Shown here: positions 1 to 64,000 of the stretch, one piece after another | Layout: each line of letters begins with the position of its first letter | Numbering within the stretch: the first letter of the stretch is position 1 | Assembly: GCA_030141605.1 (NCBI GenBank) | Contig: JAQGDQ010000096.1 | Span: 310,001 to 374,000, forward strand | DNA length: 64,000 nucleotides | Source of the DNA: Tubiluchus corallicola | Lineage: Eukaryota > Priapulida > Priapulimorpha > Priapulimorphida > Tubiluchidae | Reading direction: 5' to 3' | The notes under the pieces: generated by a model | Seen by the model: the letters and a program-made list of their open reading frames with translations, nothing else | What the model was told of the DNA's origin: nothing | Database searches by the model: none | Program-made: the position numbers and the translations under genes

Positions 1-1870
1 GTACTTATTTTGCACATACAAAGTAGACTTAGCAGCAAAAATTTCTTTATCAAGATCCTCGGCTTTATTGTTTAGTGAATTCATTTTCTCCTTCAGTTGT
101 GTGATGAAAACTCCCTGTTTAGTCAGTTGATCACTCTATAAAGTAAAACAGACGAAAATGCAATTAAAAGGCATTTTTAGCATAAAGAATTGAGTACCAC
201 TCAAACGTATAAATTAACAACAGATCCAGTTTTATTACATTGATTTTAAATGTTCTGTATAAGATATTAGGAGTGTTAATGTTGAAATAAATCTATACAA
301 GCAATTTTCATGTAAAGAAACACTTTACTGGATAACATTGCAGTTGTAAGAAGAAATTACTTTGAAAATTACTTACTAGCTGCAAGTTAGCCTGCTTAGT
401 TTCACTTGTAATTTGACTATGCAAAACCTTCACTTCTTCTCCAATAAATTTCCTTATTGCTGCTTCCTGGGGACAAAAATAAAAAAAATTCAAACGAAAA
501 AGAAAGTGCCATAGCTAATCACAAACTGCAGCGTTATCATTAATATTTTCATAATACTAAATTGTACTACAGTTTGCATTACAAAACAGTAGAATAAAAT
601 ACAAAAGTTGAACAAAGGATATGGCTGTCATAGTCTCGCATTCTGAATAACTGTACATATACAGGTATTTTTCTAGAGAAACAATGTCAACCTATACAGC
701 ATTAATTGTATCATTATGCTTGTTTTTCTCATTAGTTGCGTGATACAGCTACGCGTGAGTGGGGTCAGCAGTTGCATGATACAGCTACATGTGTGTGGGG
801 TCGGCAGTTGCGTGCATCTGCATAATATTATTTTACAGCAAAAAGAATGACAAAGTACGCACCTACGTCATACGTATCAAATCGAATGAAGAAAATTGAT
901 ATATCAAAAACATATGTAGAAATGCTAACTGTAATGCTTTTTTTATAAGTTGAAAGTTTATTATCTTGGATTGGATTCAATAATTATAATATAACGGGCT
1001 TACTTTAATAAATTTACACTTTGACTGAAACAATCTGTGATCACTGACATGTTGCAATGTACAGATTCAATTTAATAGTTGTAATATTTAATATTCGGCG
1101 TAAGACTATACTATTACTGCTTATATCATTATTTAGAAAGCAAGCATACCTTTAAAACTTAAAAAAAGGTTATATTTTCCATCTGTCAAGACTATACTCT
1201 TACAAAGTTACACAACTAATTTCACTGTGCTATGCACTGCACTAAAATGTTGACAAGCAAATATACTGGTACTGCTAAACATACCTGCTCAGAAGTTAAC
1301 TGACTGCTTTGACTATTATACATTTCTAATATCATTATTCTTAACTTGTCATTTAAATCCTGAACCTCCATTGGTGGTACTGGTTTATCTGTTTCCTGAA
1401 AAAGACACACGATGTAGCCTATAAAATTAAAAGTGACTAAACAACAGTAAGGTAATCTGCAAGTCTAGTTTAGACAGACAAAAAGTTACTTGAAGACTGT
1501 TCCATGTGAAAATATTAATGCACCACATAGCAACCACATTACTATCAAATTCCGTCCATCATCAGTATTCTGTTTCAATATCGTAATAGATATGAATGCA
1601 CGGCACCACACCAATAATTAGAAATGCTAAGGTAGCTTTGCTCTCACTGCTGCACAAGGATTTGCCACTGGTACAGACCCTATCCTGGCTATGTTCATAT
1701 ATGCACTGTATGTAAATGTTTTTGTTCTTGTGCTATTAATAAAATAAAATAACATTTCAGAAAATTTCCCAACAGTACCTTCAGTGAGAAAGTTGGTAAT
1801 TTTGGTAATGAAGGCGTAACCGGAAGATTCTCTATAATTTGTTCCCTGTTTTCATAAACTTGATATCCAC
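1..1870 (-). CDS. SUN-like gene exons 12-15: luminal stalk, coiled coil, open at window edge
   Basis: Exons 1779-1870, 1285-1395, 377-466 and 1-135 all join in phase 0 after the first. The product begins GGYQVYENREQ and goes on through Pro-rich stalk sequence. It then becomes heptad-rich and charged (VQDLNDKLRIMILEMY; EAAIRKFIGEEVKVLHSQ; FITQLKEKMNSLNNKAEDL), the pattern of the luminal trimeric coiled coil of SUN proteins. Each acceptor is a clear pyrimidine-AG and the donors are gtactg, gtatgt and gtaagt. The last exon could end at a GTATGT near base 20 or continue past the window; this cannot be decided. Introns here (467-1284, 1396-1778, 1871-2168) hold nothing recognisable. Confidence 0.75.
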
Positions 1871-4800
1871 CTAAACAGCAACAGTTTTTTTTATTTAAAA
1901 TCTTGCAATATCACTGACATGCCAATTTAAATTAAATTATGAATGCAGATATTAACCAGTTTGTTTTTGTTGGATGATTTCACTTTTCTGTTACAACTTT
2001 AACTTGACATTGTACATTTGTAATTGGTTACACATATTCCAGCTGCTTTCAAACAAATTTATATATCATTTTAGTCATTTAAATTAAACTTAGCCATTTC
2101 ATTTCTGCAAGAGTTTTACATGCTATTTGCTTTTAAGAGAATTCAAAAAAAAATTAAAAATAACTCACCAGTTAACAGTACAAGTGGTATGAGTAACAGA
2201 GGTAACCAAACACAACAAGCATGACGACTGGAATAAATTAAAAACAAGCATAAAAGACTCATTACTCATTAGGTTCAAATAATTGACAATTTACCCAAAA
2301 AGCATGTCCAACATTTTCAGTATAGCTATAACTATCTGTACACTCATAAGAATTACTAAATGTATCCTCGCATCAGATTTTTGACTAAAATAGAAACTTT
2401 GCCAAAACAATGCATTTTAACACACATCAGTAGAAGAAAAATGCATCAAAATTAATTCTTAGTCACCACCAAGTGATAACCTTAAACCTTAATGACAACG
2501 CGTCATAAAAAGGTTAGCACTTTAGGATTTGACAACAACAGGTCAAACGAAACAGAGGTAAGATAATATCGGGAATTCTCACTAGATGGCACTAACTGAA
2601 CTCACCGTGAAAGCATCCAAGCATCAATAAGTGAGACATACTCCCAAACAGATATCACGTATCTATAAATCCATGCCCTGATAGAGACAGTCTCTTTTAG
2701 TTCCTGTCTAATATTTTTAGATGGGTCAGATGGGACTGCTGAATTTACAGATCTTTGAACAATAGAAACAACTGATAAAACAGGGCGAAACAAAAACGAC
2801 AGCCATGTTCTCACCAAGTTGAATAGGAAACTCAGAAGCAGAAAAGGAAGCCAAAGTGGAAGAAGCAAAAACCAACCAATGCTATGCGAAAAAACCCAAG
2901 AATGGAATTGTAATATTTTCTTTCTAGTAACGTCAAAAAGAGACCTGTTCACTGCTTTAGATTCAGTATGTGCATCAAAAGCTTCAGTCTTTTTGCTCCT
3001 TGTTTCAATACATTCACTATTCTGAGAACTTCTTGTTAATATGCTTGAATCAGCCCCAGTTATCTTAGAGAACAAAATGACCGGCAGATACCAAACCATT
3101 CGTCCAATACTTGTGACACTTGTGCCAATCAGCTGAAGTTTGGACAACAGCCACACGTCAAAAAGTCCAATTACCCGCAGCAACCAAATCACACAGAACT
3201 TAATGCATTGCGCTAAATAAATAGGGAACATAATAATATGATAAAACGGGGTGAAAACTGAGCGAAAGAAGCTATTCTGAGGAACCTCCTGTACTTCCCT
3301 TTTTCCTGCACTTTGCACCAGGTGCACAGTCTTTTTAGCAGTGTACATTGTAGTGTGGCCTGTTTCGCTCGAAAATTCATCTCGATGACCTTCTTCATGT
3401 TGCTCAAGAGTGGATGACGACCTACTGACAACAGATCCAACTTTTGACAATAACCACATATCCAGTAGAAGAAAGTTTTGCAGTATCCAAACATTTGTAC
3501 AATATGCAGCATTTGCAAGGTAAACAGACCCGAGGAAGAGATAATGAAACGGTGTCCTAATAACACCCTTACATTCATGATCAAACATTGATTTCCTTAT
3601 CTCATTTGTCTGTTTTTGTCTTTCTTTACTCTGTACTGGAATAACTAAATCATACAACTTTTGAAAGGGTAAGGTAAGAGAAACCAAACCAAACCAGAGG
3701 ACATGGCGAAACATGTCAATGAAATTTGTATGTTGAACATTTTCAATGTTCTGTGAATCAACGGATGATTTCCACTGGGTGAGCATATCTCCAATCAGGA
3801 AAAAAGGTCCAAGAACAAGTGCAAGCATCCCAATAAATAAGTAAAAAGGTGAAAGGAGAACATGTAGTATAGTAAAGGCACATTCTTTTAAATAATGTGT
3901 CAACCCTCTGTCACTGCCCTGTGTAACCTCTTCTATGATCAGAACATCGGTTTCATCGTTACTTTCCACGACTGCAGCTTGGCGAGTTGAATACCTTCTA
4001 GCAGGTTTTGTGGATGATTTCACTTCAAGTGAACTCATTAACAGTTTACGCAAAACGTCAAAAATAAAGTAAAATGGGAAACTCAAAAGCATAGCAACAT
4101 TAAACATTAGCGTGAAAGGAAAAAGTACAAGTTTAGAGATGAATAGCCACAGCTTTTCATGAAATTCTTCTGTATCATCTCCTCCGTTCAATGTATCTGT
4201 TTGTGTTTCTTCTATAAGATCCTTTTCACAATGGCGTCCAAGTCGTTTTCCAACTACTTCATGTTCAGTATGATGAGACGTGAAAAAAGCATATCTTACT
4301 TGGTTTAACCTTGAAAGAAAAAAAGCATCACTTTTAGAAACTTTTTGTAAAAACCAGGCAGCAAGCCAATAAATGGACAACATGAGATAAAATGGAATAG
4401 AAAAAATGTAAGATAAGATTAATCCAACTTTGCTGTGGGGTTTTTCAATTTCCTTGTCCTCCTCTCCTTTCCTGAGCTCACTCACCATATCGACTTCAGC
4501 GCTCAAAATTCCTGCAGCTTTCAAGATATTGCTAACTCCATCACGTAACATAAACAAAATATGCCTGATTACAAACAATGGAAAGAGCAAAACAGTGACA
4601 CAAGTTGTGAACAATGTCATTAAACCAGAAAAGCGTGAATCTACTTCAGGTGTTTCTCTGACCGATGTCCAGCTAAGCACACACTGTGGGATAGCGAAAA
4701 ACGGTCCAAAAACAGCAAAAAAGCAACCTTGCAATAAACAAAATGGTGACAAAACTATGGCGGTTAAAACTTCAAAGATTTCCCTTGTAATGGAGGCCGA

Positions 4801-7800
4801 TTTGTCTACAAATGGCGTCCTGTCCTCAGTAGGCACAGCCCTCGTCTTACCCCTGGTCCTCATCGCAATAGGTTGTTTATCAGTTTTATGTAACCCTACA
4901 CTTTCTAGAACATACAGAAATAAGTACCAAGCAAAATGCAGCAGCCCACTTAAAGCATGAAACGGCAGCAACAGAATATTGCAAAGAACCGACCAAAGTG
5001 CACTGAAGACAGGTGCATGTGCTGCCCTCTCATCTTCTGGAATTACGCCAGGTTCATCTTGTGTCTGGTCAATAAATTGCTCAGACTTCCAGCTAGACAT
5101 TATTGTAGGAATCATCAAGACTGGCCTTACTATCATTAAAAAGGCTGTCATTAACAGATAAAAAGGTGAAAGCAAAACGTCAAACAAAATAGCTAGGAGC
5201 TCAGAGAGAATTGATTCAGGCTTGTCTTTCTTAATTAAAACAGCTTCTTGTTCTTCATCATCACTGAGAGACGTGTATTTTCTTTGTGACCGTCTTGTGG
5301 TTCTTGTAATTTGTTTCGCTGGCCGTCTTTCCAATACGGGACGCTCTGTTTTTCGAGTCAAAGCGTAACTAACATTCTCGTAAATAAGATAACCTGGCAG
5401 TATAAAAAGCGACTCGATAACCAAGAAAAACCCATTGATGATCAGCATATCCAAGCGAAGGATAGTTTCCCAGAAGCGTGTAAAAACTGAGCCATGCTTA
5501 ATTTTCTCAAGTTGTTCAGTGTCTTCATACTGAAATTCAGAATCTGTAGCTGGTGTGTACATTTCTTCAACTTCTAAAACTTCAGATTCGTGAATCAATT
5601 CTTTCATTCGCCTGGCAATGTACTTTAACGAAGAGAAGGGTAAAAACATAATGGTTTTCATGAATTCACAAAAAGATTGTATCAAGCTCTTTTGTGTGTA
5701 AGTTGGTGCTCTTAAATCAGTGAAGTAAGTTTGCGAAGCTTTGGCCTTCATCCAAGTAGCAATCCCTCTAAATATTCCAATGATGATACAAGCTGCATAG
5801 TATGGTGACAACAAGATCGTAAGTAAAAGGTTTCCTACAAACAACAAAGTACGTTGACTAAAAGTTAGCAGAGCATGGGTGATTTGGTACAATCCATTTC
5901 TCAGTGAAGCAAAGATTCCCACTGGCTGCCGCTTAACGTATCGTGAGTATCGGTCGTCTGAGATGCTCCACATGTCACCGTAATATCTATTAATAAAAAA
6001 TACAACTAAATTAAGAAAATTCAACATTATTTTCTTTCAGTACCCTAACTACAGATTGCAGAGACGGCTCATATACTGAAGTAAAAGTACTGTCAAAGCT
6101 AAAGCTACTACAAAACAATCAATAGGAGACTATGATCACTACACTAATACCGAAGAAGACTATCTATGAGAAAGCAAACATTAACACCACATGCTAATCA
6201 AGAAGCCAGTCAAAGCAAGCTATAATCTGTGCAGTTCACCACACAAATGAGAAGCCAAAGTACCAAATATGTGCAAAAACTACCGCCAGACAAGGAAAGC
6301 ATATAATAAAAACAATAGACAGCGTTTATCACTGAATGGGAGTGCCGTAAACACATGCATTCTACTATGTGAGCAGGAAAATTATCAACTTTTGAAAAAC
6401 ATGGCACCATATAAATTTTGTGAAAAAACAGTTAAGAAAGAATTACAAAAAAGTAATCCAGTTACTTTCAATTTTTAGGCAAAAAATAATTTGTCTCAAA
6501 CACCAATGTTAAACAATTTCTTAGAGAGTAAGAATTTAAGATAGGTGGCGGTTATTTCACCAATTAGCAACCAGCTTTACATATAACTTCGAGGAAAGAA
6601 CTGACCATGATACAACCATCACCAAAACTAAGAAGAGTAGAAGTAATCATACATTTCTTGGAAAGACAATCCAGAAACTATCACCGGACATGCAAAATTA
6701 CCCAAACAATGTGAAAACAACATCAGCAAAGCAAAGGGGACTAGTTTCATGATTTTCAATGTCATACAGTCAAAGTTTCAAAATGTATGAATCAAAATGT
6801 TGATGGTAGCGGCAGACCAAAGGATGAAAAAAAGATTAAAAAGGCACGATAGCTTCCAAAAGCTGATACCCCTTCAATTGACTGCCAATCTTTTGAAAGA
6901 TCCACTAAATTCTTTCACTTAGTTTCAATTTTTTACTGCATTATGTTACAGAGAGATTTGCAGATTGTAGCACAAAACTTAACATAAAAAAAATTAAGAA
7001 ACTGTAGTAAGCAGATGTCCATTGTTTGATACAGATGAGAATAGCTTACACAAAATGTGTGAGGTAACTTTAACAATAATTAGAATTGCCTGCCTGGGAA
7101 GAGAAATTGAATTATATACTGAAATAGGCTTGTAGGAGTATATGTCTGATTTCTCCATGTAAGTTAAAATATCAATAACAAGTCAACATATTTACTTTTT
7201 GATAGTTTGAACTTTACTAAAATAAATATAGGCCTAAGCAAATGTAATCAATAGATATCACAGAAATATGAGCTAAAACTAGATAAACAGGTTATGACAT
7301 TTCAGATAATTTCCTTATTTGTTATAGTGATCAAATGTTATAAAATTTCATGCAAAATGCACTGACAGTACAAGCAATAAACTTCAAAAAATGTTAACAA
7401 GTTCTAACAAAAATTTACAGAAAAAGCAAATACAAATCACAACCCTCATGCAAGCAAACAAGTATATGCACATATGACTAATGCTAAGCAAATAGCTGCA
7501 AGAAATAAATTAGCAAATTGCGGGTGCTTTAAAAGGGACAAAAGTTAATTTATCATCATACTCAAAAGTTTAAGTAGCAATTAAAGCTCAACAGCATTTA
7601 TCAGAAGTGGTTTCAGTTTAAATGTACAATTCATGTTTTGCTCACAGCTCCCCAAGTATCGGTTTCACTTTAGCTAAGCAACAGTCCAGAACTACAGAGA
7701 ATTTGTTGCACTGTGGATGGCAAGGAAAATAATTTGTCTAAATAAAAACATGCACATGAATTGTAATAAGTGGGTGAGTTGTAAATGTTGCATGTGTATT

Positions 7801-10800
7801 GGTAAATTTGTCATTGTGTTTTGTTATATTTAAAACATTGCCAACAGCAAAAAAATTATGTTTTGATTTTAATATTTCTGCACATATCATTTCCAATTAT
7901 TAAAATTACAATACCAGGTCCAAGATAATCAGATATCTCACATTAAATTTATTGATAACATTTTGTATAGTGGAGGGGGGCATTGCAGTCACAATTTCAC
8001 AAAGTCAGTAGCTGAAGCTAGCTTAATTGTTTTTCAAATTGTGGAAGTTAATAATAACTAAAAATAAAACAATGAAATGCAAATGAATTGAACTTTGTTA
8101 GCTCAAGCATTCTGCGCAGGTAGTTAAATACCATTCTCATTACAATACCACACTGAAAAATATATGATTACTTTGCAGTTAACTGTTTTAAAATTTGAAG
8201 GAAAAACAAAAATGCCGAAATACACTTTTAAATATACCGAAATTTTATTAAGTTCAGTTATGTGTCTTGCGAATCAAGAAATGGATAACAAAATGAATTC
8301 TTCAGTCTCTATCTGTTTGTTTCTCTCCCTCTCACTGTCTCCCTCTCCGTCTCCCCCCTCTCTCTCTGCCCCTCCCTCCCTCTCCCTCTCTCATATTTTG
8401 ATGAAAGCACTGTAACGTAAACATTTAAAAAAATCATAAATCAATGAATTTAGATTTGATCACTGTAAGAAGAGATCCAACTTAAGAGTATGTACTCAAA
8501 TTTGGGACAGGTGCATGCAACGACTGATAACCAGCGAAGGAGGGTGCAAAAATTTGGTCGTCTGAATGGAATGAGGTGGTAAGTCGAAACTGACTGATTA
8601 TATTTCATTTTACTGTATTTAGTTAATCATTTGTTCAATTTCGCACAGTTATCAGTCGTAATAGTCCTCTGTTACTACAATGTTGTGAACTGAATAAATG
8701 AAAATAGTGCATAGTGAATAAAATAGGCTAGTCATGAGCAAAAGCATGTGTATTGAAATCAGTTAGAAACAGCAGTGGTCATATGGTGTGTAATGTGGTA
8801 CATACTAATATAGGTTTGATAGTATATCCTTGTAGCGCACCACAGTTTATATATGTTTTTTTTCACTTTGATTATTTCAAATGGTTATGATACGCATTTT
8901 TTCTAAGTTGAGTGGGGCGAAAACTCAAAAGCAATTAGTTGCCCCTTCTCACCAAGACCCTGATTTCTGGCACGAAGGCAAATCGAATATATTTTCTTAA
9001 AATCTCAGTATCCCTAAAAATAACTAAGTTTTGAAGTTCCTTCACATAACCCATGAAGAAAGTTGAAAGATTATACAAATCAGTAAAACACTCAACCACT
9101 GCTGTAGAAGATGATTATTAAAAATCATTCTAATAACAAGATTTTTGAGTTATGAGTGCAATAGAGTGGAAAATAAAAAGAGCTATAACCAACAATTTTT
9201 TCCTTTACATAATTATGTCTTTTTTCTTTTACACATTTCCAAATGTGAAAGTTAAAAAACTGTTGTAATCAAAATTTAGTGTAATTTTTAGTGGTATTAT
9301 AATGAGAATGGGACAACAAGATAAAGAATTTGGAAACTTACATAACAGCAGACCATGAGGTCTGAGATTGACTATTTGGACTGCCAGCTTTGAGCGGCGT
9401 TTGAGTACTGGAGTTAACTTTCTCTTTAGGCCTAGTAATTTTAATATTTAACCACTATACTATTAAACATTAAAATTAACAATTTTGCTACATTTAGTAA
9501 ATTATTTGTATGTTTTTACCTACATCTTAACAACCAACTTTTAGGAGATAAAAGAAATAACCATTATTAAACTCGTATGAATTTAGAGTGTGTGATATGG
9601 TAGTAGATACCTGTCTACAGTGATCTAACTTCATGGTGAAAATCAAGATCAGATGAAGCAAGTAATGCAACACCCTGTCTAGCACTACCCATTTACCAAG
9701 TTTGACTGACTTGGTTAGTGGCACTCGAGGTATAATACGCAATTTTTGCATGGGTGCCTAATGTAAGATCCTATTTCTAGGATTTCTTCTGCCAACTAAT
9801 TATTTAGGTACAAAGCCTGCTTAGCTTGGCAACTTTGTAGAGAACAGTGGAGAACGATCAATGTTTGATATAAGACTTTACCATTTTCATGGTCAAAGGT
9901 TGAAAGTCAAGACCAAATGTTCCATAGCAACCCACTCTTTCACTATTAGTTCATATTACCAAATATAGTTGGCTTATCAACAAGTTTTATCACAACAGAA
10001 TGCAAAAAATTACTATAATCAGTTTGAGTAATACAGGTTTTTCAATATTACCGCAGTGATATTATATACGAAAAATATCCCCAACATAGAAGATTTAATC
10101 ATAATCTCTGCAATGAGAGAAGCAAAAATATGCGGTACAAAAATGCCATTCTTTGACACGAAGTCAACTTAACAACAGTCTTCAGTGTTATTAATTACCT
10201 AGATGATGACGGGTAAACTCTCCCATGGCGATCAGTGACAACACCTTTCGTAAAAATCTGCCAAAACGACCTAAAATGTAAGATAGCAAGCGATCAATGT
10301 TTTACAAATATTTGTAGTTGTCAGTTTAAAACAATCTTCAATTAAGTAGAAGCAGCAACACTAGAAAAGAAGCTCTTTTATCTAAAAGTAATAATGAAAA
10401 ATGCAATGCAATTTACCTGGACAAAAGCCAAGAGTCAATTGCAAGAACCAAGGATCCACCTGTCATCCACCAAATCCACGAAAAACATTTCACTACAATA
10501 AACAATTTTAATACTATTAGTTGTACGACATAAATAAATTCCTTTTCATTTATACATTATGCATATCCTTTCCACATATTCAAAGAAAAATGATAAAATT
10601 GCATTAATTAATTAGACTATGATTGTGATTGCCAGAGATTATAAACCACTACAGTTTATTTCAACAGTTGGAGAAAGGAAAAAGATGCTGAAAAGCTGTG
10701 GACTAGTCGGGATTTGAACCCGAGACCTGGGATTAGTACTTGCTTTCTCTGCCAGTTGAGCTATCAGTTAACATAACAGAGCCTGAGATTTCCTTCTTGT

Positions 10801-13800
10801 AGCACACTTTGTAGCCTGCTCTGTCACGTTGTTTGGTAGCAGAGCACGGGAGTATTAATCCTTGGTATAGGGTTCAATTCACGACTAGTCCACAATTTTT
10901 CAGCATCTCCATTCTTTCTCCAACTGTTGAAATAAACAGTAATGGTTTATAAAATCAGGTAATCACAGTCATAATCTAATTAATTAGTGATATCGTTAGT
11001 TGCCAGCTAATTTGAGAAACATGTCAAAACTTCTTCATGATATTACAGCAGGTTTTCAGTAACTTACAGTAAAGGTTGAACACTGCAAGCTGTACCACAT
11101 AATACCAGGTTAAAAGAGCCTATGACCAGCAGGTATTCTTATTAGCAAAAAAAGTGACTTACCAATGAAATTATAAAAACGAGTAGAAAAACTTTCAGGC
11201 GTTCTGCTGGTTGTTGTAGGTCGTTCAGCATCTTCATCAGATGAAACATCTGCACCTAAATGATCATGAGCATTGCACACATTCATGATAAAGCAAAAAA
11301 AATATCATCCACAAGCAAAAACTAATGACATCCAAATGAAGTTAAAACAAAGCTATCTTAAACTGATTATAAATTCTAACAATTTGTTTTTTATTGTATT
11401 TCATTTGCTGTACTCATGACATCAATTTTTAACAATCTGTCAGTGTTGTCATTTTAGTTAGTTAGTCTAGACAGTCATGATTTTTACTAGTCTAAAGTGG
11501 AGTTTATATAACATGTAGAGTGCCGAATAGATAAAATCAATTTATATCATTTTCAATAAGCACGTTTAAACTGCCTGCGTATGCGTTATTCTTTTGCTGC
11601 AGCAATTTCCTACTGATTTCTTCCTGCAGGCTATTTCGCAGGTGGAAAACATATCCGCATACTACTTAAACAAACACCAATTACTATGGGGAGGGACGAC
11701 GCTTGATCTTCCAAAACCGAATTAAATCTGAATCTCACATTTTTCCAGTTTCCAAAACCGAACCGAATTCAAATTTTTAATTCAATTTTGGAATCAGTGT
11801 AGTACAATGAATGTTTCATCAAATATATATATATATATATATACATAAAATGGTCTTGTATAATGATCTTGTTAAATACAGCAAAAAAGAAAATAATGCT
11901 AGTACTATGCAAAAAGGTATTATGTACCAAGAACACAGAGAGAAATTTTGGCATATATTATGACTGCACTTTCTGATTTGAAGCTAAATTAATAACGTTT
12001 AGAAAGTAAAAATAAATTAAACTCATAGATTGCTAAAATATCATTTGTGTTTAGAAGCACAATAACCAAAATCTTGTGCACAAGTTAGTGTCACTGCAGA
12101 AAATATTTAACGTCAGTCGTGCGTTAAGCTACGAATAATTTATGCAGTGCATAACTTTCACACAACCTCGCGAACACATTAAAGACGTCAACATGGTGAA
12201 GCACACTTTGCAAAATTTAACTTTTATTAGAGATTAAACTGGCAAGAAGGGAAAGTAAGAAAATATTATAGCACTAGTTGGCAGCGAATTTGCTCCTTAA
12301 TTCACGGTAAACACGAATTATAAAGATTGCTTCGCACTTTATTACAGAACCCCAAATCAGATGTGAAGCAGTTAAAGTAAAACCGGGAAGATCCGAATCA
12401 AAGCTTCGTCCCATCCCTAGTCATTATTCTTCCTCAGCAAAAGCAAAAGCTATTCTTACATTCTTTACATGTTTAGAACATTTTCTGGAAGCCCTGCTAC
12501 AGCTAACACACGTACGTATGTGTGTGTGTGGTACGCATGCATGCACATAAGTGTGGTAAGCTTGCATACTACAAACTAGGTGGTAAAATTGGAAATCTGA
12601 TAAAACTTAGGAAAAGTAAAAGTCACTAGCTGTCAACAAAACAACAAAAATTCCATTTGACTATAAAAATATAACAATAAAATACTTGCCATACGGCACA
12701 CCATATGAACCCGTTGCTGATTTTGCTGAAACAAATAAAACTAATATATAGACACATTTTAGCAAATCACAATGCCTGCTAGAAAAGAATTGCCAGCAAG
12801 AAATTCGCGCCATACATATTACATACAAGCTAAGCGGTATATCAGGAGTAGTACTAAACTAAGGAAATATGACGATCAAGCAACATTAAAACTTATATAA
12901 GAAACTAACAATCACTTGAATAACCAATACTTAAGACTACTGTATACTGGCTTGGACAATGCGGTAAATTCGGCAACCCAAAAGCCTCTACTTATACAAT
13001 AAAATAGAATTTTCAAGCTCATAACAGCTGCCAAAAAAATATGAACACGCAATTTAGTCCTTCGTACAATTGGGTTTAATAAAACTTCCTGATATTTATA
13101 CATCCGGAGTTATTCAAATTTAAGATGCTTATTGCCTGTATTTTCAATGACCATTTTGTATAAACAGGGAGCAGTTTACGAACACCTTGCTGAAACATCC
13201 TTTGAACAAAATTTAAAAATATTTTACCTGGTTCTAAACGAACATTTGATCGTGACGTACTACGGCTACTAGAGTTTCTACGAGGTCTGCTGCTTATTGC
13301 TTCTACATAAAGAAAGAGAAATATACTACAATATATATATAGAATTTTAAAAAATTCTACTAATTTCACTAGACTTTACTGCCAGTTCATAAGGCTATGA
13401 AGTTATGAACCACATTCTGCAACACAAATGAGTTACAGACCAATAATTAATGCCAGTGGTCAAGCACCAATTAATCTCTATCCACATATTACCAACAAAA
13501 TTATGATGTACATGCTATAAAATTGGTTAATTCACTTGTTAAAAAAGACAAATTACAAAGTTCGCAAGGTAAAAAATGTTACCTTGCATGTAGATCTTAC
13601 AACTATTTTGCTAAAAGATCCCTTTTAGCGAGAAACCATTGCACAGAGATGTTTTCAAAATTTAATAGATTTTTGTGAGTACATTAGCCAAAACCCTATT
13701 GTTACTGTTTGCTTTATAACGATAACGTTGCCCTTAAAGTTATCTCAAAAATACAGCTTCCTAAAACCAGTGCTCTAGGGATGATACTCTTTTAATGTCT

Positions 13801-16800
13801 GCAACATTCACTATGTGTAGAATTTGGGACATTCACATAACAATTGCTAGTTGAAAGAATATCATTACCTGGTGATTGTGACTGTTCAAAATCACGTTGG
13901 AGCATACGAGCTATGGAGGGTGTCGCATACGATGATCGTGCAGAACCAGGAGAACTGCGAATACTTCTTCGTGACATGTTTGGAATCATATTCTCATGTG
14001 TTTCTACACGTTCAGGTTTCCGGTAGCTTGGACTCTTGGCGTATAAGTAGTCTGTTTTGGGGGCTGATCTGGAATCATCAATCAATCTTGGTAAATTTTC
14101 GCTGTGTAACAAGTTTTAGGAATAATAACACTAGTTGAAAATTAAAATGCACTGATATTAGTAAATAGCGAAAGTTAAGAAAAATGTTGTTGTTTTTCTA
14201 ATTAAGACAAACAATTGTAGTAAAGTTTAGTAATCAGCATGAGTGATCCAAATTTGGTCTCGAAAATAAGAATAAGGCTGCACTACCAAAATTAAGCAAC
14301 CAGCAATCAACGACATGGTAAGACAATAAGGCATGAAGCTAAAAATCAATTAAATTATTTTTGTCAACACTGGTCATTAGAAACACTTTTAGCCATCACA
14401 GTGAAGTCACACCCACCACAAGAAAGTAAAAAATGTTTACCAATGCTATACATTTCAAATAACATAGCCTTTAAATACCAAAAACTCGTTAATAAATTTA
14501 TCGCAAAAAACAAATTGACCTATTTATGTGTGACATGAAGTAAAAAAGACAATTATGTTAGAATTACATAAGGAATGATTATAATGACTTACTCGTCAAA
14601 TGGCACATAGCTAATATTTGCGTTTATAAAACTGGATGTATATGGTGTAAAGGGAGACTTTGTCACAGCAGGATTAACTTGAGTAACTGTCACTTGCTGT
14701 GTAACATGTTCTTCTACATGTCGTAGAGTGGAACGCGATGGCAGCACTACTACAGGAACATCACTATGTCGACTGGATCTGCTGCTGGATCTACGTCTCC
14801 GACTTCTGAATACAACAGATAAATAGCACATTAAAAATTCATAACTAGATATCGGGATGCATAAAAAATCTCTTTGATCACAATATTATAAGTAGTGAAA
14901 TCGCTTGAAAGTTACTACACTGATGTTGCAGACACTTATACATCAATGCCAAAAATTATTGATCATTCCCTTAAATTTGCTCAAAGACACAGAAGTTTTA
15001 AATTCACAGCTCAAAAAGGGCCAGAAAAAATCTGTCACAATAGTTAAAATTTACAGCAAGTGTTCTATGTGTTCACCATTATTACTGCAAATTAGACGAA
15101 GTCATCTCTTCCAGTATATGACACAGTTTCTCACTTCCTTAAAGGAAAACCGGATAATTGTGTAAACACGAGTTCAGAATAAAGAATGGTCTAAAATACT
15201 GAAAATAGCTTATTTTAAATCAAAGCTTACATTAAATAATAATTCCCTCGGATACTCAAATTTCGTTAAACTTTCAAAGCTACGCGCGGCTCAGTGAATT
15301 TACTAAGATTGGCAGTGGTGCCTTTTTGTTACGTGCGCATAGCCAACAAATAGAAGGCGGTACCGTGATAACCACGATCATTAACTGCTGTGTTAATTTC
15401 ATGATGTCATATGATGTAAAGCCCATTTTTCGTGACATCATGCGTTTAAGCAGTACTGTAACACCTATGCAAACATGCTTGACGTGCAAGGGAAGACGCC
15501 TACCATTGCACAAACTGTGGTTAGTTTCTGACGTAAACAATAGCTGTGTTCAGTTGCTGTTAACTCTCTAAGCTAATTATTCAAACATAAGGAACAATTG
15601 TTAACTTTTATATGCAAGAAAATGTATATTTTGGACAGTAAATTAAAATGAGATTGAGTCTAAACAACCGTCCGGTCTTCCTTTAAGGGGCTTCTGGTCC
15701 CAGAATTCAACAGTTTTTGCCTTTAGTTCCTTTGCACCAAACGGCTCTGTGCAGCCATTGTGCACTTTCTTTTTGAGAGAATTCTGTATAGCGTAATCCA
15801 AATGATTAAGTTCCATTTTTTCTTGGCAACAAATTTTTATCAGTGATTTATTTTCTGTGGTAACCATGAGGTGAACTGGTTCATTTCTTTATTGTGATCC
15901 TCCCATCTATTTAGTACTTTATTCATCAATGTGGGTGCTTTTCAACTGATTACAACTGACATAATTCCGGCATTTAATTTTTTAACATAGAAAAGTTTTT
16001 TGCTGTAACTTAAGAACCAATAAAATTATAAACTTGCAACTCTCACAGCCAAAAATATTGTAATGTATTGTAATATCATGCTGGGAAATTTCTCAATGCA
16101 ATCTACCATCAAAACAGCTGTGCCTATAGCGATCATCACGGAATCTAAATTTTCAAGTTTTATAATTTATTTATTGACGATTTACAAGCCATACAATTAC
16201 AAAACATTACATAAACAATGCAGTACATTACAATGAAAAAAACTACACAGGCAAAACCACACAATCGGGGGATAATCACCAACATAACACACAATAAAAC
16301 ACAGTAATAATAATATTATAAAATATGTACAGCGTCGCTGTTAATACAAGTTCTGTGTGCAATAAGACAGTACGTATCTGACAAAAAATTTCAAGATGAA
16401 TTTTTCTAGCTTTATCTAAGTAAAGGATTTTCTTGTGCTTTGAGTATCATTCCTAGAGGTGTTGAAAGTTAAATTACTTGTGGTCTGTAAACACTGCCTT
16501 TTAAAAATGCCAACTGTTTTAACTATCGACAAATGTAGATTCCACATAACACAATTCCTGATATAAAAAATGCATACGAGGACCGCATGAATATGACGCC
16601 AAACTGCTGCTTTTGACCGTTAAAGCACCTCACAATAATTTTGTGGATAAATTTTTAAGCTTCCATTGTAACTAATGAACTTAGCATTTAATGAAATCGT
16701 TAAAAATTATCTATTATAAATTACCTAGCAGGTGCAGTTTCAGTGTAGGCACCTTCGCTCGCAGTATCTCGGACACGCAAACTATAACGTGTTGCACCTG

Positions 16801-16840
16801 CTGGCCCAACATTTGTTTCATATCCAGAATCTAAATCCAT
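1..16840 (-). CDS. SUN1/SUN2-type inner nuclear membrane protein, 5' part (partial)
   Basis: Fifteen exons join in one frame: 16725-16840, 14593-14805, 13869-14101, 13228-13302, 12690-12725, 11163-11249, 10417-10492, 10199-10270, 9342-9407, 2606-5986, 2169-2227, 1779-1870, 1285-1395, 377-466 and 1-135 (open at the window edge). The product has at least about 1,600 residues. Residues 1-253 are basic and Ser/Arg-rich (nucleoplasmic type). Then come a hydrophobic segment ending IDSWLLSR, a giant hydrophobic region, one strong transmembrane helix (CVWLPLLLIPLVLL) and a predicted luminal coiled coil. That order, and the step from IDAWMLSR to a WLPLLL helix, matches animal SUN1/SUN2 as I know them. 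SUN proteins tether KASH proteins to form the LINC bridge across the nuclear envelope. The SUN domain should lie left of base 1 and is not visible. The start has A at -3, G at +4 and an in-frame stop upstream. Confidence 0.78.
2169..2227 (-). CDS. SUN-like gene exon 11: main transmembrane helix
   Basis: A 59-nt exon with acceptor ttattccag and donor gtgagt, entered in phase 2 and left in phase 1. It encodes RHACCVWLPLLLIPLVLLT, the strongest helix outside the giant exon, immediately after the IDAWMLSR motif. In vertebrate SUN2 a similar D-x-F-x-L-T-R motif is followed by a WFLLPLLLL helix, so this is probably the conserved inner-nuclear-membrane anchor with the downstream exons luminal. Confidence 0.8.
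2606..5986 (-). CDS. Giant exon 10 of the SUN-like gene: tandem hydrophobic modules
   Basis: This 3,381-nt exon encodes about 1,127 residues (326-1452 of the predicted protein) without a stop. Acceptor ttattaatag and donor gtgagt fit the neighbouring exon phases. About 15 hydrophobic stretches alternate with charged linkers. Three A-type blocks read L-L/V-LSPF-Y/C-LL, then GPFF or RPVL about 15 residues on, then a W-K/T-S end (exon residues near 271-300, 411-440 and 709-738). B-type blocks carry an L-x-PF core. C-type blocks (near 812-848 and 910-949) end LLDMWLLSK and LFDVWLLSK. The exon ends SLIDAWMLSR. Linkers repeat too: Arg/Thr/Ser-rich then acidic, such as RRYSTRQ and RRSQRKYTSLSDDEE. 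SUN1/SUN2 normally total about 700-900 residues with only a short equivalent segment, so this is a lineage expansion (inference). Topology and the number of real membrane crossings are unknown. Confidence 0.85.
5987..9341 (-). other. SUN-like gene intron 9 (3.4 kb)
   Basis: The sequence between exons 9 and 10 is AT-rich and shows no convincing ORF, RNA gene or transposon on either strand. The only structured piece is a CT-rich microsatellite at about 8308-8393. Confidence 0.6.
8308..8393 (+). repeat. CT-rich simple repeat
   Basis: Imperfect (TCTC/TCCC)n tract. It accounts for the Ser/Pro/Leu-rich reading frame seen here, which is not a gene. Confidence 0.85.
9342..11249 (-). CDS. SUN-like gene exons 6, 8 and 9: polar linkers around the exon 7 module
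   Basis: Exon 6 (11163-11249) begins DVSSDEDAERPTTTSRTPES. Exon 8 (10199-10270) must use the acceptor acattttag: the closer ggcag at 10258-10260 would break the frame to exon 9. It begins SFWQIF and ends RHGRVYPSSS. Exon 9 (9342-9407) is a Ser/Gln-rich linker ending WSAV before the giant exon. All are short (66-87 nt), phase-compatible and hydrophilic except the first residues of exon 8. The acidic-Ser patch in exon 6 looks like a CK2-type phosphorylation region (inference). Confidence 0.7.
10417..10492 (-). CDS. SUN-like gene exon 7: single-copy hydrophobic module
   Basis: A 76-nt exon (acceptor tttattgtag, donor gtaaat) encoding a Trp-rich hydrophobic stretch (FSWIWWMTGGSLVLAIDSWL) that ends in IDSWLLSR with the Arg codon split in phase 2. 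The giant exon ends with the homologous IDAWMLSR and the same split Arg codon. The exon therefore looks like one free-standing copy of the module amplified downstream, equivalent to the WW...LLDVFVLTR segment of vertebrate SUN2. Confidence 0.75.
10699..10770 (-). tRNA. tRNA-like sequence (SINE-type head), left arm
   Basis: Read on the minus strand it has an A box (TAGCTCAACTGG) and a perfect B box (GGTTCAAATCC) inside a CGGG/CCCG T-arm, at tRNA spacing, followed by ACTAGTCC. The acceptor stem does not pair well and the anticodon arm is poor, so it is a tRNA-derived repeat or pseudogene rather than a working tRNA. Confidence 0.5.
10824..10892 (+). tRNA. Degenerate tRNA-like sequence, right arm, facing the left one
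   Basis: Plus-strand counterpart: GTTTGGTAGCAGAGC (D-arm-like), then GGGTTCAATTCACG (decayed T-arm) and ACTAGTCCAC. Its orientation opposite to 10699-10770 makes a head-to-head pair. Confidence 0.4.
11493..11640. mobile_element. TAAAGTGG-type MITE, decayed copy
   Basis: It begins TAAAGTGGAGTTTATATAA and shares internal blocks (GATAAAATC, GTATGCGTTATTCTTTTGCTGCAG, TTTCCTACTGATTT) with the intact copy at 57096-57311. The right terminal repeat is not recognisable. Confidence 0.5.
11685..12420. mobile_element. hAT-like non-autonomous element
   Basis: The left end ATGGGGAGGGACGACGCTTG is mirrored by the right end, whose reverse complement begins CTAGGGATGGGACGAAGCTT. Termini of the GGGATGGGACGA type are common in hAT-family MITEs (from memory). 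Flanking 8-mers match only loosely. No transposase is seen. It lies in the intron between exons 5 and 6 of the SUN-like gene and includes an AT microsatellite at 11822-11843. Confidence 0.45.
12690..12725 (-). CDS. SUN-like gene exon 5: 36-nt microexon with a GC-AG donor
   Basis: Acceptor tttgtttcag on the 5' side. On the 3' side the only junction that keeps the downstream exon (11163-11249) open is the non-canonical GCAAGT donor. The nearest GT, four bases further on, would put a TGA four codons into the next exon. The product is K-S-A-T-G-S-Y-G-V-P-Y with both flanking codons split in phase 1. It could be skipped without a frameshift, because it is a multiple of three and both ends are phase 1. 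Confidence 0.65.
13228..16840 (-). CDS. SUN-like gene exons 1-4: basic Ser/Arg-rich N-terminus
   Basis: Exons 16725-16840, 14593-14805, 13869-14101 and 13228-13302 encode residues 1-213. The start is MDLDSGYETN; basic Ser/Arg clusters follow (SRRRRSSSRSSRHS, SRRSIRSSPGSARSS, RPRRNSSSRSTSRS). These resemble the lamin- and chromatin-facing N-termini of SUN1/SUN2 and could supply nuclear localisation and phosphorylation sites. All four junctions join in phase: AG|A Arg, GA|C Asp, G|AA Glu and G|CA Ala. No catalytic motif is expected or seen. Confidence 0.75.
14806..16724 (-). other. SUN-like gene intron 1
   Basis: It holds copy A of the 460-bp dispersed repeat (15232-15686) and AT-rich sequence. 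The ORFs at 14905-15165 and 15643-15867 show no recognisable domain and I do not call them. Confidence 0.55.
15232..15686. repeat. Dispersed repeat, copy A
   Basis: About 460 bp aligning by eye along its whole length with 38421-38886. Shared landmarks are CTTTCAAAGCTACGCGCGGC, GGTACCGTGATAA, CCATTGCACAAACTGT, GCAAGAAAATGTA and GATTGAGTCTAA. No terminal inverted repeats or coding capacity are seen. Confidence 0.75.
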
Positions 16841-17132
16841 GATTTTCTCAATGGCAGTATTATGCAACAATTCCTTAGAAATTCATGCCTCTAACTAGAC
16901 GCGGTGAATTTTCTTCAAACTTAGTTTAAACCGGGAGTAAGAGTGAGTACAGCCTTACACTACAATAACAACAGGACTGTCATCAGTCACAGTTTCTGCC
17001 TATACGAAAGTACAGTATTATTTTGTATAAAAAACACGGTACACTCTTTACAGATAGTACGCGAAAATTAAGACCGAATTAAATCATTTTTCATATCATT
17101 GTCATTAACGACAATTTAACACCAAGTCGCGT

Positions 17133-17141
17133 GATGGCGGC
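17133..17141 (+). promoter_or_regulatory. Possible YY1 site upstream of the SUN-like gene
   Basis: GATGGCGGC matches the YY1 core found at many housekeeping promoters and lies about 300 bp upstream of the start codon. It is a single short match, so support is weak. Confidence 0.25.
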
Positions 17142-18854
17142 ATGGAGTATTTATTGTCACCGGTTGAAACCCGTATGGGTATTGGGAATTGGGCCATTAT
17201 TATAGCGATGATTTCCGTCTTTCCTCGCGCTATCTACGATAACTATGGACAAGAAAAATTATCAGCTTTTGTGAAAAAATTTTCCTTGTGATACAAATCT
17301 CCTATTGTGTTAACTGAAGCATTTGCGTGAACATTTCGTCGATAGTCATTAATGCAGTTGTGTGGCAAGTATGAATGTCCACAATAACGTCTAAACATAA
17401 AATTAACAGGCTGCAACAGTAACTGTTCCTGTGTGAAAATCTCCATTAACACTGCACTAAAGACTTTTTTCATCATCACAGTTTACTTTAGTAAAGACGC
17501 ATTAACATTTAGTTTAAACATACTTAAATTAACTGTCCGTTTTCGTTTCAAAGGTTTTAATTATTTCATTTTAAAACTATAATCACGATTTCTACTTGTA
17601 GCTTCTGAAAAATAAACATGCTAAATCTTTGCGAAACATTTTATTTTGTTGCTTTTGCCTATGACGCACAGAGACGGTATGTTAATTAGTATTTTTACTA
17701 GTAACTTTTTGTTGCCATTTTGTTGCGCAAATGTGCAGGTTTGCTTGTTGCGCTTTTTTTCTTCTGCGCGTTTGTACCTTGCTCTTAGTATTAGCAATTT
17801 TTCTTTTTGTTCTTTTTCGTTTACCTGAAGGTAAGCTGTTGTAGTAATTGAAGACAGCGTGTTTTTTGTTTTTTAATTGCGAGATTGTTCAATTCAAGAA
17901 TTCCATTTTTTGAACCTGCATTCATTTTTTCTAGTTGTAGTTAAACCTCAAATAGCTGCTAACCTTGTTTGAAAAAATATCGAAAAGAGTATCACAAACT
18001 TACCAATCGCATGTCTACATTTCCTTTATACTCTTCAAACTCTCCTGTCATCAAACTGGGGGTGGCATTTGGGCGAGAACTAATATAATATGTAGATAAG
18101 ATAAATGAAAAAGCAACTGGTCGCTATCACAGCGCTCCCAACACCTCAGCAGGTGTGTAATCGCATTGTAAAAAATCGCTGTTAACAACCTCTTGGTCTT
18201 GTACCTCTACATGTATGTCTATTCGATAGGCATCTAATATCCTATAAAATAACTTTGTGCGATCTGACTTTCTAAACTGTCGAATTACCACACAGATTAT
18301 GTTATAAACACAAATAAAACGTCGTTGTATGTATTTGACGTCGCTGTACCTTATTATGGACTCCAAACAAGTTTGATTCAAACACGGTGCTGCTACAGTT
18401 CGTTATAATTTTTGGCTTCCGCAAAAACGTGTTTTTTCCTAGTTGGTTCACATTTGGTTGGCATTGTGTATCTTAATGTTTGCACGGCGTATTGTTCGTC
18501 AATTTATATTTTTTAATAAACGAGGTTCACAATTTTTGATCTCTAATGAACGTTATAACAATCTGTTACGAGGCAGAGTCCACAATCCATACCACTGTAT
18601 ACGTCTATTTCTTACACGACTTCATAGCAACGAAAATTTTTACCTGCTGTATTCTGCACACAATAGGACATTGAGTTTGAAACAATACGAAGCTCGTTCC
18701 TTTTAAAAACTGTTTACTACGAAAATTTCGTTATAATATACTTATAATTCTCTAGTATATAATTACTCACACAATACAAAATGAACGTAGACGGCATTAT
18801 TCGTTATTTTCCTTGGAATATTCTAAATCTACAGCATGATTGTGTATCGTCACA

Positions 18855-19027
18855 TTATTTTCTAATTTTTGTTTTCTATTACATGTATTACCATTCTTTT
18901 TTAACAAAATTGTAAATACACGGAACTCTTTACCAAGTCATGTTGTGGAAGCTGAGTCTGTGAGTGCTTTCAAAAGTAAAGACTTGACAAACACTTCAGA
19001 AACCAATCTATTTAATAAAGTAAAGTA
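18855..19027 (+). mobile_element. LINE C-terminal scrap
   Basis: The frame ending at TAA 19027 reads NKIVNTRNSLPSHVVEAESV followed by SAFKSKDLTN. This is the pattern W/R-NSLP-xx-VV-x-A-xx-V-xx-FK that closes many CR1/Jockey-like reverse transcriptase ORFs. Only about 50 codons remain. Confidence 0.5.
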
Positions 19028-20404
19028 AAATAAGTAAAGTAGAATATTTTGAGGAACTGTCAGTTTCAGTGAAAACGGAAGAAATATAATCTCATTACTC
19101 AAATTGTTTACACGGCCATAGCATTATTGAAAGAGGGAATATAACTGATAGTAGGATGACAAAATTTCCCCAAACTTCTTTAACATTTTTTTAATTGTCT
19201 GTTAATTGAAAAATTTAAGATCTCGAATCAAAAATCTGTTAAAAATCTAAAGAAACTCTTGCCCACACGCACACTGTGGCACACTGTGACATTTTAGTGC
19301 ACGAATTGTTGTTAAATGTATTATATAAAAATGACTTGGACTAAACTTAATGCGAACAATAAACTATACTACAACTGGCATCATGATTATACAGAAATGT
19401 ATGCACAAAAAAAAACAGATGCAGACAAAAAATTAAAAAAGGAGAATAATGCGTAAGCTCAGCCACAAGATTACCTCGCTTTAGCCTCAAGAAATTAATC
19501 AGTATAGAAACAATAATTCGAAAAAATATCAAATCTTCTGTCCAGAGACAGAAAAAGTCGCATTCAAACTAAACTGAAAATATAAACTAAGACTGAAACT
19601 TTACATGCTCAGATACCGATGACACATATCGTTGTAAAAAAGGTATTCTGCGCGTTGTAAAGGATGCTCACACAGGACAACCTCTCTAATGGTCACTTAC
19701 GAGCTCGAGCGAAGCCAGAGTCAGCTTATACCTAGAATTTTTGCTCGACTCGCTGAGAGCCGGGAGTTCTGAGAATGGCGCACGTTTGCGTGAAGACGTC
19801 CCTAACATCGTGTATTCGTCGACTCATCGATTTTGAACTGATTTAAGAGAGGCGGCCCCCGCGTAAGACGATTACGTGACGCTTATGAGATCTGTATAAT
19901 GTGAGTAGACACTTGCGCATGTGCACAAGCACAAATCGAAGAACCGGCTATTTTGCTACTCAATTTGAAGACATTTAGAGTAGTCTGCAAAGTCCATTTA
20001 CAGTTTTAAACCTTATTGGATGGACTTCTGATAAATCTGCTGAGTTTTTACTGATCATACCATTCTGGGGTTTCGCTTAATCAGGAGCGACAACTCTGAA
20101 TCTCTGAAGTGCACAGCAAATTTTCTTATTGTTGAATTGATTGATTAAACGATATTGAAATTCATTTCGTGACTATTTGAGATTCATATTGCCTATATTG
20201 ATTTAGCTGCCTGGCTGCCGGAAAATGGCTGCAGCAGATGCTACTATTCGATTGTGCTGTGGTTGAAGATGTCACTGAAGCAACTCGGTAGTACAAAAAT
20301 TAGATGGTATGCCAAGAGGGACAGTGGAGACAGCGTTTTTAACAGTAAAGTACTTGTTGGTGCTTCCCTGTGGTGAGGGTGAAGTTCCTCATAATTCGTC
20401 TACA

Positions 20405-20600
20405 ATGGGCTTCACTCGCAGACGATGTTTAATGGTACTGACAGCCATTTTGTGCACAACGTCATGCGTCAGCTTAGGTTTATCCATTGTTACCGATGCC
20501 TGGCTGTATTCCATAGAGAAAATACCACACCCCACGAATATCACACAAGAAATCTTCAAGTATGCACAGTCGGGTTTTTTCCGTCTGTGCTACCAAGTAG
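20405..20600 (+). CDS. TARP exon 1: TM1 and first half of the extracellular loop
   Basis: It encodes MGFTRRRCLMVL through SGFFRLCYQV and ends on a phase-1 G before donor gtaagt. TM1 and the conserved TDAWLY/SGFFRLC motifs identify the family. The frame is open upstream to an ATG at 20309; family members start close to TM1, which favours 20405. Confidence 0.9.
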
Positions 20601-21316
20601 GTAAGTAATCAAAGGATTTACATTAGAAGAACGTTGTTGTTGTTGTTTTATCTTAAATTTTCTATTAGTTCAATAAACATGACAACATTCATAATGTAAA
20701 ATCTCCTGTGGTGGTTTAAGATTATTGCGACTATCAATGTGGCGTCGTCTATTGACAATAAAGAGCGAATCTTATGCAACTGCTGATTCAGTCAGGTCTA
20801 GCTATATTTTTTCATCTTTTCTATGATTTTAAATCAAATCTGTTAAAAGTTATTATGCATATTAGGATACAGTTACTGTTGCCACTCTTTGGTAGTGGTT
20901 GTTGTCGTCTTGCCGAAATGGTAGTGGCGGTGGCGACTGGCGAACTTGATGTTACTAACTTAATAGTCCTGCCATTGCTCCTGCGCTGCAGTAAATTGAT
21001 GCTGCCATATTGTCATCGCTGCTGCCACTTAAGTTGATAATGCCGCATTGACACCACTGTTATCGCTATTGCTATTGCTGCTGTAAAATGATACTGCCGC
21101 ACTGCTACTGCTGCTATTACCGTTGCTCTATAAGTTGGTGCTACTGCAATGCCACTGCTGCTATAACAATTGTCGCTGTTGCTCATTGTTGATAAAGCTG
21201 CATTGCTGTCACTACCACTGCCATAACGTTTACTGCTTTAAGTTGATACTGCCACATTGCCTTTGCTGTAGCCGCTCTAAATTGATAATACTGCATAGCC
21301 GTAATTGTCAACGCCA

Positions 21317-21356
<40 letters not shown>

Positions 21357-21696
21357 AAGTTGATAATGCTGCATAGCCGTCTTGCTGATGTCACTTTTAA
21401 ACTTGGACAATTTTAAACTTTGGCTTAAACAAGTCGGAAAAATCTCGTTAAGTCAGCACTGGCGACAACAAATAAATAATAACACCAGTCATTAATTTTT
21501 ACAAGCTTGCAGCGACTACAGATACCTTAAAGTTCACCTTCATTATAACGTCCGACCTTGTATGGTTTCAAGGTGATCGTCTCTCTTTTTCTTTATATCA
21601 CTATGCGCTAACAATAGCACAGGTGAAAATAAACGGATTCACACAGTATATAAGCTAAATTTCCTACATGCTAAGAAGAAATGCAACAGATTAACT

Positions 21697-21760
<64 letters not shown>

Positions 21761-24700
21761 TAGTGTGTTGAAGTCAGTGACTGGTTATGTTGCGGAAGTA
21801 TGAAATCACCAACATTATTTTGTACTCCGAATTACATTCATGCATTGTTAACAAGACTGAATTAATTCAATTCCAATAATCGTGTTTACACACGACTATA
21901 CCTGGTCGAGTATTGTTAGCTGATGCCAATACTTGAAGATTAATACGCTCAAGTGTGACTAACCTGTGTGCACGGTAGTCGTAACTAATTATCCCTTGAC
22001 TGTACTTATTCCAGTGTGATTCACTCATGTGTGATTGAGCAGTAGCCCTAATTCTCAGATTTCTTTTAGCTCCTGTCTCGGGCATTTAAACAGTCCTAAG
22101 TTTTCATCTACACCATTGTCTTAGCCTCTATTTCAACCTCTATTTGTAAAAGGATATATAAATACATATAAGCGATGAAAAAGTAATATTTTTGTAAGGC
22201 ACATTGCGTAAAAATAATACTTTAAAGGAAAGGACAAGTCACTTAGCGTGCTGGGCTTATTTTACTGTTATCACTCAAACACAGAAAAAACAAAAGAGAA
22301 ATTTGCAAAAAACTGTCTATACAGGAAAAAGTTACTGCCACTGTGTAGAAATTTTTAGGCGCGATGGCAGCGGCCATTCACTTAATTGATAATTATGGCG
22401 CAACTGGTGGTCTTCGTTACATTTCGTAACTAAGTCTTATTTCTGCAGCTTACTTAAATGTACATGCAAAATAAAGAAAATCACAAAATTATATGTCTAT
22501 TTTTTGTAAAGACATACTACTCTTTTGTCGGAAATTGACAGTCTGCTGCTTTTCTTCAGTCGACGAATAACTTCAGTCATTGGTGGAAAATGGCACCCAA
22601 ATGTAAAATGATCGGGACTTTAAAGTGATTTTACTAATTACACGAGGCGCTTATCACACTTTCATTACTAAATCCTTCTAACATTTTTCGCAAACATTGA
22701 AATAAGCCTAACTTCTCAGACGGCTCGGCTTTTCCTTTCATTTCAGGCTTTGGCTGTTTAAAATAGGAATTATGGAAAAACCGAGGGAATGTCATCTCAT
22801 ATTGCAGCAATTACAACGTGAGAATAGAGCAAAGATTATTTCGAACCAGATAACATAATCGTGTATTCGTAATAATTAGAATAACTACAAACACAGTAAT
22901 TTTTGGCAGTGAGGTTTCGTTTCCCAAATGAAATAAATAGCAATTTAAAAGGTGTTAAAATCAAATCACCTCCACACCTGTTTATTTCACTTGTGTTAAC
23001 GGTGCCAAAATTAGTTTAGATTATTAGTTTATGAGTTTATTTCAGCTTAGAACAACATGTAAATGTATACATACATGCATAAAAAATCAAAACTATGGTT
23101 CACAAATCTACAACTAAAATCACATAGAATTAGATATTACGGTAAAAAAATTATAATATTATATAAAATAAAAGTTATCGTATTCGCAGACGCTATTTGG
23201 CCTATTATTGTACCTGCATCCAGTGCAACACGAAGTTCTTCTTATATTAGAATTATACAACCTCTATATATAATATATATTATTAGAATTATGATATATA
23301 TTAGAATTATACAACGTCTTATATATGCGTCTACTGAGCTTCTTTTTCTGAAAACATTTAATAAAAATTAAAATTTTCGGTGAACAGTCACTATTAGAAT
23401 TCATCAATGCTAGAAGTTGTACTTCTTGTTCTGTTTTATTTGTACGTCTTGACCTGTTTTATTTGGGTTGGGTACGTTTAATAACCAGTAGTCATTTGTG
23501 ATTTAACAATAGGAAAGTCAATTAACAACTCCTGGCTTTTACAGCGATGGCAATAGACCAACAAATAAGTACGTAACAAGTCACCTTATAAGGCTATACA
23601 CATTAATAAGCAAAAGTTAGGGACAGCGTTACACAGTTTTACCAGCGAGAATTTCTGGAAGCGGAACTGGAACTAACCCGTAGTTGTTTGTCCAGGTGGA
23701 GATAACAAAAAATAAGCACTAAACATTTCCTCTGAGACCTCCAAGAAATTCTTCACGAATTTTTTTGTACGTGGCGTCTCGTTTTGCGAAAAAAGAACCG
23801 CGCATAAAAGATTTTCATTTAGGCACCCTATACCCTCCTATTTTTACAAAGTTTCTTGGAAATCTGTTAGATAGTTTTTGCGTAATAGGCTTACTGCCAT
23901 AACAGACAAAAACAGCAAAACGTACAGACAAACAAACAAACTGTGTTGATGCACAACTTCCTTGGCAGAGGTAAAAATAACTAGAATAAATATCCCCCAC
24001 TGTAATCCTATCCCTAAACACATATTGTACTTAATGTGCCATTTTCCTGTGCCATTTTTATCTGCTTTTCCATTTTGTGCCATTTTCCTGTGCCATTTCT
24101 ACCTGTGCCTTTTTACCTACGTTCCCAGTGAGCATTTATACTAGCGCTTGTATCACTCAGACAATTCATTTAGTGAAAAAAGTTCCACAGGAGCAGAGCT
24201 GTCTAAGCTCTTCATTGGACCCTTCTTGGTATAGATCAGGTAACTTTCTTAAGTAAAGACGTTTCAGTTCTAACCATCGTCATTTCTTTAATTTATTTGT
24301 TAATTTAGAGCATAGGGATTTGTAAACCCGATTTTTGGAAGTAACCAATGAACAAACACGGGTTTATCGAAGAATCATGCGGGTAATAATAACCCGGACC
24401 AATTTGGAAATAAGTCTTGAGTTACTTAAGGTGTTATCTCTGGACTACGTCCTAAACGAAATTGTTATTATGATATAGCGCCCGAGAACCCGCGCTTCAC
24501 TGAAAAGAATTGCAGCAAATAACGTAGAACTGTTCAAGCTCATTTAGGACCTACGTCTGCGGGTATTCTCTTAGAAACGTTTAATTTGAAAATGCGTCTA
24601 TATGGCCCGTATATATGATATGAAATACGTAGAAATACGAAAAGGTAAATTGTTTTTAGATTACTGCAAAAGACATAGATTTATTTATTTATTTATCACA

Positions 24701-27700
24701 AAGAGCGATAATGTGCTTTGTATATTGTACGATGTATACGTTCAATAAGAAGACTTGGTAATACTAGTGGAAACCTACCGACACTTGCTAAGAGAATTGA
24801 GATTGTAACCACGTAACCTAATCAAGAGCTTGCTATAAGAATTGCTCAGTTTCAGTTACTGTCTGCGCTCGTTTATCGTCAGTTCTAAACTGTGTCCCCT
24901 GCCCTGTGAGATTTCATGCGAGAATGTACGCCCATGCCCGAGTTCACAGATAGTAACAGCAGCATCTGTAAGACCGTCACGAGTCGATCACAGTCGCTGT
25001 AACGACGTTTTAACCATCGCTCTGCTATTATAGTGCTGACTTAATGTTTCCCCATGGTCCACACATGCAATGCTGTTTTAGTCCATAGAGAGATTACCTT
25101 ATTTATGCCTTTTTATTATTAAATAAGTTGCTGGCGTTATGTGCTATCTGTGGCTGTAGATAACATGAGAGCTGCTCAATCATAGTTGGGAGCTACTCAT
25201 AATACGAGGACAATATGGAGCCACTATAGGTCCGTATAACAGAACCCACTCATTTTAACTATCTGCTTATTTTGCTTTATGCAAAAAACGAAAACAAACA
25301 TTTAAGAACCAAATGACTCATAAAATAACAGTTTTGCTAAAACGCGTACTTAAATTTAGATAGTATGGATAATGGAATGGTAATCTTTTTACGCTCCAAA
25401 TCGCAATACCAGTCGCTAGCACATATACGAGCATCCGCAATTTGGACGGTTAACAATTACTAATACGCAAGAGTATAGTTTTAATATTACATGTATTTAG
25501 GTTGTTAACAACAATGACAAATAATAAACAAGCAACAAACAAACGAACAAAAAACAAATTAAAAAATACAATAATATTAGCCTCTATAACTTTTTCGAGT
25601 AGGTAATATTAGTATATATTTTCATAGTACCAAACTTTCCCAGTACTAAACTTTCCTAGTACCAAACTTGTTCCGTATCATTTTTACCGTGTACTAGATT
25701 CACTTGCACCAAAAATGCTTAACAAAACTTCGATAGTATCATGTTTACAAGTACCATATCTTCTCGGTACCAAATTTTTGCAGTACAAAAATTTCCCTGT
25801 ACGAAAAATTCCCAGTACCAAAATTACCAGAACCAAACTTGCCTGTAGCAAAGTTACAAGCACTAAGACCATTGTTTCAATGTCATACGAATCATAGCGT
25901 ACAGACAAAACTTGGGCAACATACAGCACAACGCTAATCGAATAAACAGGCTGCACTTCCGAAGGTTCCATCTCAATTGAATTGCAAATCTGCAGAGATG
26001 TTTAGGGCACGTGCGTAGTAGCTGCATTACTGGAAACTATAGTGTATCTATCAAGTGCTTTGCCATTTTGCTGGAACCAATTAAACAATTTGAATGAAAT
26101 CTTATAAAATATCTTTATTATTCTGGCTTTAGTAAGGCATTGACCTTCTCCATTTTAATGGATTGTGTATTTTCAAGAAATAGAATAAAATTGTAGAAGC
26201 AAAACAAAAACATTCTTTTGTTAATATTCATGCTGATAATATTGTTCTTGTCTATTGACTTTACAGCCTCTTTGTGACAATTATTTTTGTTGCATGTCTC
26301 CGAAATAGTTTAAATGTCAGCCAGGTTGGTGACAAAATTTGGTCAAATTTTCCAATGGTTTTTGATGTCGTCCGTGAATTTCAGAATTCACTGTGTCAAT
26401 TACCATTTTTGTAACTGCTATTTATTGATGACTGAAATGTGTAGAAATGTTGTAGAGAATGATTATACTACATATTTGGCACTGTAATATTTCAGTTATA
26501 ATGAAATCTTATTCCAGTTTAGTGGATAATGCATCTAGAAGCCACCAGGGGTTTATATGCATTACTTATTTGCTTTTTTAAGTTTACAGGAAACGAACGA
26601 TTTTAGGTGTTGGCCTCTTAGCATGAAGAGAAGGTTCTACTGTTATGTCTCATTTGTTAAAGGATATAATCACACGCGTTATCGAACCCTCAGCTTCACT
26701 TACTCTTCAGAAATTCTCTTCATATTGATTTGGCAAGAAACACAAACCCTGCTATTATAAGGTCGTGCAACACACAATGACTGTACCTTGACTTCTTTTT
26801 TCACCGCAGCTCCTACATGAACTCTTCCAGCCGTCTTCGTGCACATCAGACTGTAGCGTTACAAACTGTAATAGAGGTAAACGTTTGACATGTTAGGAAA
26901 CTTGTAGGGTAATCTAAACGTTACAACACAGACCCTGCACTAATTCATTTAGATGAAACCAGATATTTCTTCTTGTTTTTAGTATTTTGCGTAAAATGGC
27001 GAAACACAAAAGAAAACAATAAATCGTGACCGGTAATATGAAGCAACAAAATAGAGACAGTGCTGACTTCTTACGTTTTAGTACTGAGGTGACAGTGGGT
27101 TTTTGTAAATACGTAAGATACGGGTGAGGGTCATTATGCAATAAAGGGATCGTTATGCAGCAATGCGACATTCTATAACAAATCACAAAATTTGTCATTG
27201 CGTAACAAATTTTACGAGGTTATGTAACGATCATTAGATAACAATTTTTGCATCATTGTGTTATTTGTGATTGGTCAGTGGTTGTTAGGTTTGTCACACT
27301 CTGGGTTTGCTACATCTATTGGAGTGCGTCAGTTTATTTCTGTTTTAGACATGGGTCAGGTTCCAGCTTGGTCTGGTCTGCTTGAGGTCGGATCTATCAG
27401 ATATCTAGCCTGGGGATGGTTTGACTGGGTTTGGTCTGTCTGAAGTCTGATCTATCAGACGTCTGGTCTATGGATAATTTGACTTGAATCTAATCTGTCT
27501 GAGGTCTGATTTGTCAGATATCTGGCCTGTGGGTGGTTTGACTGAGTTCTGGTCTGCCTGAGGTCTGATCTATCAGACTTCTAGTCTTCCTGTATCAGAT
27601 CATCGTACTGTACAAACACCATTAAAAGTACGTTACTTGAAGTAGATTTTATTAATATTTTATTATATCTAGCCGAGTTTGACCTAACAGAGGTACAGTT

Positions 27701-30700
27701 AGGTACTCTTTCAAGTCTGGTATCAAAATTCAGCTAATTGTGAATCTGTTCCATCAGTAATAATAATTATAATAATTAAGTAATTAATCGCCCTCGGAAA
27801 TTTCAGGCCCAACATTACTCAAAATAAAATTAATTCGTTAGTTAGAATCACTGTAGTGTGAATGATCTAACATTGGAAATGTTGAATTTGGTTGGCTAGC
27901 GATAAGGAATGAACTTTGAAATGCTTTGACCACTCGAAGATACAGTGGCCGATTGATCTCATTTGCCTTAAAAGGAGAAGGTCCCTGGTTCAAATCCAGA
28001 CTGTATCTCAACTTTTTCATATTTCCTACATTTGAAGTCTGGTATCAAAATTTAATTAATTATGGACTTGCTCTATCACTAATAATAATATTGGCTTTTA
28101 AAATTATAATAATTGATTGACCGTTCACCATGTGAACTCTCTTTGTACTTCCTTACATAGTTTAGTATCAAGGCGCAGTATCAAAACCAAAAATGGTATG
28201 AAAATATGTAATGTATAAATTAGCTTTGATAGATCGGATCTCTGGCACAGTACATCTCTGATAGGTCGGAAGGACGAACATCCCAGACAAATCAATCGCA
28301 GAACAAATTTCTGACGGATTAGACATCAGACATATCAGATTCTAGACAGATCAGCTGACCAAACCGGAACCAGACCTACGTCTAGAACAGAAAGAAACTG
28401 ACCAAGTTCAATAATTAGATCACAACCACACCATGGCAAGATTCAATCACAATGCGTGAGCAACCCTACATTAGCCTGTTACATAATGCTGCATTTTTCT
28501 TTTAAAAAATGTTGCAAAAGCTGTTGCATAATGATTACACAATAATGAAGTTTGTGATTTATTATATATTGTAGAATTTCTGTTACATTTATTTATTTTA
28601 TATTTATTAGGGTAATTATTTATGCACTCATTAATTCGGTTATTCATTTATTCATTTACTGATTGTTTTGTCATCAGAACTCGTTGGTTAGTCGTCATAA
28701 AAGACATTTACCAGATAAATTTTTTGATGTGAATTAATGTAGTTAATTTCGAGAAAAAAATTCATTGGTAATTTTGCATTTATGTAGCTAAAGTTCGTGG
28801 GAAACGTGATATATCACCGTACAGTTATTTGTTTTTTGTTGTCTTACAAATTAAGGAAAAAAACTGGTACGTATAAGTCTGTTTAACAGCTATACCAGAA
28901 ACTGCTAGAGAACCCACATCTAGAAGCTGGTAATTAAGTAACGGTTTAATGTGATCAGACAGTATAACAACGTTACTGAACTGGGCATATAATGTCTGGC
29001 ATTGCGCTCGGTTTCCCAAGATCAATATACTGGAAAGCAATCTCTTCCAGCTTCTTGCTGTAGCTGCAAGAAAGAAAAGTCTTCTTCATCTAAACAAATA
29101 CATAGACACTATAGACATCTTTTTTGTTTACCGCGTTTCCCAGAGTTACTTAATTAAGCAATTAACACAACAAGTACGTAACCCTAATCATATTCATCAA
29201 TGTAATTCTGTAAACGAATTTATATTTTTGAAGTTTTTCATTGTTTGTTAAATATAGTAATAGTATTAATTCGTGAAACGGACTAATATCACTTCTTTTT
29301 GTCCAACATTTTTCGTAATTTTATTTGTACTATAAGCTACTTCTAAAAGACATTTCATAATACATGTAGTTTAGTGCTATCATGAATTATAACAGACACT
29401 ATGTACATCACTTGTTCGCACACAAACCTGCTAAATTTCACCGCCCGCACACAAATATGATCACTGTAATATTCATCGCGTTAACCACATCAGTGATCGG
29501 CACACATACCTTATGAACGTGCACACACCGTAATATTCATCTCGCACTAAACACATTAATCGTTCGCACACCAACTTCACAGACATGCCGTTAACACGAA
29601 CTACATCAATGGTCTTTAAAGCTTTTAACACTGTTTGTAAAATGCTTGTTCAAATCGCAGCTAATATACCACCACAACCAACTAATACATACCCTACCGC
29701 GTTTATCTCGAATATAACTTTTGCAAACGATTTCTTTTGGTTTATGTTTTTTCAGTCGCCCCGTATCTAATTCTAAAGGTAAACACTTAATGAGATGACG
29801 ATAACCTGATGTTTCACATAGTTGAATTAGTCCACAACTCTTGCATGCTAGGTGTTGACACATGATCGATTTTGTCTGTATTTTTATTATGTCTGATTAT
29901 GTAAATATTTGTACAATGGACATTTTTGACTGAAATAAGAAGTATAATATAATAGTAATTTACAAGTAAAATAAAAAATGGTGTCATTGTTATTTTTATC
30001 GGCAGATTTTTTTTTTGCAAAATCGTTGAAAGTTGAATTGAAATGTAAACTACAAGTGATAGCTTCGATTCTAGACAAAAGTCGAGTGCAAACTGTGGCA
30101 TTTCACTGACGGTTTTTATTGGCTGGGGAACCACGGGCCCAACAAAAATCACTTGGATGTGTTTTGTAGTGACTCCTTTACTTAATGACTATATTTTAAC
30201 GACTTGGCGTACACGTTACACACGTGACAGTTTTTAACTTGTGTATATAGTTTTATAATCTGTTTCACTTACTTGTTTTTATATATTATTTTATGTATTG
30301 ATTTAAATCAGAAATGACATAAAACAAAATAAAATAATGAAATACACACGCACGCACGCACGCACAGACACACACACACACGCGCGCGCGCGCGCACACA
30401 CTCACGCACACACACACAACTCTTTTCATAAGTTTTATAGCAATTGTTTTACAGTCTCAGTTCATGGTTGTCTTATAATTATAAATTAGAAGCAAAAACT
30501 TTGCAAGTAAGTCAACAACAATTCGAAGACACAGCCTTTGTAGCCTACTCAATTTTTTGTTGGCTGACAAGAGCTGATAATGTGTCAGCATCTTTACACA
30601 CAGGCACACGTTCCCTGTTATAATTATTATTTCACCTCGCACTATTTATAGGAAACGGATTACTGAGCGCACACAGCATAAAAACTGAAGCAATAAAGAT

Positions 30701-33700
30701 TTTTCACGAAACTGTAAAGCATTTTATCACCGGCGTTTGCCATGAGCTGTGACAACTAACTGCATTTTTAATTGCTTCACTTCCCAGAGGAGGCGAGAAT
30801 TTTTCCAGCTTTTAGACCAATCACTTAACGTGTGTTCAACGTAATAAACGCAACTTTCTTCTGCCTAGAGCAGCATAATAATTATTTTAGACTATAATTT
30901 CTTGCTACAGCAACCCAATCTAATATTGCTCATACTTTAAACAGACACAATCATGCCGATAATTCGTTTCTTCATCGTGTTGCGACGCTTTCGCCATTGC
31001 TTTTTGACATTGCCATAGTCATTGCCATCTTATCCTTAGAATCTTTATCTTTGTAGGTACTGGCTAATACTATTCAGTATCATTAATTTTTGACATAAAG
31101 TTTCAGTTTCTGAAATACCATCACACCAGTACGACAACATACACACTAATTCAGAATTCATATACCCACGGCCATATTAATTAAATCATAATTTGTTTGT
31201 TTTTTTTGTGTATGGTTGTAAATGTGTTTGATTTTATTTGTCATTACTGCACAGTAGTTTAGATTGCACTGACGCATTTGCCTTCAGCAGTGTAAGTTTT
31301 TATTAACTAACACTGATTGATTATCTCTGTAAAGTTTTTATCAGTGATTATCAATGTTTTAATGGCAAATAAAGATTATTATATATATATATATAGATGC
31401 TGCGCCAGTTCTCAAGTACCTGCTAAGCATTGGGGCTGCGTTTTTCTTAGACCGTTTATTTCATTTCGTACTGCATCTCAAAAGTTCTTCCAATTGCTGC
31501 CTTGGTTCTCTTTTTCGTTTAGAAAATGTGACATCTACTGGGACTCATTCACCAAAATTGGTCGCTCAGACTCGCTAGAAACAAAACAAAGGGGGAAGAA
31601 TTTCTGCGGCGAAAGACGCAACTGATTTTTAAATTTGCTGGTCAGAATTTTTGTTGCAAGGACATAAACTTGCTAATAACCATCAAATACTTTGGCTATT
31701 TGGTAGTTACGCCGGTCGACGTTTTTCATTTTCTTTTGTTTTGAATTTTTTGACAAGTTAAATAACTCTATAAAAAGTCACACCATAGCAGAGATAACGA
31801 GATGTGAATATAATAAAAAAAGGGAGAGCGAGAGAGAGATAGAGAGAGAGAGAAAGAGAGCCTTTTCTGGACTGCCCCACATTTGTGGAACAGATGACTA
31901 GCTTGATAGTGAATTAGGGAAGGTTAAGGCATACATGATCAGAATTTCAGACACTGCAGTAACTATTTGTACTACATTTGTCTCATCATCGTATTTATTA
32001 TGTATTATTATTTTATTACAGATTTTGTGCACCATTTTTACACTTAAATTTTTAACTATAAATAGTTGTTCATTTAAGTAAGGTAGCTAAATCGCTCAAT
32101 TCTCATTACATCTAATTGCTATAATATATGATATTTTTCAGTCTATTTACAGAATTTTTGAGTGTGGAGCTATTTTGTTACTGTCTTTAAATTTTTTGCG
32201 TTTTTTATGTGTATTCGTAGCATTTTTACTAGCATTTTAAATTTATTTAAAATGATGATGACCATGATCACCATCATCATCATCATCATCATCATCATCA
32301 TTAACATTATATTAAAACATAAATCATAAGAAGCATTTCTTTTATATTGCTTTGAGAGAAATAACATCACGATGTCTGTAAGGCAATTCAAAAGCAATTG
32401 TTACAATAAGTCTTTTTGCTTTAATCTGGAAGGGTTGACAACAGGCATTGCTGAACGTCTGTAACGTTCTGTTCAATTATAAGTCATAACTAATTTGTTA
32501 GAATTGCATTGTAGTGTCATTGCTTACAAAGTTACACTAAGATGAGAATAAGGAATGAGGATTGCTAGAAGTAAAATTACAATTGAAATTAAAATTGTAA
32601 TGAAAGAATCTTTTTGAATCTCACACAGTTATTTTTTCTTCATTTTCCGCAAACTTTTCGGGTTGCTAGGCCGCTAGGCTTGCAAGTTAGAGTCATGAAA
32701 CTCATAGGATGGGTATTCCTGGGCGGGGGAATGACAGCAGTATGTTGAACTCTAACCACTGATCAAGGAGGCAAGGGCAGTGCTACAATCACGAAACTTG
32801 CAAGGGGGGGGAGACACCTGAGACTCACAGAAGCGGCGTGTCCATGGAGCCATGAACTAGGTCAAATTTGATTTTGAGGTTCACCAGGCTTCGGCATATT
32901 CTTTCTATAAAATTTGTCTAGGTGATAAACACATAAAGAAAGTTCGATTTTTAGCGGTGTTCGTCTGAAATCAGGCCTTTTAGATGTAACGTCATTTCGT
33001 AGATATTAGTGAGCATTTCCAGACAAAAGTGGCCCAGTTGATAAAAAATGAGCTAGGTGGAGATTTAAAGTTCGTCTTACTAAAATTCATCTTTTCGAGC
33101 GTCTATTTTGTTGATACTACTGTGACAAAAGTGCAAACGTGGTTGGTGTAGAGATTGAGATCAGGGCCAGTTAAAGGACTCAACTTTGGGTTATAGGTCA
33201 ACATCTGCTTTTTTCTTAAATTTGTTTTTGTGGGTCGTCTAAGGTGAGAGGTTTGGATCTTTTTAAAATTCCCAGGAGAACGTTTCACACAGAAAATTGA
33301 AACGGTCCAGTTGGGGGTTTAACTTTTTGGAGGTGACATAAAGAAATTCACCTGTCATGTGGAATAAGTAAAATATGCTATGCCATTTATCATCTGAAAT
33401 ATGACGAACAGGTGATTTAAATCGCGTCGCTTGATCTTAGAAAAGTTATTTGTGGAGGACAAATTGGTAAAAACTGTTGCAGCCTCTTACACTGGTCATC
33501 ATTGCAAAGCGTAAAAGTGACCAGACTCACTATTACTTTTTTAACTTACTACAGTTCATATTGTGATTTCGACTTGAGTCCGCTTGCACTAGTTCAATAA
33601 AGGTCATTCCGTGAAGCATGCACTTGAATGAGTATCAAGGATTTTGTCAATAGTGATAAAAGCCGAGCATTTTGCAAGCCATGTTTGGACGGTTACATGA

Positions 33701-33928
33701 GACAAGGGCGCTAAGGCTCTTGTGGGATATAGATGGCTTAAATTGGATTTGAACATTGCAATAATACCGCACATTTAATGATTCTCATCCAGCTAGACAC
33801 ATTTGGCTCTGATTATTCGAGAACGTGAGTAGGTTAACATGTAATCGTAACAAGTACCGCCGCATTCACCCTCTTCCTCTGTTTTTCTCTCTCTCCCTTT
33901 CTCTCCCTCTCTCTCTTTCTCTCTCTCT

Positions 33929-33992
<64 letters not shown>

Positions 33993-36900
33993 AACACCGA
34001 CGATGGGTGTTTAAATTTCACATTGACCTGTCCTGTCCTGTTTTGTCTTGTCCTGCTCAGGCCTGTCCTGTTTTGTCTTGTCCTGCTCAGGCCTGTCCTG
34101 TCCTGCCTTGTCCTGTCCTGTCCTGTCCTGTCTTGCTCTGGCCTGTCCTGTCCTACTCTGTCCTTTCTTGCCCTGTCTTATCCTATCCTGTCCTGTCCGA
34201 TCCTGTTGCATCCCGTCCCGTCTCGTCCCATCCCGCCCTGTGCAGCCTTGTCCTGTCCTGTTCCACTCATTCGCGGCTTACTATAGTTTACTTCACCTTC
34301 CTTCACTGCTTTAACTACTACTTTAGTGTTCAGAAATTTAACTAGCAGCGTTTACATACAACGAATTTTGCCTTAAACAAACGGTTACTTCCAATATAAG
34401 GCGTTATGCATACATACTACTACACCAAGGGATTCCCTAGTCGCTTGTCATTTGTTTAAAATTTTTCAACATCGGTCTAATCATCTCTGCGATCAGCCAA
34501 AGACAGTACACTGAATCCGTTGTAACCATGGAAACGTGCACAAACAGCTTCCCTAGAGAAAAGCTGAGCAATATTACTTTTCGAGGAAGTTCCCATCGTA
34601 ATGTTTTAGAGTAGTTAAGTTAGAACTACTGTAAGTTAGGACCGTGCCGAGCACATGACATCAACCAGGTGGTATAAACGCATATTCTGTATTGTAGAAT
34701 TTCATTGGGTGCATAAAACGATACATGAATATATGTTTACCTATTTTAAAATTATTATACAGATCTATTATTTATTTACTTATTTATTATTCAATCTGTT
34801 TGCCAGTTCTACTGAATGAATTAACCACTTCTCTGTCTAAATCTACTGCGTAAAATAAACTTTCTTAAGTGAGAAATGTGATTATTATCAGTGAATGTAA
34901 TATCCACTATTATGCATTACATAAAAGTGACAGTTGCGCTTTTTATGGACATTATCGTACCAAGAGAGTGGGAAACACATTAGAATTGCATGAAGATGAA
35001 TGGCAAATACATGAAAAATGTGCGCATTCTCACTATTAAATTAGAATGAGAAAAAATTCAAGTAATACTTTACTATTTAAATTTTTTAATTGTTATATAA
35101 AGGTTAAGATAAGAGATAATATGAGATGAGGTGAGCCGAGGTGAGATGAGGTGAGATGAGATGAAATAAGACGAGATGAGATGAGGTGAGTTGAGATAAG
35201 ACGAGATGAGATGAGGTGAGGTGAGGTGAGGTGAGGTGAGATGAGATGAGAGGAGATGAGATGGGATGAGGCGAGATGAGATGAGGTGAACCGAGATGAG
35301 ATGAGATAAGACGAAATGAGATGAGGTGAGGTGAGGTTAGGTTAGGTTAGGTTAGGTGAGGTGAGGTGAGGTTAGGTTAGGTTAGGTTAGGTTAGGTGAG
35401 GTGAGGTGAGGTGAGGTGAGGTTAGGTGAGGTGAGGTGAGGTGAGATGAAATGAGAGGAGATGAGATGGGATGAGGCGAGATGAGATGAGGTGAACCGAG
35501 GTGAGGTGAGGTGATATGAGATGAGGTGAGCCGAGGTGAGGTGAGATGAGGTGAAGTAAGGTAAGGTGAGATGAGATGAGATGAGATGAGATGAGGCGAG
35601 ATGAGATGAGATGAGGTGAGGTGAGGTGAGCCAAGGTGAGGTGAGGTGAGGTGAGGTGAGATGAGATGAGATAAGACGAGATGAGATGAGATGAGGTGAG
35701 GTTAGGTGAGGTGCGGTGAGGCTAGGTTAGGTTAGGTGAGGTGAGGTGAGGTGAGGTGAAGTGAAGTGAGGTGAGGTTAGGTGAGGTGAGGTGAGGTGAG
35801 GTGAGATGAGATGAGGTGAACCGAGGTGAGGTGAGGTGATATGAGATGAGGTGAGCCGAGGTGAGGTGAGATGAGGTGAAGTAAGGTAAGGTGAGATGAG
35901 ATGAGATGAGATGAGATGAGGCGAGATGAGATGAGATGAGGTGAGGTGAGGTGAGCCAAGGTGAGGTGAGGTGAGGTGAGGTGAGATGAGATGAGATAAG
36001 ACGAGATGAGATGAGATGAGGTGAGGTTAGGTGAGGTGCGGTGAGGCTAGGTTAGGTTAGGTGAGGTGAGGTGAGGTGAGGTGAAGTGAAGTGAGGTGAG
36101 GTTAGGTGATGTGAGGTGAGGTGAGATGAGATGAGAGGAGAGATGGGATGAGGCGAGTTGAGATGAGGTGAGCCGAGGTGAGGTGAGGTGAGGTGATATG
36201 AGATGAGGTGAGCCGAGGTGAGATGAGATGAGATGAGATAAGAGATAAGAAATATATTTATTTATCTCCTGCATATTTAATAGTGCATAGAGGCATCCAG
36301 GTGTTTTTAAAACTTATCAAAATTAAAAATATTTTGTAGTAGTGTAGTTATGTAGAAGAAAGACAATTAGGGTTTAGAAAGTATGGCGAACGACCATACG
36401 CTCATCTAAGTCAACCACCCTTATTTTAGTGATTCTGTAATTTTTATACATGGCTGGATTAGCTAATGATTGTGAAATATTCATTTTTTACAATTCACCA
36501 AAATGTTAAAATGATCTTATTTAAGGCGCAGGCTTGTCGATGTGGTTCTGCTCTGTGGACCCAGTTTTATCTATACAGTCAATACAGTGAATTAAAAATA
36601 TGGGCATAACACTGCTTATGAAAATTGCTTAACATCCGTGGTATATGTGGCAAAAGTGAATGTTTTGTAAGAATGAATATACCAAATCGTGATGTCGTGT
36701 TCATCATTAGCTTAAATGCTGTTTTACTTACAGTACTGTCAATTGCTGAACTTAACAATAGCACATGCATAGTAATTCCCAGATCTGGACTCCGTGGCTC
36801 AAAATTTGTTGTAATCTACAACTTGTGCATTGTTTATATGCTTTCTTCATTATTATACTAATTGCATAAATGCGTGTAACCACTTTTTGTTATTTTTTAT

Positions 36901-39900
36901 TTTTTCAGTATTAACTTTCGTTTTTTTAGTTAAGTTTGTATCTGTGCATGTTCTCTTAGTTGGCTTATTAATCTTTATTCTATAATGTATGTATGTTCCT
37001 TTTGTTAGTTTTATTCTATATGATTTAAAATTTTAAATTTAACTTTTACGTTGTCTTTTATTTGATACGTTGTTTTTATGTGTAAAATAAACTGATGATT
37101 GATTAATTTAAAATCTAAAAGCTTTTGATGCTATTAATCTATGTCAACCGCGTTAAAATAATACATATGATCAATATGTAAACAAATAATTGAACACAAT
37201 GGCATAATAGCAAATCGATACGAAAACTGCAATGCTTGTGATTTTAATCATTCTGTCCCAGAAGTACATCACAGGCCCACATAGGAACCAAAGTTGCTTA
37301 CCAATACAGCCCAGTTTTATGTGTTTTAAACCACGAAAACTTTCAGAAAAAAGCAAACAAAAAACTTTGGGCAGCCGTGTGCTTTCTTGAAAATTGTTTT
37401 AAAGTCATTACTAATTACTGATATGAGCCTAACGAGTTGCTCTTCCAGATCGCCTGGGCCTCCACTTCTCGTTTATGATACAGCATGCTCTTCCAGATCG
37501 CCTGGGCCTCCACTCCTCGTTTATGATACAGCATGCTGTTCCAGATCACTTGGGCCTCCACTCGTTTATGATACAGCATGCTGTTCCAGATCACTTGGGC
37601 CTCCATTCCTCGTTTATGATACAGCATGCTGTTCCAGATCACTTGGGCCTCCATTCCTCGTTTATGATACAGCATGCTGTTCCAGATCACTTGGGCCTCC
37701 ATTCCTCGTTTATGATACAGCATGCTGTTCCAGATCACTTGGGCCTCCATTCCTCGTTTATGATACAGCATGCTGTTCCAGATCACTTGGGCCTCCAGTC
37801 CTCGTTTATGATACAGCATGCTGTTCCAGATCACTTGGGCCTCCACTCCTCGTTTATGATACAGCATGCTGTTCCAGATCACTTGGGCCTCCACTCCTCG
37901 TTTATGATACAGCATGCTGTTCCAGATCACTTGGGCCTCCACTCCTCGTTTATGATACAGCATGCTGTTCCAGATCACTTGGGCCTCCACTCCTCGTTTA
38001 TGATACAGCATGCTGTTCCAGATCACTTGGGCCTCCATTCCTCGTTTATGATACAGCATGCTCTTCCAGATCGCCTGGGCCTCCTCTCCTCGTTTATAAT
38101 ACAGCATGCTGTTCCAGATTACCTGGGCCTCCATTCCTCGTTTATGATACAGCATGCTCTTCCAGATCGCCTTGGGCCTCCACTCCTCGTTTATAATACA
38201 GCATGCTGTTCCAGATTACCTGGGCCTCCATTCCTCGTTTATGATACAGCATGCTCTTCTAGATCGCCTGGGCCTCCACTCCTCGTTTATGATACAGCAT
38301 GCTGTTCCAGATTACCTGGGCCTCCATTCCTCGTTTATGATACAGCATGCTCTTCCAGATCACCTGGCCCTCCACTCCTCATTTATGATACAGCTTGCAT
38401 TATTTAAATCAATGTTTAGATTAAATAATAATTACCTCTGATAGCTAAATTTTGTTAAACTTTCAAAGCTACGCGCGGCTCATTGAATCCATTAAGACTG
38501 GCAATGGCGCATTTTTGTCACATTCGCATGGCCGACAAATAGGCGCGGTACCGTGATAAACAAGATCATGAACTGCAGTGTTCGTATGTGATGTCAATGT
38601 GACGTAGAACTCATTTTCATGACATCACATCAACGCCTTATAGCAACCTTCACTTATGCAAACGTGCTTTACTCGCAGGGAAGATGCTTACCATTGCACA
38701 AACTGTAGTTAGCTTGCCACGTAAGCGATTGGTGAACGTACGTGTTCGGTGGCGCCGTTAATTAACTTTTCAAGGTAATTATTCAAATATTACAAACAAA
38801 CGCTAACTTTTTAGGCAAGAAAATGTACATTTCGGACAGTAAGTAAAAATAAGATTGAGTCTAATCAATCGTCTGGTTTTACTTTAATACATACATAATT
38901 CCTGAGCTTAATACTAGAATGAAATGGAGCTTCTTGTCTTGATAATTGCTTGCCTGACACTCCGTCACTCTGACTTAACTGACGGAGTGGTTGACTGACC
39001 TGACTTCCTGCCTGCGTATGCTACTGGCTGACTGAGTGACAGACCGATCAACCAACCTCCCCATTGGCCAACTAAAAATGTTTTTGCTGAACATTCGTTT
39101 TAATTGTTGGCTAAGTATTAACAAGTATTTTGTAGTATCAGTAATGATTAATGCATTCTAGTTGTCACTGTCCCTACTGCTGACGATGACATAGCCATAA
39201 CTGTTGCTGTTGTTGCTGCTGCCACTGACACTATCGCCATTAGAGTTTCTACTGCTGTCACCACTTGCGCGTTGTTGTTGGTGTCGCTGTTGTTGTTGTT
39301 GACCATTCTAACAACTATTAGTAATTGATTATTTCATCACGTTTTAAATTTGTTCATTCGCTTGTTCATTTAATCATTTATCCGTTTTTTATTTATTTGT
39401 TTTATTTTATTTCTTTCGCACTCCTGGTTCACAGTTTCATAAAAATGGCAATAACATAATAAAATAGGATTATTAGACAGAGAATTATTTGCTCCTTTGT
39501 TTATTTATTTACATGTAAATTTGTTTGTTCATTGTAAACTGGGTGTGTTTATTTTTGTATGTTTGTTTGAACAAACGAACAAACATCATGTTATTTTATT
39601 GTTACACTATGTTGTTAAATAGTGATAGAGTATTTAAGCAGTGATGTTAACATTTTAAAGAATTTGCACCACACATGCATCGACAATGTGCTTACTTGCT
39701 GTGGATTTCCGGTTTTTCGATGTGCACTACGACTACTTACTATCCTGTCTTATTTTGCGCACTTTTGATTGTTTTGCCACGTTATTTTGATTTTTAGTTG
39801 TGGAGTTTTGATTTCTTGTTCAGAATAGTAAACTTTGGCTGGAAAGGTGGGGAAATTTCTGTTTACTCGCGTCAACGTAGGCTGAGGTTACATCAAAACT

Positions 39901-42900
39901 GATAAAAATCATAAAAGTGAAACAAGTATTACTGAAGCAGATATAAAAAAAGTCTTCAGAACAATCATCACTGTTGAAAATGGAAAATAACTTATCGATC
40001 TGAAGTTAAATGAGAGTGCTTCGATTCTGATATTACGAATAGCCTGTCTAAGTAAAGAAAGACGAATTACAAAGCTGGATTTACATAATGCCGGTTTCCT
40101 GCAAACAGATGAAATAAACCATCAGAATTCAGAAGTATTATGAATGTTCAAATCCATTAAACAAGAGTTTTTATCCTCAAATGTCCTCAACGAAATGCAA
40201 AACTATGAACGCACAAGTCCAGGAATGGATTCTGTGTGTAGAATCGCCTTTACACATCCAAAACTATATACGAATTTTCAGGAAAAACGAACCATGCAGC
40301 CATTTTTTTTAAAAAGTGGGCAACATAGCTAGTCTTATCAATTTGACTATGCTGAATCCAAAAAAATGGTTGCTTGCTTGACAAGTTAACAGAAAAGGGT
40401 CAAAAATGCAAAAAAAAACAAAATGGCTGACTTTATTCCAGAGTAGCTGGACCTAAGGAATCAATTTGTGTTACTTTTGTTTTAAAAATGACCGCCGTTT
40501 TCAAAATGGCCTCCACAGAAAACGAAATTATGCCAACTTAATAATTACATTTTGCTTTATTTATTACAAAAACAAAAAGCAATTATTTTTTATTAATTAG
40601 ACATTGCCAAATTTAAAAAACTGCTACTAGAACAATGGAATTCAACTTACACGGTCCAATGAGTAAAAACAAATGGCGCTGAGTTCCCCACATAATTGCT
40701 TTTAATAGACCAGCAGAATAGTGAAAAACTTCCTTATTTCGCATAAAAGTTATCCATCTGTGCAAAAGATATTATCTGTCTAAACAAAACTCTTTTTCAA
40801 CGTGACGTTATTAGTATTATTTCTCATTAAAATACATGTACGATTATTTGTTTATTTATTTTATTTCATACTCATAGTACACAGTTCCATAATAAAATTA
40901 TCAATACATGTATTTTACGATAAGATCTAAATAAAATTATTTACACACAAATACACTAAAATTTAAGAATTTAAAAACTTAAAAAGTTAAAGTTTGAAAA
41001 ACATAAATTAAGTTTGCTGGTAAGAAATTGCTGATTTATCTGCACTAGATTCAGAGAACACGCTGTCCTAATGGTAATGATCGTTCAGGCCATTCTATAA
41101 ATAAACTGTGTCATTGTTTTAGTAAATCAAGTCCCTGAATGTTTAATTCAGATTTTATTAATTAGTTAGATTATGACTGTGATTGCCGGAGGATTGATAA
41201 ACCATTGCGGTTCATTTTTAATAATTATTATGTATTGTGAATAATGAGTTGGAGAAAGAAAGGAGACGAAGAGAAATTGTGGACTAGTCAGAATTGCTAC
41301 TAGTTCAACATGACAGAGCAGGCCCGAGATTTCCTCTTTCTACTACACAATTTTTTAGCGTCTCATTTCTTTTCCAACTCATTACTCGCAATGACTAATA
41401 ATTGTTAAAAAATAAACTGCAATGGTTTATAAACCCTCTGGGAATCACAGTCATAATCTAACTAATTAATAGTGTCGTTAGCTACCAGCTAATTTGAGAA
41501 GAGTTTGTGATTTTATTCATGAAATTCCCCTACATTTTTCCAGATGCAAGTATTGAAGTAATGGTATTAAATCAGTCTGTACTTTTCTCACCACCCACAG
41601 GAAAACTCCCTGAAGACAAGCCAGCCTTCACATTTATTCGAATTGCTGACTTCTGTAATGTGCGCATGCAGCGAAACATTACATTTTATCAATTACAATT
41701 TAGAATCGCTAAATTATTAAACAGATTCTTCGCAAAATTGCATTACACGTTTCTCGCACAGCCAATAAAAGCAAAAACACATAAATCAAGGCGATACGCA
41801 TTATTGTATTTCACTGTGTTTATTGCTATAATATGATTTATGTTTTAGCGCTGCGGAGTTTCCATACGTATTCGATCAAAAAAAAGAAACAGAAAACAGG
41901 CAGATTTCACTCGAATTAAAAAAATAAATTTTGCATTTATAATTTAAACGGTTTTAATGAACGGTATCAATGTCTGCAATAAGGTCTTTGTAGCCAGGTA
42001 ATCTTTCTATGCAGCCTACTTTGTACAATGAATGAAATTCTATTGCCGTTAAATTAAGTCGTTACTATATCTCTCAGTTGGTACTTTGTGTATCAAATAA
42101 GTATAAACTGTAAGATTAATTTAGAAGCTGTAAAAGTTTTGCTGTTTTAAGTTAGTGGCTTCATATTCAAGTAAGAGTATTAGTGGCTTCATTAATAAGA
42201 TGTTTATATGTAAAGCACACGTTGAAAGCCTAGCGAGTCATAAAAATACCGTACAATCGTCATTAACAAAAAATTTCTTGATTTTGGGTGACTTTTTACA
42301 GTCTCCTTAAAGCAAGAATAGTGATAATTCATCCTCGGGCTAAGAGCTAGGCCTGTAACTAAAAAAATTCTCTTAAGAAAGATAACATTGTGTCATACAA
42401 CGTCATGGAAATGGGATTATTTATTTTGTGGTGGTCATAACTGGAAATGCATCACAGACACTGCAGACTTCTGGCTGCAAACTGTCATTTTAGTTTTAAC
42501 AAATGTTTTTTTTGTGTATTTTAGCCAACAACAGTACCCGCTGCAATGTCTTTCCATCAAATTCCCAAGAAGAAGAACCGAGTGATTCTACTTCAAATAT
42601 TCCAAGTAAATATCATTTTTCTAATTTTTACTCTCTACGTGCAAAGACATAGTTATTACATTATATACCCTTTGCAGCACGAAAAATTGCCTACATTATT
42701 GAATCTCTTCAAGTATAAACTTGCCAAGGTATTTGCACAAATGAAAGTGTTGACGTGAACATTTTGCTTGATATGATATTAGACTTGTGCTTGCAGGCTT
42801 TATTTCTGTGTACCAAAGCATTTGAAAGCAGGTTTATCTTTCAGATTTAAATGATGTAGTATTTGAGTTGTAATTACAGTATACGGTAAAGGTAAATATA

Positions 42901-43063
42901 TTACTTGAGATCAGAGAGGGAATGAGAGCGCCTCAGATCTTCAATGTATTGCTTTTTTATTAAGAATATTAATATTTATTTTATTGCACCAAATATGGTT
43001 ATTTAAAACACACACATAAAACTACATAAGTTACTTTAAAATAGTTTAACGAGTATATATATA

Positions 43064-43134
<71 letters not shown>

Positions 43135-46100
43135 ACTCTAATGTTTAACTCTAATTGGCAAGAATAACAGGACCTTGCATTCATTAGCCACGTGCCCACT
43201 TTTAGTATTAAATAGAATAAAAGTAGCCTAAACAGAAATATCTGGCACTGTGTTGATAAACTTTTGGCAAATTAAATACACTAATAACTATGGTTATTCG
43301 TTCAATTATCATTATGTAGAACTGACTTACATTCAGATGTTTTCTTTTTTAAATTCCTAAAAAATTCGTATTTTTTTCAGATATGGTCCGCAGTGCCTGT
43401 TTCATTCAGCTATTTGGCTTCTTTCTGATCTTAGTCGCCATTGCACTCTGCATAGCAGGTCACGTACGACAACGACAACGGATCCTTATTTTAGTTTCGG
43501 GAATTATTTTTGTAACAGCAGGTAACATTTATTAAAGAGTTTACATGTACAAAATCTCGAAAACGCAGAAAGTTGGTTGGGGGCATTTAATAAATGTTCT
43601 CGTTTCCCCAAAAAACACCAACTTGAAGCCAATGCTTAAATATAACATAACATTAGTCATTTAACAGAATTACGTAATAGTAATTAGTGCACAATCTGTG
43701 TATTTCTCCTGTATAATGTTACGGTTTACTTATTTTATAGTTCCTGATTCAAGTATAACCGTAGCGTTATATATACAAAGGACCTCTATAACTAAATGGA
43801 CGTGACACATAAATTGTATCTACGCACTCAGGCCATCGCATATTCTGAGATAAATGATGAAGAACATAGTTTGTCTTACTAGTTTAAGTGATAAATTTTA
43901 GCATTAGTGCACACATACCCATTTCTGAGTTCAGAAGTGAGTAACACTTAAATACAGGATAAAAATATTCAAAAAAATAGAAAAACAATTGCATGTACAT
44001 GCGGGCATTAAGTTTTATTTCACATCATAACAATCACTTTGGCACTCACTGAAATCTTTTATGTAATAAGAAAATTACAAATATCTATCCAGTTAATCAT
44101 TTATCCAAGTTAAATTTTCAACACCCAATATTCTTGTCTACATGCGTTGTCTATTGTCATTCTTGAGAAACACAATTTTGATTAAATTTTCTTAGATTGA
44201 ACTTTTGCAATTTTTTTACAGTATGGTAAGGTTTTGTTGTTTTCTGATAATACACGCTTTCTTGACTTATGAATAATGTCATTTTAGTTATAGAGGTCAC
44301 TGTATGTACACGAGGAATACACACATTATACACTGATTAGATTATTATTGTGTAATTCTATTAAGTGAATAATGTTATATTATGAATATTAAGAATATCG
44401 GCTATATGATGAAGCCCTGCAGGAGAAACATGCGTACAACTTAAAAAAACTATTAAGAAAAATGGAAATACGAAGACTTACACGAAATACACAGTTGTTT
44501 AGATGTCACGAATATCCGCAAAGTCGTTTTTATTTGGTGCAGTCTTGCATTAGAATAATACAATCCAGAGTAATCCCTACCTAATGGGAATCGTCTATCC
44601 TCTGTAATCTATGGGTGAGTTTTATATATGGGCAGTTAAGCGTTCGCATTAGTTTTCCTCACGTTTTCAAACAAAAATGTCGATTAGTAGCAAATCCCCT
44701 TAATTTGTATCCTTCAGATGAACTTGCTTTACTACTCCATATTTAGTTAACTAAAGACCGCAGCTAAAGCAGGTTGGATCAAACAAATCTTTACAAATGG
44801 AAAAATAGAGCTGCTGTTTATTAGATATTTCGAGTCGCAAATTTTCATAGTGTCGCACAAATGCTGTTTTAATCATGATAAAAATAGGGATACCTAGATT
44901 ATGGTGACAATCTAAACCAGTTACTATATGGTAATTAAATCGTACCGATCGTGCAATGAAACTTTGTAAGGACTTGAACTACCTAATTCAATCTAAGACT
45001 TAAAATCAGCTCTCCTGAGACTTTGAGACTCTCCAAAAATGACACAAATTAGATTAAATTAGATGAAAAAAGCGTTGAATGACATTGTAGTCTCAAAGTA
45101 ATAATTTTTATTTCTTGCAGAAGCTTTCACACTAACGGGCTCATCATCTGAAAAAATTACAGATAAAATGTTAAAAACAGCCTATACTAGCCTGAACCAA
45201 GGATATTAAAAACAAAAATATTAGCTAAATATCACTGATTTAAGATACAATAAGTTGGAGAAAGAGTTACAGAAATAAATAAATAAAAATAATTATTTTA
45301 AGACTACAAGGACATTCAAGGTTTTTTCATCTAATTTAATCTAATTTGTGTCATTTTTCACTTTGGAGAGACGCCAATGATGTCTGACATCCTGAAAGTA
45401 ATTTTTTGAATAGTATCAATGTAGATGCAGCGCTTCAGAAAGTGCTGCAAGTTTAAAAACGTCTGAGAAATCACAACTAAGGTACTTGAGACTTTGTACA
45501 TTAAATGTTTCCCAAGGAAGATATTACCTTATTTTTACTGAGAAAACAAAATTTTTTGTTGAGTTAATATAGTGATTAAAAAAGCCAATATATACAAAAT
45601 TCTATTGTGAAAAATTCCAACAATTAAGAAAAGAGGAAAGACATGACGTTTCAAACTACCGTTATAATTTATCTGCAGGTGAAAAAAATTAGAAAGAAAA
45701 GGGAAAAAGTAAAATAAAATTAGAAACATTGGTTTTAGGAGAGTTTTTTACGTATTAGTAACAATAAAACTATCACACTTAAAAAGACTATGATCAAATA
45801 GAAAAGGCACGGAGACACAACGCTTAAAAGCACAAGGGAAAACGGGAAAACAAAATCTGTAACTACAACCTCAGAACCTTGGAGTGAGACACAACAGAAA
45901 CTTAAGAAACGTCTAACCCATGGATCTGCCTATACATTGTTGTGTTTTTTTCATTCTAATGCATGAATGGATCCGCCCCAACGATGCATATTCTAAATTT
46001 TTGCGTAAAATGGAATCACTACAACAGTAAACACTTCCCATGACTTTCTTATGGAAACCATTAACAAAGGAAAAGAACGTGCCAGACTAAGGACATTAGT

Positions 46101-49100
46101 ACTACCATTCTATAGTAGTGTTACATACAGGTCAAGCGTCAAGTTCGCAGATCAAATTAATTTGCAAAGAAGCCGTGATTAAGCGCTCAAAAGCTTGGGA
46201 CCTATTAACTTAATTTTATGCCAACTTGTGCGATTTTACCCATCGGCTCTCTGAGTCGGCAGTTGTAAAATGACATGTTTAAAAAATCAATTAACTAGCT
46301 ACGCTGCTTTAATTTCAGTTTTATCTTGAGAACTACGTCCGTCAAAAACTGAATAAAAATTCCACGGGTCTTATACTCAGTATAATAACCTATAGTTATA
46401 GGTTAATACAAGAAATAATTTCAGGCTTCGGAAATCGAATGCTATATTTCGCTCCTAAATCTAATAATTTCTTCCATTCAAAACTAATGTCGTCGAGTCG
46501 CGCTGTTGTCTGGCTTGAAACTTGGCCTATGTTTTAAAAATCAAAAGGTCGAGTTCGGAGATCGGATCAACTTGTCGCTCCCGTCTCGCAAACGGGCGCA
46601 TGCACAGTTACAGCTGGGTTCATCACAGTGTAGATCATAGCTTACCCTCTATTACCTATTCTGTGGGTCTCCAGTTCACAGCTGGCTGCACGATGCACCT
46701 TGTGTCTTACAACAGTGAAGGGCTGATCGTTGAAAGGATAAGCCCTTGCTGAGGCAACATTTGCTTGACTGAAGAAGCAAGGATCTACCCCAACTCTCCC
46801 CAATAAACTTAGTCTTACCAAATGTATTTATGGGCAATAAACTTCTATAACAACAACTTGTGGCGTGTTAGTTGCGTCGTGCAGCTTCTACTAAACAGCT
46901 TGTGGCGTGTTAGTTACAACGTATAAGTTATTTGCCGCGCTGTTATCAAGTTGGTACAGAAGCTAAGTCAGGGCTGAGTATTGCGGCATCTACCGGCAAA
47001 AATTCGTACTAAACATTTGTTTAAAAATTCTCAGCAATAAGACCAAAATTTTATTATTTTGTCTAGTACTTGAATCCACACTCGAATTAAGACACCACAA
47101 AGATCTTATTGATGTTTATAAAGCACTGACCAGGAAAGAAAAGTTAAACATTAATTCATTTTGCTTGAAAATTTCTTTAATTTATTTGTTTATTCAAAAA
47201 CCAGATGCCTTTTTTTAAAACGTTTTAAAGAGTTTTTTATATACTACCCCATTTTTAAGTCCGATAATAAGTATACATTTTAACACGATTCATACTGCAA
47301 AAGCATTTCTGATAATTAAATAATAGATTAAAAACTTAATTAACAGCGGGCAAGCCCAACTATTGATGACATCACAAACTAACATAATTTTCAACAGCAA
47401 AAACATTTCACGAGCGTGTTGCACGTGTTTGCGAAAGCGAAAATTGAAGTACAGTACTACTGTAAGATATTCAGTGTGTTGTACTAAAACTAGGCAAGTT
47501 TTAAAATAAAAATTCAAAATTCAAATTTACCGCTGTGCTCACGCATAAGCTGTCGAACGTGTGTAGTTCATCACAAACTAGCATATCTGAACTGAGAGGT
47601 ACAACACCTATTTTTGTGTAGGTGGTAGTGGCCTTCTAACTTGCGAATGGTGAAATGCATGTACAGCGAAGAACTAGTGACGCGAACGTGAAATTGTGTT
47701 TGTGTCAGTGGTAATAATTCTTTCACGCAAGTCATTTTTGAAAAAATAGTATGTTTCCTTTCAATATTTTAAAGAGCAGATTATTTTGACCTATAGTTTA
47801 AGATTGAGTCCGGTTTTGCTTTAAACATCATTGGTTTAAAATATAACGAGTTAGAGAAAGAGTATAAATGATTGCATAAGAAGAAAAACCAGAACTATAC
47901 AATTGAATATATCTGTTTTTTCTTACTTATGCAGTCATTTATGCATGACGCTTTTCTCTGTTAATGATGACAAGTCTCAGAAGAGCTCTCTCTCTCTCTC
48001 TCTCGTATTTCAGGAACTGATTACAAAACAGACAAGCTTGGTTGTTAAAAAGTTAAAAATACCGCAAACTGCAATATCACGCCTCTTCAGAGCGAGAGCA
48101 TTTCAAACAACAACCAGTTTATAGAGGCAGAGCTCAAAAAGACTAATTGTAGCTGAAAAAAGACTATTGTAGTTGAAAAATACTATTGTAGCTGAAAAAG
48201 ACTACTTTAGCTGAAAAAGGCTAATTGTAGCCGAAAAAAGATTATTGTAGCTGAAAAAACTGTTATAGCTGAAACAAGATTATTGTAGCTGAAAAAACTT
48301 TTATAGCTGAAAAAAGATTATTGTAGCTGAAAAAACTTTTATAGCTGAAAAAAGATTATTGTAGCTGAAAAAACTGTTATAGCTGAAAAAACTGTTATAG
48401 CTGAAACAAGATTATTGTAGCTGAAAAAACTTTTATAGCTGAAAAAAGACTATTGTAGCTGAAAAAGACCAATTGTAGCTGAAAAAAGACTATTGTAGCT
48501 GAAAAAAGACTATTGCAGCTGAAAAAAGACTATTGTAGCCGAAAAAAGACTGTTGTAGCTGAAAAAAGACTATTGTAGCTGAAAAAAGACTATTGTAGCT
48601 GAAAAAGACTATTGTAGCTGAAAAAAGACTATTGTAGCTGAAAAAGACTAATTGTAGCTGAAAAAAAGACTATTGTACCTGAAAAAAAGATTATTGTAGC
48701 CGAAAAAAGACTATTGTAGCTGAAAAAGACTATTGCAGCTGAAAAGGACTATTGTAACCGAAAAAACTATTGTAGCTGAAAAGGACTATTGTAGCTGAAA
48801 AAACTATTGTAGCTGAAAAAAGACTATTGTAGCTGAAAAAAGACTATTGTAGCTGAAAAAGACTACTTTAGCTGAAAAAGACTATTGTAGCTGAAAAAAG
48901 ACTATTGTAGCTGAAAAAAGACTATTGTAGCTGAAAAGGACTATTGTAGCTGAAAAAAACTATTGTAGCTGAAAAAACTATTGTAGCTGAAAAGGACTAT
49001 TGTAGCTGAAAAAAAGATTATTGTAGCTGAAAAAGACTACTTTAGCTGAAAAAAGGCTATTGTATCTGAAAAGGACTATTGTAGCTGAAAAAAAACTATT

Positions 49101-52100
49101 GTAGCTGAAAAAAGACTATTGTAGCTGAAAAAAGATTATTGTAGCTGAAAAAAGACTATTGTAGCTGAAAAAAGATTATTGTAGCTGAAAAAAGACTATT
49201 GCAGCTGAAAAAAGACTATTGTAGCTGAAAAAGACTAGTTGTAGCTGAAAAAAGACTAATTGTAGCTGAAAAAGACTAATTGTAGCTGAAAAAGACTATT
49301 GTAGCTGAAAAAAGATTATTGTGGCTGAAAAAAGACTATTGCAGCTGAAAAAAGACTATTGTAGCTGAAAAAGACTATTGTAGCTGAAAAAGACTAATTG
49401 TAGCTGAAGAAAGACTATTGTACCTGAAAAAAACGACTATTGCAGCTGAAAAAAGACTAGTTACTTATTTATGCGGAAGTTAAAAACAGGACATATGTAA
49501 TAATATAAATGAGCCAGTTACAGTAAGAAGAACTATAATTAAGTATTAGAAAAAAAGAGAACAGAACCACTTTGCACAATAAGGGGGGAGGGTAGTTGGT
49601 ACATGTAGGTAAAAGCTTTCTCTTATAAAAAAAAATCCCAGCTTCGATCTAATTTTCTTATATTTCTATATACAGTACTGTTTTACGTTTCTATGAACTT
49701 TTTTCAATTATTGTAGGTCCTGCCTATATAAACTTGTTGTTATTACTCAGAATTTTCTCACACTAAAGATGACTGTTGGATATTGCACCTAAACCCTCTG
49801 CAATGTTTCAACAATGAAGTCATACTTTTAAAACTATGATTATATTTTTAACTAATTATTAGATTTAAAGCTTGTGGTGCAACTGCTACAGTAGATTATG
49901 TTACAGATTTTCTTTTCAACAAATAAACACATACCGTGTTGGCGTGTTCTTGGGTTAATTGGATAATTGTAACACCATGTTTGTTTTCGTGAACATATTT
50001 AGTGAAATTCAGTGCTATAATTGAAGAACAATTTATGTAGCGTGGAGACTCATTGGCCGTTAACCACTGATTCAACGTGTTAAATTCATACAGTATCATT
50101 TCACGGGTTACTGCTCTTGAGTTTCATTGATCGCTGTCTTGGTTCATCGAGCATTGAACAGACCGGTCAATACTACGCAGGACTTAGACCTTAGACCTTA
50201 GTCCTTCCTGCGCATTGATGCACATTGGGCAGACAGCATTTTCCACTGAGTTCTATCGGCGGCTTCGTTCTCTACGTTTTCCCAACGTATGTTGACAGCT
50301 CGAAGGTCTTCTTTGAAGGATCTGCGCCACGTTGTTTTTGGCCGACCTCTTTTTCGTTTCCCACCAGGTGGTTCCCACTGTACTGCTGTTTTGGCGTAAC
50401 GACTTTCTGATAGACGGAGAATATGTCCAGCCAGTTTCATTCTTCTCTCTGTAACTATATCTTGTAACCGCAATGACTGCGCTCGTTGAAGAACTTCTAC
50501 ATTGGTGACATGGTCGCGGTAGGAGATTTTTAGTATCTTTCGAAGGCATTTTTGGTGGAAGACGTTCAGTTTCTTTGATAACTCCGCTGTGACTTTCCAG
50601 GTTTCGCTGGCATACAGGAATATGTATGTTCTCGCTGAACGCAGGACTACATTCTAGAATAATTACAGAAGCCAATTGCAAATTTCATTATTTAGATATT
50701 CAATGCTAGAAATTAACTCACGGAAATCGACACCAGCCTGAAGACGTTACAGACCTTGCTCTTTAAGTGCACGTCATTCAGCTGCGCGCATCGTTTCTAT
50801 TGTCATTTTCTGTAATCTGAAGCGGAATGTTTTGAAATGAGCTGCATTCATTTTGCGTGATTTCCATCTGAGTAGTTGAATTCTAACTTTAAACCGCTAA
50901 AATAACAAACCATCTTTGGTACACTAATGGGGGTTTATCATCCTGGTTGAGGTCCAGATTCCAGCATTTCTTCACTTTAGGTTCGGCATGATGTGTAATT
51001 AAGATAAGTTTAAGGGTTAGGGTTATTCAACTAAAGTGCTTATTGAAACATTTATTTAGTAATGTTTTACACTTTTTATATTTCTTGTTCAGTTTATTTC
51101 CTATCTGATTTTATTTTTATTGTTGAGTTTTTGAAGCTTGTTGTTAAATATCAGTCAGTCAGTCAGTCAGTCAGTCAGTCAGTCAGTCAGTCAGTCAGTC
51201 AGTCAGTCAGTCAGTCAGTCAGTCAGTCAGTCAGTCAGTCAGTCAGTCAGTCAGTCAGTCAGTCAGTCAGTCAGTCAGTCAGTCAGCCAGCCAGCCAGCC
51301 AGCCAGTCAGTCAGTCAGTCAGTCAGTCAGTCAGTCAGTCAGTCAGTCAGTGAGCCAGTCAGCCAGCCAGCCAGTCAGTCATTCAGTCAGTCAGTCAGCC
51401 AGCCAGCCAGTCAGTCAGACGGGCGGGCAGGCAGGCAGGCAGGCAGGCAGGCAGTTTGTCTGTCTGTCTCTTTGTCGTTCTCTTTGCCCGTCTTCCTGTC
51501 TGTTTGTTTGACTGTCTGTCTTCCCACACAACAAAATTAAAAAATTGATGAAGCTAAAATCACCAAACTTGCCACAGGTATAGATCTAGACAAATCTAGA
51601 AGTCTATTGCTGTTGGACTCATACAGTCAAAGTTCTCGGTTTAAATCTTTGATAGCAATACAAAATTTTTGACAATTGGGACTTCATGTCAAGTTGTGCA
51701 CGTTTGTTGAGTTCTCTCATTCGCTTCCTTGCGCAAATTCTGGTTTGTAGTTCTGAGATACTGTGGACCAGACATTGATTATGGAGTCGGATTTCCTTCG
51801 ACAATCGCCTGTAAGAAACAGTGCAATCTTCAAGGCCATTATTGCAAGCAGTCAACGGGTTAAATTGGCAGTCGTTTTAGCAGCATTGCGTGACTAAGGA
51901 AGCCATACAACCTGTTACTGTCGCTGTTGATCACGTGAGTGTCGCGTGACCTACGCAGGGACGCGCAGTTAATGCAATATCGCACCATTAGATCACACAC
52001 ATTATGAGTATCAAGAAAGTTCGTGCTGAGCGGCTTTTGTCATTTTCCTCAATTTGCGTCGCTGTGAGAAGGGAAGGCGTGAAAAACTGCTGACCTTTAG

Positions 52101-52994
52101 GTGCGATTCTCAGCGTTGTCTCAACTGATTGTAGCTTGAGGATGCTGTTTGAATACCCGCATCAAAAGTACATTAATATGAAAATGCAATATCCTCCCAC
52201 GTATTTGGAGATGATTACTCGTATATTGATTAGTAATTTTTGCCTGTGTAAACCAGGTCTTGCGCGCCCATTTAAGCAATTTTATGATAAAAATTACCAT
52301 CAACATAAAGCTTACTTTCTGGAAATAATACAGGATACATATAGCAGCTAAAGTCTGCTCGAAACGTTTATTCAGCTTACAGTATTGCTCATTCAGGTTT
52401 AATAGCCAAAAAATAACAGCAAAATAACGTTAACAAGTGTTAGTGCTGTTAATGGGCCCAAAGCACCTAAAGTACTTGTACCTAAAGTATCGGTTTTTGT
52501 ATCTAAACCATCAGTTTTTCAAAGTCGAAAATTCTCGAGTATCGGCTCTGCTTTAAATATTTAGAGATGAAATTTAACATTTCTGCGCATATTTTTTTCT
52601 AAAACTTAATCATAACTTAAAATTAAGTACTAATTTTATTACTTTAAAGCTTTATTGATGAGGTAACGGGTATTGAAGTTACGTTTGTGTTTTGCACTGT
52701 GAAATAAGACAAATAACCAAAGCCCTTCATTACAGCCTTAGCAGCATTGGGGATAACCATCACCCATCACAACCTGTTTATAAGATTTGTTTAATGAGTT
52801 GCTATTCGGGTTTTTTCAACACGTTTTGTAGGTTTTTGGATTTCTGAAGCTGACGACTATCACAGTTTAAAATTATAATAATTTAAATGCTTTTTTGTTC
52901 TACCATCGAATAAAACTAGTTCAACATTTGTAACTCTAAAAGGAAATGGATAAAGCAGCCCAACTGATTTTAATGGATTACTTGATAGAAATAA

Positions 52995-53025
<31 letters not shown>

Positions 53026-54362
53026 CTTTCTTGATAGATAGCTTTGCATGTTTTAAAAACCGCTTTAACTCATTAAATATCAATTCTGAATTCGTTGGTT
53101 GCAGTTGTAAACAATCCTTGATTTAAATTTTTGTAAGAAAGTAAATATAATAATCTATATTTTCACGATTTCCTGTTATTATGCATTATTTCAAAAGTTA
53201 CGTTCGTTTTTCGTGCTGTGAATTAATTTCTTTTATTTGCGTTAAAATTACCTTAATATTGATTTGGAAAGACAGGGCAGAAATCTATAAAAGCTCTTTG
53301 GTAAGAATAATGAACATCTTATTTTTGACCATATTTTTCTGCATAATGATACGTTACTGAAGATGTTAAAGAAAATTATTATTATGACAGACAACTTTCA
53401 TCCTGTACATGAAGAATTTAAGTTTCTCGCACACAAAGTAAAATTAAATGTATCTTCTCAAGAACAAATCGCTTTTAATTTTCATTTGTTCCCACTTCAA
53501 TAAAGTTTAACTAGTCTGTGGTTCAATAGTAGCTAAACACTTTCCAACTTTCCATTTTTTAGGCTTTATTTTATTTGTAAAGTTCAGTTGTTCAGTTTAT
53601 TTGTTCAGTTGAATTTAATTACAATCACAAATTTGTTCTGCAAATTGTTTCTTAACTAGTCTGTGGAAAGCAAACAGGAAATACCAATAGTTTGTGTAGC
53701 CAGTAAAGACGTCTATGTCTATTTTCTTTTGTTTTTTTGTTTTAGGTCTGTGTATACTGGTTGGACTAGTTGTGTACATTGCTCGGCTGACGCAGGAGGT
53801 CGGAAACAAGCTAAAAGCAAAATCTGCATTTGAGATTCCCAAATTTCAGTACCATTATGGATACAGCTTTATGCTAGCCTGTGCTTCCTTTACACTCACT
53901 GAATTCACTGGAGTTATAATAGTGTATTTATTTATAACGCTTTACAAAGAGAAACTAAAGAAGGAACGTCAAAAACAATTGGCAAATGCCGCAGTGACAT
54001 GTAGCGGTGGTGAAGTGCAACAATTGAACACTCGTGGCATGAACCATACCATGGCAGGTCACAATAGACTTCACCAACACCACCCTCACCCTCACCATCA
54101 CCACGCCCAAAGCCCACGCCCATCGCCTCGCTATTGTGATACGCACACTGCTAATCGTTCTCACGAATCATCTCCAGTGGAAAATTTCATAGGTCACTCC
54201 AGTCGCAGTCATACCCCAGTTACCCCTATGTCAGACAGTGTATCACGCGAACTCTTCTCGTATAATATACCCCGTGATATATCGCGTAACACCATGTCAA
54301 CTACAGTGGATATAGCAAGAGAACATCAGTATGAACTCATGCGACGAACAACTCCCGTTTGA
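20405..54362 (+). CDS. TARP / voltage-gated calcium channel gamma subunit (stargazin family)
   Basis: Exons 20405-20600, 42525-42605, 43381-43521 and 53746-54362 join in phase 1 throughout and give 344 residues with four membrane helices (about 8-29, 98-119, 127-152, 180-205). TM1 runs into VTDAWLY, the counterpart of the family's GTDYWLY. The first loop has C62 and C72, presumed disulphide partners, and N-glycosylation sequons at N45 and N67/N68. TM2-TM4 (SGIIFVTAG, LVVYIARL, YGYSF...TLTEFTGV) most resemble gamma-5/gamma-7. The C-terminus is RRTTPV, the class I PDZ ligand of type I TARPs. Such proteins traffic and gate AMPA receptors or modulate Ca channels. The cytoplasmic tail has a His-rich patch at about 245-259. 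The chosen ATG has A at -3 and G at +4; an in-frame ATG at 20309 would add 32 residues. Confidence 0.92.
20985..21395 (+). repeat. TGC-rich imperfect repeat with (TGC)n core
   Basis: A degenerate unit with landmarks AAGTTGATAATGCTGCAT and GCCGT recurs several times and ends in a pure (GCT)n run at about 21319-21355. Reading frames through it (poly-Ala, poly-Cys) are repeat artefacts. Confidence 0.7.
21701..21757 (+). repeat. (CT)28 microsatellite
   Basis: Uninterrupted CT dinucleotides. Confidence 0.97.
25620..25870 (+). repeat. Degenerate GTACCAAA minisatellite
   Basis: A roughly 16-17-bp unit, AGTACCAAACTTTCCC and variants, recurs about 14 times with many substitutions. Each unit begins with the palindrome GTAC. 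Confidence 0.7.
27178..28572. mobile_element. Foldback-type element with sub-repeated arms
   Basis: The arms at about 27178-27600 and 28230-28572 are inverted copies by eye: ATAACAAATCACAAA, GTCAGTTTATTTCTGTTTTAG and GGTTCCAGCTTGGTC each recur, diverged, as reverse complements in the right arm. The left arm contains about four tandem 60-bp units with GTCTGATCTATCAGAC. The centre holds a tRNA-like sequence flanked by diverged direct repeats (27717-27777 and 28040-28113). No transposase is seen. Confidence 0.6.
27939..28007 (+). tRNA. tRNA-like sequence or pseudogene
   Basis: GATACAG at the 5' end pairs perfectly with CTGTATC at the 3' end as a 7-bp acceptor stem. An A-box-like TGGCCGATTG and a B box GGTTCAAATCC sit at tRNA spacing, with a 4-of-5 T stem. 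D and anticodon stems are poor and no anticodon can be assigned, so it is more likely a SINE head or pseudogene. Confidence 0.45.
30343..30419 (+). repeat. (GCAC)n/(CA)n/(CG)n simple repeat
   Basis: Alternating purine-pyrimidine tract including a pure (CG)7-8 core, which is rare in this AT-rich sequence and prone to Z-DNA. Confidence 0.9.
31822..31860 (+). repeat. GA-rich microsatellite
   Basis: Imperfect (GA)n. Confidence 0.85.
32253..32302 (+). repeat. (ATC)n microsatellite
   Basis: About twelve CAT/ATC triplets preceded by an inverted ATGATGATG, giving a short hairpin. Confidence 0.9.
33880..33993 (+). repeat. CT-rich microsatellite
   Basis: TCTC/CCCT tract grading into pure (CT)n, immediately upstream of the TCCTG array. 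Confidence 0.95.
34020..34265 (+). repeat. TCCTG pentamer satellite
   Basis: About 49 pentamers (TCCTG with TCTTG, TTTTG, TCCCG and CTCAGGCC variants). An 82-nt region repeats a longer CTCAGGCCTGTCCTG block. Open frames in several registers are artefacts of the pyrimidine-rich pentamer. Confidence 0.95.
35118..36250 (+). repeat. GGTGA/GATGA pentamer satellite with 325-bp higher-order unit
   Basis: About 1.1 kb of GGTGA and GATGA pentamers with GGTTA, GCCGA and ATAAGAC variants. A marker pattern (CCGAGG, ATATGAG, GCCAAGG, GTGCGG, GGCTAGG) recurs exactly 325 bp apart (for example 35631 and 35956), so a 325-bp segment has duplicated. Leu/Ser/His/Pro frames on the minus strand come from the repeat. 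Confidence 0.95.
37438..38395 (+). repeat. 48-bp minisatellite, about 20 copies
   Basis: The unit contains CAGATCACTTGGGCCTCCA and TCGTTTATGATACAGCATGC. Because 48 is a multiple of three and the unit lacks stops in several registers, open frames of 246-310 codons appear on both strands. The encoded 16-residue periodicity carries no known domain. From about 38049 two unit variants alternate, giving a 96-bp dimer. Confidence 0.95.
38421..38886. repeat. Dispersed repeat, copy B
   Basis: Counterpart of 15232-15686 in the same orientation, starting 25 bp after the 48-bp array ends. A tail resembling its end (AAGATTGAGTCCGGTTTTGC) also occurs near 47800. Confidence 0.75.
39892..40332 (+). pseudogene. 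Decayed reading frame of unknown origin
   Basis: One register reads as credible protein for about 145 codons (SITEADIKKVFRTIITVENG; ITKLDLHNAGFLQTDEINHQ; VLNEMQNYERTSPGMDSVCR) broken only by TAA at about 39988 and TGA at 40141. I recognise no family. It could be a processed pseudogene or transposon ORF remnant. Confidence 0.3.
41155..41500. mobile_element. Foldback MITE with tRNA-like arms, copy B
   Basis: The left end AATTAGTTAGATTATGACTG is mirrored at 41440-41468. It shares TTGGAGAAAGAAAGG, TGTGGACTAGTC, ACAGAGCAGGCCCGAGATTT and the 30-bp right flank ending CCAGCTAATTTGAGAA with copy A. Most of both tRNA-like arms is deleted. Confidence 0.7.
41544..41654 (+). CDS. Possible cassette exon in TARP intron 1
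   Basis: A 111-nt open segment between acceptor catttttccag and donor gtaatg, phase 1 on both sides, so it could splice between exons 1 and 2 without shifting frame. It would insert D-A-S-I-E-V-M-V-L-N-Q-S then a Pro/Lys-rich stretch ending IRIAD. The family does not have an insert here, and the Cys-9-Cys spacing is normal without it, so it is probably fortuitous or an alternative exon. Confidence 0.25.
42525..42605 (+). CDS. TARP exon 2: cysteine-bearing loop
   Basis: An 81-nt exon (acceptor gtgtattttag, donor gtaaat). Product: NNSTRCNVFPSNSQEEEPSD and six more residues, with the second loop Cys (C72) nine residues after C62 and two overlapping glycosylation sequons. The spacing is what the gamma-5/7 loop has, as far as I recall. 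Confidence 0.85.
43053..43131 (+). repeat. (TA)n microsatellite
   Basis: Long TA tract in TARP intron 2 (42606-43380), about 250 bp before exon 3. That intron holds nothing else. Confidence 0.95.
43381..43521 (+). CDS. TARP exon 3: TM2 and start of TM3
   Basis: A 141-nt exon after a long poly-pyrimidine acceptor (attcgtattttttttcag). It encodes MVRSACFIQLFGFFLILVAI, a short basic RQRQR turn on the cytoplasmic side, then ILILVSGIIFVTA. It ends in phase 1 at gtaaca. Confidence 0.9.
45027..45371. mobile_element. MITE with about 75-bp terminal inverted repeats
   Basis: The left arm (ACTCTCCAAAAATGACACAA, ATTAGATTAAATTAGATG, GACATTGTAGTCT) is repeated inverted at about 45291-45371 with few differences. 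The loop of about 180 bp has no coding capacity. Confidence 0.75.
47985..48003 (+). repeat. Short (CT)n tract
   Basis: About nine CT units, 120 bp before the minisatellite. Confidence 0.9.
48120..49465 (+). repeat. 20-21-bp minisatellite, about 65 copies
   Basis: Unit GCTGAAAAAAGACTATTGTA with A-run length 4-7, optional extra A in CTAATTG, and a shorter ACTTTTATA variant in the first 300 bp. Stops occur in most frames, so it is non-coding. Confidence 0.95.
50198..50654 (-). mobile_element. 5'-truncated LINE: C-terminal end of the reverse transcriptase ORF
   Basis: The minus-strand frame reads without a stop from about 50652 to TAA/TAG near 50198: FLYASETWKVTAELSKKLNV, then HQKCLRKILKISYRDHVTN, RRMKLAGHILRL, GRPKTTWRRSFKEDL and DRTQWKMLSAQC. 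This is the standard end of non-LTR retrotransposon ORF2 proteins, downstream of the RT core. The start is missing, which is typical of 5' truncation. The 3' tail has tandem AAGGTCT units (about 50173-50195). Confidence 0.88.
51152..51475 (+). repeat. (CAGT)n array grading into CAGC and GGCA
   Basis: About 60 tetramers of CAGT interrupted by CAGC runs, then GGCA and finally TCTG. Ser/Gln and Ala/Gln frames are artefacts. Confidence 0.95.
52995..53024 (+). repeat. (ATG)n microsatellite
   Basis: Ten consecutive ATG/GAT triplets. Confidence 0.95.
53746..54362 (+). CDS. TARP exon 4: TM3-TM4 and cytoplasmic tail with PDZ ligand
   Basis: A 617-nt terminal exon (acceptor gttttttttgttttag). It completes TM3, carries the second extracellular loop and TM4, then a tail of about 140 residues. 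The tail has a basic KLKKERQKQ start, a His-rich HQHHPHPHHHH patch, Ser/Pro/Arg sites and the terminal RRTTPV before TGA. Confidence 0.92.
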
Positions 54363-54695
54363 ACACGGGTATCTCTTATGCAGACGCTTATATCAGAGAT
54401 ATGTTCAGTGGGTAGACCTCTGGATAGTTCAGGTATAATTTCTGGCTTCCAACTGCTGAGACAAACTCCTCACCTAGGAGACTGTATGCGTGCCAATGGA
54501 TGCTATGGATTAAGTGCAAGGTTCATTGTTCGGTATTATCAGATGCGGTGCAGTTGATTATTGTTAATTTTTGTACCTGCTGAACTCATTAATTGCTATA
54601 TAATAGTTGCAATAGGCAATACCTTTGTTATTTGGTTGTGGTATCGACAAAAGTATTATTTTGTTTCAAGATGACAGTTTGTTGTTAACACAACA

Positions 54696-54701
54696 AATAA
54701 A
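54696..54701 (+). terminator. Poly(A) signal of the TARP gene
   Basis: AATAAA 334 bp after the stop codon, the first canonical hexamer downstream of it. It implies a short 3' UTR, though later hexamers cannot be excluded. Confidence 0.6.
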
Positions 54702-57095
54702 AGTCGAGTGATGAATTGCTGTCACTGGGTTGTGTTGAAATTTACACTGCCCGTATGGTGTTTTTTTATAAGTGCATATATGTATGCTTTTATGTGTTAG
54801 TGGTAAATTCAATACAAATGACCCTTACTGAAGTCAGTATTTCGACAGTTGACCCTCGTTGCATCTACAACAGCGCCACATTATTTTTAATTAAGTGTGA
54901 AACTAAATTATGTGAAAATGAAAATAATTGAAGAGAAAATACTTAAACTTCTGATGAGAAACAATAGCAGTTTCCAATTCATTTTCGTGAAACATTAAAA
55001 GCAAACTTATAACTTTTTGTTAACTAACTGGTCTTTAAAACTAAATTTAACGGGCTTCAAAATTATTAAAAACTCATATAATCTGCTTCAAACTTGAAGA
55101 AAACCTGCTTAACCAGGATGAATTTTCCCGTACCAATTTTGTACCAATTTTGTTTACTTGTTCAAATTTTAAAATATATACTTAGTTACCTATAATAATT
55201 AACATATTTCTGTTAATTAAATATTAACTTAGACAGCTATTAAATCCTTGCGGCGAGCATCCTACGAAACCGCAGGATTTTTCTTTAGCAGTAACGCAGA
55301 TATCCACAGTAATTTTCAGTTTGTTTCAGAAATAGACTGCGCTGTAAAAAGCGACTCTTGGATGTGAAGGCGCATTATGACCAAACGACTCGTGGCTTTA
55401 AGCCTGTATTCCTGTATTCACGGTACATTCTTCTCATTCGTTTTGACTTCTCTCTCCTGTCATGTTTTAAGCTGCCTCTAAAAGCTAACACATTAATTCA
55501 TATTACTATACTTGTTATTTTCAACAAACATTTTTATCTTTTGCTGATATGATTTTGTTGAGATCACCTTCAAATCCAAATGACTTTTAGTCTCTTATGC
55601 AGTTCCATACTTTTTTTCACAAAGCAATCACCACTTGTATACATGTGTAGGTTGCAATGTATCATATTGAGTAAAAAAGTGAGACAACCTGTAATGATAT
55701 ATTTGCTTATAATATTAGTTTGAATAATGCGTTTCTATATATGTGTGTAATTTGTGATACTGTATTAATTTGATAAAATTTAGGCTGTGAGACTGAACAT
55801 TTTATAAATATATTTAAGACTTGGTACTTTTAGTACGCGTACGCATATCTTACAAGGGTCGCCTGACTCCCTGTCTACAAGATTATGATTATATAGAATC
55901 TTAGATTCATGTTGTTAGTTTCTTCTGAATAATGGCTAGCTGCTTTGCAATCCGTCAAACGTGCTTTTAGCGCACACTTTTTTAACTGCGAGTCAAAATT
56001 TCTATAACCGTCTCGTCCTTCCTAATATTTCATGGAAAATTCCTGCGTGGGCGATTCCCAAAACAATTAGAAAATTGTCTGACGAGTTCTCATTTCTAAA
56101 AAGTAACGTGTAACGCCACACTAGTCTTCGTGAACTAAGTGAAAATAACGATCGTAATGATGACTGTGACGACTGTGTATGACTGTAATTATAATTATGG
56201 CGACGATGGTTAATGGTGATGAAGAACAGACATTCTCTTAATATCACTGTATGGTCTGTATCAACTCCAGACCATACACTTCCTGGTTTTAAAAAATCTT
56301 GTTTAAAGCAAGTTAGAAACGTTAACTTGTATTGCACTTCGATTTTGTCATCATTTAAGTCCGTTTAAAAGTTCTGTGAAATGATAAATCGTAAATATGA
56401 AAGTTGCAGTAGCTTTTAAAGAAATTCACTCTTAAAGTAAGCTAGAATCATTATTAGTTAAACCAAACCCTACTGTTACTTAGGATTTTATTTAGGCGCG
56501 TGGTCACGTGATTTTATATTAACTAATGCAAGTTTCGAATTCTGAGGTCAAGTGATCAGGAATTAGTGGAAAGAAAAAATTTTGTTACTCGAGAATCGCA
56601 ATTTAATTATGAACAAAAACAGTTCAACGATAATGCTAAAATCCGCATTCTCAACTGATACATTTCAGACGAACTTATCAGCAAAGGTCGTACATTTCAG
56701 CATTATTTGTTAATGTCTTGTTTTATAATAAAAAAAAACAGACAGTTGCTGCTATAGGTGGCAGTGTCAAGTGTCGTAATATAAATGTGTTTGCAAAGGT
56801 GTTCAGTAATTTTTACACAGTTTTTTCTTGACAATATGCTTAAAGCTGGGTAAGCAATAGTCATAAACTAAAAGCTGAAGGTTGAAATATTTCTCGTCGT
56901 GAGGCTGCGCTGTTTATCTGTATATGCAAATTACGTTGACAAACTTGCACAGTCGTTTGAAAAGTGCTTTAATGCTGTGTTACACACGAAGATATAAATT
57001 TTTACTTCCGACCAGTCATAATTGGAAATGAATATATTTTTGAAGATTATGAATGACAATAAACTTTAGTAGTGCAGTATAAAATTGTTCATCTC

Positions 57096-57311
57096 TAAAG
57101 TGGCGTTTACCTATCGCTCTGGAATGCGTTTGCGTTATGCGTTATTCACCTACGGAATAGCTGCGCAATGAAAAATCAATAGGAAATAGCTGCAGAAAAA
57201 ATAACGCGTAACGCAGGTCTGATAAACAGGTGCATTGAAAAAATATATAAACCGATTTTATCTATTTCGCATCCACATAACGCGTACGCATGCCAGGTAA
57301 ACGCCACTTTA
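57096..57311. mobile_element. TAAAGTGGCGTTTACCT MITE, intact copy
   Basis: TAAAGTGGCGTTTACCT at 57096 is repeated perfectly inverted at 57295-57311. The outer TA is probably the target duplication. No coding capacity; internal sequence is rich in GCGTTATGCGTTATT-like direct and inverted motifs. Confidence 0.85.
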
Positions 57312-58379
57312 CGCAAATTCAGTGAAATACTTTTCTTGAGAAAAGCAAATTTTGATTTTATTGTTTTAACATCAGGTGCAAATTTTCTAATTTTTTAACA
57401 AAAATTTAGCGTAGGCCTAGTAGCCAATTCCAAATAAGTTTAGATTCGTTGGTATTTTTGGCATGTAAATTTAATGTTGTAAAACTTTACCGTTTTGTTA
57501 TAAAGCGTATTGTACATAATTTTTATACCTTGACAGTTAATTATCATAAATATGCGCGTAATTTAACCCCATCACGTGACTTTTTTTTACTATAATATTG
57601 TTCTTATTTGTGCGCGTAGAATTAGGGTTGTTATGAAATTTTGAAATGTGATAAATTTGTATAAGACGTAACTCATTTGAATAGTTTATCAATTTGAGTT
57701 TTTAATTGACCTGGCTTCCGCGTTGAAATCAATGAGGTGCATGGCACATGGCAGTACATTAAGCCTCGTCGGTTAAAACCGACAATGCTTTGTGGCACCA
57801 TCTATGGTTAGTAAATGAAAATTATGAAGTTTTCGCAAAATGTGTTGTGTAAATGTTATACATTATTAAACTCTATTAAGCTTTTTTATTAATTTTGATG
57901 TTTTGTCTAATTTTAAAGTAGTACATGTTGTATATACTACATTAGTATCATGCCAAGCTATGTGAATGTAAACCCTGTTAAAACGTTAGTCAATTTTTTA
58001 TAATAAAACAATCGCAAACGATAACACATTTTTTTGTTTTTTCGTGCTATATTACGGTTTGTACATACTGCACAGTCAAGCGTTTAGCTGGTTACGGCTA
58101 TGGCAAATACAATAGTATTTGGTGATACCGGCCATGGAATACTATAGAAAAAATAAAATTGGTTACATGATTTATTTCATTTTATATAGACTACAGAGGA
58201 CGTAGGCCTAAGTAGTTTTCACTACATAATAATACAACTATTAAATGTTGATATAAATGTCTGGTAGGAAAATTAGAATTACGTAAATGTAATTTTGATG
58301 TCATTATGATGACGTAGTGCCAGAAGTTCAGATTCATTTTGGGCAAAATGGCAAGTGTTATTCAAAGCATCCAACCTTG

Positions 58380-58541
58380 CGATCTTTGGCGTGCTTTTCC
58401 GTAATGCGTGTTTTTTCATAACGCATACATGTATAAATGTGTGCATTGAGAACAATTTAAACCGATTTTATCTATTCCGCATCCCCTCCCAAAACGCACC
58501 CGCATCCGCATATGTATGCATGCTACATAAACGCAACTTTA
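58380..58541. mobile_element. TAAAGTGGCGTTTACCT MITE, diverged copy
   Basis: Shares AAACCGATTTTATCTATTCC, CGCATCC, GTATGCATGC and TAAACGCAACTTTA with the right half of the copy at 57096-57311. The left end is decayed. Confidence 0.65.
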
Positions 58542-59518
58542 GGGAACAATTTTCTAAGCTGAGCCGACCCAAAAATCTACAACTTGAAAAGCTGATCATA
58601 CAAGGCAAAGACAAAAGTCGTGTACAAATTTTATTCAACTTATTTGCTGCGAAATATATCGAAATATTAGTTATTACAAGAAGTTTGGCAAGTGTAATGC
58701 AATACCTAAAATGTAATGACAAAACAAAAGGATCTTAACAGTGTAAACTCTTACACTACAGCTTTTGTATATACAGTGATAGAGAACAACTAAGAGTTAA
58801 TGGCATAGCTCGAAGAAAGTACTAAAGTAAATTATTTTATAAGAAATCGTAATATTATCGTATTTAAAAGTTAGTTCTGTTACTAAAACTCAACATTCAT
58901 GAAGAATTGCGGCCGAAAACTCCAAGTGTCGACGTCTCCAGGTCTCAATTAAGTATCGACATTGTTTAATTCTAGAACAATTTCTTGAGGTCACGAAAGT
59001 TCATAACCAACGCACAGTTCTCTTGTTCTTTGGAAGGAATACGAGCATGTTACAATACAAACGTAGAAATAAGTAAAGAATCCTTTGGTATCCTAATAAC
59101 TTAAACAAATCCACGACAGCCGCTAGTTCTGAATCGTATAGCTCCATTCTGTCTCCTTAGTTAAATTACAAATGTCTAAATTGGAAACCATTTTTGGTCA
59201 CTTTATCCAGAAAGTTTCAGCATAGACGCCTCTGCAATGCCCTAAATTTCATTCCTTTGAGCAACTTTTACAATCCACAGATCGGGATTGCACAAAACGA
59301 TGGATTCTATTAGTAATAAAAATCTTTCAGAAAAGTTCAGGATTTTGAAACATTTTGGTTACTTTAGACTCAAGGTCAGTATTTTTCCATGCAGCAAAAA
59401 TTATTAGTTTTTGTACGCTGCAATTTGCCTCCGCATTACATAATATGTTCTGTTTTGCTGTCATTCATATTCAGCAATCATACTATTATTTGCGAAATAT
59501 TCGCTACCATATTACAGC

Positions 59519-59551
59519 TATAATAATAGTAATAATAATAATAATAATATA
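59519..59551 (+). repeat. (ATA)n microsatellite
   Basis: AATAATAAT tract about 200 bp beyond the stop of the MID1IP1-like gene. Confidence 0.9.
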
Positions 59552-59748
59552 AAAACAATAATAACAACAGTGATTCTAATCAGATGTAAATTATAATAAA
59601 GGTATACTTAACAATAACAAGATTATAATGATATAATTGTTACATAATACGAAATATTCGTTACCACAACCTTCCACAAAAACGTCACATTTTACGCTTC
59701 TTTGTCACCAAAAGAAGCAATGACGTCATCCACATCAACTTAACAGTC

Positions 59749-60249
59749 TTAAAGTTGAAGTTTAGGAATAGATGAAAACTGTACCTCGTTTTCAATTACG
59801 CATGCCTGGTACTTGTTTCGCAAGATGTCTGCAGTTTCGGTGAACTGATGCAGAACAGCAAACAAGGCGGACAAGTGCTGCCGAAAAGCCGACAGGATCA
59901 TTTTCGGATTGTCGTCTTCTACAGGCGTAACTGCGTTGTCTAACCCTGGTCCACAAACAAGTTCTGAACGAATAGACTTCAGTAAGGAGTACAGAGTGTA
60001 GAGATTAGCATCAGCTGAACGATACATCACGTCTTCCATGTTGTTGTAGTTGATATCTCTCGGATCTAATGCTACATCCTTCAGACGATGTGGTATCAAC
60101 ACAGTATCATCCATATCCTCAACTGCAGTAATGAATCTGTTCATGGCCATTAGCAAAGAATTCTTCGATATCTGTTCTTCTCTGGAAAAACGCCTCAATG
60201 AATACTGTACCGTTGATTCTTGCCTGGAATGTTTCCTTTGCTGGGACAT
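59749..60249 (-). CDS. Spot14 / MID1-interacting protein 1 family protein
   Basis: A single uninterrupted exon of 166 codons plus stop. After a basic Ser/Gln-rich N-terminus (MSQQRKHSRQ) come SLLMAMNRFITAVEDMDDTV and LIPHRLKDVAL, the hallmark N-terminal motif of the family (AMNRFI-x-AV-xx-MD-x-TV-x-P-xx-L-x-DV). LYSLLKSIRSEL and a C-terminal FRQHLSALFAVLHQFTETAD...NKY helix follow, also conserved. Vertebrate MID1IP1 is about 180 residues and uninterrupted in its coding part, like this one. Family members activate polymerisation of acetyl-CoA carboxylase and promote lipogenesis; MID1IP1 also binds the microtubule-associated MID1. The frame stays open 10 codons upstream, but with no ATG. A TATA box lies about 240 bp upstream. 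Confidence 0.88.
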   Translation of the reverse strand: MSQQRKHSRQESTVQYSLRRFSREEQISKNSLLMAMNRFITAVEDMDDTVLIPHRLKDVALDPRDINYNNMEDVMYRSADANLYTLYSLLKSIRSELVCGPGLDNAVTPVEDDNPKMILSAFRQHLSALFAVLHQFTETADILRNKYQACVIENEVQFSSIPKLQL

Positions 60250-60489
60250 TGCTGGTGATTTCTTTAGCAGACTGTTCAATACACTAGAGTTAACACAGTT
60301 GCGCCTATGAATAAGAAAGATGCCACTGAAGCTTGTTGCTTCGTTTGCAATTCAATCGTCCCCTTCCGAACCTTGCAGAAGAAGAAATTGCTGTCGTTCG
60401 CTTTTGAAAGGGCGATAGTTAAAGCTGCAATAGCTACAGATGCCGCTAGAATTCTAAATCCTGCTAACACAGCTGGCTAGGTACTGGGC

Positions 60490-60497
60490 TTTATATA
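60490..60497 (-). promoter_or_regulatory. TATA box of the MID1IP1-like gene
   Basis: On the minus strand the site reads GGCTTATATAAAGCCC, a consensus TATATAAA framed by a GGCT/AGCC palindrome. An inverted CCAAT (ATTGG) lies just upstream at 60504-60508. Transcription would begin near 60460, giving a leader of about 210 nt. Confidence 0.6.
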
Positions 60498-60508
60498 AGC
60501 CAGCCAAT

Positions 60509-61044
60509 GTGTACATTAAGCAACGAACAAACACAAACTCAAGTACTTATCTAAACGAGGCTGGTAAACAAGCATTCGATACATTGATATTTTCTTTGTT
60601 TATTTCTTTATTAATTATTCATTGTAAACACTTATGTTTTGTAATCAATTTATCATTTTATGCGCTTGACTGAAAATAATGGCAATAATAAAAATAAAAA
60701 CTGCGAAATCAAAAGGTATAAAATTTTAATCGTATTTGCGCACTTAAGTTCGTTTCCTTCCCTAATCTCTGTTCAAAATGTTCAGATCTTGGTGACACTC
60801 TCTGCACGACACTGACTCGTATGTTGCTCTTATCTCTTACTGCTTATAGTGTTTAGATACGAACGCACGCTACAGAAATCACGATTTGCAGGCCTAATGT
60901 TTGGGAACGTGCCAGTTGCGCAGAACAGGTCGAGCTAAAAGCAAACTTTTTAGCTTGCAAAATACTGTTTTTTATGTTGTAAGACTTTCATTTAGCTGAG
61001 GAAGCCATTTTTACTTATGGCCAGCGCGGCTCTTACCCTATGCC
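60509..61044. other. Upstream flank of the MID1IP1-like gene
   Basis: About 500 bp of unannotated sequence between the promoter and the hAT-like element. No ORF or RNA gene is seen. Confidence 0.5.
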
Positions 61045-61527
61045 CAGGGTCGGCTCTAGGTAGTTTCGCGCCATGCACCCTACCCACAACATTGAATTTC
61101 TATCATATATAATAAACTATAATGCTTTCTGTATATTAGACTTATACATGTATTATTGTGTCCTAATTACCTATCTACAGCTTGTGTTACCTGTCTACAG
61201 CCCATGAAATTGAATTCATGACCGCTTTGTACCTCGTGGTTCTTCATTAAAATTTCTGCAATTTCTCTGCGTACTCTTCATGTACATCTTGACTTGATTT
61301 TCACTCAGATTTTTATCAAAAAAATTTTAACTCCTTTTTTACATACGTTCATTTCACTAGCTTCATCATCTTCACAATTATAATTTAGTCTGGCTGCAAA
61401 TACTTCATTAGAGAATCCTTTGCTGCTCGGTGTCCACCAGCTTTTTTACCTTTTGTTTCTCGTATTACGCTTCTAAAGGCTTCGACACTTAATTGTTTAT
61501 CTGCAATAATTAGATGAATCATGAATA

Positions 61528-62498
61528 CCGTAAAACGGGGTGAGTTCGCCACTTTTTAGGGGTATTTTTTTACGTTTCCTGCCATAGCAAGAGAATTACC
61601 AAACCAATTTTCTTAGTTCAAGCTTTATATTGCCTTTCGAATGAAACACTATCGTGGGGTGAATTCGCCATTAACGATTTTACACTCTTTAATGCCATTC
61701 TAGGCAGCTGAAGTTAACTGGTTGTGATTGGCTTGTTGGGGGTGAGTTCGCCACCCTATGAAAAAATTATGAAAAATGTCTAGTTTTAGTTTTCAAATAG
61801 AAACTTCTACGTTGGCAAGGAAGGCTTGAACGTCTTGTGCACTGATCTTTTCGCGGGCGCCCTTGATGTTGCCAGCCGCTCTGAAAACCAGATTGTTCCT
61901 TCGGGCGAATGATTTGACAAAGTCTATTCCAGGGGTGTTTGCCTTGAATCGTCGTTCCCGGATTCCCTTCGCGTCAAGAACACTCTTAATCAGTAGTCGG
62001 AGATCGATGGCAGTCATTGGGAACTCCCATTCAGCGGCCACTTGGAGTGTTGGCGATTTCGTGCTCCTCGGCGGCGGAGAACACTGGCTGACCTCCGGTC
62101 TTCAGCGGATGACTACCTGAGAGTTTGTCAGAAAGGGTCTTTCTTGGAACTCCGAATTGCCTCGCCGCTGCGCTGATTGTCCTGTTGGTATTCTTGACGG
62201 CATGTAGGGCAGCTTCCAGAGCTTCTGGGGTATAATATTGTTATCTATGACCCGATACAGGGGTGTAGGTGCGTGGCATGTTAAGTAGCAAGAAATAGTA
62301 GACAAATAATATGTAGCGCAGAATGGAGTACTTCTAGAGCGAATTGAAAAAAGATAACTGTCGCAAACTGTTTATAATGACGGTGATCATGATATCTGTT
62401 CATTAAACACTGAACAATAGTTACAGCAAACCTACAATGGCCCTTACGTAAGGGGTGGCGAACTCACCCTCGGGTGGCGAACTCACCCCGTTTTACGG
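61528..62498. mobile_element. pogo/Tigger-like DNA transposon, deletion derivative
   Basis: Perfect 25-bp terminal inverted repeats starting CCGTAAAACGGGGTGAG, flanked by TA on both sides (61526-61527 and 62499-62500), as for Tc1/mariner/pogo elements. At least three further copies of GGTGAGTTCGCCA or its near-matches lie subterminally (61655-61670, 61741-61756 and 62452-62470). The 971-bp length is too short for an active transposase gene. Confidence 0.85.
61793..62279 (-). pseudogene. Decayed N-terminal transposase fragment of the pogo-like element
   Basis: Starting at an ATG (62279), the frame meets TAA within 13 codons. Another register then reads YYTPEALEAALHAVKNTN, TISAAARQFGVPRKTL and LSG, a Pipsqueak/CENP-B-type helix-turn-helix. 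After one more shift near 62045 it continues WEFPMTAIDLRLLIKSVLD and ends in a stop at 61793. The DDE catalytic domain is absent. At least two frame breaks make it non-functional. Confidence 0.8.
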
Positions 62499-62840
62499 TA
62501 CTAACACAAGAAACTTTTTTTATTAAATGAACAGGTCAGCAATGTCTACGCACAATGATGTAATCTTACGAACCCAGGTCAAGCAAAAGTATTTTGCTGT
62601 TGGAAGCAGCTCCATGTTAACGTCCATGAATCACATATTTTGACAGGAAAATAGCGCAAACAGTTCGTTTCATTACGTTAAGTAGTGTTGCGCGTTTATG
62701 TAATTACACATACATTATGTTACTACTTACGCTCAAGCAAACTTCGAAATGACTTACAAGAATTGTTTCTAGAATTTGGGGCCCCTTAAATATGATGCCC
62801 TAGGGAAATGCCTAGTTTGCCTAGAGGAGAGCCGGCCCTG

Positions 62841-63814
62841 CTCATGCGATTGTGAAAAATTTCTTAACCTATATAACAAACGTTGAAGTAACTAACACCT
62901 TCATTTGCGTAACGTGCGTTAATTTTATATCCATAAAGCTATTGGTCAAATAGATGACCTATAACATGTTACATACATTCACTCTAACAACGTTTCTTGT
63001 AGAACTTTCCATTTATAATATTCGTACATTAATGTCCCTTAAATATTCGTACATTAATATTTTTAAGTGTTATTTGGTACTAATATCTAATGTAATCTTG
63101 TAGTAAAACATGTCAGCTTGTACAGGTATAGTCTATTCTTTACTGTAAGTGTTTTTGTAAATAGTGAATATAGTTTGTAATGGTGAGGATCCTGAATCAT
63201 GTTTTAAACTGTCTAATCCAATCCTACAATAAATTATGTTTAAATTACGTTTTAAACGTTTAAAGTTGCGAGTTTAATTCAAAACAGCTATTTTCACTGC
63301 TGATGTCACGTTTTAAACAGTCTCCAGTTGAAATTTCAAATTTTAGGAAAAATAATAAGAAACTTTACAAATAACGGTTTGTACACAAAGAACAAATATG
63401 CCGTTGTTTATACTCGAGTATACAATAGTAATAAAAATTAATATGAGATATTCGTGCAAATACTAATACACAAGTCACTGCAGGAGTTGTGGGGCGTCTC
63501 CTAAAGTACTGCGTACCAGTTTTGTCCCCATACCAAGTCCAAGACTTTGAATGCATTGAAAGGGTTCAGCGTTAATAACCCGCAGGCTTTTTGATAGGTG
63601 CTAGTTAGGACACATTCCATATATGAAAAATGTAGGTTAGTTGAATCTGGTTTGCATCTACTTGAAGGGAGACGCATTATTTTTTATTTAAAAATGGTGT
63701 ATAAGATCGTACATAAACTGGTAGTTTAAATTTTGAAGATTTCTCCACTTTTGCTCCCATCACACACTTGCTAGGAAATAGCTAAACTTTTTTATCATTT
63801 CTTGTATATATAGC

Positions 63815-63846
<32 letters not shown>

Positions 63847-64000
63847 ATAAATATGCTTTTTCAAACAGAATTTGTAGTACATGGAATGACCTCAGTTTTG
63901 ATTTTGCCAATTCATACAGTCTATCAGTTATTCCGTAGGAAGCTACCAGAAACTTGCTTGTTAAAATATTGCAAATTTAATAAATATTTATAAAACGTTA
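62841..64000. other. Right end of the window, no gene recognised
   Basis: AT-rich; no supported ORF on either strand. A (TA)n/(GT)n microsatellite lies at 63812-63846. Confidence 0.5.
63812..63846 (+). repeat. (TA)n(TG)n microsatellite
   Basis: About 13 TA units running into GTGTGTG. Confidence 0.95.

What the first reader, a model, noticed from the sequence alone, without database searches (positions are those of the whole stretch)
2606..5986. A giant exon turns the short pre-transmembrane segment of a SUN protein into an approximately 1,100-residue hydrophobic repeat region
Seen: one stop-free 3.4-kb exon, phase-compatible on both sides, with about 15 hydrophobic stretches separated by charged linkers, sitting exactly where SUN1/SUN2 have a single short hydrophobic segment before the transmembrane helix. 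Known: SUN1/SUN2 are about 700-900 residues and single-pass at the anchor. Inference: the module was tandemly amplified, creating a SUN protein that could line, bend or scaffold the inner nuclear membrane through hairpins. I know of no described SUN protein of this form.
Basis: partly seen in the sequence, partly recalled or inferred. Interest (0 to 1): 0.88.

Follow-up and report, generated by a model that had tools for sequence, protein, structure and literature searches.

The report
Priapulid SUN protein with membrane-module array
A nuclear-envelope anchor protein (SUN protein) from a priapulid-like worm carries, in one giant exon, about thirteen copies of a greasy helical module where most relatives have at most four greasy segments, which would give it an unusually multivalent grip on the inner nuclear membrane.

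Summary
The exon is real and the coordinates are exact. A 23-exon gene can be read across the window edge: 1,966 aa, with a SUN domain (Pfam E 2e-43) in the last exons. Exon 10 (5986-2606, 3,381 nt, phase 2/2) is stop-free and encodes an array of 13 related modules (hydrophobic arm, LLSPF-type core, second arm, in four of them a second Pro exactly 14 residues on). The tandem-repeat claim survives hydrophobicity-preserving shuffles. It is not unique: the best database match, an uncharacterised Priapulus caudatus protein (50% identical over anchor, coiled coil and SUN), has the same kind of array in the same place, bracketed by the same two LDxWLLSR boxes. Of 220 SUN proteins counted, 215 have 0-4 hydrophobic segments before the anchor; five have 6-15. 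My searches found no description in print. Hairpin topology is not shown: one module alone is modelled as one continuous helix, and varying segment number argues only for no net crossing. Best explanation: repeated non-spanning, membrane-lying anchors, an amplified version of the H1/HM1 segments of SUN1/SUN4, giving tight inner-membrane retention, perhaps switched by splicing. Function and expression untested.

The parts
2606..5986 (-). Exon 10, giant exon, 3,381 nt, phase 2/2, residues 335-1462 of the gene model
   Evidence: Open frame, splice sites and phases, stop counts
16725..16840 (-). Exon 1 with the proposed ATG
   Evidence: Hand-built gene model with consistent phases; start codon not supported by homology
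14593..14805 (-). Exon 2
13869..14101 (-). Exon 3, holds PKTDYLYAKS / NMSRR motif also seen in other invertebrate SUN proteins
13228..13302 (-). Exon 4
12690..12725 (-). Exon 5, GC-AG donor, least certain exon
11163..11255 (-). Exon 6
10417..10492 (-). Exon 7, first LDxWLLSR box (IDSWLLSR), aligned with LDGWLLSR of Priapulus
10199..10270 (-). Exon 8
9342..9431 (-). Exon 9
2169..2227 (-). Exon 11, anchor (transmembrane) helix RHACCVWLPLLLIPLVLLTG
1779..1870 (-). Exon 12
1285..1395 (-). Exon 13, coiled-coil-like by eye
377..466 (-). Exon 14, coiled-coil-like by eye
20..135 (-). Exon 15; exons 16-23, with the SUN domain, continue left of the window to contig position 299663 (L002, L003)
5716..5847 (-). 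Module 1 (LLSPYYAA)
5551..5682 (-). Module 2 (FLPFSSL)
5077..5208 (-). Module 4 (LLSPFYLL, P-x13-P); matches Priapulus 455-498
4876..5007 (-). Module 5 (LLLPFHAL)
4657..4788 (-). Module 6 (VLSPFCLL, P-x13-P)
4492..4623 (-). Module 7 (LLFPLFVI)
4306..4437 (-). Module 8 (SIPFYLM)
4030..4161 (-). Module 9 (LFPFTLM, P-x13-P)
3928..3954 (-). Acidic-hydrophobic linker motif ETDVLIIEE (looks like a SUMO-interacting motif, label recalled)
3760..3891 (-). Module 10 (LLSPFYLF, P-x13-P)
3580..3711 (-). Module 11 (TLPFQKL), weak copy
3463..3594 (-). Module 12 (RTPFHYL), weak copy
3442..3465 (-). Internal LDxWLLSK box (LDMWLLSK)
3136..3267 (-). Module 13 (MFPIYLA), ends in a second internal box FDVWLLSK
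2770..2901 (-). Module 14 (LLLPLWLPF), weak copy
2606..2628 (-). Terminal canonical box IDAWMLSR at the exon 10 donor

Best explanation
This is the SUN1/2-type SUN protein of a priapulid-like worm. Shown by sequence: between two copies of the conserved pre-anchor box LDxWLLSR, a proline-centred hydrophobic module was amplified to about 13 copies, in one in-frame, symmetric exon, and the same kind of array exists in Priapulus caudatus. Inferred: the modules are helices that lie in the nucleoplasmic leaflet of the inner nuclear membrane without net crossing, as the pre-anchor hydrophobic segments of SUN1 and SUN4 do, and the charged linkers stay in the nucleoplasm. The protein would be stapled along the membrane over many points, giving strong retention and low mobility at the inner nuclear membrane and possibly sensitivity to lipid packing, while the anchor, coiled coil and SUN domain work as in any LINC complex. 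Because exon 10 can be skipped in frame (839 aa remain, with one box and the anchor), splicing could switch the array on and off.
For: Gene model with 23 exons, all phases consistent; SUN domain E 2.4e-43 and SUN1/SUN2 crystal chains, best E 5.1e-78. Priapulus homologue with the array. P-x13-P spacing 4 observed against 0.38 expected in exon 10 (p 0.0002) and 3 against 0.20 in Priapulus (p 0.0014), the strongest of 22 spacings in both. Module similarity above class-preserving shuffles: z 8.6 own, 5.5 Priapulus, 10.9 between them. A model of the 13 own modules hits 3 Priapulus places at E 0.001-0.04 and 0 of 1,105 decoys. First arm is amphipathic (p 0.002). The number of pre-anchor segments runs through 0,1,2,3,4,6,7,10,14,15 in SUN proteins whose C-terminus should stay in the lumen, so segments should not each cross once. 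In SUN4 the pre-anchor motif HM1 does not span but gives membrane affinity and lowers mobility, similar to the N-terminal motifs of SUN1 (PMC10112980, passages and section 10). SUN1 splice variants differ just before the anchor (PMC5371868, passage).
Against: No RNA, protein or localisation data. The amphipathic signal is clear only in arm 1 (arm 2 p 0.04, arm 3 p 0.20). Several modules are hydrophobic enough to span a bilayer (windows up to 2.34 on Kyte-Doolittle). The whole-exon model has pLDDT 36. The single-module model is confident, but isolated hydrophobic peptides tend to be drawn as straight helices (recalled). No KASH partner was looked for.
Confidence: 0.5

Rival explanations
1. Hairpin scaffold: each module is a re-entrant or two-crossing hairpin, and the array wedges, bends or lines the inner nuclear membrane like reticulons or caveolins.
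For: Hydrophobic blocks of 16-36 residues in exon 10, most with an internal Pro, and the recurrent Pro at +14 fit a kinked hairpin; no net crossing is needed, as the segment counts demand.
Against: AlphaFold2 on one module with 9 module sequences gives one helix over residues 2-54 with pLDDT about 97 around the central Pro. No Pfam family matches exon 10 at E up to 1.
Confidence: 0.25
2. True multi-pass protein: modules cross the membrane once each in an even total, making a polytopic SUN protein with lumenal loops.
For: Several segments score like ordinary transmembrane helices.
Against: Counts before the anchor in the five expanded proteins are 15, 10, 7, 6 and 14, odd and even, though the SUN domain should stay lumenal; linkers are charged, with no alternation that I could see by eye.
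Confidence: 0.1
3. Little or no specific function: a drifting low-constraint repeat expansion, possibly expressed only in a tissue-specific isoform such as sperm.
For: Low identity between exon 10 and the Priapulus protein (26% over the alignment); module pairs only 45% identical in DNA at best; the exon can be skipped in frame.
Against: Module shape, the P-x13-P spacing and the two bracketing boxes persist in two well-diverged species; frame kept open for 1,127 codons.
Confidence: 0.15

Closest known systems
Uncharacterised protein LOC106811235, Priapulus caudatus (P0001, 1,604 aa)
   Same: Same architecture: LDGWLLSR box, array of about 10 Pro-centred modules, LDAWLLSR box, anchor, coiled-coil-like stretch, SUN; 50% identity over residues 1440-1966 of the query
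   Different: Fewer modules; array sequence mostly unalignable; exon structure not seen
SUN1/SUN2 (vertebrates)
   Same: SUN domain, anchor, coiled coil, pre-anchor hydrophobic segments (H1-H3; PMC2919408 passages); SUN1 splice variation just before the anchor (PMC5371868 passage)
   Different: 1-4 pre-anchor segments in the fish and lamprey rows, against 15 here
SUN4 HM1 segment
   Same: A pre-anchor hydrophobic motif that does not span but holds the protein at the membrane (PMC10112980, section 10)
   Different: One copy; no sequence similarity tested
Owenia fusiformis SUN protein (P0002) and two unnamed proteins (P0036, P0090)
   Same: 7, 6 and 14 hydrophobic segments before the anchor
   Different: Not matched by the priapulid module model, so probably separate expansions
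Caveolin / reticulon type membrane-inserted hairpins
   Same: Long hydrophobic stretches of about 30 residues with Pro (comparison recalled)
   Different: No family match; no evidence of hairpin

Membership tests
Classical C-terminal SUN protein (LINC complex) | SUN domain (PF07738) near the C-terminus | tested here: met
   E 2.4e-43, 147.7 bits against cut-off 22
Classical C-terminal SUN protein (LINC complex) | Hydrophobic anchor between N-terminal region and lumenal coiled coil | tested here: met
   RHACCVWLPLLLIPLVLLTG aligned with the Priapulus and other SUN anchors
Classical C-terminal SUN protein (LINC complex) | Trimeric coiled coil | not tested
   Region aligns with Priapulus; no coiled-coil predictor was run
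Classical C-terminal SUN protein (LINC complex) | KASH binding, inner nuclear membrane residence | not testable with these tools
   Needs protein or cells
Mid-SUN protein (SUCO/Slp1 type) | SUN domain in the middle, different neighbours | tested here: not met
   SUN is C-terminal here; a SUCO-like locus is elsewhere in the genome (name recalled)
Reticulon / caveolin / other membrane-shaping family | Match to the family profile | tested here: not met
   0 Pfam families at E up to 1 for exon 10
Reticulon / caveolin / other membrane-shaping family | Monotopic hairpin topology | tested here: inconclusive
   Single-module model is a continuous helix; whole exon pLDDT 36

The most novel reading that the evidence does not exclude
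In priapulids the SUN protein has become a multivalent membrane-lying array, about 13 repeated helices on the nucleoplasmic face plus one anchor, encoded in one splice-switchable exon, so that one gene yields a plain LINC linker and a form stapled along the inner nuclear membrane that could sense lipid packing or stiffen the membrane; pre-anchor expansions of other sequence arose separately in an annelid and in two proteins of unnamed source, making pre-anchor module number an overlooked variable of SUN evolution.
Probability: 0.35. Interest if true: 0.75.

Novelty: new variant of a known kind. Interest (0 to 1): 0.6.

Why it matters
Pre-anchor hydrophobic segments of SUN proteins are known to add membrane retention, and Sun2 binds the inner membrane through a lipid-dependent amphipathic helix (PMC12455280, passage), but how segment number tunes SUN behaviour is, as far as I know, open. 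A natural gene with some thirteen copies, in what looks like the only classical SUN gene found in its assembly, turns this into a testable dose series. Its persistence in Priapulus suggests that predicted multi-segment SUN proteins are more than annotation errors.

Tried and rejected
Independent nested gene: rejected, since the exon 10 to exon 11 join (SLIDAWMLSR-RHACCVWLPL) is the same junction as in the Priapulus protein. No SUN domain downstream: rejected. Lineage-private oddity: rejected by Priapulus. Sequence homology with the Owenia, P0036 or P0090 expansions: not shown; neither module model hits them at E 0.05, and the one other real hit of the combined model (P0122, E 0.04) is weaker than a decoy hit (E 0.01). 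Recent duplication: not supported, best module pairs are 45% identical in DNA against a 27% background mean, whose maximum is also 45%. Exon 10 alone as query found no homologue among 7,985 scored candidates although Priapulus has one: that search is limited to shared words. Self-BLAST of exon 10 shows no internal repeat; the repeat is only visible with centred modules and spacing tests. The modules were chosen by eye (13 in exon 10, leaving out a hydrophobic stretch at about 510-540 whose Pro is at its end; 10 in Priapulus), and the 14-residue spacing was noticed by eye before it was tested over 22 spacings. A first, weaker shuffle gave larger z values (14.4, 8.5, 18.7); I report the stricter one. 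One search counts 220 of 221 proteins (one, P0161, has no segment and was dropped); for 16 the anchor was taken as the strongest segment. The 220 database proteins are the listed parts of two capped searches (best 120 of 151; best 120 of 716) and include many isoforms, so they are not independent species.
Full report
What was checked. The frame is open for 1,144 codons over 2602..6036. Inside the exon the coding frame has no stop and the five other frames have 36, 64, 69, 85 and 90; at the local composition the chance of 1,127 open codons is about 5e-33. The window is positions 310001-374000 of a 642-kb contig of a 343.5-Mb assembly, so I fetched the DNA to the left and read the gene through. 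Twenty-three hand-placed exons with consistent phases give 1,966 aa; all introns are GT-AG except intron 5, which needs a GC donor. Exon 10 is exactly 5986..2606, 3,381 nt, phase 2 on both sides, so that skipping it keeps the frame and leaves 839 aa. A search of the whole assembly with the exon 10 protein found only itself (1 match, 2 candidates scored). No transcript data were at hand.

It is a SUN protein. The part after exon 10 holds the anchor helix, a coiled-coil-like stretch and a SUN domain (PF07738, E 2.4e-43), and matches solved chains of SUN1 (best E 5.1e-78) and SUN2 (best 9.1e-73). A family search of the assembly gave four places from 5 scored candidates: two are exons of this gene, one lies in a contig that also encodes MPSFDEWKQKM, which I read as SUCO, and one lies beside ankyrin-type exons, which I read as HECTD1 (both names recalled). 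So this looks like the only classical SUN gene found in the assembly, with the caveat that the search goes exon by exon and is a lower bound.

It has a relative with the same array. With the last 527 residues as query and the whole protein as length guide, the best of 151 hits is a Priapulus caudatus protein, LOC106811235, 1,604 aa, 50% identical over the full query; the next is Owenia at 41%. The window genome is therefore most likely a priapulid other than P. caudatus; the species was not identified. The Priapulus protein has ten hydrophobic segments before its anchor and local matches to exon 10, the best within the array at own 602-647 against 455-498, 39% identity, E 0.003. Both proteins have the LDxWLLSR box before and after the array (IDSWLLSR and IDAWMLSR here, LDGWLLSR and LDAWLLSR there); this one has two more inside (LDMWLLSK, FDVWLLSK). 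By a pattern for this box, 164 of 221 proteins have one copy, 53 none, 3 two and 1 (this one) four; of the three with two, one is Priapulus and the others are two eel isoforms whose extra hit looks like chance.

The array is a tandem repeat. Centred on the proline of the LLSPF-like core, 13 modules can be placed in exon 10 and 10 in Priapulus, consensus roughly SxVFxxLxxVLLSPFYLLxGIALLLVxGPFxxI. Against shuffles that keep each position hydrophobic or not, the similarity among modules is high: z 8.6 within this protein, 5.5 within Priapulus, 10.9 between the two, 0 of 2,000 shuffles as high in each. Of 22 proline spacings tested, 14 stands out in both proteins: 4 against 0.38 expected (p 0.0002) and 3 against 0.20 (p 0.0014); a spacing of 19 reaches p 0.012 in exon 10 only. 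A profile from the 13 own modules finds three Priapulus modules at E 0.001, 0.004 and 0.04, one place in P0042 at 0.04, and none of 1,105 decoys. These tests were made on modules chosen by eye, and ordinary self-BLAST sees no repeat. The copies are old: the closest, modules 4, 6 and 10, share 34% of residues and 45% of bases.

How unusual. Counting hydrophobic 19-mers before the anchor in 220 of 221 SUN proteins, 26 have none, 78 one, 71 two, 35 three, 5 four, and five have 6, 7, 10, 14 and 15: an unnamed protein P0036, Owenia fusiformis, Priapulus, an unnamed protein P0090, and this one. The best other match of P0036 is a Lingula protein. The module models do not connect the non-priapulid expansions with the priapulid array, so separate expansion is likelier than common descent.

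How it probably works. Segment number before the anchor varies through odd and even values while the SUN domain should stay in the lumen, so each segment cannot simply cross once (inference). Over the 23 modules of both species arm 1 is significantly amphipathic (p 0.002), arm 2 weakly (p 0.04), arm 3 not (p 0.20). AlphaFold2 on module 4 with eight sister modules gives a single helix over residues 2-54, mean pLDDT 88; on the whole exon with Priapulus it gives pLDDT 36 and says nothing. In SUN4 the hydrophobic motif before the anchor does not span but confers membrane affinity and lowers mobility, which the authors compare to the N-terminal motifs of SUN1 (PMC10112980: passages, section 10). 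In mouse sperm a non-nuclear Sun1 complex goes with an isoform that lacks exons 7-10, and with them H1 and H2 in part, and the paper cites these segments as required for inner-membrane targeting and retention (PMC2919408, passages). Human SUN1 has over ten splice variants that differ just before the anchor (PMC5371868, passage). Sun2 is given as a protein whose amphipathic-helix, diacylglycerol-dependent binding to the inner membrane controls its degradation (PMC12455280, passage). Together these make an array of membrane-lying, non-crossing anchors the most economical reading, with retention by avidity as the effect. Hairpins remain possible.

Linkers. One charged linker carries an acidic-hydrophobic motif, ETDVLIIEE at residue 1013, with like motifs in Priapulus (DEDVVMLEE, 582) and P0090 (DADVVIMEE, 1092), and by the stricter pattern in none of the other 218 of 221 proteins; shuffles produce it 0, 0 and 1 times in 3,000. 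It resembles a SUMO-interacting motif (recalled), which would place that linker in the nucleoplasm. The pattern was written after seeing the three, so this is a lead.

Print. The listings of nine answered literature searches show no description of such a SUN protein (one search listed 20 of 160 papers); the only paper with both 'SUN domain' and 'Priapulus caudatus' concerns TERB1-TERB2-MAJIN (passages). Subscription papers are mostly not in that library.

Verdict. New variant of a known kind.

Noticed in passing
window 59752-60351 (-): 200-codon frame with Spot_14 family domain (PF07084, E 1e-22), a MID1IP1/Spot14-type gene.
   Followed up: partly
window 53700-54359 (+): Exon of a PMP22/claudin family protein (PF00822, E 5e-9), looks like a TARP/stargazin-type gene (recalled); 20279-20608 (+) may be its first exon but matches no family.
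   Followed up: partly
window 35122-36237, 37438-38398, 48131-49459, 51151-51418: Large simple arrays: TGAGG x223, a 48-base unit x20 at 94% match with long open frames on both strands, a 20-base unit x68, TCAG x67. The long open frames there are probably repeat artefacts.
   Followed up: partly
window 50198-50684 and 61793-62101 (-): Frames that look like the end of a non-LTR retroelement polymerase and a CENP-B-type transposase DNA-binding part; the two tested frames have no Pfam match, reading recalled.
   Followed up: no
L003 6431-7813 (-), left of the window: 461-codon frame with PRKCSH domain, two stretches (E 5e-28), an ERLEC1/OS9-like gene (recalled) next to the SUN gene.
   Followed up: partly
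P0090 (unnamed source, 2,189 aa): SUN protein with 14 hydrophobic segments before and 12 after its anchor; the most segment-rich of the 120 proteins and own protein.
   Followed up: no
P0042 and P0104 (unnamed sources): SUN proteins with an RRSRRLRGLxPE-like motif in N-terminal linkers, four close copies in P0042 and one in P0104.
   Followed up: no
P0094, P0095, P0097, P0098, P0100, P0101, P0103, P0108 (decapod crustaceans) and P0110 (unnamed): 5-9 hydrophobic segments lie after the anchor, presumably on the lumenal side, and 0-1 before it: the reverse of the priapulid case.
   Followed up: no
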